From positions 25,469,501 to 25,533,500 of the forward strand of contig OX485805.1 in the NCBI GenBank assembly GCA_950295325.1: DNA of 64,000 bases, read 5' to 3'. Source of the stretch: Polytrichum commune. Lineage: Eukaryota > Streptophyta > Polytrichopsida > Polytrichales > Polytrichaceae. Made by a program: the position numbers and the translations under genes. Shown piece by piece: positions 1 through 64,000 of the stretch. The notes under the pieces were generated by a model. That model was not told the DNA's origin. It was given only the letters and a program-made list of their open reading frames with translations, and did not search any database. Position 1 is the first letter of the stretch; every line of letters starts with the position of its first letter.

Positions 1-555
1 TTTTTCATTTGTTCAAAAAGGGCAATTTTGAAAGAAAGAAAATTCAAGTTTGACCATTCTCTTGTCTTCTCTTGTCTTCATTTTCTCTTCCCCAAGAAAA
101 ATTTCATAAAAAAACGTGTTATAACAACATTTCTTTGCCATGGGCCCTTGCCTTTTTCTACAAGAGCACATTTTTTGCCTTTCCCACCACAAAACCTGTT
201 GGACCAAGTTTGTGGATGATGTAGGCCTTAAAATATGTCTTTGAGGGACCTCGAACCCCATGGTCACTCTGACATTTTTTCCTTGGTGTAAACCAAAAGA
301 TCCCGGGACGAGTTCAACAACCAATCACAAAGTTTACAGGGCCTTGGGACAACTTCATGGTCCATGGTGTAAACAACCCCTCAATAAGCTATGGTAAATT
401 TGGTTAGTATACCATGCCTTTCTTGGGGTCGATAGAATGATTCAACCCATATATGGTCAACATAGGCTTGCCGTGCACTTGCATATTGTCCATATTGTCC
501 ATATTGTTATTTGGTGGTTGGATCAGGTTGGGATTTATTGTCATCATGTTAGCCC
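1..555. other. AT-rich spacer, no recognised gene
   Basis: Open frames on both strands at 13-324 mirror each other and show no recognisable protein. Phrases such as a 'ccatggtgtaaac' motif near 280-375 resemble the interior of the Harbinger-like element that starts at 806. An older relative may be decayed here, but I see no terminal repeats. Confidence 0.4.
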
Positions 556-805
556 CTCAGACAAGCACAAGAACTAAACTGTTGGTTTAGGACTTCGTGC
601 ACACACACTTCTGGTTGGTACTTCTGAGCGCTTAGAAGTGAGAACTTCTCAAATTTATAACATGTATACATGACACAACACAAACCAATACTTTCAAGTC
701 TTCCCTAGTCTCAGTTGTCTGGACAAATCTCTTTTCTGACTATAGCAACTCTAGTCACCCATGACACTTAAATGCTTGAGAGGTGAAAAGTGTTTGTGCA
801 ATTAA

Positions 806-2727
806 GGGCCGCTTTACACTATGGTGGAGAAGTGCACCGGTCGGTCAAGAACTTTCGCCCAAGACATGGTTGTTTGAGGTGAGGGATGGTATGCCGGAGA
901 AGATGAAAAGACAATAAAATAATGCCTTAAGAAATCTTGACCCGCCGTAGTGTAACCACCTATAGGAGAAGTGTATTGGACAACTTCACCAAGAGGAGAA
1001 GTCCACCGGACTACTTCACAAAATGGTCAAAGCCTGCCATAGTAGAAACATTACCCCCTAAATGACCATTGTATTGATATTTTAAAAATATATATTGATA
1101 AATAAAATTAAATGTATATGGCAATGTTTTAGAACTTCTTTCATGACAATAATTTAATTGAAAATGTTCCACTTCTACATACATCCCCATTAAGGTAAAT
1201 AAGTAGGTAACATTATCTTCTTATTGATTTTTAAAGAAATAACATGTTGGTATAGTCCAACCTCGTTAATACGACACTCGTTCATATGACACATTTTTAC
1301 GAGACCAAACTTTTTAGTTCAAAATTCCCTCTTTTATATGACTACAACACTCGATAATGCAACATATAGAATCTCCGTTTTGTCATATTAAAGAGGTAGT
1401 TAATGCTAGAATTCCTTTCATCTATATAATGTACATCTAAAATACATCCATCTTCACTTGGGAACCACTTGGGAACTTCACTTATTGCTGGGAACTTAAT
1501 GGTAATTAGGGTTACTAGTGTAGAATGGACATGATTTGGGTGAGTGTGGCCTCCTACCTAGTATGTTGCCTTGTACACCGGTGATATAGTATCACCAGTA
1601 TCTTGATGCTAAACGTCATGCATCATTGTTGTGTAGTTTCTTATTAGAGAACTCTTTATATTTTGGTGCTAATGAAATTATTAGTTTCCAAAAGTTAGAT
1701 GGGAATTTAGATAAGATGACAATTGCTAACTTGGGTGGCAAAACCAAATATCTTTGGACTCTTATTTTAAGAGTTGATGAGAATATTTGTGATAGTTTGG
1801 AGTTATAAGTTATTATTTCATACCATCTATATTGCTTAAACTTGTTGTATATATTTTAAAGCTAATATTACTTATGTTTTTGTATTCCCTCAATAGTATG
1901 ACAACTTTATGTCATTTGTCATAGTAATGAGAAGATGATACATCGATAATACGACTTTTTTTGTATTTCCCAAAAATGTCATACTTAAGAGGGAGAACAA
2001 TAGTGCAAAGATTTCTCTCGGGGCAATCACACCCCCTTACGTTTCATAACCACATGCGATAAAAGTTTGCTTCCCTATATTCAATGCCATATATAATTTT
2101 GAAAATTATGATACTTCTTCTACATATGGATAACCATGGATAATATATTCTTTATATATTTTCTTGAAATTTGTGAGTATCTTAATTTTGTAGTAATTTT
2201 TTAGTTCAATTTTGCATCATTCTAGCTAGAAATTGTATGTTTTACAAATTAATTTAAAAAATCATAAAATTTGGTTATTATCTTTTACTATGTAATAGAT
2301 ACCGTGTATATCTACTCATGAAAAACAATTGATAAAATTTTGACCCATTTTGGTGATGCTTTATGTGTACAATAGATTTTATTTACCGCATGTGGTGTCC
2401 AACTTGACAATGGAGTGCACCCCCCGAGAGATTTCTTTAAGGAAGAAATATTTTCTTGAAGTTGGAGTTCTCCGGAGGCCAAGTTTCTTGTCCGAGGCTT
2501 TGAGGTTCCCAAGAAACTTGACCCCCAAAGAACTCCCCTTGGCAAAAGTGTCGCCACGTTGCCAACCATGTCATTAATTCATCCATGTACAAAGTTCTCC
2601 ACCAAAGGACTCTTGGCCGTAGTGTAAACCACCACCGGACAAGAGTGTCACTCTTGGCCAATCAAATTTCAGAATTCCCCTAGAATTCTTGACCGGAGGA
2701 CTTCTCCACCGTAGTGTAAAGCGGCCC
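806..2727. mobile_element. PIF/Harbinger-like DNA transposon, non-autonomous
   Basis: The 1922-bp element is bounded by terminal inverted repeats of about 37 bp (806-842 and 2691-2727), with 34 matches. Both start GGGCCGCTTTACACTA. It is flanked by a TAA duplication at 803-805 and 2728-2730. A 3-bp TWA target and a GGG start are typical of PIF/Harbinger and Tourist elements. The empty site is visible in the related repeats near 45977 and 47540. Subterminal copies of GGAGAAGT and CACCGG recur inside both ends. No transposase-length ORF is present, so it would need help in trans. Confidence 0.88.
1253..2000. mobile_element. Pogo-like (Tc1/mariner) element nested in the Harbinger element
   Basis: The left end begins TAGTCCAACCTCGTTAATAC after a TA dinucleotide. 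The right end (about 1977-2000, followed by TA) is a degenerate inverted copy, with 16 of 24 positions matching by eye. The CAACCTCGTTAATACGACA type of terminus resembles pogo-like plant elements such as Lemi1/Emigrant (established family knowledge). A 60-aa open frame at 1626-1808 lies inside but is not recognised. A second left end of the same family is at 8801. Confidence 0.45.
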
Positions 2728-2978
2728 TAAGATTGATAACCAAATACTACTCTTGTGGAACCTGGAATTTAAGAGTCTCACCTTGCATATAAATCAAATC
2801 CGGTGCAGATTTATAAAGGGAGTCAGACATCGAAGCCCCCACCAGTATTGATGGCTACATAAATCACCCAACTTGGCCCATTGATTAACATCCCGTGCAT
2901 CCCAACCTCCTAATACAATATGTACATATATCAAGTTAGACCAAGCCCTCGTAGTTTTGAGCCTTTAAGATATGATTG

Positions 2979-3215
2979 ACAATCGTGATTTGTGCAAGCT
3001 ACACATGATTGAACAATTCTAAGGAACATGTCAACATAAACTATAAGAATCATGAGAGAAAGATGAGGTCGGCCTAGGGGATGCTATGAATGAGAGAGGG
3101 TTCACTCTAGGTTTAGCTTGTATGTAAATCGGCTTGTGCACTATCATAGAATATCGGTTGGTATAATTACATGTTTTGTGCCAAATCTAAGAGAATTAGT
3201 CTCTATACTCCATAT
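2979..3215. repeat. Core repeat module shared by families R1 and R2
   Basis: A block of about 240 bp contains 'gattgaacaatt', 'gagagaaagatga' and 'cactatcatagaat'. It recurs near 5278-5520, 35393-35620 and 46228-46445. It is the only segment common to both repeat families, which suggests a shared ancestral element or a preferred insertion unit. No coding content is seen. Confidence 0.6.
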
Positions 3216-4530
3216 CTAATTTACATCCCTCACATCCCAACCTCCTAGTACACTATGTACATTGGACGAGGTACACTAAGGGCATTTCTTACTCGTAGAA
3301 CCTAGGAACCATGGATTGCATGACTGATACCTAATAAAATGAGCTTCTATTCGCTACACTAAATAATGTATTTATTGTCACCAATTTTATTTGTCTTGCT
3401 CGAGACTCAATGTAAACCCCCTTGTACTGTTGACCATCACTCGATGTGAGCCTAACATTATTTGTCAATCCTGGTAAAAACATTTGGACATGAGAACTTT
3501 ACAATGTTTCATTTCTTGTCACTAACTAAGTGATTTTTCATCCAAATATGAATCATCCACGACAATATTTCATTACAAAACTTATAGGATGAATAATATA
3601 TGCCAAACTTCATATCAATAATTGGCAACTGGATGAATTTAAAACAACTTGGGGCGACAATACTTGTAAACTTGTTCATACAAAGTGTCACTAGAAAATT
3701 TACCACAACAACATAAAATATCGTATTATGACACTAATAACAATATTTAGTGTAATCGTAATAGTGCATATTGAAGTCAGAGGTCTGGGCATTTCTTGAG
3801 CAATTTTATCCTTACTTTCAAGTTTAGTCACTTCTTAGTACATCCTCTTCTTTAGAGGCCATTCCATTACCCTACATATTTGTGTGTTCTTCAATACCCA
3901 AGAGGGTGGATGGGACCATCCCTCAAGGAAAATTTGTGTCTAACTATCTTCCCAAATTTGGTGGTTTCCCATATAGGTTTGCCTCCTACCACTAAAAATG
4001 TATAACCTCAATCATCAATATAGTAAGGTGATATCTACCTCTAATACGTTCTTAACCCTCTTTTCACTTGGGTAAAATGTTGTGCTAAGTATCCAAAGTT
4101 TACATGTTCAAGTTCAAAAACGTGTGCAAGACAAAATCAATAGAGCTTCAAAAGTTTACCTTGAATCCATATGTTTTGTATTCTAAATTATCTAATAGAA
4201 TACCTAAGCAACATACACATAATTTTTTGAAGAAAGATGAGATACAAAACTTAAGAGTGCTACCAAATTTGTGAAGGTCTGCCTCACATGTGCCCATGCC
4301 ACCAACGAAATCCACAAAGAGGGTTTGGAACGTACATGAGGTAAATATCAGCTGAACCCAATTATTATCTATGTCACACATTCATTTACAACATAAACAT
4401 TCATTTTGTATCACCAAATACACATAATGTCATTGAGTATTCTACACGTTCTTTAGACATTTGAACTACGTGAGACTGAGCTTTGTAGTAGGTGACACAC
4501 TCCTTCCACCTTTACTAGTCCTCACTACTT

Positions 4531-5261
4531 AACCTAATATCAAGGGTTACTTAGGGTAATCAACCGTTGTTACTTAAACTATGAGAGAAAACTCTAATGA
4601 TTTGCCCGTGAACGGGCATCACAAGAATTATAAGACTCTTGAAGATTGTTACGTCCTCCCAAATATGAACACCTTGAACATGTGTGGAATAACCAATGTC
4701 ATGCACGTATCTCGCCACGAATAAGCCCATGGATTCTCACAAGGTTGGGTTGGAAATATCAGGTACCTTGATAGCCTAGCTATGATTGTGTAGGTCACAT
4801 ATAGTGGTAGAGTGCCACGGCTAGTTCACTTAGTGCATTCTTAAAACGATGTGCGGCATAATATAGGGACGATTAAATTTGTTTGACATAAAAGTTATAA
4901 TAGAATTCCAAATAATGAAGGGTTCATTAGACGTAGACGATCACATTACAAGTAAGGTAGATAGGAATAAAATGTGGGTTATCCCTTTTTTTTTGTAAAA
5001 GTAACATAGGGGCTGAAAAATAAGGATCCTAGGATGTATGTTTAGTAGGGTCGATTTTGTACACATGTCTCACGAAGGATGGATGAAAAATGGCTTATGG
5101 TTTGCCCAAAAATGGATGAAATTGTAAGCCTAACCCTAACTCTCTCCCTGACTTCTCTCGGTGGCTCCTCTCCCTAGCCTTTCTCCATGACTTCTCGCAC
5201 TTGCCTCTCATTTCCTATGGCTTCTTAATTTTTGGCAATTTCTCTACTCCAACATCGTCAT
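4531..5261. other. AT-rich spacer, nothing recognised
   Basis: No long ORF, terminal repeat or RNA gene is seen. A short C/T-rich stretch at 5130-5230 is the only compositional change. Confidence 0.4.
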
Positions 5262-5850
5262 CTCCAACATGAATAAATTACAATGGTGATTTACATACTA
5301 CACATGATTGAACAATTATGAGGAATATGTCAACATTAACCCTAAATATCATGAGAGAAAGATGATGTCAGCCGAGGGGTTGCTGTGAATGAGAGAGGCT
5401 TCACCCTAGGCTTAGCTTGTGCATACATCGGCTTGTGCACTATCATAGAATAGTCGGTTGGTGTAATGACGTGTTTTGTGCCAAGTCCAAGAGAATGGGT
5501 CTCTATACTCTATGTCCAACTCCAATTTACATATCACCCCCTTCAAACATGACCAAACACCATAAATAAATACACCACAAGGTCGCAAGTGCCCTGAACA
5601 CCACCACCACTACCACACCTAAATCTTCAATCACTCGCTATGTTTTCAAGCTTGCACTTCAAATCATAAGCAAGGTGTGACCTCAAACATCTCAAAATTG
5701 CAATCTATAGAGTCTAGGTTGGCTTCCTAGGTTCAAGAGTCGAAGGAGTAAGAATGGTCTTGGAATGGTCATTGTATTCAAAGGGGTAAGAATTGGGAGG
5801 CAAACATGGTGTCTAGTATAAAAAGATTTAAAGTAGTTGGGAAGTACACT
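5262..5850. repeat. Dispersed repeat R2, copy 1
   Basis: It matches 35385-35940 in the same orientation over about 550 bp. The match runs from the 'gaataaattacaatggtg' start through the 'cactcgctatgttttcaagc' block to 'gtctagtataaaa'. The first part is the core module also found in R1. No ORF is conserved between the copies. Confidence 0.75.
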
Positions 5851-5868
5851 AAATATGATATTTAGTGT
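5846..5868. repeat. 23-bp palindrome ACACTAAATAT-G-ATATTTAGTGT
   Basis: Perfect 11-bp arms surround a single central base. The same 23-bp palindrome occurs at 50568-50590, which is unlikely by chance. The TTTAGTGT motif recurs nearby at 3745, 6133 and 6210. Confidence 0.7.
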
Positions 5869-8800
5869 CAAACGGTATTTAATGTCACTATGGCAACTTT
5901 TGGATGACACTTCTTATGAATAAGTGAACAAGTATTGTCATGGATGATGGATGAGTTCATCCATTGGCCTAAACCCTAAATTCTTTGTGAGCAACTTATG
6001 ATGAAATATTGTCATGGATGATTGAAAATTGGATGAAAAATCAGTTGGTAACTGACAGTATGTGCAACATTGTAAATCCGTAACTCTTGAAAATAACTTA
6101 CGAGGAGTGACAAATAATGTTGGGTCAACATTTAGTGTTGGTGACACTATACCGCAGTTTTACAATTAGCATCAAGCAAGACAACTAGAATTAGTGACAC
6201 TACATATCATATTTAGTTCTATAAGATGCCATGCATGTTCATGAACAATGAGACTGATATGAGCTTGAAGGAGAGAAAGCCACTTGTCCAATGCCTAGCA
6301 ATACATTAATATTTGAGATGTCGAGATTGACATCTCTCTTCCCAAGGCATTGGCCAATATTTAACATTACTCCCCTTACCCCTCCCACCTTACTACCTTC
6401 ATCTCGCCTTTGATTGTGTTTTCCTTTTCCATCTCCTACACTCTCACATCTCCCACCCCATTGACGATGTCATCATGTGGGGTCAAGTGGGGTGGTTGGA
6501 AGGTTTCATTTGGTTCTATACCCATGCAATTTGACTAGTATTATGACTTTGATACCAACTTTCGTAGCTTATAATATTGATATTGTTGTTATTTGTTGAT
6601 TACTTACATTCATAAGTATACCAATGCGACAATATAACGAACGCACCATTAGTGTGATGGTGTGCCCTTTGTATTGTTGTAAACATAATGTGTAGTTTGC
6701 ATAATTTATTATCGTGCATCAACATGTGTTAGGTCCAGGTAAAATGAACCTAATACGATAAATATCTTAAATCAAACACTTATGTTTTGAATGATGTGTG
6801 GTTAGTTATCAATCTTATAAAACACACCAAAAACACACGCATTCAAAAATGGGAATGTATGCTAAATGTTGGTTAACTATCATAAGTCAAATAGGTGGCA
6901 TAATTAAGGAAAACTAGATGAGCACTTAACAAGAAGCAAGTTCTTCACTTTGATTGAGAATAAAATATGCATATGACCTCCATTTTCATATAAAGAAAAA
7001 TCATTTGACTTGAGTGTTTTGAGTCATGAAGGGCTTATGTGAGAGCATTGAAGGTGTTTAGACTCCAAGAGCATCAAATAGACATTATTGCGGATGCGGT
7101 TTGGATTCACTAATCGTCACATAATTAACATCCAATATGGGATGTGGACAAGTCATATAATCATCTCATAGATTTGAAACCTCATAACAAATCCAAATCA
7201 TCCATAACATTACGCAAGGTCCTTTAGTTGTTCCATGGGCCCAACAAATCGGCACATAAAATTTGGGTACAAGCAACTAGGATGTTGGAATTTGTAGCCG
7301 GCCAGACTGTAGTTGAGTCTCCCTACACTACACTACTCAAAACTAGGAAAAAGAACATATAGAGGGTTTTGAATAATATTATGACTCCTAGGATTGAACA
7401 AATCGGACACCATAGGTTGATAGCATGTTGGACAAAAAATAAATCAAAAAGTCAAGCCCAATGTTTTTTGAAATGAATGAGTCAAATGGCCTAAAGGGAA
7501 GGAAAATAATCATTAAGAAAGTCAAAATATTAGTAAATTTCTCAACACTCAATACTTTCTCAATTTCATGAATGGGAGGAAGCATATGATGGATTTATCT
7601 TTGCCTCTTAGCTAAGTTTGTAAATTTCTAAACATGAGCACACAACAATAGAAAACATTGCTCACAACCTTAATTAGCACACTAAGTTAACCTAAACCCT
7701 AAAGGTTAACATCACGTACTTAACCGCCATGAATGAATAAATAAGTAACAATACATCCTATAGTAGTTTAAGCAAGTCGTAGCTTAATTGTCGGAGAAGT
7801 GAGCTAATCGGGAAAGGAAGAGGGGGAGGACAATAATATAACAACTCAAAATAAAAAACCATTTAAGACCCATTTCTTAGCTACCCAATCAATAATAGTT
7901 GGTCAAGTTGATGTGAATGTACCTCGGGAATAATTTATTCTAGATCACATTTCTCAAGTACCTAGTGTAAGTATGTGGTTTGTAGTCATCCAAGCTTAGA
8001 AGATTTGCAATTATAATGTGCAATATGGCCATAAAGAGTTAAGATGGGTACAATAGTAAAGAGCCTATAGTTCACTACAACTAAATTAAGAGATGGTTGA
8101 GATTCTTGAACCATTTTACATCATGTTTTAGCATTAACGTTAGATACTCAACTATCTTTGATTGGTAGAAAGAGATTTGCAGTTTAGTTTTTTTCAAGAA
8201 TTGAGTGAATGAAATGTGGCCTCTTTGTAGTGAATGTGGTGACGCCATAGTTTTTTAGGGGGTCCAAACTTTAGGATTTAGGTTCGTATTTTATTTCACA
8301 ACACATTTAGCATTAAATTATTATTGGTGCCTCAATCCTTATGGAACCAACTAGCTTGGACCCATGCCGTCCTGGCCCGTTGTATATAAATTGATATCCC
8401 AACAATCTTATGTGTATCCCTATCTGTTACACCGATGCACATGATTATGAAGAGACAAGGTTATTATGTACGAGCATACCCCTCATTCATCATACATAAA
8501 ATCCATGAAAAATTATGCAGTTTGGAGTTTTCTTTTAAAAAAAAATGGACTTGACATTGGAATTAGCTTTGAAGACCTTGAATTAGTCCACCTGATGTCA
8601 TTTGAGATGAATTGGTAACAAACCTATAGGGGGTCAAGTTTTTATGATGGATGGAGGAGAGGTACACTCGTATACAATAAAGCTTTCCCTTCTCTTCATG
8701 GATTTAATATCCCGTTGCACATGTGCATTGGGATTAATATCTTGGGTCAGCCCAACCCCATATGCCCACCAACCCCATGTGTACCCGCCACATGCATGTA
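5869..8800. other. AT-rich spacer with decayed repeats
   Basis: Bases 5995-6080 resemble 52290-52370 and, in the opposite orientation, 3520-3600 (landmark 'gtcatggatgattga'). This points to another old repeat family. Otherwise there is no recognisable ORF, RNA gene or terminal repeat. Confidence 0.4.
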
Positions 8801-8870
8801 TAGTCTAACCTTGTTAGTACGACAATCGTTTATACGACACCCTCAATATTACAACACATTTGTATCCAAG
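8801..8870. mobile_element. Pogo-like left-end fragment
   Basis: TAGTCTAACCTTGTTAGTAC follows a TA at 8799-8800 and matches the left terminus of the nested element at 1253. I could not find a right end, so this copy is truncated or decayed. Confidence 0.4.
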
Positions 8871-9128
8871 ATCCAAGACACCCATATAATATTGACCCAT
8901 ACAATGACTTGGGTATATAATGATTAGATCTTATGATGTGATACCTACCAAATGTAACAACATTTCTCAAGAATAAACTTGTCAATGGAGCAACATTTTG
9001 ATGGTGGAGCCAACCAAAGATTCAAAAGGACGAAGACAAACAAGATTGGACATAACACATGCAAAAGTCCAAGCTCTACATATGCGAATGCGTATGATGT
9101 CCGAAACAAGAGACACTGCACCAACCAA

Positions 9129-9210
9129 AGAAAAAGAAAAAAAATTAAGCCCATACATTATACCGGCATGAATGTGAGCCCGTTATCCAAATGCTTAACA
9201 CGTTGAACGA
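9129..9210 (-). mobile_element. 82-bp 3'-end fragment of the Dualen-like LINE
   Basis: On the minus strand this is the conserved 3' module of the LINE family, including a GGGCTCACATTCATGCCGG-like core, followed by a pyrimidine tail. It aligns with 11914-11990 (minus) and 25760-25836 (plus). ACCAACCAA occurs at 9120-9128 and 9211-9219 and may be the target duplication. Either an extreme 5' truncation or a short parasite using the LINE tail would explain it. Confidence 0.65.
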
Positions 9211-9378
9211 ACCAACCAACACAAAGCATGACATTACTTTAAACTGAAAAGTCAAACAATTCCACCAAACAATATTCCACAAAATTCAATTTTATGTGTT
9301 ATGCAAAATCTAATCTACCACACAAACAAATTGGAAATATATGAAACATATGAAAAAGGACCTTGTAACTTCACATAC

Positions 9379-9447
9379 CAAAAAATTTCCGTCTCCAATT
9401 TCACCAGTCCTTGCTTGATCATGAATAGTATCAATCACAGCTTCAAC
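9379..9447 (-). CDS. GLB1: Single exon of a PII signal-transduction protein (GLB1/GlnB-like)
   Basis: The 69-nt exon is bounded by CAG at 9450-9448 and GTATGTGA from 9378. Its 23 codons encode VEAVID, then ARTGEIGDG, followed by NFL. ARTGEIGDG is the hallmark C-terminal part of PII. In plants PII is a plastid protein that senses 2-oxoglutarate and ATP/ADP and controls N-acetylglutamate kinase. Family members normally have GDGK, and this lysine contacts ATP. Here the base call gives Asn, so the exon may belong to a pseudogene or a divergent paralogue. I found no other PII exon in the window. The 5'-truncated LINE begins about 130 bp upstream in what would be the preceding intron. Confidence 0.7.
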
Positions 9448-9577
9448 CTGTTGCCAAAGTCATATTTAAATTAACTTCCATGATAAAATAAAGTAGAATA
9501 TTTTGCTCAACGTACTTCAAGGAGATTGATTGCCATTTTTTTAACATGCTATTTTCAATAAAAATAAACATAAAAAC

Positions 9578-11197
9578 TTGCATAACTCAACCACCTCCTT
9601 CACAGGCAGTCACTTTGGATCAACACCCCCTATAGAAATCAGTCGCGACACAATACAAGGCGATACCCTCAGTCCTTACCTATTCATCATCTTCCTAGAA
9701 CCTCTCCTTAGATGGCTAGAAAAAGATGACCTAGGATACCACTTTAATACATCTCTCTCTACTTGTACCACAACAGCATACGCCGATGATCTAACTATTA
9801 TAACGGACAATATACAACACATACAACCACAAATTAACAAACTACACAAATTTGCACAATGGTCATACATGGACCTAAACCTATCCAAGTGCGCAATCAC
9901 GGGGTGCCCAAATAAATCCAAACTCAAACCAACCACCTTCAAAGCATACATTCAATCACAAAATATCACCTACAATTCCCAAAACTTCCCCACCCTCACC
10001 CAAAATGAACCCTATACATACCTAGGAATACACCTAACCCCGTCACTCAAATGGAACTTACAAAAAGACATTATACTCAACAAAGTCAAACAACAAAGCC
10101 AACTCCTAAACAACTCCCCTGCTAGCCTTACACAAAAGATCAAAATCCTTAACACTGTCATCAAACCCCGAATAGCCTACGCTTACTATGCCGTCCCATT
10201 CTCCAAACCCGACATCAAGAAACTAGATAAGATTATTAGTAAGCTAACCAAGAAAATTTGTAACATACCCACAAGCACCGCCAACATACTCACTCACCTC
10301 CCACACGAAAACTTCGGCATCAACGCCACCTCACTCCTACCCGAATACATACGATGCATAGGGCAACAACTAATACAAGCCCTCAACGACCCATGGCAAC
10401 TAGGAATCATATATCAAGGACTAGCCAAACACATAGTAGCCAAATATGGAGGATCACTCCACCTCTCCACACTCAAACAACAAGCATGCATACGATCACC
10501 CATAGCTAGGACATTATTCCTCCTCAACAAAGAATATGAAATACACGTCACTACCGCGAACCGCGCATTTCCCATCAAAAAAACTCCGTTAGAAAAGGAA
10601 TGGAAGAACAACACGAATTACGCTAGTCTCATGGACGAATCCAAAGCCAAATCCCAAAAATACCTAGACAAACTCTACATATATGGCATCACCACCCTCC
10701 CACAAATCCAAAATCCCGACACTAAATCCATATTAACACCAAAAGAATTTCAAAAAATATATAAACATGCCCCCAAAACTATCAAGGATGCTCTACTACA
10801 AGCATCAACAATATTCCCCACACCACCACCACCCCCATCAACTATGAGCAACACACACCAAACACAACCACCCTTGCAAGACACGTACACTAACCCGCCC
10901 CCCCCTCTCCCACAAACAACACTAGGCCAGATAATTCAAAGTATAATAGACACAAAATCCCACACCTCAAAAGACAAATGGGGAGCAAGCTCCATCCGAA
11001 AATGGTACCTATGCCAATGGTACCTACCCCAAAAGAGCGTGCAACAATGGCGCAAAGAAGAAGAATTATTACACCCGGATAACTTACTACTAGAACACAA
11101 CACAATATGTATTTCCCAATTCCATAAAAAACAATTAGAACAAAAAACCACACAAAACATATGCAAGTCTCACCAACCATATCCAATCAAAGGATAA
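9578..11197 (+). pseudogene. RT C-terminal half, outer LINE copy
   Basis: This 539-codon frame opens at a TTG, not at a true start. It encodes the second half of the reverse transcriptase: the TIQGDTLSP segment, then AYADDL, then the thumb and connection region. It matches residues around 1200-1700 of the inner copy's ORF2 closely. It ends at a stop after a 1-nt indel near 11120-11150; the homologous frame continues as QSKDNKYIHPPL. A Pro-rich run at 10890-10915 corresponds to the C18 homopolymer of the inner copy but keeps the frame here. This is a dead fragment. Confidence 0.85.
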
Positions 11198-11913
11198 CAA
11201 ATACATACACCCACCATTGAAAATCACCAACCTCAAGCTATCCACACAAGAATGTAACCCCGACAGAGATATTCAAGTGGATCAACCCACTATCCAAATA
11301 CAAAACTCCGAAACCCACATATACGACCAAAGGGGGAAGCACATAGCCACCATAACTATCGAGAGACTACAATGGCTATGGAACCAATTCTCCCAAAATA
11401 TACTCACGACAAAAAGTAAATCCCTACAACCCCCACCCCAAAATTTCGAAACAGAGGTATTATGGCTTATACAAAGATACATAACTATACTCCCCAAAAG
11501 GAAACCAAAAACCATACAACCAAATAATCTACATCATACCCTACACCCGGCAATCACTAAAATACTAATTGAATCCTTTAAAATTACGCACTACTCATCC
11601 CCCCTCATACTACTCATCCCCCCTCACCTGCCCCATACAACTCACACAGTATCACTCACCCCACAACAGGGATACAATATTTGGATCCATAGGACACGCC
11701 CAATCCTCCAGATGGAAAGGAACGGGACTAGCATATCCCACAGACCACAAAACAATTGTGGAAGCCTTCCATTGGGCCAGAATGGCCACCAAGGCGGACC
11801 CAAATACAACCACCATCCTCATTATTAATCACAAAGACTGGACATCCCAACAAATACCACTAACCGCAAAAGCCGACGTACACATCATGGCAACCATTCC
11901 CCCACACACCATA
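11198..11913 (+). pseudogene. ORF2 inter-domain region, outer LINE copy, frameshifted
   Basis: The homologue of the segment between RT and RNase H is spread over two frames (11217-11828 and 11569-12045). The change occurs at a local duplication of 'tcccccctcatactactca' near 11590-11630. Sequence after 11913 belongs to the inner element, so the end of the second frame is chimeric. Confidence 0.75.
11902..11913. repeat. 12-bp target-site duplication, left
   Basis: CCACACACCATA here is repeated exactly at 23913-23924. Removing one copy and the 11914-23912 insert restores the outer element's reading frame (the ...PPHTI... segment), which proves the insertion boundaries. Confidence 0.93.
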
Positions 11914-12128
11914 GAAAAGAAAAGAAAAAGTAACGCCCGCACATTGTACCGGCGTGAATGCGAGCCCGTTGTCCGAATGCTAAACACGGCGGGCCGTGTT
12001 GTAGCATGGGGAGTTATGCCTCCGTTAGGAGGTGGGCTCTGTTAGTAAAAAGAAAGAGAAAGTAAAGTGTAAGGAGGTTAGTGTATGGAGTGGTTTTTTT
12101 TTTTTTTTTTTTTTTTTTTAATAAATTT
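11914..12128 (-). other. 3' UTR and conserved tail of the inner LINE
   Basis: Directly after the natural ORF2 stop (12129-12131) there is an internal A26 run (12094-12119). About 180 nt follow that include two hairpins: CCTCC-TAAC-GGAGG near 12010-12030, and ACGCC...GGCGT near 11931-11955. The element ends in TTTTTCTTTTCTTTTC. The same order of motifs without the A run ends the outer copy. Such a 3' structure plus a short repeated tail is the arrangement expected when an RT recognises its own RNA end. Confidence 0.75.
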
Positions 12129-14860
12129 TTAGGGGGGTGCAACGGGATTTTGTTTGTTATCGAGTTTTCTTTTATTTAACACGAGGTATGTGAGATATTT
12201 GATGGCATTTTGATGTATGTTTTTCATGAGGATTTTTATATTAGATTTTGGGATTTTGAGGTCTTCTAATTTTTTGATGGAATTTTCGTGTATGGCACCT
12301 CTAACTCATGCTGTGATGGTTATAAGAGGATTTGTTTTCCATCCCTTGCTTTGTATAGTGCTAATCAATGGGTCGTATTTGGCATGTTTGTGTGTTATGG
12401 CTTGTTCTGGGAATCTGTCGTGACAGTATGTGAATTCAATGAATTGGATGGTTCGTGCGTGGGATGGTAGCATGGGTGTTGGGGTGTGGTTAGGGGCTCC
12501 TATAATACATAGGATGTCGGGTCTTAGTCTGGCGTGGCACTGGCAACCGGTTTGAGGGCATAGACATTCAATGAGCCAGTCGGGGACCGTTTGTTCTTGC
12601 TTGTTGTTGTTGATATTACCTGCATTTGTTAGTGTGTAATATCTGGTGTGTTTGTTAGCTTGGAGTGTTTGGGTGATGAGGTGTACTGCCTTGTTGTGGC
12701 GTGCTATTCTTAGGCCCTTTAAGTATGGGTGTTCGCATGTTGAGAGTAGGTGTGGCCATGTGTCTCTTTCATTTTTGCGGCATAATGTACAGTTTGGGTT
12801 TTGAAATTTGAGGGGCCAGAAAATATTCTTTCTATGGTTACCCATGTATTGGGCATATCGAAATTTTAAAGTTTGGGTGATTTGAGCGTCCGTTATTTTA
12901 TTGTTTTTCCAAAAGTGATTGGAGAGTTTGTGGTTTATTTGGTCGTTGGAGAGCCATTTGTCTACATATGGGTGTTTATGTTGGGCCAACCTAATTTCTT
13001 GTTTTTCGTGTGTTTTTGTGATGAATGTGTGCAAGTTTCGGATTGCCCCATTGCGTGTTGCTGTGGGACAACTTGTTAGCCAATATGGTGTAGCGTGTGC
13101 GATGTGTATATGGGGTGTGGGAGTGGGTTTTTCTTTATTTGTGCCTTCGTTGGCTAGCGCATCGGCTATTTCATTTCCTTTGATGCCCGTGTGGGCACGT
13201 ACTTTATGTATGTGTACTAAGTGCGGTGTTAGGTAAATTTGGTGTATTATGGCGGCGATGAGGATTTTGTCCGGGTGGTGGTGTTGTGAGGTTGGGTGTT
13301 GTATATGGTTACTAAGTAGATATATGCTATTAAGGCTATCTGTAAAGATGTGTGTTTCAATTTTTGTGACTTGGATGGTTTTGACTGCTATGAGTATGGC
13401 ATTTAATTCTGCTCTAAGTATGTTTTGGTATCCTGGTAGTCGTTCTGCTATACGAATGTTTGTGTTGGGGCTATAGACTCCTAAACCTGCGATGTCACCC
13501 TCTATTTGGCCTTCGGAGTTCTTAGTTGGTGGGATGAATGAGCCATCTGTGTACATGCATTGTTGTGGGTGGAATTTGGGGGGGTGTTGGTGGTAGTATT
13601 TAATGGGGAGGTTTGATTGGGGGATTGTTGGTGGTGGGGGGATGTTTTTTATGGGGGCGTTTTTCCATATGTTCGAGAATTTAATGTGGTAATTTGGCGT
13701 TGTAGGTTTGATTGGGAATGTGTCTATGGGTGCGTTGATGGTATGTTCTAGTACTTGTGCGAGGTCTTGTGGGGTTTTTAGGCTTGGTGTGAGGTTGGCG
13801 TGGTTATGTATACATAGTATTGTTGTGAGCGAGGGTTCTACGTATTGGTAATATTTTGGCCATTCCGGCATAGGGTTATATAGTATGGTATGTGGGGGGA
13901 TGGTTGTGATGGTGTGTATGTCACCACTTGTGGTAAGTGGGATTTGTTGTGTGGTCCAGTCGTTATGGTTGATTATGAGTATGGTGATCGTGTTTGAGTC
14001 TTCTTTGGCCGCCATTCTAGCCCAGTGGATGGCTTCAATGGTTGTTTTATGGTCTGTGGGGTAGGCTAGACCAATGCCTTTCCATCTAGATATTTGTGCG
14101 TGTCCTAGAGAGCCAAATATTATGTCACGGTTATGGGGTGAGTGATATTGTGTGAGTTGTGTGGGGCATGTGAGTGGGGATGAATAGTAGGAGTGCGTGA
14201 TTTTGAGGGAGTTTATTAATGTTGTGATAATTGTCGGGTGGATTGTATGGTGCATGTTTTGGGGTTGTATGTTTTTTGGCTTTCTTTTGGGGAGTATGGT
14301 GATGTATCTTTGTATTAGCCAAAGTATTTCAGTTTCAAAGTTTTGTGGTGGGGGTTGGAGGGCGTTTGTAGTTTGTGAGAAGTGGTGGAAAGAGAATTGG
14401 TTCCATAGCCATTGTAGCCTTTCTGTAGTGATGGTGGCCATGTAGTTTCCTTTTTGGTCATATATGTTGGCTTCGGAGTTGTGTAATTGGATGGTTGGTT
14501 GGTTTACTTGAATGTCTTTATCCGGGTTGCATTCTTGTATGGATAATTTTAGGTTGGTGATGTGAAGAGGGGGGTGTATGAATTTATTGTCTTTTGATTG
14601 TATGTGATTGAGGCAATTAGCGTATGTGTGGGTGGCTAATAGTTCGGCTTGCTTTGTGTGATATTGTGTAATACATAGTATGTTGTGGTCTAGAAATATA
14701 TTATCCGGGTGTAGTAGTTCTACCTCACTTCTCCATTGTTGGGTGATGCCTTGTGGGGCTTGCCATTGACAAAGGTAGTTCGTCCTTATTGCTTGTGCAC
14801 CCCATTTGTCTTTTTTAGTGGAGGTCTTTTCTTTTATTATTGTTTGGATTGCTTGTCCTA
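12129..14860 (-). pseudogene. ORF2 C-terminal half: RNase H, CCHC knuckle, RLE-like domain
   Basis: This frame is open from the C18 tract (14861-14878) downstream, though no ATG occurs before 14441. RNase H signatures are YTDGSF (about 13550), RAELNAI, TDSLNS and HKVRAHTGIKGNEIADAL (about 13150-13210), and all catalytic acidic positions are present. A knuckle CTLC-x9-H-x4-C follows near 12740-12795. The C-terminal block has RPDIL (about 12515), IEFTYCHD and AKYDPL. It resembles the RLE of R2 and Dualen elements, with a PD-(D/E)-K pattern. A TGA at 12306-12308 replaces a Gly codon seen in the outer copy. The frame then continues 58 codons to the natural stop at 12129. The half is separated from RT only by the homopolymer frameshift. 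Confidence 0.85.
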
Positions 14861-17800
14861 GGGGGGGGGGGGGGGGGGATGTTTACCATGACCTCGTTTT
14901 GTGGTGGTGTTTGTTGTATTGGGTTTGTAGAGTTTGTGGGTGGGGGGGGGGGGAACATTATTGTTGCTTGTTGGAGAGCCTCTTTGATGGTTTTGGGTAT
15001 GTGTTTGTATGTGGATTGAAATTCTTTTGGGGTTAGTATGGCTTTGGTGGTGGGGTTTTGGATTTGTGTTAGTGTGGTAATGCCGTTTATGTATAGTTTG
15101 TCTAGATATTTTTGGGTCTTGGCTTTGGATATATCCGTTAGGGTGTTATAATTTGGGTTGGTTTTCCAAATTCGTTCTAGTGATGTTTCTTTGATGGGGA
15201 ATGCTTGGCTTGTGGAGTGGACATGGATTTCGTATTCTCTTTCAAGGAGAAAGAGTGTTCGGGCTATAGGGGAACGGACACATGCTTGTTGTTTGAGTTT
15301 GGGGAGGTGTCGGGCCCCACCATACTTGGCCGCTATATGTTTGGTTAGCCCTTGGTATATAATGCCTAATTGACCCGGATCGTTAAGTGCTTGGATTAGT
15401 TGTTGTCCTATGCATCGGATGTAGTCGGGTAGTAGGGAGGTTACGTTAATGCCAAAACTTTCTTGTGGGAGGTGGGTGAGGATGTTGGCCGAGCTTTTAG
15501 GAATGTTGCAAATTTCTTTGGTTAATTTGCTAATGATTTTGTCTAATTTTTTAATATCCGGTTTGGAGAATGGGACGGCGTAGTAGGCGTATGCTATTCG
15601 CGGTTTAATGACTGTATTCAAGATTTTGATTTTTTGTGTGAGGCTAGCCGGTGAGGTAGTTAGGAGTTGACTTTGTTGTTTGACTTTCTTCATCGTTATT
15701 TCTTTTTGTAGGTTCCATTTGAGTGATGGGGTGAGGTTTATTCTTAAATACGTATAAGGTTCGTTTTGGGTGAGGATGGGAAAATTTTGAGAGTTATATG
15801 TGATATGTTGTGATTGGATGTATGCTTTGAAGGTAGAGGGTTTTAGTTTAGATTTATTAGGACATCCGGTAATAGCACATTTTGATAGGTTGAGGTCCAT
15901 GTGGGACCATTTCGCGAATTTTTGGAGTTTTGTCACTTGTGGTTGAATGTGTAGTATGTTGTCCGTTATGATAGCTAAGTCATCCGCATATGCGGTTGTG
16001 GTGCATGTGGCGGATGACGTGTTGAAATGATAACCTATGTTATCTTTCTCGAGCCATCTTAGTAGTGGTTCGAGAAAAATGATGAAAAGATACGGGCTAA
16101 GGGTGTCCCCTTGTATGGTCCCGCGGCTTATTTCTATTGGGGGCGTCGTGCCAAAATGACTCCCGGTGAATGATGTGGTGGAATTGGTGTAGATATTGCC
16201 TACGATTTCTACCGCATCTAATGGGTAGCCTAGGTCCTCCATTATGGCTAGGAGTCTTGCGTGGTCTATAGAGCCGAAGACATTTCTAAAGTCTATATAA
16301 ATTAAGTATATGTCTTTTGTGGTTAGTCTTGCGTCTTCTAAGGTTGCTATAATCGTTTGAATTTGTCTCGAAGTGTTTCGTTGTGGTCGGAAGCCTTCTT
16401 GGCTAAAGTGTAGTAATCTATGTTTTTCTCCATAGCTTGTTAGGAGTGATGTTAGTGTGCTAGTGTATAGTTTATAGATTGTGTTCGCTAGTGAGATTGG
16501 TCTATAGTTGGATATGTGGGTGGGATCGTCCTTTTTGTGTAATAAGATGGTCTTACTATGTTTCCAGTATTGCGGGATCGTTCTTTGTTTGTTACAATGT
16601 TTGAAAAATAGGTATAGGAGGTCTTGCCATTGTGTTGGTAGTATTTTAATGATATCATTTGGGATATTGTCTGGGCCCGGGACTTTCCCTTTTGTTAGGC
16701 TTTTGACGCAACAGTCGTAGACTTCTCTAGTGAATTGGTTACTTATTTGTGTGTTGGGGTTGCCTCGTTTTTCTAGAATGATTCCTTGATGTGAGTGCCA
16801 TGGGTATTTTCGTACTGCACATATGCACGTATTAGGGTGGTCCGTGGTGTCCTCACATAGGGGGGCTTGTCTTTGGAATGAGGTTTGTTGAGTATGGTAT
16901 ATTTCCCTAGCTATCTCGGCGGGTTTGGTGAGAATTTGACCTTGGGGGTTTTGTATACAGTCAAGTGTGTTGGTGGTTGTTGAGTGAAATATTTTTTTGT
17001 GGATTATTTTGGGTTTAGTGTTTAGTAGGATTCTATATTTGTTAATGGCTGCTTTGCAATTAAGTGAGGTTTGCTTGGTTATGATTTTGTATGCTTCTGT
17101 CTTCGCGTTTTTTCCTATGGTGACTAGCTGTACAATCCATGTGTGTATTTCTGTGGGATGGGGGGGTGGTGGTGGAATATTGGGGTTTCGTATTAGCTGA
17201 AGGTTTGTGATATCTGGGTGGTTATGTAGTTGTGTATGGGGGTAGTGACATGCAGCTTTTATGGCTTTCCGGGTGTTGTGGTATATTTTCAGTTGATGCT
17301 TCCATTTATTCTGTTGGGTCCTGGGGAGGAATCCGCCTTGGGGTTTTATCCTATTTGGTAGTGGTGGGGTGGGGTGTGACATGCATGTCTGTTCTATGCA
17401 TTGACTAAGGGAATTGGTAATTTCTTGGAGTTTGAGTTGTGTGTCTGCCCATTGCGTGGGCGTAAGATGTTCTTGTTGGAGTATTTGTGTGAGGTTTTCT
17501 ATTGCTATATTTTGTTTTCCTAAAAAAGTTGTTTGTAGGTTTTGGAGGTTGTTAGGGGATATAGGGTATGTGATACGTGGGGTGTTTATGGGGTTGGTGG
17601 TTTCTTTGATGACTATTGTATTGGGGGCTAGCTGGAGTTGTACCGGGAAGTGATCCGAGTTTTGATTTAAGTTGGTTAACATATGGCTATGAAGATTGGT
17701 GATATTGGGGTCGTTGGTGTAGAAGCCGTCTATATGGCTAGTTGCTGTGTAGTTGTGGCTTCCTTGCCTTGTGAAGTTTACTGGGTTATGGACTACTTTG

Positions 17801-19749
17801 AGTCCATTGTTTTGTATGAATCGTGCCCATTCTTGGTCATCCGTATTAGGCGGGGTTGTAGTGTTATTATTGGTTCTTCCTTGTAGTAATATGTCACGGT
17901 TAAAGTCTCCGGCTAATATGATGGTGTATTTGGGGTGTTTTAGTATGATATTTTGAATTTGGTTTTGGATTTCGGGTATGAGGGGCTCATCTTCTAAGTG
18001 GGATGGCATGTACATGTTTAGGATGATTAGCGGTGTTAGTGGTTTGTTATTGATTATTATGGCTTGTAGGTAGGGTGAGATTGAGCTTGGGGTAGGTATT
18101 TTGATGATGTTTTCGTTTGTGTATATTGCTATGGGTATCATGGCTAGGATGCCACCTCTAGCTTGTGTGGGGCCCGTATATCTATTATGTTTTTGTGGTG
18201 TGGTATTGGAATTGTTGTATATGATTTTGTATTCTTTTAGTTGGCGGTCTATGTATGATGTGGATTTTGTTTTTGGGATTTTGGTTTCTTGGATGAGTAT
18301 AATATGGGGATTGTTGTGTAGTGTTTGGGTGAGTTCTTGGATACCGGGTAGGCTAGAGTTAATACATCCGGTGTTCCAAGTGATTATTTTCAGGGCTTGA
18401 GTGGTTGGGTTGTTTGGCCTAGTGTGGTCGTGTGGGGTATCCTGGTTAGGTCTATGTGTGTTGGGTTGGTATCCTGTTATTTTTTGGGTACATTTAGTTA
18501 GTTCTTGTATTATTTTGTTTGGGATGTGGTGTATTTCATTTTGTAGGGTTACTGCGGTTATGGGTACTCCCTTAGCGATTTTGTCGTTGATGATGGAGTA
18601 GGCTTGTGGTATGGTGGTTATTGTTGGAGTATGTATGTTAGTTTCGTGGGATGTGTGTGGGTGCGTATTAATTGGCAATTGTTGTAGTCGTCTTAGGATG
18701 GTCAAGTATCTTGGATGAAGTTTGTTAGTCATTTTTTGATTGCATATTTGTGGTATTGGGCTATATGTTAGGATAAGGGCATATATTTGGTGGTGGGTGG
18801 GGTAGTTTGAGAGGAGTGAGGAATGGTTTTTTAGGTGTGTTAATTCTTGGGAGTTGGGAGTGTTTTGGGGGTTGGGGGTGTTGTTGTTTAAGTGGGGTTC
18901 AAATAACTTTTCAAGGTGGGCGTATTGAGGTTTGAGTGTTAGGGTTTTTGGTATAAAGTATTGTTTTTGTCGTTGTGTGTATTCTTTGGGGAGGTTTTTG
19001 AGGATGGTTGAGAGCGGCCCCGGGTTTAGTTCAATGTCTCCGTGTAGGAGTATGAGTGTAGAGTTATTCCAAGTGTAATATGCTATGGTTTTAATTTTTG
19101 GTTTTTTGTGGTGAGTGTGTGTTATGTAGTAGATATTTCCTATATATATTGGTATATTGATGGGGATGATTGTGTGGTTTGTGTATGGGTTGTTATTTAT
19201 GTGGTAGTGGTGGTTGTATGTGTGTGAGGTGGTCTTTCTATGGTTATATTGGTGAGTGTTGTCTATGTGTGGTGTATATATTGTGGTTTTGTGTGGTCTA
19301 TGGGAGTAATGGGGATTATAGATGTATGCGATGGGTATCATGTAGTTGTTTGGGAGAGGTGGTAATGTGTGTATTTGTAGTGTGTGGGTAGTGGTAAGTT
19401 TGGTGGTCTTCGTGTATGTGTGTGATGTGTGTGGTGGCATAGGGGGAGTCATGGGTGGTGTTGTTTTTTGGGTGTGGTTGTGGGGGTTAAATATGACATG
19501 TCTTAAGGAGGATTTGTGAGTATGGTGTGTTGGATTATGGGTGATTTTGGTGTGTGTGTGTTTTGTTAGGAGAAGGAGGGTAGTGATTAATAGGTATATA
19601 TGTTGGGAGGTGGGTCTAGTTTTGTGAGAGTTTAGGTATGGAGAGAGTACACCCTTAAAAAATGTGGGCATTTTATTATATAAAGAAAAAACAATACAAC
19701 ATATAAAGGAGAGGGACCATTTATGGTGTCCTTGGAGGCCACTATCCAT
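14815..19749 (-). CDS. ORF2 N-terminal part: 2A motif, APE endonuclease, reverse transcriptase
   Basis: The chosen start is ATG 19749, which overlaps the ORF1 stop (ATGGATAG). The frame is also open upstream to 19905 inside ORF1. The first 244 residues contain two hydrophobic stretches and a His/Thr-rich region, ending at a 2A motif. The APE domain (about residues 452-708) shows ITWNTG, IQETK, NMYMP, AGDFN, HIDGF and NSDHFPV, so the catalytic set is complete. The RT (about residues 1020-1290) has YRPISL, IDFRNVFGSIDH, RGTIQGDTLSP and AYADDL, so the YADD core is intact. The frame leaves the homologous one at C18 (14861-14878) and stops at 14815. One base fewer in that run would join it to the RNase H half, giving about 2,540 codons in all. 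Confidence 0.92.
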   Translation of the reverse strand: MDSGLQGHHKWSLSFICCIVFSLYNKMPTFFKGVLSPYLNSHKTRPTSQHIYLLITTLLLLTKHTHTKITHNPTHHTHKSSLRHVIFNPHNHTQKTTPPMTPPMPPHTSHTYTKTTKLTTTHTLQIHTLPPLPNNYMIPIAYIYNPHYSHRPHKTTIYTPHIDNTHQYNHRKTTSHTYNHHYHINNNPYTNHTIIPINIPIYIGNIYYITHTHHKKPKIKTIAYYTWNNSTLILLHGDIELNPGPLSTILKNLPKEYTQRQKQYFIPKTLTLKPQYAHLEKLFEPHLNNNTPNPQNTPNSQELTHLKNHSSLLSNYPTHHQIYALILTYSPIPQICNQKMTNKLHPRYLTILRRLQQLPINTHPHTSHETNIHTPTITTIPQAYSIINDKIAKGVPITAVTLQNEIHHIPNKIIQELTKCTQKITGYQPNTHRPNQDTPHDHTRPNNPTTQALKIITWNTGCINSSLPGIQELTQTLHNNPHIILIQETKIPKTKSTSYIDRQLKEYKIIYNNSNTTPQKHNRYTGPTQARGGILAMIPIAIYTNENIIKIPTPSSISPYLQAIIINNKPLTPLIILNMYMPSHLEDEPLIPEIQNQIQNIILKHPKYTIILAGDFNRDILLQGRTNNNTTTPPNTDDQEWARFIQNNGLKVVHNPVNFTRQGSHNYTATSHIDGFYTNDPNITNLHSHMLTNLNQNSDHFPVQLQLAPNTIVIKETTNPINTPRITYPISPNNLQNLQTTFLGKQNIAIENLTQILQQEHLTPTQWADTQLKLQEITNSLSQCIEQTCMSHPTPPLPNRIKPQGGFLPRTQQNKWKHQLKIYHNTRKAIKAACHYPHTQLHNHPDITNLQLIRNPNIPPPPPHPTEIHTWIVQLVTIGKNAKTEAYKIITKQTSLNCKAAINKYRILLNTKPKIIHKKIFHSTTTNTLDCIQNPQGQILTKPAEIAREIYHTQQTSFQRQAPLCEDTTDHPNTCICAVRKYPWHSHQGIILEKRGNPNTQISNQFTREVYDCCVKSLTKGKVPGPDNIPNDIIKILPTQWQDLLYLFFKHCNKQRTIPQYWKHSKTILLHKKDDPTHISNYRPISLANTIYKLYTSTLTSLLTSYGEKHRLLHFSQEGFRPQRNTSRQIQTIIATLEDARLTTKDIYLIYIDFRNVFGSIDHARLLAIMEDLGYPLDAVEIVGNIYTNSTTSFTGSHFGTTPPIEISRGTIQGDTLSPYLFIIFLEPLLRWLEKDNIGYHFNTSSATCTTTAYADDLAIITDNILHIQPQVTKLQKFAKWSHMDLNLSKCAITGCPNKSKLKPSTFKAYIQSQHITYNSQNFPILTQNEPYTYLRINLTPSLKWNLQKEITMKKVKQQSQLLTTSPASLTQKIKILNTVIKPRIAYAYYAVPFSKPDIKKLDKIISKLTKEICNIPKSSANILTHLPQESFGINVTSLLPDYIRCIGQQLIQALNDPGQLGIIYQGLTKHIAAKYGGARHLPKLKQQACVRSPIARTLFLLEREYEIHVHSTSQAFPIKETSLERIWKTNPNYNTLTDISKAKTQKYLDKLYINGITTLTQIQNPTTKAILTPKEFQSTYKHIPKTIKEALQQATIMFPPPPPTNSTNPIQQTPPQNEVMVNIPPPPPPRTSNPNNNKRKDLH
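19015..19041 (-). other. 2A-like ribosome-skipping motif GDIELNPGP in ORF2
   Basis: The codons read LILLH then GDIELNPGP. They match the 2A consensus D-V/I-E-x-N-P-G-P with the usual hydrophobic leucine-rich run upstream. In known 2A sequences the ribosome fails to form the Gly-Pro bond, giving two proteins from one frame. Here that would release about 244 residues from the APE-RT-RNase H-RLE part. In metazoan and trypanosome APE-type LINEs, 2A motifs also lie ahead of the endonuclease. Function here is inferred from the motif. Confidence 0.88.
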
Positions 19750-22700
19750 TAAACGTGCTAGGTCCTTGGTGGGACATTGTTGGGTTGGTATGGAAGCCCG
19801 GTGGGGCTTGTAGAGGTAGCGGGGAGGCGGTCGTGTTGTAGCTTTGTGGTAGTGGGGGTGGGGCGGTTCGTTGTAGAATTTCCGGTGCGGCGGCGGCGAT
19901 TCCATTTACTAAGCCTTGCATGCGGAGGTTCGATTGTTGGAACTCGTGAGCAATTGTGCCGAAGAGTGCTTGAAGGTTGTTGGTGTGGTGTGTGATGGTC
20001 GCCGTGGTTGTTTCGAGGCGTCGATCCGTGTGCGTGTTGATTGTGGTGGTGAGCGTGCAAAATTTCTCATCCAACTTGTCTTCGAATTCTTTCATGGTTT
20101 TGGTGAGGTAGTTTTCGGTGAGGAGTGGGTTGGCGTTGGTGGCGTTGCCCATGGCTTGAATTGTCTCCGCAATGGCTTCACGAACGGGGGCTTGGGCTAG
20201 TCGTATCGCCGTCTTGTTGGGGTCCGTGCCGTCTATACTCCCTCGGTGGGGGATGAAGTCGATGCGGCGTCCAAGGATGAATGTGGATTTGTGGAGCCAC
20301 TCCGTGTACACCGCGGTGTTGAGACATTGGATGTGGCACCATCCGGCTTGTTTGTCGGAGTGGGGTTGGTTATTGTTGCCAAAGCTAATGCCCACGATGT
20401 TGTCCGTCCTGAATGCATGCTTGATGGCCCTTGTAATTGTTGTTTGTGTCTCACGTTGTGGTAAGTTGTTGGCCACTAGTGTTGTGCTAATTCGGAGCTC
20501 CGAAGGGTTGCCGGTTCCTCGGTCTCGGGTGATGCTTACTTGAAGCCTCTCATGGTTGAATGTGATCCCGTCCTTGAGTATGTGGTCGCGTGCTTCTTCG
20601 GTGGTGAGTGTGAGAAATGCAAAATTTTTATCGAGTTCCGGCTTGGTGAGGCCCATGAATTCGTGTTGTTGCCCGTTGTAGTAGCTCTCCCGAACAATGG
20701 TTTCGAAAATGTTGGATGCATGTTCATGTCGAAGTGTTTCTCCCTTGAGGTGTAATCTAAGGTTGCGGGCTTTAGTGGCAAGCTCGTACCCCTTTTCCAC
20801 CTTACCAATGACCAACTCCTTATCCTCCATTTCCATGGCAAATGAGCGGTTTCCTTGGAGTAGTGCATGTCCGTCACGTTGTGGGTGTTGGAGATGGACT
20901 TTGATGAAGCCCGCCCAATTTTTGGTGACGGCGTTGATCCCTACATCAAGAGGATTCGAATATGCCTTGCCAAGTGGGATGTCCATTTGCTTAAGTCTTT
21001 CAAGGCAAACCCCTCTAGCTTCTTGCCTACTAATGCTTTTAAAGCCAAAGTCAAAACGAATGGTTACATGGAACCCTTCGGATAAGCCGGTTGAGGGGTC
21101 TACCTTTTCTTGTCTTGGGATTTGTGTAAAGTGGAGGTGGTTGCCGGGGACCGCGTCCAGGCGCTCGCTTGGATAGAAAAGTTGTGGGACTCTTGGAAAG
21201 GCTCTCCGAAGGGTTTTGAAGTGGATGATTTCTTTCGGGGGGGTCCTGATCCGAGCAAAATCTTCGTTGGTGCGGAGCTCTCGTATGACGTCTACACCCT
21301 TTTGCACCGCAACGGCTTCATGGATGGGGAAGCCCAACCACATTTGGGACACTATGTCTATGCTTGGAATCGCTTCCTCGGACCTCGTGTTGTGTGATTT
21401 GTGTGAGTCGGGGTTGGCCTCTATTCCTCCCGATTCACTTCTTCTCCTTTTCGCACTTTGATTGTCCGATGTGGCTACATTCATTGAGCTCTTGTGTGTT
21501 GTAGTTGTGGGTGTCCTTTCGGCCAAGTTGATGGTGTCAAGTCGGAGTATGGCGGCTTGGTTCGGGGCGGCCATGAATTCATCATTGGATAATGAAAGTT
21601 GGAGAGAGCTCCCTCCATGCTCGGGGGAGACGTCCGCCAATTGCATATCAATGTCAAGATCGTGAAAAGTGAGGACCTTCCCCTTCATAAGTGCTGGTTG
21701 GCTTGCTTGTTGGATATCTTCATCTTCATCATTGTAGTCCTGTATGAGCGCCCTTCTTCGGCTACCGTTGCTGTTTCTGGTTCCGGGGCCCCTACTGTCT
21801 TGGTCTCTGGTGCCGTCGCTGTCGAGTGGCGTTGCTGCTATCCCTTCACCTACGCTCCCCGCTCCGGTGGCACCCCTGAGTCCGTCGTCGATTCCGCCTC
21901 CTGTCTTCGCTCGCCTTCGGTTGCCCCTAGCTGTGTCCTCTTTCTGTCTGCTGCTTGAGCTCGGGCGAAGACCTCCTCTGCTTTCGGTGCCGGAGCTTCT
22001 GGTGTTCCTGGTTCTGCTTCTGGGTTCCGCATCTTGCCTTGCATCAGTTGCTGTGGGGGTCTTGTGGGTGTGCTTCGCCATATCTTCTAGATTAGAGGCC
22101 ATGGTGGTGCTAATGTGTGGATTGAGGGGAGGGCTGGAGAGAGAGATAAGAGACTGGGATGGCTGTTGGGGTATTTGAGGGATTCGGTGTGGGTGGTGGG
22201 TGGGTTTTTCCTGGTTTGATTCAAGGCTTGGCAGGTGATCGTGGGCTGGGTGCGGAGTAGTGTGTTGTACTGTAGTCGGGTTTGGTTGAGTGTTTGCTGT
22301 TGTGACCATTTTTGTTGTGGGCGTTTTAGATGTGGATCTGTGGCGCTCATTGTGGCTATTTACGATGTGGGTGTTTGTTTGTGTGAGTGTGCTGGGGTAT
22401 GGGTGTTTTTTGTGTGCATTCTTGGTGGTGGTTTGTTGTGGGTCTCCTTTTAGGTAGGAGTTGTGATAGACTTGGGTGGCTGGTGGCTTTCTGGATTTGG
22501 GGTGCCGAGTTGTCCCGGCGGAGCGCGCTGGTCTGTCTTGGTTCGGCACTTTTCGGGGATCTTCATGGGGGTTCGAGGTCGTGCAGGGGATCGCCGAGCT
22601 GTGAGGAGCGGCCTCTGGAGGTAAGTCAGTGCAGAGTATTCGGCTGTCTTTGTGTTTTTTGTTTGGGGTAGCTTCTTGGTGGTGGGTGCATCCATTTTTG

Positions 22701-23899
22701 CTAACCTCTGTGTGTATGTGGGTGTGATCTGTGGGCGACGGCGGTGGCGCTTGTGGATCTGGTGGCCTTTTTGGAGGTGGAGGTGCACGGGGGTTAGGTG
22801 TGCATTGTGGGGGGCTCACTGTGTTGTCAGTGTGTGTGGAGGTGGGCATTTGTGAGCGGGGTCTTGGTGGCGTCTTCAAGCGTGGAGTATTGTTGGGTCT
22901 TGGAGGTAGCTTTAGATGGAGGCTTGAAGTGTGTTTGGTAGAGAAGAGCATTGGGGGGCAACCTATAGTTGGGTGTGATAGTATTTTGGGTGGAGAGTAA
23001 TGTGGGTACTTTGTGGGGGGAGAGCTTAGTGGGTGTATTGGGGGTGATTCCATTGTTGAGTGAGAGCTTTGTGGGGGAGTTGTGGGGTTGAATATTGAGG
23101 GGGGAGCATTGTGGTGTGTGTGTGCACACAGGATAATGGTGCTTATGAGCACCCATTTTGTGTTTGAGAATAAAGCTGTAGCGTTGGACGCATTTGTTGG
23201 TGTCGATCCGTGTCTTCTTCTTGCCTCGCCGCGATCTAGATCTGTTTTGCTCCTTCTTTTCTTAGCATGCTTGTGCTTCTGGCTTGTTGGTGCGGTCTCC
23301 GGGGTAGTGTTTGGGGCGCTGGGCCTGTTCGCAGGACTTCTCCCCATCTGTGTGCATCGTGCTGACTTGTTGATGCGGCCGCTAGGGTTGCTCTTGGGGG
23401 TACCGGGATCTGCTCTCTCCTTGTTCGTGGTGCCTCCTTCTCTTGTGTGAGCCCTGCAGCTGTGCTGCTGCCGCATTGCAACATCGCTCCTCTGTAGATC
23501 TGGGACATAGTGGTGGGAGGTAGAGTTCGCGGTGTACTTAGGGTTAGCTGAGGGGAGCGCGTTTGCTTGGCAGATGCTAAGCAGTGTGTATAACACTTGT
23601 AAAAATGTGCAATGAAATCTTGGAGGTTTGCTCTTCAGATGCCTTTGGTGTGTTGTGTCAATCACTCCTCCTGCTATCACTGGGCTTGCTTGCTTCGTTG
23701 CTGTCCCTTGTATTTGCGCCGATGTTGTGTCTCGCCCGGTGAGTCTGAGGCATGCGGTGTGCTGGATCGTGTGCAACGGGTCGCTGGTGTCTATGCTCGA
23801 AGGTTGGGCTTTTTGCTGCGGCGGCGTCTTGAGTTTGTGTCTACTCCGTGGTGCTTTCTCGGTTGCGGCACCGCTCTGGAGCTGCGGGCGGGCAGCCAT
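19742..23899 (-). CDS. ORF1 protein with RRM-like modules
   Basis: The frame is open for 1385 codons from ATG 23899. An internal ATG at 22102 sits in an ideal context (CACCACCATGGCC) and would give 786 residues (MASNLEDMAK...). The upstream 600 codons are low-complexity, rich in Pro/Thr/His/Ser, and may be leader or an N-terminal extension. The internal part begins with a basic, Ser/Arg-rich region. Two segments then look like RRM folds: one with FAFLTLTTEEARDHI near residues 1000-1050, and one with GWCHIQCLNTAVYTEWL about 100 residues later. LINE ORF1 proteins usually bind element RNA and chaperone it. The protein ends in a Pro-rich tail with its TAG inside the ORF2 start. Codon composition is more balanced than in ORF2. 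Confidence 0.82.
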   Translation of the reverse strand: MAARPQLQSGAATEKAPRSRHKLKTPPQQKAQPSSIDTSDPLHTIQHTACLRLTGRDTTSAQIQGTATKQASPVIAGGVIDTTHQRHLKSKPPRFHCTFLQVLYTLLSICQANALPSANPKYTANSTSHHYVPDLQRSDVAMRQQHSCRAHTREGGTTNKERADPGTPKSNPSGRINKSARCTQMGRSPANRPSAPNTTPETAPTSQKHKHAKKRRSKTDLDRGEARRRHGSTPTNASNATALFSNTKWVLISTIILCAHTHHNAPPSIFNPTTPPQSSHSTMESPPIHPLSSPPTKYPHYSPPKILSHPTIGCPPMLFSTKHTSSLHLKLPPRPNNTPRLKTPPRPRSQMPTSTHTDNTVSPPQCTPNPRAPPPPKRPPDPQAPPPSPTDHTHIHTEVSKNGCTHHQEATPNKKHKDSRILCTDLPPEAAPHSSAIPCTTSNPHEDPRKVPNQDRPARSAGTTRHPKSRKPPATQVYHNSYLKGDPQQTTTKNAHKKHPYPSTLTQTNTHIVNSHNERHRSTSKTPTTKMVTTANTQPNPTTVQHTTPHPAHDHLPSLESNQEKPTHHPHRIPQIPQQPSQSLISLSSPPLNPHISTTMASNLEDMAKHTHKTPTATDARQDAEPRSRTRNTRSSGTESRGGLRPSSSSRQKEDTARGNRRRAKTGGGIDDGLRGATGAGSVGEGIAATPLDSDGTRDQDSRGPGTRNSNGSRRRALIQDYNDEDEDIQQASQPALMKGKVLTFHDLDIDMQLADVSPEHGGSSLQLSLSNDEFMAAPNQAAILRLDTINLAERTPTTTTHKSSMNVATSDNQSAKRRRSESGGIEANPDSHKSHNTRSEEAIPSIDIVSQMWLGFPIHEAVAVQKGVDVIRELRTNEDFARIRTPPKEIIHFKTLRRAFPRVPQLFYPSERLDAVPGNHLHFTQIPRQEKVDPSTGLSEGFHVTIRFDFGFKSISRQEARGVCLERLKQMDIPLGKAYSNPLDVGINAVTKNWAGFIKVHLQHPQRDGHALLQGNRSFAMEMEDKELVIGKVEKGYELATKARNLRLHLKGETLRHEHASNIFETIVRESYYNGQQHEFMGLTKPELDKNFAFLTLTTEEARDHILKDGITFNHERLQVSITRDRGTGNPSELRISTTLVANNLPQRETQTTITRAIKHAFRTDNIVGISFGNNNQPHSDKQAGWCHIQCLNTAVYTEWLHKSTFILGRRIDFIPHRGSIDGTDPNKTAIRLAQAPVREAIAETIQAMGNATNANPLLTENYLTKTMKEFEDKLDEKFCTLTTTINTHTDRRLETTTATITHHTNNLQALFGTIAHEFQQSNLRMQGLVNGIAAAAPEILQRTAPPPLPQSYNTTASPLPLQAPPGFHTNPTMSHQGPSTFNG

Positions 23900-23912
23900 C
23901 TTGGTAGTCAAT

Positions 23913-25679
23913 CCACACACCATACAATACACCCCTACACCGGAATGGCCCAAATACTACCAATACATCGAATCTTCACTCACATCAATAATATGTGTAC
24001 ACGGCCAAGCAAACTTGACTTACGATCTACAAACCCCACGAGAACTCGCATACATATTAAAACACGCCACAAACACACATATAGAAACCCACCCTATAAA
24101 ACCCACAAGATCACAATATCATATTAAATTCTCCCCCACTTGGAAAACTTCACCCAATACCAACACTCCCACAAATATAACTATCCCCTCAATAACGATA
24201 CCAACCAAGTACTACCACCAACACCCCCTTAAATACCAACCGCAACAATGCATATATACGGACGGTTCATTCATACCCCCCTCAAAAAATTCAGAAGGAC
24301 AAATAATAGGCAATACCGCAGGCTCCGGTATATACAGCCCCAACAATAACATCCGCATATCAGAAAGATTACCAGGATACCAAAACATCTTGAGAGCAGA
24401 ACTAAACGCTATACTAGTCGCCGTCAAAACCATACAAACAACCCAAGTTGACACACACATATTCACACATAGCCTTAATAGTATATACCTAATCAACAAC
24501 CACATACAACGCCCAACCTCACAACACCATCACCCAGATAAACTACTCATAGCTGCCATAATACACCAAATATACTGGACCCCACACACAATCTCCATCC
24601 ATAAAGTACGAGCACATACGGGTATCATAGGCAATGAAATAGCCGACACCCTCGCCAACGAAGGTACACACCAGAAAAAACCAACTCCCACGCCACACAT
24701 ACATCTAGCCCACGCATCACCTTATTGGCTAGCAAGTTGCCCAACCGCCACACACGATGGAGCTATCAGAAATCTACACACGTTCGTAACAAAAGCACAT
24801 GACTACCGTGAGGTAGGGCATGCCCAAAACAAATTCCCATACGTAGAAAAATGGCTATCCAACACCCAAATAAATCAAAAACTATCCAACCACTTCTGGA
24901 AAAACAATAAAATAATAGATGCCCAAATCACCCAAACCTTAAAATTCAGATATGCCCAATACATGGGGAACCACAGGAAAAACATCTTCTGGCCACTTAA
25001 ATTCCAAAATCCCAATTGCACACTCTGTCACAGAAATGATAGAGACACATGGCCACATCTACTATCCATGTGCGACCACCCCTACCTAAAAGGCCTGAGA
25101 ATTGCTCGCCACAACAAAGCAGTCCACCTCATCACACAAACACTACAAGCCAACAAACACACCCGCTTCTACACATTAGCAAACGCCGGCAACCAACACA
25201 ACATGCACCATGAAAACACCATCCCGGAATGGCTTATACAATGCGCATGCCCACAACCACCCTGCCAGTGCCTAGCTAAACTAAAACCAGATATACTATG
25301 CATATTAGGTGCCCCCACTACATCAACAACACCACTAATTCTAACACCAGCATACACTGTGCAACTCATTGAATTTACATACTGCCATGATAGGTTCCCA
25401 GAACAAGCCCTTACACACAAACATGACAAATACGACCCACTAATTAACAACATCCAAAGCAAAGGATGGCAAACAAACCCCCTCATCACCATCATAGCCG
25501 GTGTAAGAGGCGCCATACATGAACATGCCATCACTAAATTAGCCAACCTTAAAATCCCAAAACCAAGCATTAAAACTCTCATGAAGGATCTACACCAAAA
25601 TGCCATCAAATACCTAACCTACTTAGTCCTAAACAAAAGAAAACTAGAAAACAACCAAGCTACTATCACACCCTCCTAA
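23913..25679 (+). pseudogene. RNase H, CCHC knuckle and RLE-like domain, outer LINE copy
   Basis: About 588 codons are open to a TAA at 25677. The order is: linker; RNase H (IYTDGSF near 24253, RAELNAIL, THSLNS, HKVRAHTGIIGNEIADTL near 24600-24660); knuckle CTLCHRNDRDTWPHLLSMC near 25020-25075; RLE-like block (KPDILCI near 25285, IEFTYCHD near 25370, DKYDPLI near 25425, then AGVRGAI). In RNase H the second catalytic Asp (TDS) is His (THS) here. This copy keeps the C-terminal 53 codons that the inner copy loses to a TGA. The frame appears longer on the plus strand (from 23628), but those codons come from the inner element's 5' end. Confidence 0.85.
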
Positions 25680-25836
25680 AACTTAATAGGAACTAAAAGC
25701 AAACTAACCGAGCCCACCTCCCAAGGAGGCATAAATCCCTAAACGACAACCCAGTAAAATGGGTTAAGTTTTCGGACAACAGGCTCATATTCATGCCGGT
25801 ACTATGTGCAGGCGTTATTTTTTCTTTTTTTTCTTT
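23913..25836 (+). mobile_element. Outer LINE copy, right part and 3' end
   Basis: The outer element resumes with the second copy of CCACACACCATA and runs through RNase H, the knuckle and the RLE-like domain to a tail of TTTTTTCTTTTTTTTCTTTTC ending near 25836. Its 3' UTR (25680-25836) repeats the CCTCC...GGAGG hairpin and the GCCGGTACTATGTGCAGGCG-type core seen in the inner copy. Confidence 0.85.
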
Positions 25837-28800
25837 TCTACACACAAGGTTAGAGCCCCTTGTTTTGTTCCATAGTCTCTTCCAATAGTATCCAGTGACC
25901 ATAGGCCATACCACAGGTTAGATGACACTATCACTATAGCTCCATTTACATTCCTATAATGGAAATATTGATTGATTAAAATTAATGATATAAGATTCAA
26001 TCTTCTTTTGTTTCCTACATATTGACAAAACAACGTTTGACTTAATGCTTTTTAAATTAAGTTATTATAATTTGCAAAAGTCTAGTTACAATTGACAATA
26101 ACGACTTACCGGAAGATAAGCGAATAGGGTCCTAAACAAGTGTCCCAAATAGTAGCTCAAGTCTAACAACGAGGCCATAGTCTAAGTCACAAGTATCAAG
26201 TCTAGTTCCAAGTAATGGTCACAAGTAGCTAGTCTAATAAGTAGTGCAGACCATAGTCTTTAGTAACAGAGAAGCGTCTATTTGGGACAACATGCTTGCC
26301 GGAACTCCTTTTATATCTACCCTTAGTAGTACTCCTCAACGATATGGGATAAGGGACTCACCTTTTTCCCTGTAGCTGCACCGTCATCATTCGCGCATCG
26401 ATTGCTTCTTCCGCAGCTTGGCTTACTTTATCTTCGTTATTCTGGGTGACTGCAATCGAGTGATCAATTTCTCCATTGCAAACTCCTAAGACCTCTTTCC
26501 GCTGCGAAGATTCGAGCTTTGGGGTTCCGGGGTCAAAATGAGGTTTGTCAATTTTACTTGTAACCACTCTTTTGCTTTGAATTCTTACTTCCCTCTGATT
26601 TCAACCCGACTACACACACAACTCTCTCCAAATAGTGAGTTCCATGTAACCTGATCAACACTAGTCCAAGAAGTAAGAATATTTCTTCTTCAATCAGCGA
26701 AGCACTAAGGTGGAACTTGAAGTAGATTGGTTTCCCACCATCCAATTTATCCCTTCATCAATGAACACCGCAGACACCAGGACATTCCTTCCATGGAATG
26801 AAACTTTCTGAAAGACAGGTTGAATTTACAATCTCAAATTACTATTAAGGGAATTACATCCTCCTTCCCTAACAATTGTGGAATGGCTCGCATTGATGCT
26901 TTCAATCAGATGTGCCTCCCACCAATACTGAATAACAATACCCTACACTGCTCTTAATTCCAAAATTCAAGACGAGGAGGAAGACCAGTGAACTGCTGAA
27001 TTACATTCAAGTTTAGAATTGAATTTACACAAGGTCCAAGGGTTTGACACCCGATCAATCCATGAACTTAAAAACTTAATCACTTTACTAAGTGGACATG
27101 GTTCCTTCTCTCTTCACGAGATGATTCAAAAACTTCTCTTATTGATTTCACAGGATTGAAACATGCATTTACCCACATTAGAATTTCACATTCTACGTAT
27201 AAGTTACCACCAGGAATTAGGATATGATTCTTGAGACACGTCCAATGCTCCACATATGATCGATTATGGAGTAAACTTATACCAATCAAGACACGGGTAC
27301 AAGGTGAAAACTCCACTGTATTACATTCAGATACATTACAAAATAGAGTTCACAAAATAAGTAAGGGCTTCACACCCAATCGTTTCAGAGGAATCAAAGC
27401 TTCCCTCACCAAGAGGATAGACAAGGGGATGTCCCTAATTCACTCTCTTCACGAGAGAAAGGTATATTGATTCTCTTTTTTTTTTCTTTTTTTTCCTCTC
27501 TTATATCCTTCCCTCATCCACTGACTCCCTTGCGAACAGTTTCCTCTGACCATAGCCAGGATCTGAAGGTGTTTCTCGTAACTAACCATGTGACTATTCA
27601 CTGACTCTTGGTAACTTTTACCCTAGACTATGGTCAGCACATATAACATATGTCCAAATTTGCTTGTTTCCATCCCAGAGTCACTAATTGCCTAATTTAT
27701 CATGATATTTAGAGTTCTGAATGCCATTTTACATCAAATTAACATTCAAAATTTAAAACTGTTCTACTCGTCCAAAAAATTGTATCACACTATCAATATA
27801 ACTATTATACCTAACTAAAATTATGTGGACGGTGAACTTGGAGAGAGAGAGAGAGAGAGACTTAACTCACCATACAACCCGGGTGGAAACTCTACCCTTA
27901 AAATCATGTTTGTGAATCCCTTCTAATGCTTCTATCTAATTGATGAATTGTTATTTTAAAAAACAAATAGTGACATGATGCTTGGGTTGCAAATTGCACT
28001 TTTGAATGTCATTTAGGAAATAATTAGAGACAATTTTACTGGCACATAGGTAAATTTCCAAACTTCCTAGGTATTTATCTTCACTATTAAGAAAATTTGT
28101 AAATCGTTTAGCATTCTTTTTCTTAAGAAATGCTCATAAAACAAGAAAACAGTAGAACCGTGAGGCTCTGTCCTTTGCTATGAAAGACTACAATTGTAGC
28201 TGATTACTTTGCTCATGCCAATCCATGGCTATTCACTATACCAAACCTTTCTTGGATTTTGTGCACCTTCTTCTCAAATACGGGTCAAGGATTGAAGCTA
28301 CTCATTTATCACCCGAAATGTTTTAAATGAATAATCAAGAACTACTGAAATAACTATAGTTAACTAGATTTCTTTCAATGCACTTTAGGGAGCACTTGTA
28401 TATATATATAAACTGTAGTTAACATCCACATTACATAAAGTGGATAAAAAATAACAAGAACAAGTAACGTCCAAGTGTGAACACAAAGTGGTTAGGAAAT
28501 TTGCTCTTGAAACGAAGAAGTTGATGCATAGTCTCTGTCCTATAGACAAAGCCAACAAATGCAACTCCAAGATGATGCTTCAAAGAAATGGTTAAGTAGC
28601 TCCAACCAAATTCTAAAGACAATGAGCCATGTGAGTGCTACAAATAGTTGCCACCCCAAACCATGAGTCAATGACACATCACAACAAAGCATAATTGGGG
28701 CACAACCCAACATGTCGAGTGAGCAATTGCCCCATGGCACAAAGAGAGGGAATTATTGTATATGAGCGTACCTCTCATTCATCCAACATAAAAAGTTGTC

Positions 28801-28941
28801 CCCTATAAGTTTGTGGCCGTATCATCTCAAATGACATGGGGGCGCAACCAAGGTCAAGTGGATAGCTCTTGTACAAAGGCCAAGCTATTTATGTCGACCA
28901 TTGTTTTCCCAAGAAAAGTCTACATATTTTAGAAGATGATG
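25837..28941. other. AT-rich region, no firm gene
   Basis: A minus-strand frame at 26358-26567 ends at a good donor (AAAAAG then GTGAGTCC near 26360). It could be a host exon, but I do not recognise the protein. A (GA)10 microsatellite lies at 27841-27860 and pyrimidine runs at 27475-27500. Bases 28755-28790 resemble 8470-8505. No RNA gene was seen. Confidence 0.35.
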
Positions 28942-29439
28942 CAAGTTGTGGGAACACACGAACACCAAAATATCCGGATTGGCGTTTTTAAGTGCCTAAT
29001 CCGGTTTTGTCCGGATGACCCTAGTATTGTCCAGGGATTCTGTGAAGTGTAGGAGGTCGAGAACTCCCCGTACCCGCTTATCTTCCACTCCTTAGCCGAA
29101 TTTCCGGAAACCCCGGTTTCCGGCCTTCCGGTCTTTTGGAAACTCTTCCTCCTCCGGAGTTTGCCTTTCCGGATTGTATCTTTAGGTCCTAATTATAATA
29201 CTTACTCACCCCTATGGTCCAGATTTACCCCTCTATGTTCTACCCTCTAGAATAGTTGGTTTCTTCCGGTGAAGACGTCCCTTATAAGATTGGGATCCGG
29301 ATATTCCCTCACAACCAATCCGGATTGGCCAAATCCGTCTTGATAGGTCACACAGGGAAATCCGGATTATATCTTAGGACTACAACGACCGGAGTATTCC
29401 GGATTCCACCCGGAGATCTGACTCAACGGGATAAGTGGG

Positions 29440-29910
29440 TGATCCGTACCACTTTCCGGATTGTCCCGTCCAAAAGCGGTGAGACCTCTTCAGAAGATCA
29501 AATTGGCGCAAGTCCGGATCCCTTCCGGATCCCTTCCGGATCTTTACCCAGTCCTCCCCACGGCTATCTCACCTAGACGTTACCCAAACATCCAAAACAA
29601 TGAGGTCCTCTTCCCACTACACTCCGGAGATGGCCTCCGACCCGGAATCCTAACTGTTCCGGTCCTTCCCTCCTCCTTCTGACGGATCGATCCGGCTACC
29701 ACTACCTTGGACTCTACTCAATCTGAGCTAACTAGGCGATCCGTACCACTTTCCGGATTGGTCCGTCTAAAGGCGGTGGGACCTCTTCAGAAGCTCGGAC
29801 GGCGCAAGTCCGGATCCCTTCCGGATCTCACCCAATCCTCCCAGCGGCTATCCCACCTACACGTTACTCAACCATCCGGAAAAGTGAGGTTTCCCTCCCA
29901 CTACACACAG
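29440..29910. repeat. Internal direct duplication, offset about 298 bp
   Basis: Bases 29440-29609 and 29738-29910 share 'gatccgtaccactttccgga', 'ggcgcaagtccggatccctt' and the 'cggctatc' block in the same order. The copies are diverged and lie inside the 4.1 kb TCCGGA-rich element. Confidence 0.7.
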
Positions 29911-31092
29911 AGAGGATCTGCAAAGCAATAACTAGATCTGATCCGGGTTTCTTCTCCCATGTCCTATCCGGAACTCCTATCCCCTCATGCTCTCTCTCTC
30001 CTCCGCTAACGATCTCCGAATCATTCGTACACAAAATCAATCAAGGAAAATCAAGGAGTGAGAAATCAAGGAGTTATTAGAGTAGGAGCAAACAAAATAC
30101 AACAATGGAGAAGGAACCCCTCTCCAACTCCTTATTCAGCCTTAAGTAGAGGCTTGCAATCCCTAACTACTGGTGGCGGCCCAGGCGGCCGCCCTGAAAA
30201 CCCTAGGCAGCGAGAACTCCGGAAACGCGTCCTTCGCGGAATTTCCGGATCTCGATCCGCTTTTTGCGCTGACAGAAAATTTGAATTCACAGTCTTGCCA
30301 AAACTCAAAAAACATCCTAAACTCTGTCTGCCTAATTCTGATCTACCTAATGTTAATCTAATTGGTGCGATGTTTTTTCGAAGCCGTCCCGTCCTTGGAA
30401 TGGCTTGCGGGCCCGCTGATGGCGGAGGAGCCTCCTCCGGGGGTCAAAAGTCGCCGTTCCTGCAGCCTTGTAAATACCCTCCTCATATTTGGAGAAGGGG
30501 CAATCTCGTCCTTCGAGTCCCCTGCTCCTTCTGTTCGTGGTGTTCCGGAAACTGTACTTCCCTTCCGGACGCTCCGGATCGGGGAAGGATCGCTTCCGGT
30601 GCGCTGTTCCGGATTCTGTCCGCCTGAGATCGAGGTAGTCCGCGGGTCCCTGGTGAAGGCCGCCCTTGAGGGTGGCGGAGGGAATGTGTTCACCATTTGG
30701 CAGTCTAGAGGAAACGACGGCGAGGCTTGGGTCATAGGGGCCTTACCCCTATTCAAAGTCGCCTCTCGATCCGGAATTCGGTGCCTTATAGGGGTCCGAG
30801 CTCTGTCCGGAGTCCGGGACCGATCCGAGTTTCGCGGGACAGGGGACTGGCCTCATCCGGATCTAACAGACCCGGTGCTCTTCCGCCTCACTTGGGGAGA
30901 GCGGATCCTTTCCGGAGCTCTTCCGGAACTGGCAGGCCGAGAGCTGCCTCCATGCTGGTTGGGTCCTGCAGCCGTTGGCGGATTTTGGACCAGGGCAACT
31001 TCACCAACTACCTCATAGAGGGTTCCGGATGGTGACCTAGGCGGACCCGGATAGAGTACCCGCCGAGGTGTTCCGCTTGGCGGAACCACCTT

Positions 31093-32403
31093 CTAGATTT
31101 CCGCTAGGAGATCCTTCATCGTCCGTGAGTATTTCACGAGGATGGGGAGGGTCTGCCTAGCGGAAGTCGGTTCTCTGGACTCCATCATCCGGTCGTAGAG
31201 ATGCGCCTTATTGACGATCTCTGCCGGCTGCCCCACCAGCTCCCGGATCCAGCTGAAGACCATTGCCTGCTCCGCGTGGTACTTCCGGATTTCCTCGCTC
31301 TTCTAACTCAGCTCCTGAGTCATGGCCACTACCTGCGCGGTGAGGTGAGCGTTTTCCGTCTTGGCTTGCTCGAGCTCCTTCCTGTCCGCCCTCTTCGCCA
31401 ACTCCCGGAGAATATTTCCGGGTCCGCAGTTGTCCAGGGCCTGGTTCGCTCCCCGGGCAATGTGTTCCAGCCGGAAGTACTGGTTCTGTAGATCCTCCAG
31501 CCCCTCCTGGACCCGCTTGAAGGGATTTTCCGGAAAGTCCCAAGCGGAGAGATCCACATTCCGCCAAGTGGTTTCCCGGCTGGGTCCGGCTTCTGGATGA
31601 TAATGAGGGGGAGGAGAGGTTGGTCTTTGGAGGGTCGGCGGCGGACTTCCGGGTGAAGAGGGAGGCGCTTCCGGAATGATGGGGTCGCTTGAGGTTTCCG
31701 TCTCGATGTCTCCGACTTCCGGATGGAGCTTGTAGGTGACTTCGTCCGCCGCTCTAGTCAGCATGTCCTCCTCCTCGGCCGTGATGCAGTCAAAGTGCTG
31801 ATAGAGGTGCAGAATGAAGGGGGAGAGGAAGGAGGGTTTCCGGCCTACATTGGGGAGGGCCTGCCCTACTACCTCGTGAATTATCAACCCCCAATTCACG
31901 GGCCAAACTCCGGACATAGCACCGAACAGGGTGTTAGTCATGGTAAGGCTGATCTGCTTAGGCTTGTCCGGGTTAAGGATGGGCATGAGGAACTCTAATA
32001 CCCTCCGCTCTCTAAGGTTCCGGCAGTTCCCGGGGTGGAAGCCGTCTTTCGGGTCCGCGTCTCCTCTAAACTTTCCGGCAAACATGCCATCGCGGCGGCC
32101 GGCCCATCCCTCTGGAATTCCTCTCGGAAACCCGTAAACCCTATTCCAGACTTCCGGAGTCCAACTATCCGGATCCCTCTTTTTAGTTCTCAGCCACTGA
32201 TTCCCTCTCTCGAACTTGAATTCCCGGAGGGTATCTTCCGCTCGGAGGTTCCAGGGTTTGGCGAGCAAACCCTCGCAACCCATAACCCGGAGATCCTCCA
32301 CTAGCTCCTGCAGCTCCCCATCCTCCCTCGGAATTGCAGGGATGAGGGCTTTGAGCGGAATCGGGATGGGTTCCCTCCGATCCTCTTCCTGTACTTCCGG
32401 CAT
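31093..32403 (-). CDS. Element-encoded hypothetical protein with in-frame TAG
   Basis: ATG 32403 (MPEVQEEDRREP) is preferred over an upstream TTG. The first stop is TAG at 31303-31305, giving 366 residues. The same frame then continues for 69 protein-like codons (KSEEIRKYHAEQ... to LLAEI) up to a TAG at 31093, so the first TAG is a nonsense change or a read-through site. The central part, with LTMTNTLFGAMSG, VNWGLIIHEVV and ILHLYQHFDCITAEEE, resembles 'putative plant transposon protein' domains. A Pro/Ser-rich linker and a probable coiled coil follow. The function is unknown. It is the only long ORF of the 4.1 kb element. Confidence 0.6.
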
Positions 32404-32466
32404 TTTCCTTTCTTCTCTCAACCTCTGTCACAACTACAGAAATTCTCCCCCCTCCAGGTTCCCTCT

Positions 32467-32548
32467 CTTCCGCTTACTTGCTACGGAGTCCCGGCAAGCC
32501 AACTGCCGGTAACTAGAAATTGCGGAGTCCCAGCAATCCAACTGCTGG
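32467..32548. repeat. Small tandem duplication in the leader of the element ORF
   Basis: Two copies of a block starting CGGAGTCCC (about 32485 and 32523) each pair GGCAA/GCCAA- or CAGCA/TGCTGG-type halves. Each forms a short stem, and together they make a duplicated hairpin about 100 nt upstream of ATG 32403 in the transcript. Confidence 0.45.
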
Positions 32549-33324
32549 CGGCTCGAAAAACAACCTCACCACTCGTTCTCTCAACAAATTTTCCTCTTGC
32601 GAAAAATTGGGGAGGAAAAGGAAGGGACCCTTAAATATCCTTCCTCCCTCTTCCTTCCCATGTTACTGTTCGTTTTAACGGAAAACGGTTGCCAACCGTC
32701 TTCCGACGGTTTACCAACGGTTTCCCCCAACCGCCACAAGTCCGTTGTAACCGTCGTTACCAGCCGGCTCTCCACTTCCGGACCGTTGGGTAAACTTGGC
32801 GTAACCGTTACTTGGTCCGGACCAGCGGTCCGGACCATAATCAAACGGTCCTCCTAGTCCAATTTGCCGGACCGGTAATAGTACCCCTTTTTATCATTTT
32901 TATCGTGCGAGGCGGATTTAGAACGCCCTATTTCCTAGTACAATTAATTTACCCTAAGAGACCCTATTGTCCTCATACGAGCAGGGTAAAATACGGAAAA
33001 TGGATCCATATTTCCGTATTTCTGTATTTCCGTAGAATATTGGACTTCCACACAAGTGGTGTACAAGTAGGTGATATTGAACAAGTAATTGTTTAATTTT
33101 TTAATATATCAAAAATTACATAAAATTGATGTTTCTCTACAAGTTTTTGTGATGTAGACCTCAAGTTTATAATGAATTCAAGGAATATGAAAAAAAATTT
33201 AACTTCAAAATATTTAAGGTCATGAAATCTACGTCCACTACCTTTTGAGCATCACTTTAAATAATAAGTTTTGAAGACCTCATCTTGACATTTCCATGAG
33301 TATCTAACACAATAGTAGAGGTTG

Positions 33325-34801
33325 TGTCAGCCCTAAACCCTCACCCTTATGCGTCTGTATCCAGGGTGGGAGCCTAAGGCTCACATGTACTTGCTTTAAC
33401 TCCCTTGGCCATAGATACCTAGTGACCCATACCCCAATAATGATAACATAAAACACACACCTTTTATTAAAGATCACAAAGTCACAAGTATTCAAAAACA
33501 CTTGCTCCCTTTCAAATGTGATGCCCGCAGTTTAATCCTAAAGTCTTAACATTAACCCTTAATCCCCAACCCTTGCTAATTATGCACTACCCTAGGCAGA
33601 TTAATGCCGGCCATCTTGCCCCATGTTCACATCAGCTTCCCGGGTTGCTGATCCCGGCCCCCCAGGTGGCCAGATTCCGAAATGCAGCCTCTTCGAGAGG
33701 CCGCCAACTGCTTTTAGTCACCCCCAACCCCCAACAATTCTCTTGGGCAGCCGTAGCCACTATTCGTCTCCTGCAACTTCCTGGCCCGGCCTCGTTCTGG
33801 TTAGACTGCTCTCGGGAGCCACCTAATCCCTTCGTCGTCACCTCTCTCCCCAGAGCTGGGAGAGCTCGGCCGTGAAGCACCCTGGTCATGCACCGATCCG
33901 CTACCTTCCTGGGCCAAGCATCGCTGCAGAAGGGGAAACGATCCCTACCAGAAGCGGCCCCCCCTCGGCCATTCTTCCTTCCTTATGGCCCAATCTCCCC
34001 CTTCTGCGAATATGATTCCAGAGACACACACACACGCACCCTGTGTGCACTCCCCTTACTCAACAATTCCTCCTCCAGCAACTCTTGAAAAATCCCTATC
34101 CTTATGCCATTCCTGCCATTTTGTAAACGACGCCCTTCCAGCCGAGACATTCCAAGCTGACCAACCCTTCAAGACCCCATACCAATGCAGGCTTAACCGA
34201 ATCCTAAAAACAACCGCTTATTTTCTCCCTCACAGGCGGCGGCTCACACCACCGGACACCGCCTGGTTGATCACTTTCTATCATCCCCATTCGGCTTCCA
34301 CTTCAGTGGCCTCGTTTTCTCACCCATTCCCCAACGGCCTGCATTGTCGGTCATCCTCGGACCTGAGCTCGCCGCCTTCAGGCCTTTCAATTCCTAGTTC
34401 TCCCTCTGCTACTCGACAACCCCTGTTTTCTCAACAACCAACAACAAATTTCACAGAGCTGCCGGTTCCAACCGCAACCCCCCTCGTCCAGGTCCTGGGA
34501 AAATCTAGGGGTGCAGTGCACCCCCCCCCCTAAATGAACACTTAACAACCTCAATAAGGCCTATTTAACTCCAGCTCCTAAGTCCCAATTGCAACACCTA
34601 CCCCTTATTAAAACCACTACTTAACTAATCCCTTCCCGCATCCTAACCCGTAAGCCCTGAATACTAGCTTAAGTCTTAAATAACAATCCAATCCAGCCTC
34701 ACTCTGTTTATATTTTTCTAAATGAGCAATAAAAATTCCAATGCCGATACTTAATGAATTCTAAGCCTAAAAACACTTGTGGGCACCATATTGGGCTCAC
34801 A
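33325..34801 (-). mobile_element. Solo LTR C
   Basis: The plus strand reads TGTCAGCCC at 33325 and GGGCTCACA at 34801. GGTTG is duplicated at 33320-33324 and 34802-34806. On the minus strand it begins TGTGAGCCCAATATGGTGCCC, like LTRs A and D. It is 1477 bp with no internal retroelement sequence. The interior at 33600-34500 is C/T-rich and has open frames without recognisable proteins. Confidence 0.88.
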
Positions 34802-34997
34802 GGTTGTCATGAAAAAAAATCTCAATTTAAACAACATGTTGCTACTACTTTAGGTGTCTAACCAAAAAGATTATGGTTTTAGTATACCATAGTATTTGTT
34901 TCATACACTTGACCATGCTTGCCCATGGACTACACTAATTCAAGGTCTTTAAAACCAACTTCAGTGTCAAATCAACTGAGCATAAATAATCTCCTAA

Positions 34998-35350
34998 ATG
35001 CACACTATTTTAGGACTTATGTGTAGAGTACATGCACCCATAATCGTTCACTTAAGAGATTCTATGCCAAATTTGAAGAAGTATACCGCGGTGCAATTTT
35101 GTTATCGGTGTGGGAAGATAGAAATCAAGAGGATTGCATTTTTCTTGGTAATTTTATTCTTTCAATTGAAAAAATTGTGAATTGTTGAAGCCAAAAGTTG
35201 GCCTAAACATTTTACCAATGTCCTCCTCGGTTTAACACTCGTAATCATCACATGTGTCATGACACTGTTAATTCCGACTTGATTGAAATTCCGGTATCCT
35301 ATAGATCTCCGAGGGGTTCTTGATCGGGAATAGGTGGCTCGACTATAACA
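34998..35350. repeat. Dispersed repeat R4, copy 1
   Basis: It matches 53640-54020 in the same orientation. Landmarks are 'cacttaagagatt', 'gaagccaaaagttggcc' and 'ttgattgaaatt'. The copies are diverged and non-coding. Confidence 0.65.
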
Positions 35351-35384
35351 TGGATGAGCAGTGGTAGCTTTGAGCCTTTCAAGA

Positions 35385-35940
35385 ATAAATTACAATGGTG
35401 ATTTGTGCAAGCTACACATGATTGAACAATTCTAAGGAATATGTCAATATTAACCCTAAATATCACGAGAGAAAGATGACGTCCGCCGAGGGGTTGCCGC
35501 GAAAAAGAGAGGCTTCACCCTAGGCTTAGTTTGTCTGTACTTCAGCTTGTACACTATCATAGAATACTTAGTTGGTGCAAATAACGTGTTTTGTACCAAG
35601 TCTAAGAGAATTGGTCCTTACTCTATATCTATACTCTATATCCAACTCCAATTTACATCTCGCCCCCTTCAAACAAGACCAAACACCATATATAAATACC
35701 CCATGAGGTGGCAAAAGACCTCAACACCACCACACCCAAATCTTCAACCACTCGCTATGTTTTCAAGCTTGCACTTCAAATCATAGGCAAGGTGTGGGCT
35801 TAAAGATCTCAAAATTGCAATCTATAGAGTCCAGGCTTGCTTCCTAGCTTCAAGAGTCGAGGGAGTAAGAATGGTCTTGGAATGGTCATTGTATTCAAAG
35901 GGGTAAGAATTGGGAGCCAAACATGGAGTCTAGTATAAAA
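35385..35940. repeat. Dispersed repeat R2, copy 2
   Basis: The second copy of the 5262-5850 repeat ends at 'gagtctagtataaaa'. It lies directly after R4 copy 1. Confidence 0.75.
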
Positions 35941-36880
35941 CTAGTTTATGAAACTTACATGTTCCTCACCATAGGTCACTTAGACCTCACCATAGACCAT
36001 ATTTGCTCTTCTACTAGGGTTCATGTGCTAAATTCAAGTCAATTATGCGAAAGCAATGTACTAGTAAGCCATAGGCCCGAGTAGTATGTAATGGTTAATT
36101 AGTTAAATATGCATTGGTGAGTTGAACATACCATGGTTAGTTAAGTATACAATGCAGTTATGTGTTGTGTTGAATATTCACTGGCAACTTACCATAGGCA
36201 ATGGCTAGTTACCGTAGGCAATATGCAATTGCTAGTTGCCATCCTTGAGATGTATACTTAACTATTACTAGCTTGCCATCCTTTACTTGGCCATTTACAT
36301 TATTGAAGTCCCTATTGCATATCTTGTTCATTATCAATCATTGTATTATCATGCTCGTGTCATGGTCACAGAGAACACTAAATTTGTTAATTTGAGACTT
36401 TCTCTTGTCTCAAATTAATATATGGACCACAACAACATGAATTCGCCCGAAATTATATTGTCAACAATCTCAAATATATTATCAGTTTAATATCCCAAAA
36501 TCAGTGGTTGGCCAATATAACCACATTGGATAGAGCACTTGAAACCAACAGAACCAACAGAACCACAAGGGTAGAGCACTTGAAACGAACCTCACGAAAG
36601 AAATCATATAGAATGTTGGCTTTTTGTTAGAAGGTCCAAGACCGCTTTTTGTTAGACCTAATCAAATACCTTCAAACGCTTGTGGGGAGCGGACTACCTG
36701 TGCCCCAATTCCTAAGTTATAATCCGATAGGCGAGAGATACATGGATCCGAGGGACTATATGTACAGAGAGTTGTACACTCACGTGAAATATAATAAACT
36801 CATTTGAGATACTACATGGTGTGCCATTTGTGTAATATATTATGCCTCAAACGTATATCGATTTTCACATGCTCCCTCTC
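35941..36880. other. AT-rich spacer
   Basis: Nothing is recognised. There are short runs of related words (GTTAGTTAAGTAT, TTACCATAGGCAAT) around 36100-36250, but no ordered tandem array. Confidence 0.35.
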
Positions 36881-36891
36881 CCCCCCTTCCC

Positions 36892-37389
36892 TTGGGTTTT
36901 GTTTGTTTTTATTTTGGCATCAGCGTTTGGAGTCCTCGCTTGAGGTGGTTAGTAAAATCAAACTTGGGAAGCTGCTCCTATGAGACCGTTTACGATGCCG
37001 TGTCCACCATCGACTACTCCAAGAAGCCTCTTGATGCCAGCATCGTCGATAGCCCCCCACCCAAGCAAATATTCTCACAATCTCCCTCTCCATCACCACT
37101 CAAGGGCATAGATCGCAACTGTGTCCGGGCGTCCCCCTCTCGGCCCGACGGCAGCATTACACCTCAACGGTGGCTGCGGATGGACGCTCGGCCTACGAAA
37201 AGTGGACCCCTCCCTATTCCTTTGCGGGACGCTTTGCCCCTCCTCGCCAACTTGGACGCGAGCGCCCCCCGTGCCAAGGCGACCCCCCGCACATGGCTTA
37301 ACCATACATTACAATCATTCTGCACTAAAAATGAGCGTGTAACATGTTTAAGTCTTTGTCCTCAAACTAACACATGTTTCTTGGTGTGA
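36892..37389 (+). other. GC-rich gene-like island, possible exon
   Basis: A 165-codon frame has protein-like composition (SYETVYDAVSTIDYSKKP, then a Pro/Ser/Arg-rich stretch) in an otherwise AT-rich neighbourhood. A possible acceptor (GCATTGCAG) lies at 37391-37399. I do not recognise the protein and see no clear start or complete splice structure. It may be a captured or decayed gene fragment. Confidence 0.25.
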
Positions 37390-39208
37390 TGCATTGCAGG
37401 TTGCGTCCAACCCTAAATTTCCGCGGTCTAGTGCGTCCATCAAGTTGGAGTGTTTGTACGCCATGCCTAGAAATGCAAGACAGTCCACTTCATTGTATTC
37501 GAATTCTTTGTCCTATAATTCAGGCGGTCGACGGGATCCAAAATGTGTTATGGAGGGCCCACGTCCCAACCTTGGCTATAGTCGTGGTGCGGAGATTTTC
37601 AAGAATGTTGAAGCAATGCGAGCGAAAAAATCGGCGGCAAATGAAAAAGATGGAGTCTCCAAGGCTAGATAGGCCATCGTAGGCATAGGGGTTTGGGCCA
37701 TAGGCAAGATGATTTTGGGTCGCACTATCCAATGGATGTGTGGTGTTAGCATGCTATTCAATTTACATGGCATATTACGTTGTATATTTTATTTGCAATA
37801 TTATGAGTGTCATACGATTTCCCCTTCAATTTGATGTAATGTTTGGATTGTCCTACCTAAACCATCTCAATATGAGTTCTTTATTGGGTCCTTGATATGA
37901 ACACCCGCTTCAAAGTATTTGCATCTTACAAAAACCTACAATATTTGTGTCATTTTATCCATGTCATTTTGTTTGCAAATGTCTCAAAATGACCAAAAAG
38001 TCCCAAATTAACGAATATAGTGTTATAGGTCCAACTTCAAATATTGCAATGCAAATAATCTGCAATAATGTGAAAGGAGACACTCAATTGGGTGGATCAA
38101 GTGCAATGGCTTTACCATAAGCAATTGCCACATTGATTATCCCATTTAGTGTGTGTGGCACCAATTCCCCAAACCCATGATATTTTCCCAATTCTCAAAA
38201 TCGGTGAGGGTTCTAATTTTTATTGTGGGATTGTATTTACTTCATGAATACATTTCAAGAAAACTAATGCATGCTTTAAGGTATTTGTAGAGTGTACAAT
38301 TTGTTTTGGTGAGCTCAAACATCCCTGGAATTTTAATAACTCGAGCATCATAACTTGATGCACTCATGGCATGACACAACGCCCAAATCTTATTATTTTG
38401 TGTACATGGAGTCCACGAACTCCTCAAACCAATCCAAGGAAAAACTTGAACACTGTAATCTAACCACAATAAGTATCTTGGTGTGGCCCACACTCTTCAT
38501 CATCAACCCACACTCATTGTCTTGCAATTATAGATGCAATTGGACGGCAACAAGAGACATTCAACATCTTGCCTTTTCAGTATGACAAGAACCATGTCAA
38601 GGGAAAGGAATGATTCAAAAGCATCATTTGAGTGGTGTTAATGCAAATGCCATCCTTCAATAATACTAGTGGTACTCACCATCCCTATGCCCATTATCGA
38701 ATTCGTTTTCTAACAAATGCACTTCCACCTCTAGAATGGGTTCTACTGCATGGAGTGACATCATATGACACAATAGAATATACATGTAGAATTTATTTGC
38801 ACGTAACATTCTGAAACTTGAGAACACTATAGTAAAATTCGTGTTGTGCAATTTTTTCATTTTCCGGACACTATCGTCAACATCATGCAATCCCTCTACA
38901 ATATAGACAAATACACCTTGCATTTGAATAAAAATATGTGCAAGTCAACACCTATATGCATGTGAACAATCTCAACTCAAACATTGAAATCATATGACCA
39001 AATAGAATCTTTTGTCCCTAGCATGTACACATGAGAAAAGGAAATGATTGGAGGGGGTGCTATATCTTGTATCCAACCCTTGAAATAATCGTAGTCGCCG
39101 ATTGAGATTTGGTGATGAGGTTTGCAAGATTAGGGCTTTAGTAAAGACATGGTGGTAACCCTTAGCCCTAGAGTAACTCACCCAACCCCACTTTGCGCAC
39201 CCACTAGG
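37390..39208. other. Spacer downstream of the TNL gene
   Basis: No supported gene was found. Short frames on both strands (37394-37672, 38242-38493, 38666-38923) are not recognisable. This stretch would hold the 3' UTR and terminator of the TNL, but no specific signal can be singled out. Confidence 0.35.
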
Positions 39209-42200
39209 CTACTGAATCCCATGCCTTTCGTACATACTAAATATATATGGTCGTTGTCCCTGGGCTCCAAATATTTTCCACGTCTTGCAATCCAAAACCT
39301 TTTCCAAGAAGGTAGGCGCAACTACAGAGGGGTAATGAAGGTATTTCTCCTCCCATCCTTGCTCCTTCCATGTTTGAAAATCTTCGTAACCCCAAATTTG
39401 TCCCCCATTACCACACATTATCTTATGTCTCTTAAAGTCCAACCCGTATGACCTAGAATAGTAGACGTATACACATGAGGGATCCGACACATATACTAGT
39501 TCCAACGCCTGCAATCCTTCAAGCATATGAATGTCCTCCTTATGTAACTCTACTCTAGTGAAAGTTATGTTCAACACCTTTAGGTTTGTCAGTTTACTCA
39601 TGTCTGACAACCAGCATAGCGATTCACAACCCAACAAATTGATAGTTTTTAGTCCACGTAAATCTCCAAGGCCTTGCAGACCAGTCAGTTGCCTGTTCTC
39701 ATAGGCGTTGATAACTTCTAATTGCTCCAACCCACTGAGGTTTGGTATCTCTGTTATGCCCAAGGCATTAATATGCAACTCACGAAGACACTGAAGTCCA
39801 GTAAGAGTAGGAAGTGTCGACAATCGTTCGCAATAACTTAGACTTAATAATTTCAAACCAACCAAGCCGTCCAATCCAGGGACTTCATCTATATCCAAAA
39901 AAATACATTTCAGTGTATGAAGGCGCTTCAGAGCAGTAAGACTCGGCAACTTCGAGAGTTTATGGTTCTCCATCAAGACCAATGATAGTAAACCAACCAG
40001 GCAGTCTAGTCCACAAACTTCAACCAATTCGCAGCACCAACGTATTTTGAGCGATTGTACGCTGTGGGGCCCTAATCTCACAATTTCCAACGTCTCAATG
40101 CAAGTAAGCTCCACTTCTTGCAGAGATGTACAGCTCCTCAAATCCAAGTCTGAAGTGTGAACATTCTTGAGCTTGAGCGATACCAAGTTGGTGCACAAAG
40201 CAAGGACGTCCAGCTCAAACACAACAGTAACAACTTTAAAAGCATCTCGTTGCTTTCTACTTACTACCAGAACTTTGAGTGCTGTTGGTAGTTGTCCTAT
40301 AGAAGCTCCACGATCGATACAGCTACTAACTATCTTGAAATAAGTCAAGGATTTCAGCCCTTCCAAGCCCTCAATTGAAAACTTGGATGGAGAAAAACTA
40401 TGTCTTGCTTCCACAGTTAAGCTTCTCAACCGAATGAGGTCTTTGAAATTCAAAACTCCAGATAATTCGTAAACAAAATCTAGCTTCAAGACCACAAGGT
40501 TCGTGCAATATTTCCATTCGATCGTCGTTAGACTCGTAATCCCCGATTTCTTCATAATTCCATAAGTCCCAGAAATACAAACTCGTGTCAACTTCTTCCA
40601 ACTACTCCTTGGCTCCGCCTCCAGCTCTGTAGGACGTGCATCCCTAGCATACACCCACCTCCGCTCCTCCATGTCCAAGACCATTAATTTCCCTTGTGCT
40701 TCCAATTTTGCAAACTCAAGATACAGATCGTGTATGCTCACTTCCCCATACCTCATCTCGGCATGCTCCAACAAGGCACTATCCACCAAATGTTGCAACT
40801 GCAATTCCATCATAAAACAATCACAATATAATCCATCAGACATGGGCATGAAATTTCCATGCAAACCCTTCAAATCATTGAATCTAAAATCTCTAGAAAC
40901 TTCTTGTTCTCATGCTTAACCATATTCACACTTTCATCATAGTTCAACCTATCTCCCCAACGATTATGGTGTTCAACAAACATAAGCTTGTAAATGATCC
41001 ATTTTGCATGTTCTCCAAGGATTGCTCGTCAATCTCGAAGGAGCTGCAATCCAAGAAATATTTTGTCAATTAATACAAAACAATTAAAATTTATATTAAG
41101 ATCTTAAGATAAATTAATATTTTATTATATTGATATTCATGTTGGGACTTGAGGCATCAAAGAGGGGGATTGACTACATACCCAATTTTCAATCACTTCC
41201 TTCTCCTTATTGTGAACAAGACTCAACCACTCCATCAAATCCACCTTGACATAATAATCACTTTCGGGGAAGAACATAGCTAGATCCATAAATAACTCTT
41301 GCTCCCCTTTAGGCAATCGGTCGAAATTGCTTCTAAGAATGTTGAACAAAGGATTCACTGGTTCTTGCGAATAGCTAGATTCTTTGAGTTTTTGTAAGTC
41401 CTTCATCCACGCGGAAGGTTCTTTACCTCCATATTGAAGGAAAACACCTAAGGCTTTCAATGATAATGGATGATAATGCGAACCTCGACCTTTGCCCTTG
41501 CCAAAGTAACAACTTTTGATACACTTCTCAATAGCATCCTCATCTTCCGTATTTTCAAACTTTTTTCCATTTGCTGCATGGTACAAAAACATATTCCTTG
41601 CATCATCCTTGTCAAGTTCTGGCATCTCAAAACATGCACTTTCATCCACATTAAGACTTATGAGAGTCTTTCTAAAGCGGGATGTTATAATCACCCAACT
41701 TCCCTCAACAAAAGGTGCTCGAAGAAACAATTTCCCTTGCTCCAATGAATCAGAATCATCCCAAACGTTGTCTATAGTTAGGAAGGTTTGTTGCTTCCAA
41801 TTCTCGAATTTCAAAAGGATGTCTTCACACTGCAAATACACCCAAATCATGAGTGGAAGGCACAATTAAAGGCATTGGGTTTCAAAGCATTGTACATCTT
41901 TTCTTAGGATAAAAATAGATGTCAATAGAATGCTAAGAACATTAAATGCACAAAACAACATCAAGTGAAACATTGGGAGTTGCATCCTAAGTTGCCTTCA
42001 TTTGCATATAATCTTGAGGTAAGCAATACTTGTCTTACTAATTCATGAAGCTCACAGGCTTAACATTGGATTCATGAAAATGTTCATGACTTTAAAGAAC
42101 AAATACCTTGTCCTCCCCCACTTCTTGAACAACCTCCGCACTTGTATTTGTCAATGTGGTCAATACCTTCTTCACTAACTGGTGTTTACTTTGCTTTCCC

Positions 42201-44315
42201 AATTCCACATGGCACACCTTCCCATCAAATTCTCCATCCATTTCGTTACACATCATCTTGCAAATTTGAGTTTTTCCCATTCCGCCCACACCATACAAAC
42301 CAATCACACGTACGCATGGCATCTTGGTGGAATTTGGACTATTTCCAAAATGGTCTCGTATAACCTATTGAAGTCACATCATGATGTCAACCAAATTAGA
42401 ACTCCATGTTAGTTTGAAGGTCTCAAATTAGAAGTATTTTAATGACATTGACTTATTGTGCTCACAACGGAAAGAAACAACAAATGCAATTCATACAAGA
42501 TTTAGTTAGTAGTTCCAAAACTTGGTATTTACCATGTTATATTGAACAAACAAATTCTTGCTGAAGACCAACATCATGATTAAAGATCATGAACTAGGTT
42601 CCAATATTGTTGCAAAGTCAAGAGTGATTGATCCAAATTGTAGCATTGAGATATCATACATCATCCCCTCATCGGAAGGTCAACTCACAAATTAGAATCT
42701 TTGAAATAACAGTTTCGAACCAATCCCCGAAAATAAGTGTTCCAAGTGAAAAAAAAAGTACATGGATGGAATGATTGAGAACATGTTTTGTGTTGATAAT
42801 AACTTTTGTTTCATTTTATCTAAGTGAATCAAACTCATTTTGAACTTAAAGTCATTGTAGCTTAGATTTGGAACGTACATGTACATTTATAGTTGAGGTC
42901 TAACTAACAAATTATCACGGGTAGATCACTCTAAGGCATTTTTGTGCACCACGTGCGGCTGGGGTTTTTTTCTTGTTTTGGGGCTATTTACCTTCAAGGG
43001 CTGAATTAAAGCCTCCCTATAATTACTTATATTTCAAAAATCGTCCATTTGTTTGCACCCTTCCATTATTTATATTGTCCAAGTCACTGCAATTTTTTGT
43101 TCTCTATATTCTTTTTAAGTAATAAAAGCGTGGGGAAGACGACCCCAACGACGGCGCGTTCCCTTTTCATCCATTTTTTAACAGACATAAATCCCAATTA
43201 TCATCCATCCCCGTGAGTCCTAAACCCATTTACATACCATACTAAACATACCTTCTAGGATCATTATCTTCAGCCCCTAGATTAATTTTACAAAAAAACA
43301 ATGGCCCACGTTTTATGTCCATCTAACTTACTTATAATGGGATTGTCTACATTTAATGGCCCCTTCATTATTTGGAATTCCTTTATAATTTTTATTTCAA
43401 ATGATTTGAATCCTCTCTATATTATGCCGCACGTCGTTTTTAAAATGCACTAAGTGATCTACCAGTGCAAATTATGGCTGACATGGATCAACCAAGAATC
43501 AACCTTTGGAATATCATCAATAATATTACCTGGCATAATTTTGAACGCCCTTGGACATGTGATTCATCGTATTTAATGTCTGATGGAATTGACTTGCATA
43601 TACTTGAAACAATCTCTTTTCGATAAGCAACAACTTCTTTTGAGTGTCGGTCATACACCAAACCATTGAAAGCACCAAACCACTTGAGACATTCTTTCCA
43701 TTCACCCACTTTAATTCGATGATCTTTTTTGGCCATCGTCTCCCACTTCTTGAACCATTCCTCTTGTCTAGCACTATCAGAAAATTCTCCCACATTGAGC
43801 CCGAAAAATAGAGGAAGAATCTTCAAAGTTGGATCTTTCTTATATGCTTGCACAAAGCCATTGAGCTCAATCATTGGCCACTTTGATGAAAAGTACTCCT
43901 CAGAAACCACCACCACCATGATTTTGCATTGTGCTACAGCAACTTTGATAAGGTCAGGAAACCTCTCCCCGTTGGGCAAGCTTGAAGGTCGTTTGTCAAA
44001 AAAAGGAAAGCGATGGCGGCTCTCGAGGTCCACACACAATTGCTCTACAAATTCTTTTTGCGCTCCACTATGGCTCAAGAATATTTTATGATGTCGGTGC
44101 AATATTGGGTCCTCGTACTTGAGATCAATTGACCTGTGTTGGCAAGGGAAAGGCATTTCAAAATTTACAAGGTGCAAAATACATTGAAGCCACATAAGGA
44201 CAAATACATGACAATATAATGAAAGAATAGGAAAATACAAAAACTCCTTCTCAATCCTACAACCAACTTGATGGATTTACCTGTCTATCTTCCTTCTATT
44301 GCTAGATGTAGCCAT
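39209..44315 (-). CDS. TIR-NB-ARC-LRR (TNL) immune receptor, five exons
   Basis: Exons by splice sites and frame: 44315-44281, 44133-43530, 42364-42107, 41829-41182 and 40798-39209, giving 1044 residues with no internal stop. The TIR domain (about 26-170) has FLSHSG and the putative NADase glutamate E101 (KWPMIEL). NB-ARC has the P-loop GVGGMGKT (238-245), kinase-2 FLTIDNVW (315-322), RNBS-B GSWVIITSR (342-350), a PLSLKALG GLPL-like segment, and IHD in place of MHD (537-539). The LRR region (about 560-1000) lies in one exon. It should act as an intracellular pathogen sensor whose TIR makes nucleotide signals. Introns are 147, 1165, 277 and 383 nt, with GT-AG borders. It looks intact. The style resembles non-seed-plant TNLs, but that is an impression. 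Confidence 0.9.
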
Positions 44316-45714
44316 CTTTAAACTGAATGTTTATTCAAAAAGTGGTGTAAATACCTACAAAACCAACCATGTCAATTGGTAAATGACTAGACTACAGTCT
44401 CCTACATAGACCAAACAACACAACTCTACAAATGTGCACCATAAAGAAATAAACCATATTTAAGAGATACATTATCAACAAGTTTCGATTGATCAAGTCA
44501 CATAGTTTTGCAAGGATCAAAGGTTAACAAGAAGGCTTCCACAGCCATTCAAACATTGCAAACTCTGCTTGCTCTAGTGCATAGAGATTTTAAGGTAGGT
44601 TGCCCCAAAACCAAAAAGGTAGAGACGATTGGGGTCCCCTCTGTACCACTCTACCCAAGAGTGAAACAAATAAGACCATACCAATATTTTTCAAAGACAA
44701 CCGTCCCCTACAATTAGCCACACTTCGGAACCATGCGGCAGATAAAACTTCACACTCACTGTTGACAGCTTCAAGAAGTTTTCAGATATGGCATCAAACT
44801 GCACGCATACCAAGGTACACTCAAAGCATAAGCTAATGCAGTTTGGGAATGTCTGGAGACAAACACAGGATATTCATGCAGTTTAAGGGGGTACCTAGGC
44901 TCTCGATTAAGGTTGTTCTAAGTCCTCATCAAAGGTCATGAGAGAACTTAGAACAACCTGCGAAAGGAGAACAGGAATGACTCCTCTGCTATTGAAATTT
45001 GATTTTTCTTTTACTGCGCAAGAAGGTTGTGACGAAATTTGTGATTGGGATGTGCAGTTCCCACACCATAGCCGTGTCTGTAAATTCAAACTTTCAGTAC
45101 TTGCCCTTTCACAAGGTACAACAAATGAAGTGTTACGCCGATCTCCATAGCCGGAGCCGATGGTAGATATATATGAGTGAAATAGGTTGTAAGGATAGAG
45201 TTTCAAACAAACAGAACACAGTCTGCTCATATTTGTCGGGGGCCCTAGGTTGATCGAGACTACATCATCAGCACTCGTACCCCTCCCTGGTGCCAAAAAG
45301 GTTCATCCAAAAGGAACAGAACACAAAGGAATCCACTTCATGAGAAAAGTAAGTGCTCCCCGACCACATGGCTCAAATGCAGACATATGCAAATTGCATG
45401 CCAAGAGCAAAAGAGAACTCCTCTGGAAGAAGGGTTTCCTTTTATAAACGTTTGTGGACAACTGCCTCGCACAAGCTATCCACCATCGAAGATATTGTGG
45501 TGACCAACGCATTTTGTTGCGGCTGCCTACCCATCTCAAGCTTCACAGTGGCTTACCTACTTGCACGTCACTTTGATATGAAATCAAAGTGCGGGCATAC
45601 CAAGATATACTCAAGGTAAGCCAACACAAGCTAATGCAGTTTCGGAATGTCTGGAGCCCCTGAGACAAACACAAAAACTAAATTGTCAACCTCGCAGTAT
45701 ACTATTACTATTAG
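44316..45714. other. Region upstream of the TNL gene
   Basis: It should contain the TNL promoter, but no unambiguous TATA box stands out close to 44315. A direct repeat is present: 44808-44870 and 45596-45675 share 'taagctaatgcagttt' and 'ggaatgtctggag'. Frames at 44907-45296 and 45303-45539 (minus) are not recognisable. Confidence 0.4.
44910..44959. repeat. Inverted repeat, 14-bp arms
   Basis: AGGTTGTTCTAAGT (44910-44923) and ACTTAGAACAACCT (44946-44959) are perfect complements around a 22-nt spacer. The spacer itself contains CTCAT...ATGAG, so a compact hairpin could form. Confidence 0.7.
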
Positions 45715-47308
45715 CCAAGCACAAAAACTAAACTGTCGGTACGGGACTTCGTGCTCTCACACTTGCGGTTGGTATTTCTCAGCGCTTACAAATGAGAACT
45801 TGTCACATTTATTCTAGCATGTATACATGACACAACACAGACCAATACCTTCAAGTGGTTGTGACTGATTCTTCCCTAGCCTCCGTTGTCTGGACAAATC
45901 TTTATTCCGACTATGGCAACTGCAGTCACCCATGACACTTGGATGCTTGAGAAATGAAAGGTGGTTGTGCATATAACATCGATCACCAAATACTACTCTT
46001 GTGGAACCCGGAATTAAGAGACTCACTTTGCTTACAAACCAAATCCGGTGTAGATATATGAAGGGAGTCAGAGATTGAAGCCCCCATCAATATCGATGGC
46101 TACATAAATCACCCAACTTGGCCCATCGATTAACATCCATCACATGCCAACCTCCTAATTATACAATATGTACATATATCAACTTAGACCAAGCCGTGAT
46201 AGATTTGAGCCTTTAAGATATGAATGATAATGGTGATTCGTGTGAGCTACAAATGATTGAACAATTATGAGGAATATGGCAACATAAACTATAAATATCA
46301 CAAGAGTAAGATGACGTTGGCCGAAGGGATGTTGTGAATGAGAGAGGGTTCACTCTAGGCTTAGCTTGTCTGTAAATCGGCTTGTACACTATCATAGAAT
46401 AATCGGTCGGTGTGTTAACGTGTTTTGTGCCAAGTCTAAGAGAATTAGTCCCTATACTCTATTTCTATACTCCATATCCAATGTACATCTCTCACATCCC
46501 AACCTCCTAGTACACTATGTACATTGGACGAGGTACACTACGGGCATTTCTAAATCGTAGAACCTAGGAACCATGGATTGCATGAGTGATACCTAATAAA
46601 AGGAGCTTCTATTCACTACACTAAATAATGTATTTACTGTCACCAATTTTATTTTTCTTGCTTGACACTCAATGTAAACCCCTGTGTAGTGTTGACCATC
46701 ACTCGATGTGAACCTAACATTATTTGTCATTCCTTGTAAAAACATTTGGACATGAGAAGTTTACAATGTTTCATTTCTTGTCACTTACTAAGATATGGTA
46801 ACTTTTCTATGGCCTCCTACCACTTAAAAATTTATAACCTCAATCATCAATCTAGTAAGGTGATATTTACCGCTAGTACGTTCCTAACCCTTTTTACACT
46901 TAGGTAAAATGTTGTGCTAAATATATAATTTTTAACATGTTCAAGCTCAAAAACGTGTACAAGACAAAATCAATGGAGCTTCAAAAGTCTACCTTAAATC
47001 CATACGCGTTGTATTCTTAATTTTCTTGTAGAATAGATAAGCAACATACACATAATTTATTAAAGAAAGATGAGATACAAAACTTAAGAGTTCTACCAAA
47101 TTTGTGAAGGTCTGCCTCACATGTGCCCATGCCACCAACGAAATCCACAAAGAGGGTTAGGAACGTACAAGAGGTAAATATTAACAGGATCCGATTATTA
47201 TCTATGTCACACATTCATGTATCGTACCTGCTTTTTAGCCATTTGAACCACGCGAGACTAAGCTTTGTAGTAGGTTACACACTCCTTCCACCTTTACTAG
47301 TACTCACT
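45715..47308. repeat. Dispersed repeat R1, copy 2
   Basis: It is colinear with 556-4530 but lacks both the Harbinger insert and the 440-bp block at 3531-3965, so it shows the empty insertion site. Non-coding. Confidence 0.75.
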
Positions 47309-47870
47309 AAACTAAATTGTCAGTACAGGGCTTTGTGCATTCACGCTTCTCGGTCGGTATTTCTCAGCACTTACAAGAGAAAATTTCTCACAATCTAACC
47401 CGTATACATGACACAACACATACCGATACTTTCAAGTCTTCCCAACTCTCACTTGTCTGGACAAATCTCTATTTTGAATATGCCAACTCGAATCACCCAT
47501 CACACTTACATGCTTGAGAAATGAAAGGAGGTTGTGCATATAAGAACGATAACCAAGTACTACTCTTGTGGAATCTGGAACTTAAGTGACTTACCTTACT
47601 TACAAGTTAGATTTGGTGCAGATGCATGAAAGTCACGCATCTACCAAAATCACCCAACTTGGCCCATCCATTAACATGCCTTGCATTCCAACCTCCTCGT
47701 ACACTGTTACTATGAGCCAAGCACAAAAACTAAACTGTCGGTACAGGGCTTCGTGCACTCACAGTTTCCGTCGGTATTTCTCAAGCCTTACAAACGAAAC
47801 TTTCTCACTTTCTAACCTGTATACATGAGATAACATTGATCAATGCTTTCAAGTTCCTCTGACCGATTCT
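47309..47870. repeat. Partial R1 units in tandem after copy 2
   Basis: Two more starts of the R1 family ('actaaactaaattgtcagta' near 47308 and 'aagcacaaaaactaaactgt' near 47720) follow copy 2 directly. Each is truncated after 200-400 bp. Local tandem duplication is likely. Confidence 0.6.
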
Positions 47871-48459
47871 TCCCTAGTCCCACTTGCATGGACACATCTC
47901 TTTTCTGAATATGGCAACTCCCCCCACCCTGGCCAACAATCATCATCCCTACGGTTATCTTTGACTGAAGGTCAATTGGTAATCAAAATCTGTGGTCCAC
48001 ATAGGAGCTGCAAGCATCCAAAGCCTGTGGGAAGAGAAGTCGGCACTAGCTTAAGTTAGATTTGAGTACGTTGCAAGGCTTCTCTGAAATCGTTCTCCTA
48101 CACACAGACAGAAGAGTACCCAACTGGAAGGGGGACATTTAACCTCTCTCCACGAGCCCTCGACAGCGTACAGACATATATAGCTTGTTTATGGTTTCTC
48201 ATATCTATGGGATTTCTGGAGGTATGGCTACTGTAGTAGACTAGTAGTGAAGGGCATGTGAGGAAAAGATGAGGTTCATGTGCCTGCTGCCAATAGAAAA
48301 GTGAAAGCTGTCCAGATAATACATGGCATGACTTTAATAAGGAAATGCTGGAGACAGGAAAAGCTGAGAAGAAAATGCTGGTTTCCCTATTGGCCCTAAC
48401 TTAGCTTCAGTCGGGGAGTGCCGTGCAGACAGAGAAAGTGTCCATGGTACGCTAACACC
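47871..48459. other. Spacer, nothing recognised
   Basis: No ORF above background, no terminal repeats and no RNA gene were seen. Confidence 0.35.
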
Positions 48460-48467
48460 CTGCCCAC

Positions 48468-50094
48468 CAGGGCTGTTTTTTCACAAAGTTTTTACCCGTC
48501 CACGTCCAAAAACCTCAAATTGAAAGGCAAAAAATATTGCAACCCGTCCCAAAACCAGTAATTTCAAAACCAACCCGTCCATGGAAAGGTTAAAGAAAAA
48601 ACAACCTGTCCCAAAACCGGTAATTTCTAAACCAACCCGTCCATGAAAAGGTTAAAGAAAAAAACAAATTGATAAAGATAACCCTAAAGATGTCGGCATG
48701 TGATTGGTTGCACTTGGAAACAATAGTATCTTCCTTCAATTCTGCTTTATCTATTTTAGCTGCCACCTGCCCCATTTCGTCCACATAGACTAGTTCAGAG
48801 AACATACTCTGATCCTTCACAGCAACTTGTTGTCTCCTTCATCCTTTTCTCTCGGGACTGTATCTGCTCCCGAAGATACCGATCATATCTTCCAATTCTT
48901 CTTTCCCTGTCGCGGTTTGAACCGGTTGCGGTGATGAGTGCCGTTTCTTCTTCTTTTTCCCTAAGTTGCACTTTCTGACCTGGACTTTAAGTTCATCCTC
49001 TCCCTAGCTGTTTCACCTTCAATAAACAAATGGCACTCCGGTGACTCCAGCAGCATACTGATCAATGATGAGGATTCATGAACTTGAAGCAGCTCCAATA
49101 GGACTCATCAACCATGCCAGCTAAGTAAGTTAAAGTGAGTTGAGATCCTAGTGTTTGCAATTTAAAAATTCAAGTGTATGCATTTGCCCTTGGTGGGGTG
49201 TCCTCAGAAGAGTCCAATCCTGTGATGTGGATGTGGGAGAGTTTGTAGTTGCTCATTGGCAAAATTATTGGATTAAAGTTGTAGGTCACGGTACTGCTAT
49301 GTCTGTCGAATACAACATAGTTTTGTCAACTTAGGTCTGACAGAAGGCGTTATCAGAAATTGAATTATGTGACATTTGACAAAATTGTTTGAGTGTGTGC
49401 AGCTTTGGGAAGAGTCGAAACAGTCATGGCAAGGTGGTAGAATTTGTAGCCAATGTTGTTGACGTTGCCAGCCTCATACTTCTCTCATATGTAAGAGTCC
49501 TACTTTGTTTTCTCCCCTTTAGGTTTACAGCTTCACTAGATTCTTTGGTTGCCACTTCCTGCACATGATCATGTGCAAATATTCCAGTTGAAGACATCAA
49601 TTGGAATGCAGTGATGCTTGTTTGGAGAAACATGAAGGATAAAGAGAATTCATCCACTTCTTTGAAGGGTAAGTAGCTCTTTGTTTTTAAAATTTTGAAC
49701 ATGTTTATATATACTAATTCATATTCAATTACTAAGTTTACCTTCAATTATAATCTTTGACATTATGTTAAAAAGGTTTTAAATTTTGTGGTTGATGAAT
49801 TAATGTATGCAGGTGAATCAAGCACTTTAAGATTGATATTTTGATTGGGTATTAGTGGTTTGATTGCATTATGCTTATATTCACATGTCATATATGACAT
49901 AATGTAATTGATATTTGTACCATTTATTTTTTTGGGAAAAAAAATTATTTTAAAATGTTATTTTTAGAACCTGTCCAAAGTGAATTTGACACGTCCCAAA
50001 ACTGGTTCATTTTCTAAGAACCCGTCCACTGGAAATGTTCTTTTTATGAACATGTCCCTAGACATGTTAGGGACCTTGTGAAAAATCACCACTG
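48468..50094. mobile_element. hAT-like non-autonomous transposon
   Basis: The termini are CAGGGCTGTTTTTTCACAA and, inverted, CAGTGGTGATTTTTCACAA, with 18 of 22 positions matching. An exact 8-bp duplication CTGCCCAC lies at 48460-48467 and 50095-50102. A CAG start and 8-bp target sites are hAT hallmarks. CCCGTCC-type motifs repeat near both ends. The 1627-bp body has no transposase. A minus-strand stretch (about 48590-49050) looks gene-like and may be captured sequence, but I cannot identify it. Confidence 0.85.
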
Positions 50095-50151
50095 CTGCCC
50101 ACCCCTGCTGGTGGGGTGGGCAGCAGTGAACGGAGTTCGCCCGTTCACTGC
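50092..50151. repeat. Two adjacent perfect hairpins
   Basis: CTGCTGCCCACCCC (50092-50105) pairs with 50113-50126. GCAGTGAACGG (50123-50133) pairs with 50141-50151. The right hAT target duplication lies inside the first left arm, so the stem existed at or formed with the insertion point. Confidence 0.75.
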
Positions 50152-50567
50152 CACCAGTAGGTGTGGGCGTCTACGCTTTCTCGCGGCCCTCCCACCAGCA
50201 AGTATGTAAATTTTTTTGCCCCAGGAACCTTCGCGAATTTTTTTTTACCCACTCTGACTAGTAAAACTTGAGAAAAATGTGAAATCCTTCGGACCCAGTG
50301 ATCGGGGAGATTTTTGGGCATAATCGATTGAAACCCTATTGTTTGCAAGTCCAATCGGTTACACATTGACATCCTCTGGTTTTCCTGGGATAAATCGGGG
50401 TATATTCTATAAATTCCTCTAAAATGATTGGTAATTTTCTTGCAATCTTGAACTTCAACCGGTTATTTCTCAAACTCAACCGGTTCATCTATAACTAATT
50501 GCCGGTTCTCCCCGATCATAGTTCAGACCTTGGACAACTAACCAACTAATTCGCCTATTAGTTAACT

Positions 50568-50880
50568 ACACTAAATATGATATTTAGTGTTAGATACACT
50601 AAATACGAACGCATGCACTAAATATCACTAACCCTACCAAAGTAAGTAAAATTAACTATGAACTCAAACACTAAATTTCAACTATGGTAATATGTGGAAA
50701 TCACATGCACAAATTTAGTGTTAGTAAGGATATGAAAATAAAATTAACAATGATAAAAGGAGAAGGCGAGCGGCTAGTAGGGAAGGTGGTGGCGCATTTA
50801 TGTCTAACACTAAATATCAAATAATTGAAATTTAGTGTTGAACATGATAGGGTGGTAACAACACTAAATACAATCAAACA
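50568..50880. repeat. Cluster of ACTAAAT / ATTTAGTGT motifs
   Basis: It begins with the 23-bp palindrome at 50568-50590, the twin of 5846-5868. ACTAAAT or its complement then occurs repeatedly up to about 50880 on both strands with irregular spacing. It is not a tandem array. It may be a protein-binding cluster or remains of several short palindromic elements. Confidence 0.55.
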
Positions 50881-50940
50881 CTATTCATGCTCCTTAGCAG
50901 TCCACTGACGTAACTTATACTGTCCTTCCTCCTATTACTA

Positions 50941-51185
50941 GGCCGGGGATTCGTGGCACTCAAGTAAAATCATCCGTGCGGATGAAAAAAACACAGGAAT
51001 CATCTAAATGGCTATTTTTGGGTAATTTGATTCCGGAAAAGGAGTCAAAGGCCCCGAAGTAGTCTAGTGATGTCACATTCGAATGAATCGGCCCTCAACC
51101 CCATAGGGGGGCTTTTTTTATTGGAGCCACTTCATCCACGATATCTTGGATGGATGATTTTACTTGAGTGCCACGAATCCCCAGC
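50941..51185. mobile_element. Mutator-like MITE, 245 bp
   Basis: Terminal inverted repeats of about 31 bp are perfect from GGGGATTCGTGGCACTC inward (50945-50975 and 51151-51181). An exact 10-bp duplication CCTATTACTA flanks it at 50931-50940 and 51186-51195. A 9-10-bp target duplication indicates the Mutator superfamily. It is non-coding. Confidence 0.9.
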
Positions 51186-51195
51186 CCTATTACTA

Positions 51196-52442
51196 TGTGG
51201 GTTGACAACACCAATACACAGTAAGTGCAGTAGCTGCTGTACCTACTAACTTAACTTAATCCAGCCACAAAACCAAACCAAACCATAGTTGCAACAAGTT
51301 CAAAGGTAGAAAATTCTTTACTAACTAAATCGGATCAGTAAAACATCAGAAAAACGTCAGAAAAACATCCAAAATCCGGGAAATCATAAAATAATATATA
51401 CAATCCTGGATGCACTATGTAAAGTAGGTTTTTCAGTAAATAAAAATGACGGTCACGACAAACAAGTTATAGCACCTTGTGACTCCAAACAATAATATAA
51501 CTTCCCATAGACGGTGTTGATAACCACCGCCTTGTACTCAATAATCATGCAAATTATGTTTATCAATAAACACATGGACATTGTTGTGCTGGATTTGTAA
51601 ATCATGACTTAGAACAATTTCTTAGTATCGCAGGTCAATTGCCCAAGATATGTACACATGTAGTGATTGATCAAACTTTAAAAACATGAAAGAACCATAT
51701 GTGTAAAAATGACTACCCAAGATATTGGTGGATAAATGTATATTTGCATCAGGAAACCACTAAATTTGTATGTGCAAAAACTTTGCCCCACACTAATATA
51801 TCCACATACCACACTATTTTAGATATGTATTAATGAAATTTCTAAATACAATATTTTTTGTAATGTGGTTGATGTACAGATGAACAAAGATATAAATGTT
51901 TTAATTAGAATTTGACCCAAGTTAAGTTGCATGGGTTAAGAGTCAACGTATTTGCAAAGGCAACCTAATAGTTGGTATGTAAACCACCTTGTACTCATGT
52001 TTGTATGGAGGAATATTATACCACTTTAGCCAATAAGTTAGTGGGGTTGACCAGACTAGTGTCGTAATAGGCTTCTTTGATGCTTCAACCAACCCTTTCC
52101 ACATCCATTTGTTGACCCATCAATAAATATACAATAAGATTGATAACTACTTTTAAAATAGTATTTAGAGTCACATGGCAGTTTATGTCACTTATGTAAT
52201 GACATTTCTTAGGAATATATTCACAAGGAGTGTCATCCAACTTTATAAGTACAAATGGCATATTCTATGTCCTAACATTTTTGTAAGAAAATATAGTCAT
52301 GGATAGTTGAAATTTGCATGAAAGATCAATTAGTTAGTGACAATATTTGCAACATTGAAAATCTACAATGGCTATCAATTTTTACAACCCATCCTGCTAG
52401 AACAAGCTAGAAAATTGCTATCTTTTTTAGCCCAATACCGGT
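51196..52442. other. AT-rich spacer
   Basis: Nothing is recognised apart from 52290-52380, which resembles 5995-6080 (old dispersed repeat). Confidence 0.4.
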
Positions 52443-52620
52443 GAGCCGGTGAGTTTGAGGCCTAACACGGTTCAAGGTCGCGACTTCACAGTAATTCGGT
52501 GCCCAAAATTACCAAGATGAGCCAGTGAGTATGAAGCCTGACCTGGTTGAAGTTCTCAACTTCACAGTGTTTCGGTGCCCAATGTTACCAAGATGAGTCA
52601 GTGAGTTTGAGGTCGATCTG
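52443..52620. repeat. 76-bp tandem repeat, 2.3 copies
   Basis: Units start at 52443, 52519 and 52595 with GAG(C/T)C(G/A)GTGAGT. They contain 'ttcggtgccca' and 'ttaccaagatgag'. Spacing is exactly 76 bp twice. It has no coding potential. Confidence 0.8.
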
Positions 52621-53639
52621 TGCAACCTCAGCCACTGAGAGCATGGACTTTGCACATCACACGGGTTTCAATTCTTAAGTCCCAAGTATGACATGGATGC
52701 TTACATGGCAACATTGTTGGGAGGTGAGGCTCAAGACTTGCGTTGAGGGTTGGGTTAGTAGATAGGGGTGTATGTTTCAATGTAAATCTAGGAAAGGACA
52801 CAAAAAAAACACTTGTTTTAAAGAGTTTAAGTTATGTGCTCAAAATTTGTAATCATTCTATGTTCAGTTGTCAACGTAAATTGAGAGAGATTGTGAATTG
52901 AGAAAGAGAATCTTCACATTCTTAATGAGTCATATATTCTTGTCATTATAAGCATATGAGTCAGGGGCAATTATCATGCGTCTTTAGAAAGTTTATAAAG
53001 AATCTACCATGCTGGTAGATTTGCATAATTCTTTTCTTAACACAAGATGGTTACTTAGGATTCATATGCTTATAATGTATGATTAGCTACAAACATGATG
53101 AAGAACACGGCCATATACACCATTTGGAATTCGTAATCATCTTGCACTAATTATATATTCGCGTATCCTACAAGAAGTGGGTGCAGAGATAAAAGTGTGC
53201 AATTGAGGCCCACTTACTTGACATTTGCATGCGGACGCACAAAAACTCAACCTCGCAAATCCAAGTAGTATCCATAAGGTAGCAAAGAGCATAAAGCAAC
53301 CAAACAAATAAGTCCCACCTAAGGTAGAGAAGTCTTAAGTGGTTACTTTTCCCGAAGAGCCCCTGTCTCATAGGATATGGAACGCGAAATTAGTATGAGA
53401 TGGTTAGCAAATTCAAAGCGATTTTGTAGGCACTTTCTTGATAATTTTTGGAGCTTCTATGAACATCTTATTCATTACCAAAGTGAAGATTCTCGTGCTC
53501 ATTAAACAATCATATAGGTCCCCCAAATTGTGTTGATCATCAAGTCTAGAATGGTTATCATTTTTTGAGCACATAGTCCAATGTTTTTAAGATGCGTCCT
53601 TTTGGAATCTGCTCTTGGAGCTACACCAAATTACATACC
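52621..53639. other. AT-rich spacer
   Basis: No supported gene or repeat was found. A 67-codon minus-strand frame (53168-53371) is unremarkable. Confidence 0.35.
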
Positions 53640-54020
53640 ACTCAAATAGAGTAGAGGCGCCCGTAACCAATCACTTAAGAGATTTTGTGCAAGATCTAAA
53701 GAAGTATAAGGTGGTCCAAATATTTCATGTGTAGGAAGATAGCAATCAAGAGGACTGCAAAATTTTCAATAATTTTATTCCTTATATCAAAATTATTGTG
53801 AATTCTTGAAGCCAAAAGTTGGCCCAAACATATTACCAATGCCTAGAGTATACCATAACCGCTCATTCATCCTCACTTTCGCACTCAAAATCAAAACATG
53901 TGTTATGGCACTATAGGTTCCGGCCTGATTGAAATCCACTCCTAGCCTCATCGAAACTCGATCCCAACCTAATCAAAATTCTAATACACTATAGATTGCC
54001 GATTGGGAATAGGCCCCTCT
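53640..54020. repeat. Dispersed repeat R4, copy 2
   Basis: It is the diverged counterpart of 34998-35350 in the same orientation. Confidence 0.65.
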
Positions 54021-54221
54021 ACTATATAGGTATTCTAATAAGAAAAGCAACCAAACACAGGTTGTCTTCCTTACCATACATAAGATTCTCATCCGCATCG
54101 TCACTCACATGGAATTGTTGTTCTATTTTTTGGTGATTGTAAATGTTTTTGGTTTAAATAGGAATGGCTCCTTTTGGCCTAACCTACAATTCTACACACC
54201 AAGTAATATTTCCCACCACAA

Positions 54222-54557
54222 TAGAGTTATCCTTTAACTCAACCGGAGTTTTAGTAGGGAGTTGGTTGTTTCGCATGCATAACTTTCCATGTTCGGTAAG
54301 TTGTGGGTGCATGCTTGGAGTCAATGTGGAGGTTTGAACGAAGAACCTTCCATATTAGTTCATTGGGTACCAAACTCATTTTGGCATGCCAAGAGACGCC
54401 AAAATGAGTTTGATACCCAATGAACTAATATGGAAGGCTCTTTGTTCAAACCTCCACATTGACTCCAAGCATGCACCCACAACTTACCGAACATGGAAAG
54501 TTATGCATGCGAAACAACTCCCTACTAAAACTCCAATTGAGTTAAAGGATAACTCTA
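54222..54557. repeat. Near-perfect 160-bp foldback hairpin
   Basis: The left arm 54222-54385 and right arm 54398-54557 are complementary over about 160 bp. By eye there are about 5 mismatches and one 4-nt insertion (GGTT, in the left arm). The loop is 12 nt. The right arm reads as protein-like codons on the plus strand (PNELIWKALCSNL...), so the structure looks like an inverted duplication of a coding fragment. A transcript through it would form a long double-stranded RNA. Confidence 0.92.
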
Positions 54558-54727
54558 ATGTCTCATCAGTGCCATGTCTGGCCTTGACACAACAATACCG
54601 GCACAGAATTGCAGAATGTAGAAAGGGAAGCTGGGGGAGTCTTCTTCTTCCTAGTGCCAAGGAGGAATTGAGGAATTCCAGAGTTGGGTAATCTGTTGAG
54701 TGGAGACATGGAGGAGGAATTAGAGCA

Positions 54728-54898
54728 ATGAAGGACGGTGGTCAAAATGGAGCTCAGAATTCCAGCTCTTCAATTTTTGGAGATGTGGTGCTCGATTGTG
54801 GTGATGGCGAGGAGGGGGAGGACGAAAAGGAGGTTGCATGGGGCATCGATATACAGGACAAAGATGTCCAAATGCTGGCCCAATTCAAAAGCTTGTAA
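54728..54898 (+). other. Short acidic ORF ending at a splice-donor-like GTAAGT
   Basis: Fifty-six codons begin MKDGGQNG and include an acidic run (GDGEEGEDEKE) and IDIQDKDVQML. GTAAGT overlaps its stop at 54895, so it could be an exon that continues downstream. It is not recognised and rests on composition only. Confidence 0.25.
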
Positions 54899-55003
54899 GT
54901 GTCAATTGGAACTGAATGTGAATCTTGTAGCTGAAGTTTCTCCTTCAGAGCAGAAATGTAAATGTGTCACTGTGTGGTATTCAATTCCAAAGCTGCCAAT
55001 TTT

Positions 55004-55530
55004 CTCATTTTGGTCAGCAATTGTGTTGAACATTTGCGACATGGCCGATTCAATCAGGGTTCGAGTGCTTCAAGAAATACCAATGAGCTGCATTCTTCTT
55101 GTTCCTGTCGGTTGAGTTGGTCCAATCTGTTAGATTTTAAGTCTTTTTTTGCATAGGTGCTAATTTGCTCATTTTGGTCACCAAATTGTGTACAACATTG
55201 CGACATGGCGGCTTCAATCAGGGTTTTATGTGCTCAAAGAAATACTGATGAGCTGCATTGTTGTTGGGTTTGTCCAATCTGTTGGAATTGGGGTAGTTTC
55301 CATAGCTGCTAACATTTTTTTCCTTCTCATTTTTGGTTTCTCATATTGGTCAGCATACTGTTGAGAACTTTGTGACAGGGCGGCTTCCCATGAGGATTTA
55401 TGGAACTACCGATGAGCTGAATTCTTGTTCTTGTGGGGTTTTTTCCATACCTGCTAATATTCTCATTTTGGTCAGCAAATTCTGTTGAACATTGCGAGGG
55501 GGGGGGGGGGGGCTTTCATCAGGGTTTAAG
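55004..55530. repeat. Diverged tandem repeat, four units of about 120-170 bp
   Basis: Units begin CTCATTTTGGTCA at 55004, 55168, 55340 and 55462. Each continues with a 'gttgaacattgcgacatgg'-like block and 'ttcaatcagggtt', and each of the first three ends with a 'gatgagctg' block. In the fourth unit the ACATGGC segment is replaced by a G15 run (55498-55512). Confidence 0.8.
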
Positions 55531-55808
55531 ATTCCGGTGCAACGGTAGAGGGTGGTTTTGCAGGCCTTATAGTCGACGCCTTTTCGGATGGGGCCGTGAT
55601 TCCGCGAATGCATGAATTTTTTACGTTTGACATTCAATGCTAGTTTGTTAACATTTCGTTGAAACGTCTCAAACGATGGTCCCAGTTCATCATACATTTG
55701 TCCAGCTTCCTTATGAACGTCAGAGCAAAGCAATTGGTCCTTGATGTTGAAGACAGTGATGTGTAGGGGGTTCAAAGCCTTTGAAGTTGGTAGCACTCTC
55801 ACATTCAA
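55398..55808 (-). other. Minus-strand ORF, 136 codons, unrecognised
   Basis: MNVRVLPTSKALNPLH opens a frame with basic stretches (NVKRKKFMHSR) and a Pro run (from the G15 tract on the other strand). It overlaps the last tandem unit. The first 90 residues look protein-like, but I cannot assign a family. It may be a TE-derived or decayed fragment. Confidence 0.25.
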
Positions 55809-57930
55809 CAGATGTCTCGATAGGTTGGATTTCGTAGCAATATGTTCTCATGATTGTCCCAGATGTGAGCACAAATCCCCCTCACCCTTAGATTGCGTCC
55901 TAGTCCGGGTGAGGGATCATGAGCTACATTCAAAGTTCGATTCACATGTGTAAACAAGGAAAGAGGGTTGGGAGAAGTGGTGTGTATAACACCGTTCTTT
56001 CTTTATTTCTTAATTATGCAAGCATTTACAAGTGCTTGATTGCCACACAATGCCAAACACCAATGACTAAATGGAGCCCTTTCTACACCCTAGTCTGATT
56101 CCACCATTCTCCAAGGGCAGAGGAGTCGGTCCCAATCCTATCTAGCACCATCCACTAACACAAGCTCCTTCCTGATCCCCCCTCATTCGCCTAGGTGCCA
56201 CCACGAGTAGATCCCTTCGTTGATGCTCCTTCGCTGGCGTTCCCAACACCTTCAAGCTATCCCTGTAATGCTTCCCTGACTTTGCAGCTGCCGCGAATGC
56301 CGAAGTCGTCAGCAGCTTCGCTTTCACTTTTACTGTACTCCTTCGTCCCCGGCCTCTGCTTGCCGCCTTCAGTGTTGTGCGCTTGTAGTGAAAGTCCTGG
56401 AACTCCCAAGCACTGGTTCTTCCCGACCCATTCTCGACCCAGCCTGGCGCTCCGTCACCCTGGCGTTAACCGAACCTTCATGTGATGTCCTGGCCACTTC
56501 AATAACTAGCACAGTCTACTAGTAGACTTGCCTCCCGCATTCACCCCAAATCAGGCGCCAAAAAATCATCTCCTCCCATCTATCCAGCAACCCAAAGAGA
56601 GGTGCAAGACTTGGATAACTCGAGGTCCAACCCCCTCCAACCGAATCCTCCGCTCCAGTCCAGCCTTACTTCAAGTCGTATAGTGTACCCTTATATGTAT
56701 TAGGAACTCCAGGAACAAACAGTCTGAAGTCTTCGAATGGTCCGTGAAGCTCATCTCTCATTCCTTTAAGCTCCGTGATTTGTTGCCAAGTTGTGATCGT
56801 TATTGCCCCACCCCAGTTGGGGTGATTACCTTAATGGTGAACTAACCCTGGAGCGGAGCAGAGCCCACAAGAACTTTGCTCCTTCCAGTATCCTAGACCC
56901 TCGATACTCAAGTTCGGCAACAAGGATAAGTATCTCAACTGCAATTCAAGCACCACTAGTACAATCAACTAATTTGAGCAGATGCCGTCGATCCTCCTAA
57001 CGCCCTCGCAACTTGCAACTAAATGACCCAGTCGTGATCTTCCCCTTCCACCGAAGACCCGAAGATGTACGGTTGCCAGCAACGGCCAAGACTTCATGAG
57101 GAACTAAGGTCCTCGTAAGAATGACCAGGAACTGCGATCATGCCAGACCTCCCCCTGTCTGTAGATCAGTGTACCCTGAAGAAGGAGATCCATTCGGAGT
57201 TGCAAGGTTGGGGAAGCTCTTGTCCATCGCAGCAACCACATCCCGGAAGAAGTAACCCTAACTCAGTGAGGTCCCCCGTTCTGCCGCGCCGAACGCTGCC
57301 GTCGTCATCATGCACTCTTTCTTGTACCGCCCAGTCCTGATCTGCGGTGGTTGCAGTGCAATCCCCATATCCAGCTTGCCTTCAAGTACTGCACTCGCCT
57401 CGCATCACATCATCGCACCCTCCCCAAATGCCTCACTCTTACGTCATTCTCATGACGGTTAGCACGGTCAGTAGCTGGGTTGTCTCGCACCCCTCTCAGT
57501 TCTCAATCTAACCCCCCCTACTGGCATTTGACCCTCCCGCAACACTCCTTTCTTTCCCCCACATTCCGACAGCGCTTCTACACCTTCCCTCTCCTATTCT
57601 CGCATCAATCCTTAATGCAACAGAGCTTTCGCGTCACGGCCGGAGTTTTTTTTTTTTTTTTCTCCTCCTCTATCCTACCTTCATGCATCATTCTCAAAGA
57701 GACAGGGCTTCGCCCTCTTGCTACCTCTCTCTCCTTACCTCTACCTCTTGACATGCCTAATGAGGCTCCTTGCCTCTACCTCCGGAGACCCCTCCAACCT
57801 CTACCTTTTTTCCCGGGTTGCCCGGCATCTTCCGGGCCGCCCGAAGAAAAAAACGGTTTAAGACCTTTTCTTTTGGCCTCTCCCCTTTTCAAACCCACTT
57901 TCTCTTTTCTTCAATTGACTTCTTCTCCCC

Positions 57931-59761
57931 TGTGAGGCCAAATCCACCACCCTTAAGCGTCCTAGTCCGGGTGATGGCTTTGCGAGTCACATGTATCTCT
58001 TACAAACTTGAACCATATGCAAAGTAATTTTTATGTCCAAAAGAACACATATTGTTTCCACTCATTGTACTTTATTAATGTTAGCATCTTGGCTTGTGGT
58101 AGAGTTGGCTTTCTCAAGTGTCCAACCCGTGGCTTTAGCCACACATGCCCTTAAGGACATTCCCCTCGCTCGTTTATTCTTCACTTCCTTTTTCTTGCCA
58201 TTGCAAGAATCTTCCACATTCTCCATTAATAATGCAAGTGAGTTATTTTGACCAAGAGGTGCAAGTGTTGAAAAACACTTTTCTCAATGGTTAAACACAC
58301 TCATACAAACCCACACGTGGCACCAACTAGCCTAAATGAATATAACTTCTTAGCTACCACTAAAGATGGCCTAATGTGATCTAGTTTTTTATGTGCTAAT
58401 ACTTACTACTTGAGCTAGCCTTGCTAACCTCTAGATAGTCTAAATGAATTGTTGCGACTAAAACCCATTAGTTAATGAGTAATTTCCTCCTTGCTTACTT
58501 CCACTAATTAACCACCCACTGTAGCTTCATGGGCATAGGCTAATAACTCAACCGACTCCCAGTATGTAGCCTAGTAATCCATCTTAATGTAGTGGAAATT
58601 CAGCTCCCGACTGCTGCAGTCTACTGTAACCAGAAACCAGCAGCTTAGTGTAGTTGGAAATTCAGCTCCAGCGGCTGCAGTCTACTGTAACCAGAACCAG
58701 CAGCTTAGTGTAGTTGGAAATTCAGCTCCAGCGGCTGCATTCTACTGTAACCAGAACCAACAGCTTAGTGAAGCTTGGAAATTCAGCTCCCGGCTGCTGC
58801 AGTCTACTGTAACCAGAAACCAGCAGCTTAGTGTAGTTGGAAATTCAGCTCCAGCGGCTGCAGTCTACTGTAACCAGAACCAACAGCTTAGTGTAGTTGG
58901 AAATTCAGCTCCAGCGGCTGCAGTCTACTGTAACCAGAACCATCAGCTTAGTGTAGTGGGAAATTCAGCTCCAGCTGCTGCAGTCCACTGTAACTAGAAC
59001 CAACAGCTTAGTGAAGCTTGGGAATTCAACTCCCAGCTGCCGCAGCCTAATGCAACCATAAACTATCTAAATCTTAAACTAGTCACCCCACCCACTAATG
59101 AAGACTTCCACTAACTCAAGATAATCTTCCTACTAACCAACTAATTCCAACCTCTTAATTCTAAATGTTTAACTACCTAATCCCTAACATTATGTCTAAT
59201 GCTAAGAGCTTATCCCAAGTGTGAGAGGTGAGAGAGTAAGCTTAACTAACTAACTTCACTAAGAACTAATGTCTCACACACGTGGCTCAAGCTCTTAAGA
59301 GCTTGCTCCCTTGAGAGCGCTTGATGGAGAGAGAGGCAAATGAGAGAAAAAACACCTTAAGTAGCAAAGAGGAGAGAGGGAGAGAGGGAGAGAGAGGTGA
59401 GGATAGGGTGAGAGGATTAGCACCTCCAATCACAATCCTTTAACCCTCTCCTCCAAAGTAGGGACTAATCCCCATCCACCAAGCTTCCTTCTTCCTAAAC
59501 TAACAAAGTGGATCCAAAAGTGGGCATTTAACCCGCGGAGCTCACCTTGCCTCACCTTACCCTTTACTCACATAATCAAGGCATCCTCTTATTGAAATCA
59601 AACCTTGAAATAACTACACAACACATTCTAATGCCTAAACTTAAATCCACACCACACTTCACTCTTTTTATGTTTTGTGAATAGTCATAACACCTCAAAG
59701 TCAAACTAAAATTGGTTTTGAAGAGTTAATCACCACATGTGGGCACCATTTTGGGCTCACA
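57931..59761 (-). mobile_element. Solo LTR A, inserted in LTR B
   Basis: TGTGAGGCC at 57931 and GGGCTCACA at 59761 are flanked by TCCCC at 57926-57930 and 59762-59766. It is 1831 bp. The minus-strand start TGTGAGCCCAAAATGGTGCC matches LTRs C and D. It contains an eight-unit tandem array. Confidence 0.9.
58582..59055. repeat. Tandem array of eight 60-62-bp units
   Basis: The word TTCAGCTCC (TTCAACTCC in the last unit) recurs at 58599, 58661, 58721, 58782, 58844, 58904, 58964 and 59025. Units alternate between a form with CTCCC plus an AAGCTTGG variant and a form with CTCCAGCGG, in the order A-B-B-A-B-B-B-A. This points to duplication of multi-unit blocks. It lies within solo LTR A. Confidence 0.95.
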
Positions 59762-59876
59762 TCCCCCTAGCCTCATAATTTATTAAAACTCATAGATAGA
59801 TAGAAAAGAATCAAGTTAATTAAGAATAGCCCACCGTAATCGTTAGCAAATCCTCACACTCGGTTAATGGTATAAA

Positions 59877-60020
59877 TTGCGATTTGTTGCTTTGGAGGTC
59901 GCCAAGTCATGTCTCCTTGGTTGGTTGAGGGAGGGAATCTGTACGACACTTAAACGGTCCGAGTTCGACTCCCGTCGAGTTCGTGTGATCGTTTCATGTG
60001 TTACACATGACTTGGTGATG
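59877..60020 (+). other. Possible tRNA-derived (SINE-like) segment inside LTR B
   Basis: AGTTCGACTCC (59962-59972) fits the pol III B-box of tRNA genes. An 11-bp inverted repeat CCAAGTCATGT / ACATGACTTGG (59902-59912, 60005-60015) encloses it. The A-box is not convincing and no flanking duplication was found. Confidence 0.28.
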
Positions 60021-60630
60021 CTAGTGATTTCTAGGCAGGAAATTAGTATCCAACCAACCGGCTCTTACCCATCCTCCTGAGCTATCCGTGTAAATATCAT
60101 TCAATAAATAACGGTCATCGTCATGACCCCCCCTTTTATTCTATTGGTTTTTCTTGGTTCTTTTAAGCATGCTTTTACTAGACTCCCCATGAAACGCCTA
60201 TGCCTTATTCCCCTTTAATGCCCCTAAGGTTAAATTCTCTTCAAGCTCATAATCACCTTTTATCTTAATTTCACCGAGGTCTTTAACACCTTACCTCTCC
60301 CATCCTTGCATACCGAACCCAAGTATTTGAGTAGGGCTTCGCCCTCTCCTCCTTCCCTTTTCTTTTCTTGCTTGCCCGCAACCGACCTTTCCAATAATGT
60401 AATTTGACCTAGCCTTCTTGTCTTCTAGTTTAGGGGTCCACCTTGCCTACTCACCAATATTCCTTCTCCTCATTAATCCATGTGGTCACCTAGGCTAAGG
60501 TCCTAGTAGGAATGCACCAATAATCCCTTGTTTCTTCCGTAATTGCTTAAACGTTACTTAGCCTTATTAACCCCTTTTTGATTAATTTTTCGGTACTTAC
60601 ATGTGAGTGAGATTTTGCGCTCACACCAGA

Positions 60631-61274
60631 CTTTCCAAATGGCGCATTCAATGACTTTAGACTCCCGCCCCAATGCCTTCTTGCTCAGTGTGTTTGGCTT
60701 GCGCAACTTTCAAACGATTTCACATCGTTGTGCTTTGGTCAAGCGGGTTTCCTCATGTCTCATCCATTTCATGTTGTGATTCATCAAATTAGAGGGTTCA
60801 GAAAGCGACATGAATAAGTACGCACCTACCATCTAAGTGCGCACCAACGACTCCGGTTCAAAGTGCGTACTTAAGTGGGAGATTATTGTATAGTTGCACA
60901 CACTTGAGGGCGGTGGACTCTTCAATGGGAACCTAAATGACTTGCGTGGGTCATTATGAAATTAAACCCCTTATATAGGAGATGTTTATAAAGACATCCA
61001 AATGTACGCGTACTAATGACATGCTATAAAATGGACTCGTGTATATATACTAAGCTTTTTATTTAATGTGATAAATGTCTCCGCTACACAAATTCAAATC
61101 ATGAATCAAATAGGCCTTTATTACTCACAAACCTATCACCAAGGTGTTTCCATCACCCGTCATCGCCCGTCCCTCACCACCCGCATTCCCTCCACAAGAG
61201 GGGTTTTTCTAGACAAAACTTAATCAAAAGTCATCTACATGCTTATTTGAAGTTAGAGACTTTAGATGCTTTGA
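60631..61274. other. Spacer between LTR B and the hAT fragment
   Basis: No gene was found. A 10-bp perfect inverted repeat AAGTACGCAC / GTGCGTACTT lies at 60816-60825 and 60863-60872. Confidence 0.4.
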
Positions 61275-61801
61275 TGCACATTTCATGTGCAAATATTCCA
61301 GTTGAAAACATCAAATGGAATGCAGTGATGCTTGTTTGGAAAACATGAAGGATAGTAGAATTCATCCACTTCTTTGAAGGGTGAGTAGCTCTTTATTTTA
61401 AAATTTTTGAACATGTTTATATATACTAATTCTTATTCAATTGCTAAGTTTACCTTCAATTATAATCTTTGACATTATGTTAAAAATGTTCTAAATTTTG
61501 TGGTTGATGAATTAATGTATGCAAGTGAATCAAGCACTTCAAGATGGATATTTTGATTGGGTATAATTGGTTTGATTGCATTATGCTTATATTCACATGT
61601 CATATATGACATAATGTAACTGATATTTTTAAACTTTATTTTTTTGGAAAAAATTATCAAAAAATGTTATTTTTAGAACCCCTCCAAAGTGAATTTGACA
61701 CGTCCAAAAACCGGTTCATTTTCTAAGAACCCGTCCACTGGAAAGGTTTTTTTTTATGAACATATCCATGGACATGTTGGGGACCTTCTGAAAAATCACC
61801 T
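61275..61801. mobile_element. Right-end fragment of the hAT-like family
   Basis: It matches 49560-50090 closely in the same orientation, including 'gtgcaaatattccagttgaa' and the terminal 'gaaaaatcacc'. It lacks the last four terminal bases (ACTG) and the whole left half. This is a dead fragment. Confidence 0.82.
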
Positions 61802-62330
61802 TTCCTCTCGGTAATCAAATCATAGTTCCATCAAAAAGAAGAAAAAAAAAAAAAAAAAACAAGAACAAACGAATCTTCACTTTGGAGATGAATAAGATAA
61901 ACATGTTATGAGCTCCCAAAATGAGGAGGGATGTGGCTACGGCCACGATTTGGGTTTGCTAATCATCTTGCAATAATTTCATGTTTCTGTGAGCCCAAAT
62001 TGATGCCCATATTGGTTGTTAACACTTGTAAAACATTACAAGTGGTGTTTTGGTGATTTATGATTATTCACAAAAATATAAAAAGAGTGAAGCTTGAAGA
62101 AAGCTTAGTTTGAAGCATTAGGCTTTTGTGGAGTTGATTTAAGTAGGAGAAGGACAAACCTTGGTAAAGTGTGGTAGGTAGAAAGCCAAGGTTAGTTAAA
62201 TGTTTGAATTAGGATCCTTGTTGATCATTTGAGGGAGGAAGGCTTAGGAGATAGGATTAGAGCCTACAAAGTAGGAGGAAATCTTGAGGGCTTATCGTGA
62301 GCCTTGAGGGTGCTCACCCCCTCAAACTCA

Positions 62331-62339
62331 CTATATAAT
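62331..62339 (+). promoter_or_regulatory. TATA box of solo LTR D
   Basis: CTATATAAT lies 344 bp into the LTR and is followed by a C/T-rich stretch typical of a plant start region. It would drive plus-strand transcription out of the solo LTR. Confidence 0.5.
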
Positions 62340-62611
62340 CCCTCATTCTTCCCTCATTCATCCTCTCTTCCCTTCGTGCTCCAAGGCACCCCACGTGTTA
62401 TAAGTGTGGGTGTGTTGGAAGCAAGATTGGAGCACATGTGTGTGCTTAGTTTTTAGTTGGAGAGCCAAGGCTAGTTGGCCTTGAAGAGGGCTTGACCTCT
62501 TGTTAGCATTAGTTTTGGTGTGAATAATTTTAAGATATTTTATGGCTTCAAGTTGTAGTACTTGAGTTCATATTTCTTGGGTATTTCTTGAGTAGTCTAG
62601 GTTGTAAGGGG

Positions 62612-63236
62612 CATAACTTCCGAGCAAAAGAAGATACTTTGTTGAAATTTAGAGGGTTAGTAAACAACTTGTTTATATGAACATGGTCAAAATCTGAGGA
62701 TGTTTGGAGTACTAGAGCAGCAGTTATGACATTCTGAACTTCGCCTACACTTTCGAGCTGAAATGGGCATAACTCCTGGAGAGAGGCTTGGAAACGCATG
62801 AAATTTTGAGGGATGCTTTGTTCTTAGGTTTCCTAGTTGTGGTACAAATTTCAAGTCATTCCGAGTAGATGAGAGGGAGATATATCATTCTAAAGTGTTT
62901 TCAAGAGTTGCAGACTAAAAATGCCATAACGTTTTGGCAGAAAATGAAAATAGTTTGAAATTTCAGGGGGTCATAAACAATTAGTTTTTGTGATTGCTCC
63001 CAAAATTTAAAGTTCTTTAGAGCCTGTGAGAGGAAGTTATGACATTCTGAAATTTGGGTAGACTGACACACTAAGATGGTCATAACTGTCGGACAGAAAA
63101 TGGGATAGGTTCACAAATTGGTGAGATGTTTTTTGCTTTGTCTCCCTAGTTACAAATAAAATTTCAGGACATTCCGAGAAGTAATGGGAAAGTTACACTA
63201 TTAGCTAGTAAAGTCTAGGGGAACAAAGGAAGTTTG
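62612..63236. repeat. Four diverged tandem units of 156-157 bp in LTR D
   Basis: CATAAC recurs at 62612, 62768, 62925 and 63081, each followed by a 'gaaaatg'-like word, 'aaattt' and 'ggg', and later 'catTCTGA' or 'cattCCGAG'. The units are diverged but the spacing is regular (156, 157, 156). Confidence 0.8.
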
Positions 63237-63666
63237 TTTGGTTCCATTAGGGATAACCATTAGTTCATTAAACCAATATAGTGGTTGAAGCGTGAGGAGA
63301 AAACTACAATAAGTGACAAGTATTTATCAATACTTAAACTTGTGTAATTCATGGAATCAATAAGCGAGAACTCATGTAGTAGTGTGGAGTCGACGGCAAG
63401 GACTCGCTTCACAAGAGGGATATCTTTGAAGGCATGCGTGGCCAAAGCGGCTAGGTGGACTTTAGAGAAGTACAAGGATGTGACATTACCCGAGATTAAG
63501 GAGTGTAAGAAGACATAGTATAGACTTGGCTAAGTTGTGTATATTCCAACGATAGATTGGAATCATACATTGTGTTACAAAGAGAGAAATCTCTACATGT
63601 CATTATAAACTTCTCCATTCGGGCTAGGATGAAATTGAAGGGTGGAGGCTTTTTGGTGACAGTTTC

Positions 63667-64000
63667 CTATCAATGGAGAAGGTGGTGCAGACCTAAAATT
63701 GTCCATTTATGACCCACTTGCCTTAATTGCACATATTATAACCCAGAAGTGAAAATTTGAAACTACCTAGTTACTGGGCTGTATCTAGCTTCTACAGGAT
63801 TTTCTTAAAGTATAATATATATTATATATGCTTGAATATTAGAATATTCGGTCACCCTGAATCACGAAGCCTTTGAGTCAACTGGCAGTAAGTGGAACTG
63901 ATGATAAGTTAATGTATTCAAGACTGATGGTGTAATAAGGGCCACTTCACACACAAGCCAAGAGCCCTGACCATGAAAATAGGATTCATTAAATAGGATT
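63667..64000. other. AT-rich right edge, nothing recognised
   Basis: No ORF, RNA gene or repeat boundary was seen. Confidence 0.35.

Follow-up and report, generated by a model that had tools for sequence, protein, structure and literature searches.

Whether a LINE with two kinds of endonuclease resides in a probably non-algal nuclear genome, and for how long it may have done so, is the question raised by this locus. A stretch of 64,000 nucleotides (the window) was analyzed, in which a sequence-only reading had placed a Dualen/RandI-type LINE on the minus strand. The founding Dualen study of 2005, carried out on Chlamydomonas, reportedly described APE, RLE, RNase H and a cysteine protease, with an RT between two old groups. 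Judged by architecture, the nearest known kind is Dualen/RandI, no algal Dualen sequence being part of the comparison. The element was interpreted as an autonomous non-LTR retrotransposon of the dual-endonuclease (Dualen-like) kind that would move by target-primed reverse transcription, and the probability of this reading was estimated at about 0.8. The StopGo/2A-like motif, the PCIF1-like domain, the nesting, the 3′ RNA structure and the copy number described below were features beyond the sequence-only reading.

Boundaries, nesting and open frames

The ends assigned earlier were exact, since CCACACACCATA occurs at 11902-11913 and again at 23913-23924 with 11,999 bp between. The site that received the full-length LINE was itself an older plus-strand copy of the same family, which lacked the 5′ part. 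The features of this nested arrangement and of the open frames are as follows.

11914..23912, minus: full-length LINE, 11,999 bp, with perfect 12-bp target-site duplications on either side
11902..11913, no strand: target-site duplication CCACACACCATA, one of a perfect 12-bp pair
23913..23924, no strand: target-site duplication CCACACACCATA, the other of the pair
9584..11913, plus: older 5′-truncated copy, left part
23925..25832, plus: older 5′-truncated copy, right part (RNase H, RLE, 3′ end)
19742..23899, minus: ORF1, with its ATG 13 nt from the 5′ end of the element
20280..20500, minus: RRM-like strand-helix pattern in ORF1, seen by eye, with approximate ends and without Pfam or PDB support
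14815..19749, minus: ORF2, first frame
12306..14831, minus: ORF2, second frame, joined with the first in 4/10 relatives

The strand was A/C-rich, so the open frames by themselves were no evidence of coding. The base identity of the two copies in the window was 71-79% over seven inverted arms (75-79% by BLAST), and their dS values were 1.1-1.8, which is near saturation. The residue identity was 71-81% (57% in one 51-codon linker) and the dN/dS values were 0.07-0.16 (0.26 in the linker). The residues were thus kept despite near-saturated synonymous divergence, which excluded a chance origin of the coding frames.

The start context of ORF1 was strong (AAGATGGC). The C-terminal 519 codons of ORF1 were conserved (dN/dS 0.09-0.20), whereas the N-terminal part was weakly conserved and fast-evolving (0.33-0.41); no significant family was found for ORF1 in the Pfam or PDB searches. 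The ORF2 ATG at 19749 overlaps the ORF1 stop as ATGGATAG, an arrangement that would permit reinitiation, and the first ORF2 frame is open further upstream to an ATG at 19905. Two defects were observed in the window copy. The C-run at 14861-14878 brings a change of the ORF2 frame, and about 57 residues are lost from the end through a stop at 12306, a point at which 23/23 related rows stay open. Ten relatives were fetched with their flanks, and L001, the window itself, was left out of the protein sets. In four of the ten, the APE, RT, PCIF1-like, RNase H and RLE parts lay in a single open frame (L033, 2305 aa; L035, 2372 aa; L037, 2422 aa; L039, 2123 aa), while ORF2 was broken or shorter in the remaining six. 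L035 and L041 were near-identical, and counts that include both are not independent.

Reverse transcriptase lineage, APE and the RLE-like part

The contents of ORF2 were, in order, the 2A motif, APE, RT, the PCIF1-like domain, RNase H, CCHC and the RLE-like motifs. Their positions are given below.

19015..19056, minus: StopGo/2A-like motif LILLHGDIELNPGP, upstream of APE
17641..18384, minus: APE endonuclease (PF14529/PF03372), from Pfam
15406..16785, minus: reverse transcriptase with YADD; RVT_1 at about 16539-15865
14706..14813, minus: chromodomain-like stretch, a weak signal that in relatives stays under the Pfam cut-off
13734..14531, minus: PCIF1-like methyltransferase-fold domain (PF12237, predicted fold), between RT and RNase H
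13143..13562, minus: RNase H (PF00075), D-E-D-H-D
12732..12791, minus: CCHC knuckle, C-x2-C...H...C
12309..12704, minus: RHN and restriction-like-endonuclease motifs (PD, IEFTYCHD, KHxKY)

The Pfam matches of APE (PF14529, 37.7 bits; PF03372, 26.2 bits), RVT_1 (106.3 bits) and RNase H (55.4 bits) were above the cut-offs, and APE, RT and RNase H were also found in the ORF2 of each of L033, L037 and L039. The APE motifs WN, QE, GDFN and SDH were read in the window sequence. The motifs read in APE, RT, RNase H, the knuckle and the RLE-like part are those that we take to belong to their respective families. RNase H lay downstream of RT and, in four relatives, in the same frame. The presence of APE, RT, RNase H and CCHC in one element, claimed earlier from the letters, was confirmed by these matches and by direct reading of the motifs. 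RTE elements are not known to carry more than APE and RT, RNase H being absent; an RTE identity did not fit, as RNase H and a long C-terminus are present.

The RT tree comprised 16 rows, with few reference rows, no RTE row and bacterial outgroups that were unreliable for rooting. The element family formed one clade (support 99/98), the L1 rows of the genome and human L1 formed another (86/79), and the R2 rows formed a third (91/97). In this 16-row tree, the RT lineage appeared separate from both L1 and R2; the firm placement with plant L1 that would have spoken against the sequence-only reading did not occur. The outgroups were two of four records with distant bacterial RTs from a plasmid search. 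Both rows were long-branched; one attached to the element family with support of 84/82, the other attached to the L1s, and no weight was given to these placements. No relative was detected in the viral and prokaryotic collections scanned, which are poor places for such elements.

The possibility that the element belongs to the RLE group (R2/R4/Hero/NeSL-like) and gained APE secondarily, independently of Dualen, was considered unlikely. Among solved structures, the window RT matched three R2 sequences best (112, 107 and 106 bits). It reached 75 and 71 bits with two further entries, which we take to be R2Bm, and 75 and 74 bits with human L1. Nearness to R2 was therefore not uniform, as R2Bm and human L1 scored equally (75 bits each). 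The RT of L037 gave 103, 87, 86, 66 and 62 bits with R2 and 60 bits with L1. The C-terminal CCHC-RHN and RLE-like motifs are a further likeness to R2-type LINEs, and the R2 proteins aligned with CCHC-RHN weakly and in colinear order. Against this alternative, the RT lineage was separate from R2 in the tree, APE and RNase H are present, and no specific target was evident at 28 junctions.

The C-terminal order was CCHC, RHN, (R/K)PD, IEFTYCHD and KHxKY. Among 23 rows, the knuckle, RH, IEFTYCH and KHxKY were invariant; the aspartate of PD was changed in 3/23 and the N of RHN in 3/23. A two-row RLE profile searched against the PDB gave R2Bm at E 0.96, and a 23-row profile gave no chain at E 10. 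A structure model built from two sequences only had a pLDDT of 30.6 and was discarded. The C-terminus is likely an RLE, an assignment that rests on motifs, order and constraint rather than on fold. The RLE-like C-terminus of the sequence-only reading was upheld as far as its motifs go; the HMM profile had no PDB match and the two-sequence model was uninformative.

For the Dualen-like reading, the proposed Dualen/RandI type was supported as regards the dual-endonuclease architecture and an RT outside L1. Similar to Dualen/RandI, the element combines APE and RLE(-like) parts, RNase H, an RT apart from L1 and R2, and a microsatellite-like tail. It differs in its PCIF1-like domain and 2A motif, neither of which, to our knowledge, is known for Dualen. 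It also differs in its probably non-algal host and in that no cysteine protease was found: Pfam detected no peptidase in the window ORF1, in the C-terminal pieces of six ORF1s or in three ORF2s, the ORF1 N-terminus being fast-evolving. A dual-endonuclease LINE in a probably non-algal genome, with these two additional features, is unusual.

Family size, constraint and residence

The own assembly was searched (408 Mb in 64 contigs, seven of which are 42-78 Mb). At least 64 matching stretches were found at E 2.5e-70 or lower (63 scored of 7263 first-look candidates), with 68-100% identity, on all seven chromosome-size contigs. One stretch was the window and two rows were pieces of one copy; hence, the family comprises at least about 60 copies. 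This distribution bore out the earlier view that the element is a resident and not a contaminant. The TNL gene noted near the element was also recovered, with TIR, NB-ARC and LRR frames in the window, and the PII exon that had been claimed was not found by a crude motif scan.

39209-44276, minus: putative TNL gene; its TIR, NB-ARC and LRR frames share a strand and are interpreted as its exons

The assignment of the host to the land plants draws on this gene and on plant-type L1s. A streptophyte alga as host, which would remove the land-plant surprise, was judged unlikely: the markers considered were one TNL gene and the L1-like elements, but a spliced TNL within an assembly of 408 Mb and seven large contigs is what a land plant, for instance a moss, would show.

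Constraint was evaluated between the window copy and six further copies, for the comparisons that yielded an estimate of each rate; several dS values were saturated and undefined. The dN/dS values were 0.04-0.07 for RT, 0.04-0.10 for RNase H, 0.11-0.21 for APE and 0.06-0.11 for the CCHC-RLE part, all four being under purifying selection. The low values for APE and CCHC-RLE indicated that both endonuclease domains were kept and that neither is a relic. As a separate observation, L031/L032 was a mosaic, with 93% identity to the window element from before the 2A motif to the 3′ end and 73% in ORF1, as if ORF1 had been exchanged between subfamilies. Three L1-like elements with long open frames (L051, L052 and L053) were also present in the genome.

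Recent horizontal transfer, with an alga or protist as the donor, would fit the reported occurrence of the type, and was judged unlikely. In the portions of the literature available, Dualen/RandI is listed for green algae only (PMC4438587), is recorded in several Chlamydomonas relatives among core-Reinhardtinia algae (PMC8226300) and is present in cryptophytes (PMC12747079), land plants not being among the reported hosts; no report of a land-plant Dualen was found among the open-licence papers, as far as their accessible text goes. Against a recent acquisition, several lineages coexist with dS from about 1 to over 2, and all are constrained. A single recent arrival would leave shallow divergence and is disfavoured, while repeated arrivals remain compatible. 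The choice between an ancient and a horizontal origin left by the sequence-only reading was therefore narrowed, and the saturated synonymous divergence argues for long residence over one recent transfer.

That the element is instead a plant L1 whose degenerate, unrelated C-terminus was mistaken for an RLE was regarded as very improbable: L1s are the usual plant LINEs, the APE-RT-RNase H order is the same, L1-like elements occur in the same genome and one of them gave 99 bits with the element RT, little less than the 108 bits of one R2, but the RT lineage, RNase H type, C-terminus and tail all differ, the L1 rows of the genome fell with human L1 (L053 scoring 178 or, in another comparison, 186 bits with human L1 vs 75-94 bits with the element family), CCHC-RHN matched R2 colinearly though weakly, the C-terminus was among the most constrained parts, and RNase H retains the H that, in the part of PMC4640811 available, is reported to be replaced by R in the archaeal-like RNase H of plant L1.

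PCIF1-like domain, StopGo-like sites and the 3′ end

PCIF1, or CAPAM, is the cap-adenosine N6-methyltransferase of mRNA caps. The domain between RT and RNase H resembles it in Pfam family and predicted fold, but is located inside a LINE polyprotein. PF12237 was found by Pfam in 19/19 family members; when L033, L037 and L039 were scanned whole, it appeared at E 2e-6 to 1e-5, below the cut-off. In a Foldseek search with the predicted model (mean pLDDT 46.6), PCIF1 accounted for the first six of 318 matches, with TM-scores of 0.24-0.29, and PCIF1 was not found when a PCIF1-like sequence profile was searched against the PDB. The dN/dS values of this part were 0.10-0.26. NPPF, which we take to be the catalytic motif of PCIF1 and to correspond in position to LAYPTD (14069-14052, minus), was absent, LA(Y/F/H/L)P(T/K)(D/N) standing in its place in 19/19 members. 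Its role would most likely be that of a scaffold or of a binder of capped 5′ ends, and not that of a methylating enzyme. No report of PCIF1 in retroelements was found in the open-licence papers, within the text they provided.

The 2A motif or a near variant was present in 10/10 copies covering the region (L049 lacks the region and was left out of the count). The core (D/G/C/N)(V/I)ExNPGP was complete in the window copy, L031, L037, L039 and L047; L033, L035, L041, L043 and L045 had near variants, some with H, Q or K instead of E, others with an altered end. The motif was doubled in 4/10 copies at a spacing of about 440-600 nt, and the preceding stretch had dN/dS values of 0.23-0.51 between the window copy and six other copies. 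In front of D(V/I)ExNPGP stands a hexapeptide that is rich in L and has G as its last residue, as in the 2A of non-LTR elements of trypanosomes and sea urchin, according to the available part of PMC4981915, and such a hexapeptide before D defines a 2A class in the excerpt of PMC12846837, which the present motif fits. The doubling, the changes of E and the probable plant host distinguish the element from those of trypanosomes and sea urchin. According to the same excerpt of PMC12846837, plant viruses do not employ StopGo even though it functions in plants, and a plant genome that carries it is therefore of interest.

The chromodomain-like stretch of ORF2 may be read as a hint only. PF00385 was matched in 4/8 segments at E 0.024-0.15 (12.5-15 bits vs a cut-off of 25.1), and other Pfam families reached a comparable E in three of the other four; the stretch of the window copy had no Pfam match. 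The profile gave CDYL2 at E 0.27-0.52 against the PDB, behind an unrelated enzyme at E 0.24.

Two features were recognized at the 3′ end.

11933..12043, minus: structured 3′ RNA of 29 pairs; across 28 copies, both partners have changed in 13 of them
11914..11932, minus: 3′ tail (TTTTTC)(TTTTC)n

The structure (111 nt) consisted of a closing helix, a short hairpin, a long hairpin and a terminal hairpin. In 28 copies, L007 (cut tail) and L022 ((ATT)n tail) having been left out of the alignment, 96.6% of the cells were paired. In the shuffle test, the observed value was attained by 0/500 shuffles for four of the five measures and by 87/500 for the pair-type count; slid structures dropped to 29-45%. 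No Rfam match was found within the window. The tails were (T3-6 C)n in 28/29 copies, L007 being left out of this count, and (ATT)n in L022; for RandI of green algae, the available part of PMC3747384 names (ATT)n and (CTATTT)n tails. After the tail, T was the first base in 23/28 junctions and the second in 17/28, a T-rich tail end and a target T being indistinguishable without an empty site, and nothing was fixed beyond T-rich starts at the 28 junctions. Target-site duplications of 12-14 bp were identified in five of 11 elements (the window copy, L031, L033, L035 and L041). L049 had a 9-bp candidate, L039 and L047 had matches only away from the junction, and none was found in L045; the tail was not located in L037 and L043. 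A 26-base A-run (T on the plus strand) was observed at 12094-12119 in the 3′ UTR of the window copy, upstream of the conserved structure.

A cycle may be proposed from these features. The ORF1 protein would coat the element RNA, and ORF2 translation would begin by reinitiation at ATGGATAG, with StopGo freeing a leader from the APE-RT protein. The ORF2 protein may grip its own RNA via the 3′ fold; one endonuclease would nick the first strand, and the nicked end would be extended on the tail. RNase H would remove the RNA, and the other endonuclease would cut the second strand about 12 nt away. More tentatively, a plant LINE lineage might have captured a PCIF1-type cap-adenosine methyltransferase and made it a cap or 5′-end reader, in a polyprotein with two working endonucleases, one per strand, and with tandem StopGo sites dosing the products. 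If so, the PCIF1-like module would represent a novel mode of capped-RNA recognition by a retroelement. Dual-endonuclease LINEs are reported to mark the step of the replacement of RLE by APE (PMC4640811, available part). Whether the two domains are redundant or cut different strands becomes testable in a host such as this one, where copies are numerous and selection on both is strong.

Several minor observations were made elsewhere in the window. A GC-rich block at 30000-32500 (0.565 at 30001-32000) contained several long overlapping open frames, three of which matched no Pfam family at E 0.01. At 9132-9202 (minus), a match to the last 74 nt of the element only (84%; terminal hairpin and tail) may be a 5′-truncated copy or a SINE with a common 3′ end. 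At 58593-58997 on the plus strand, a tandem repeat with the unit sequence QQLSVVGNSAPAAAVYCNQN forms an open frame.
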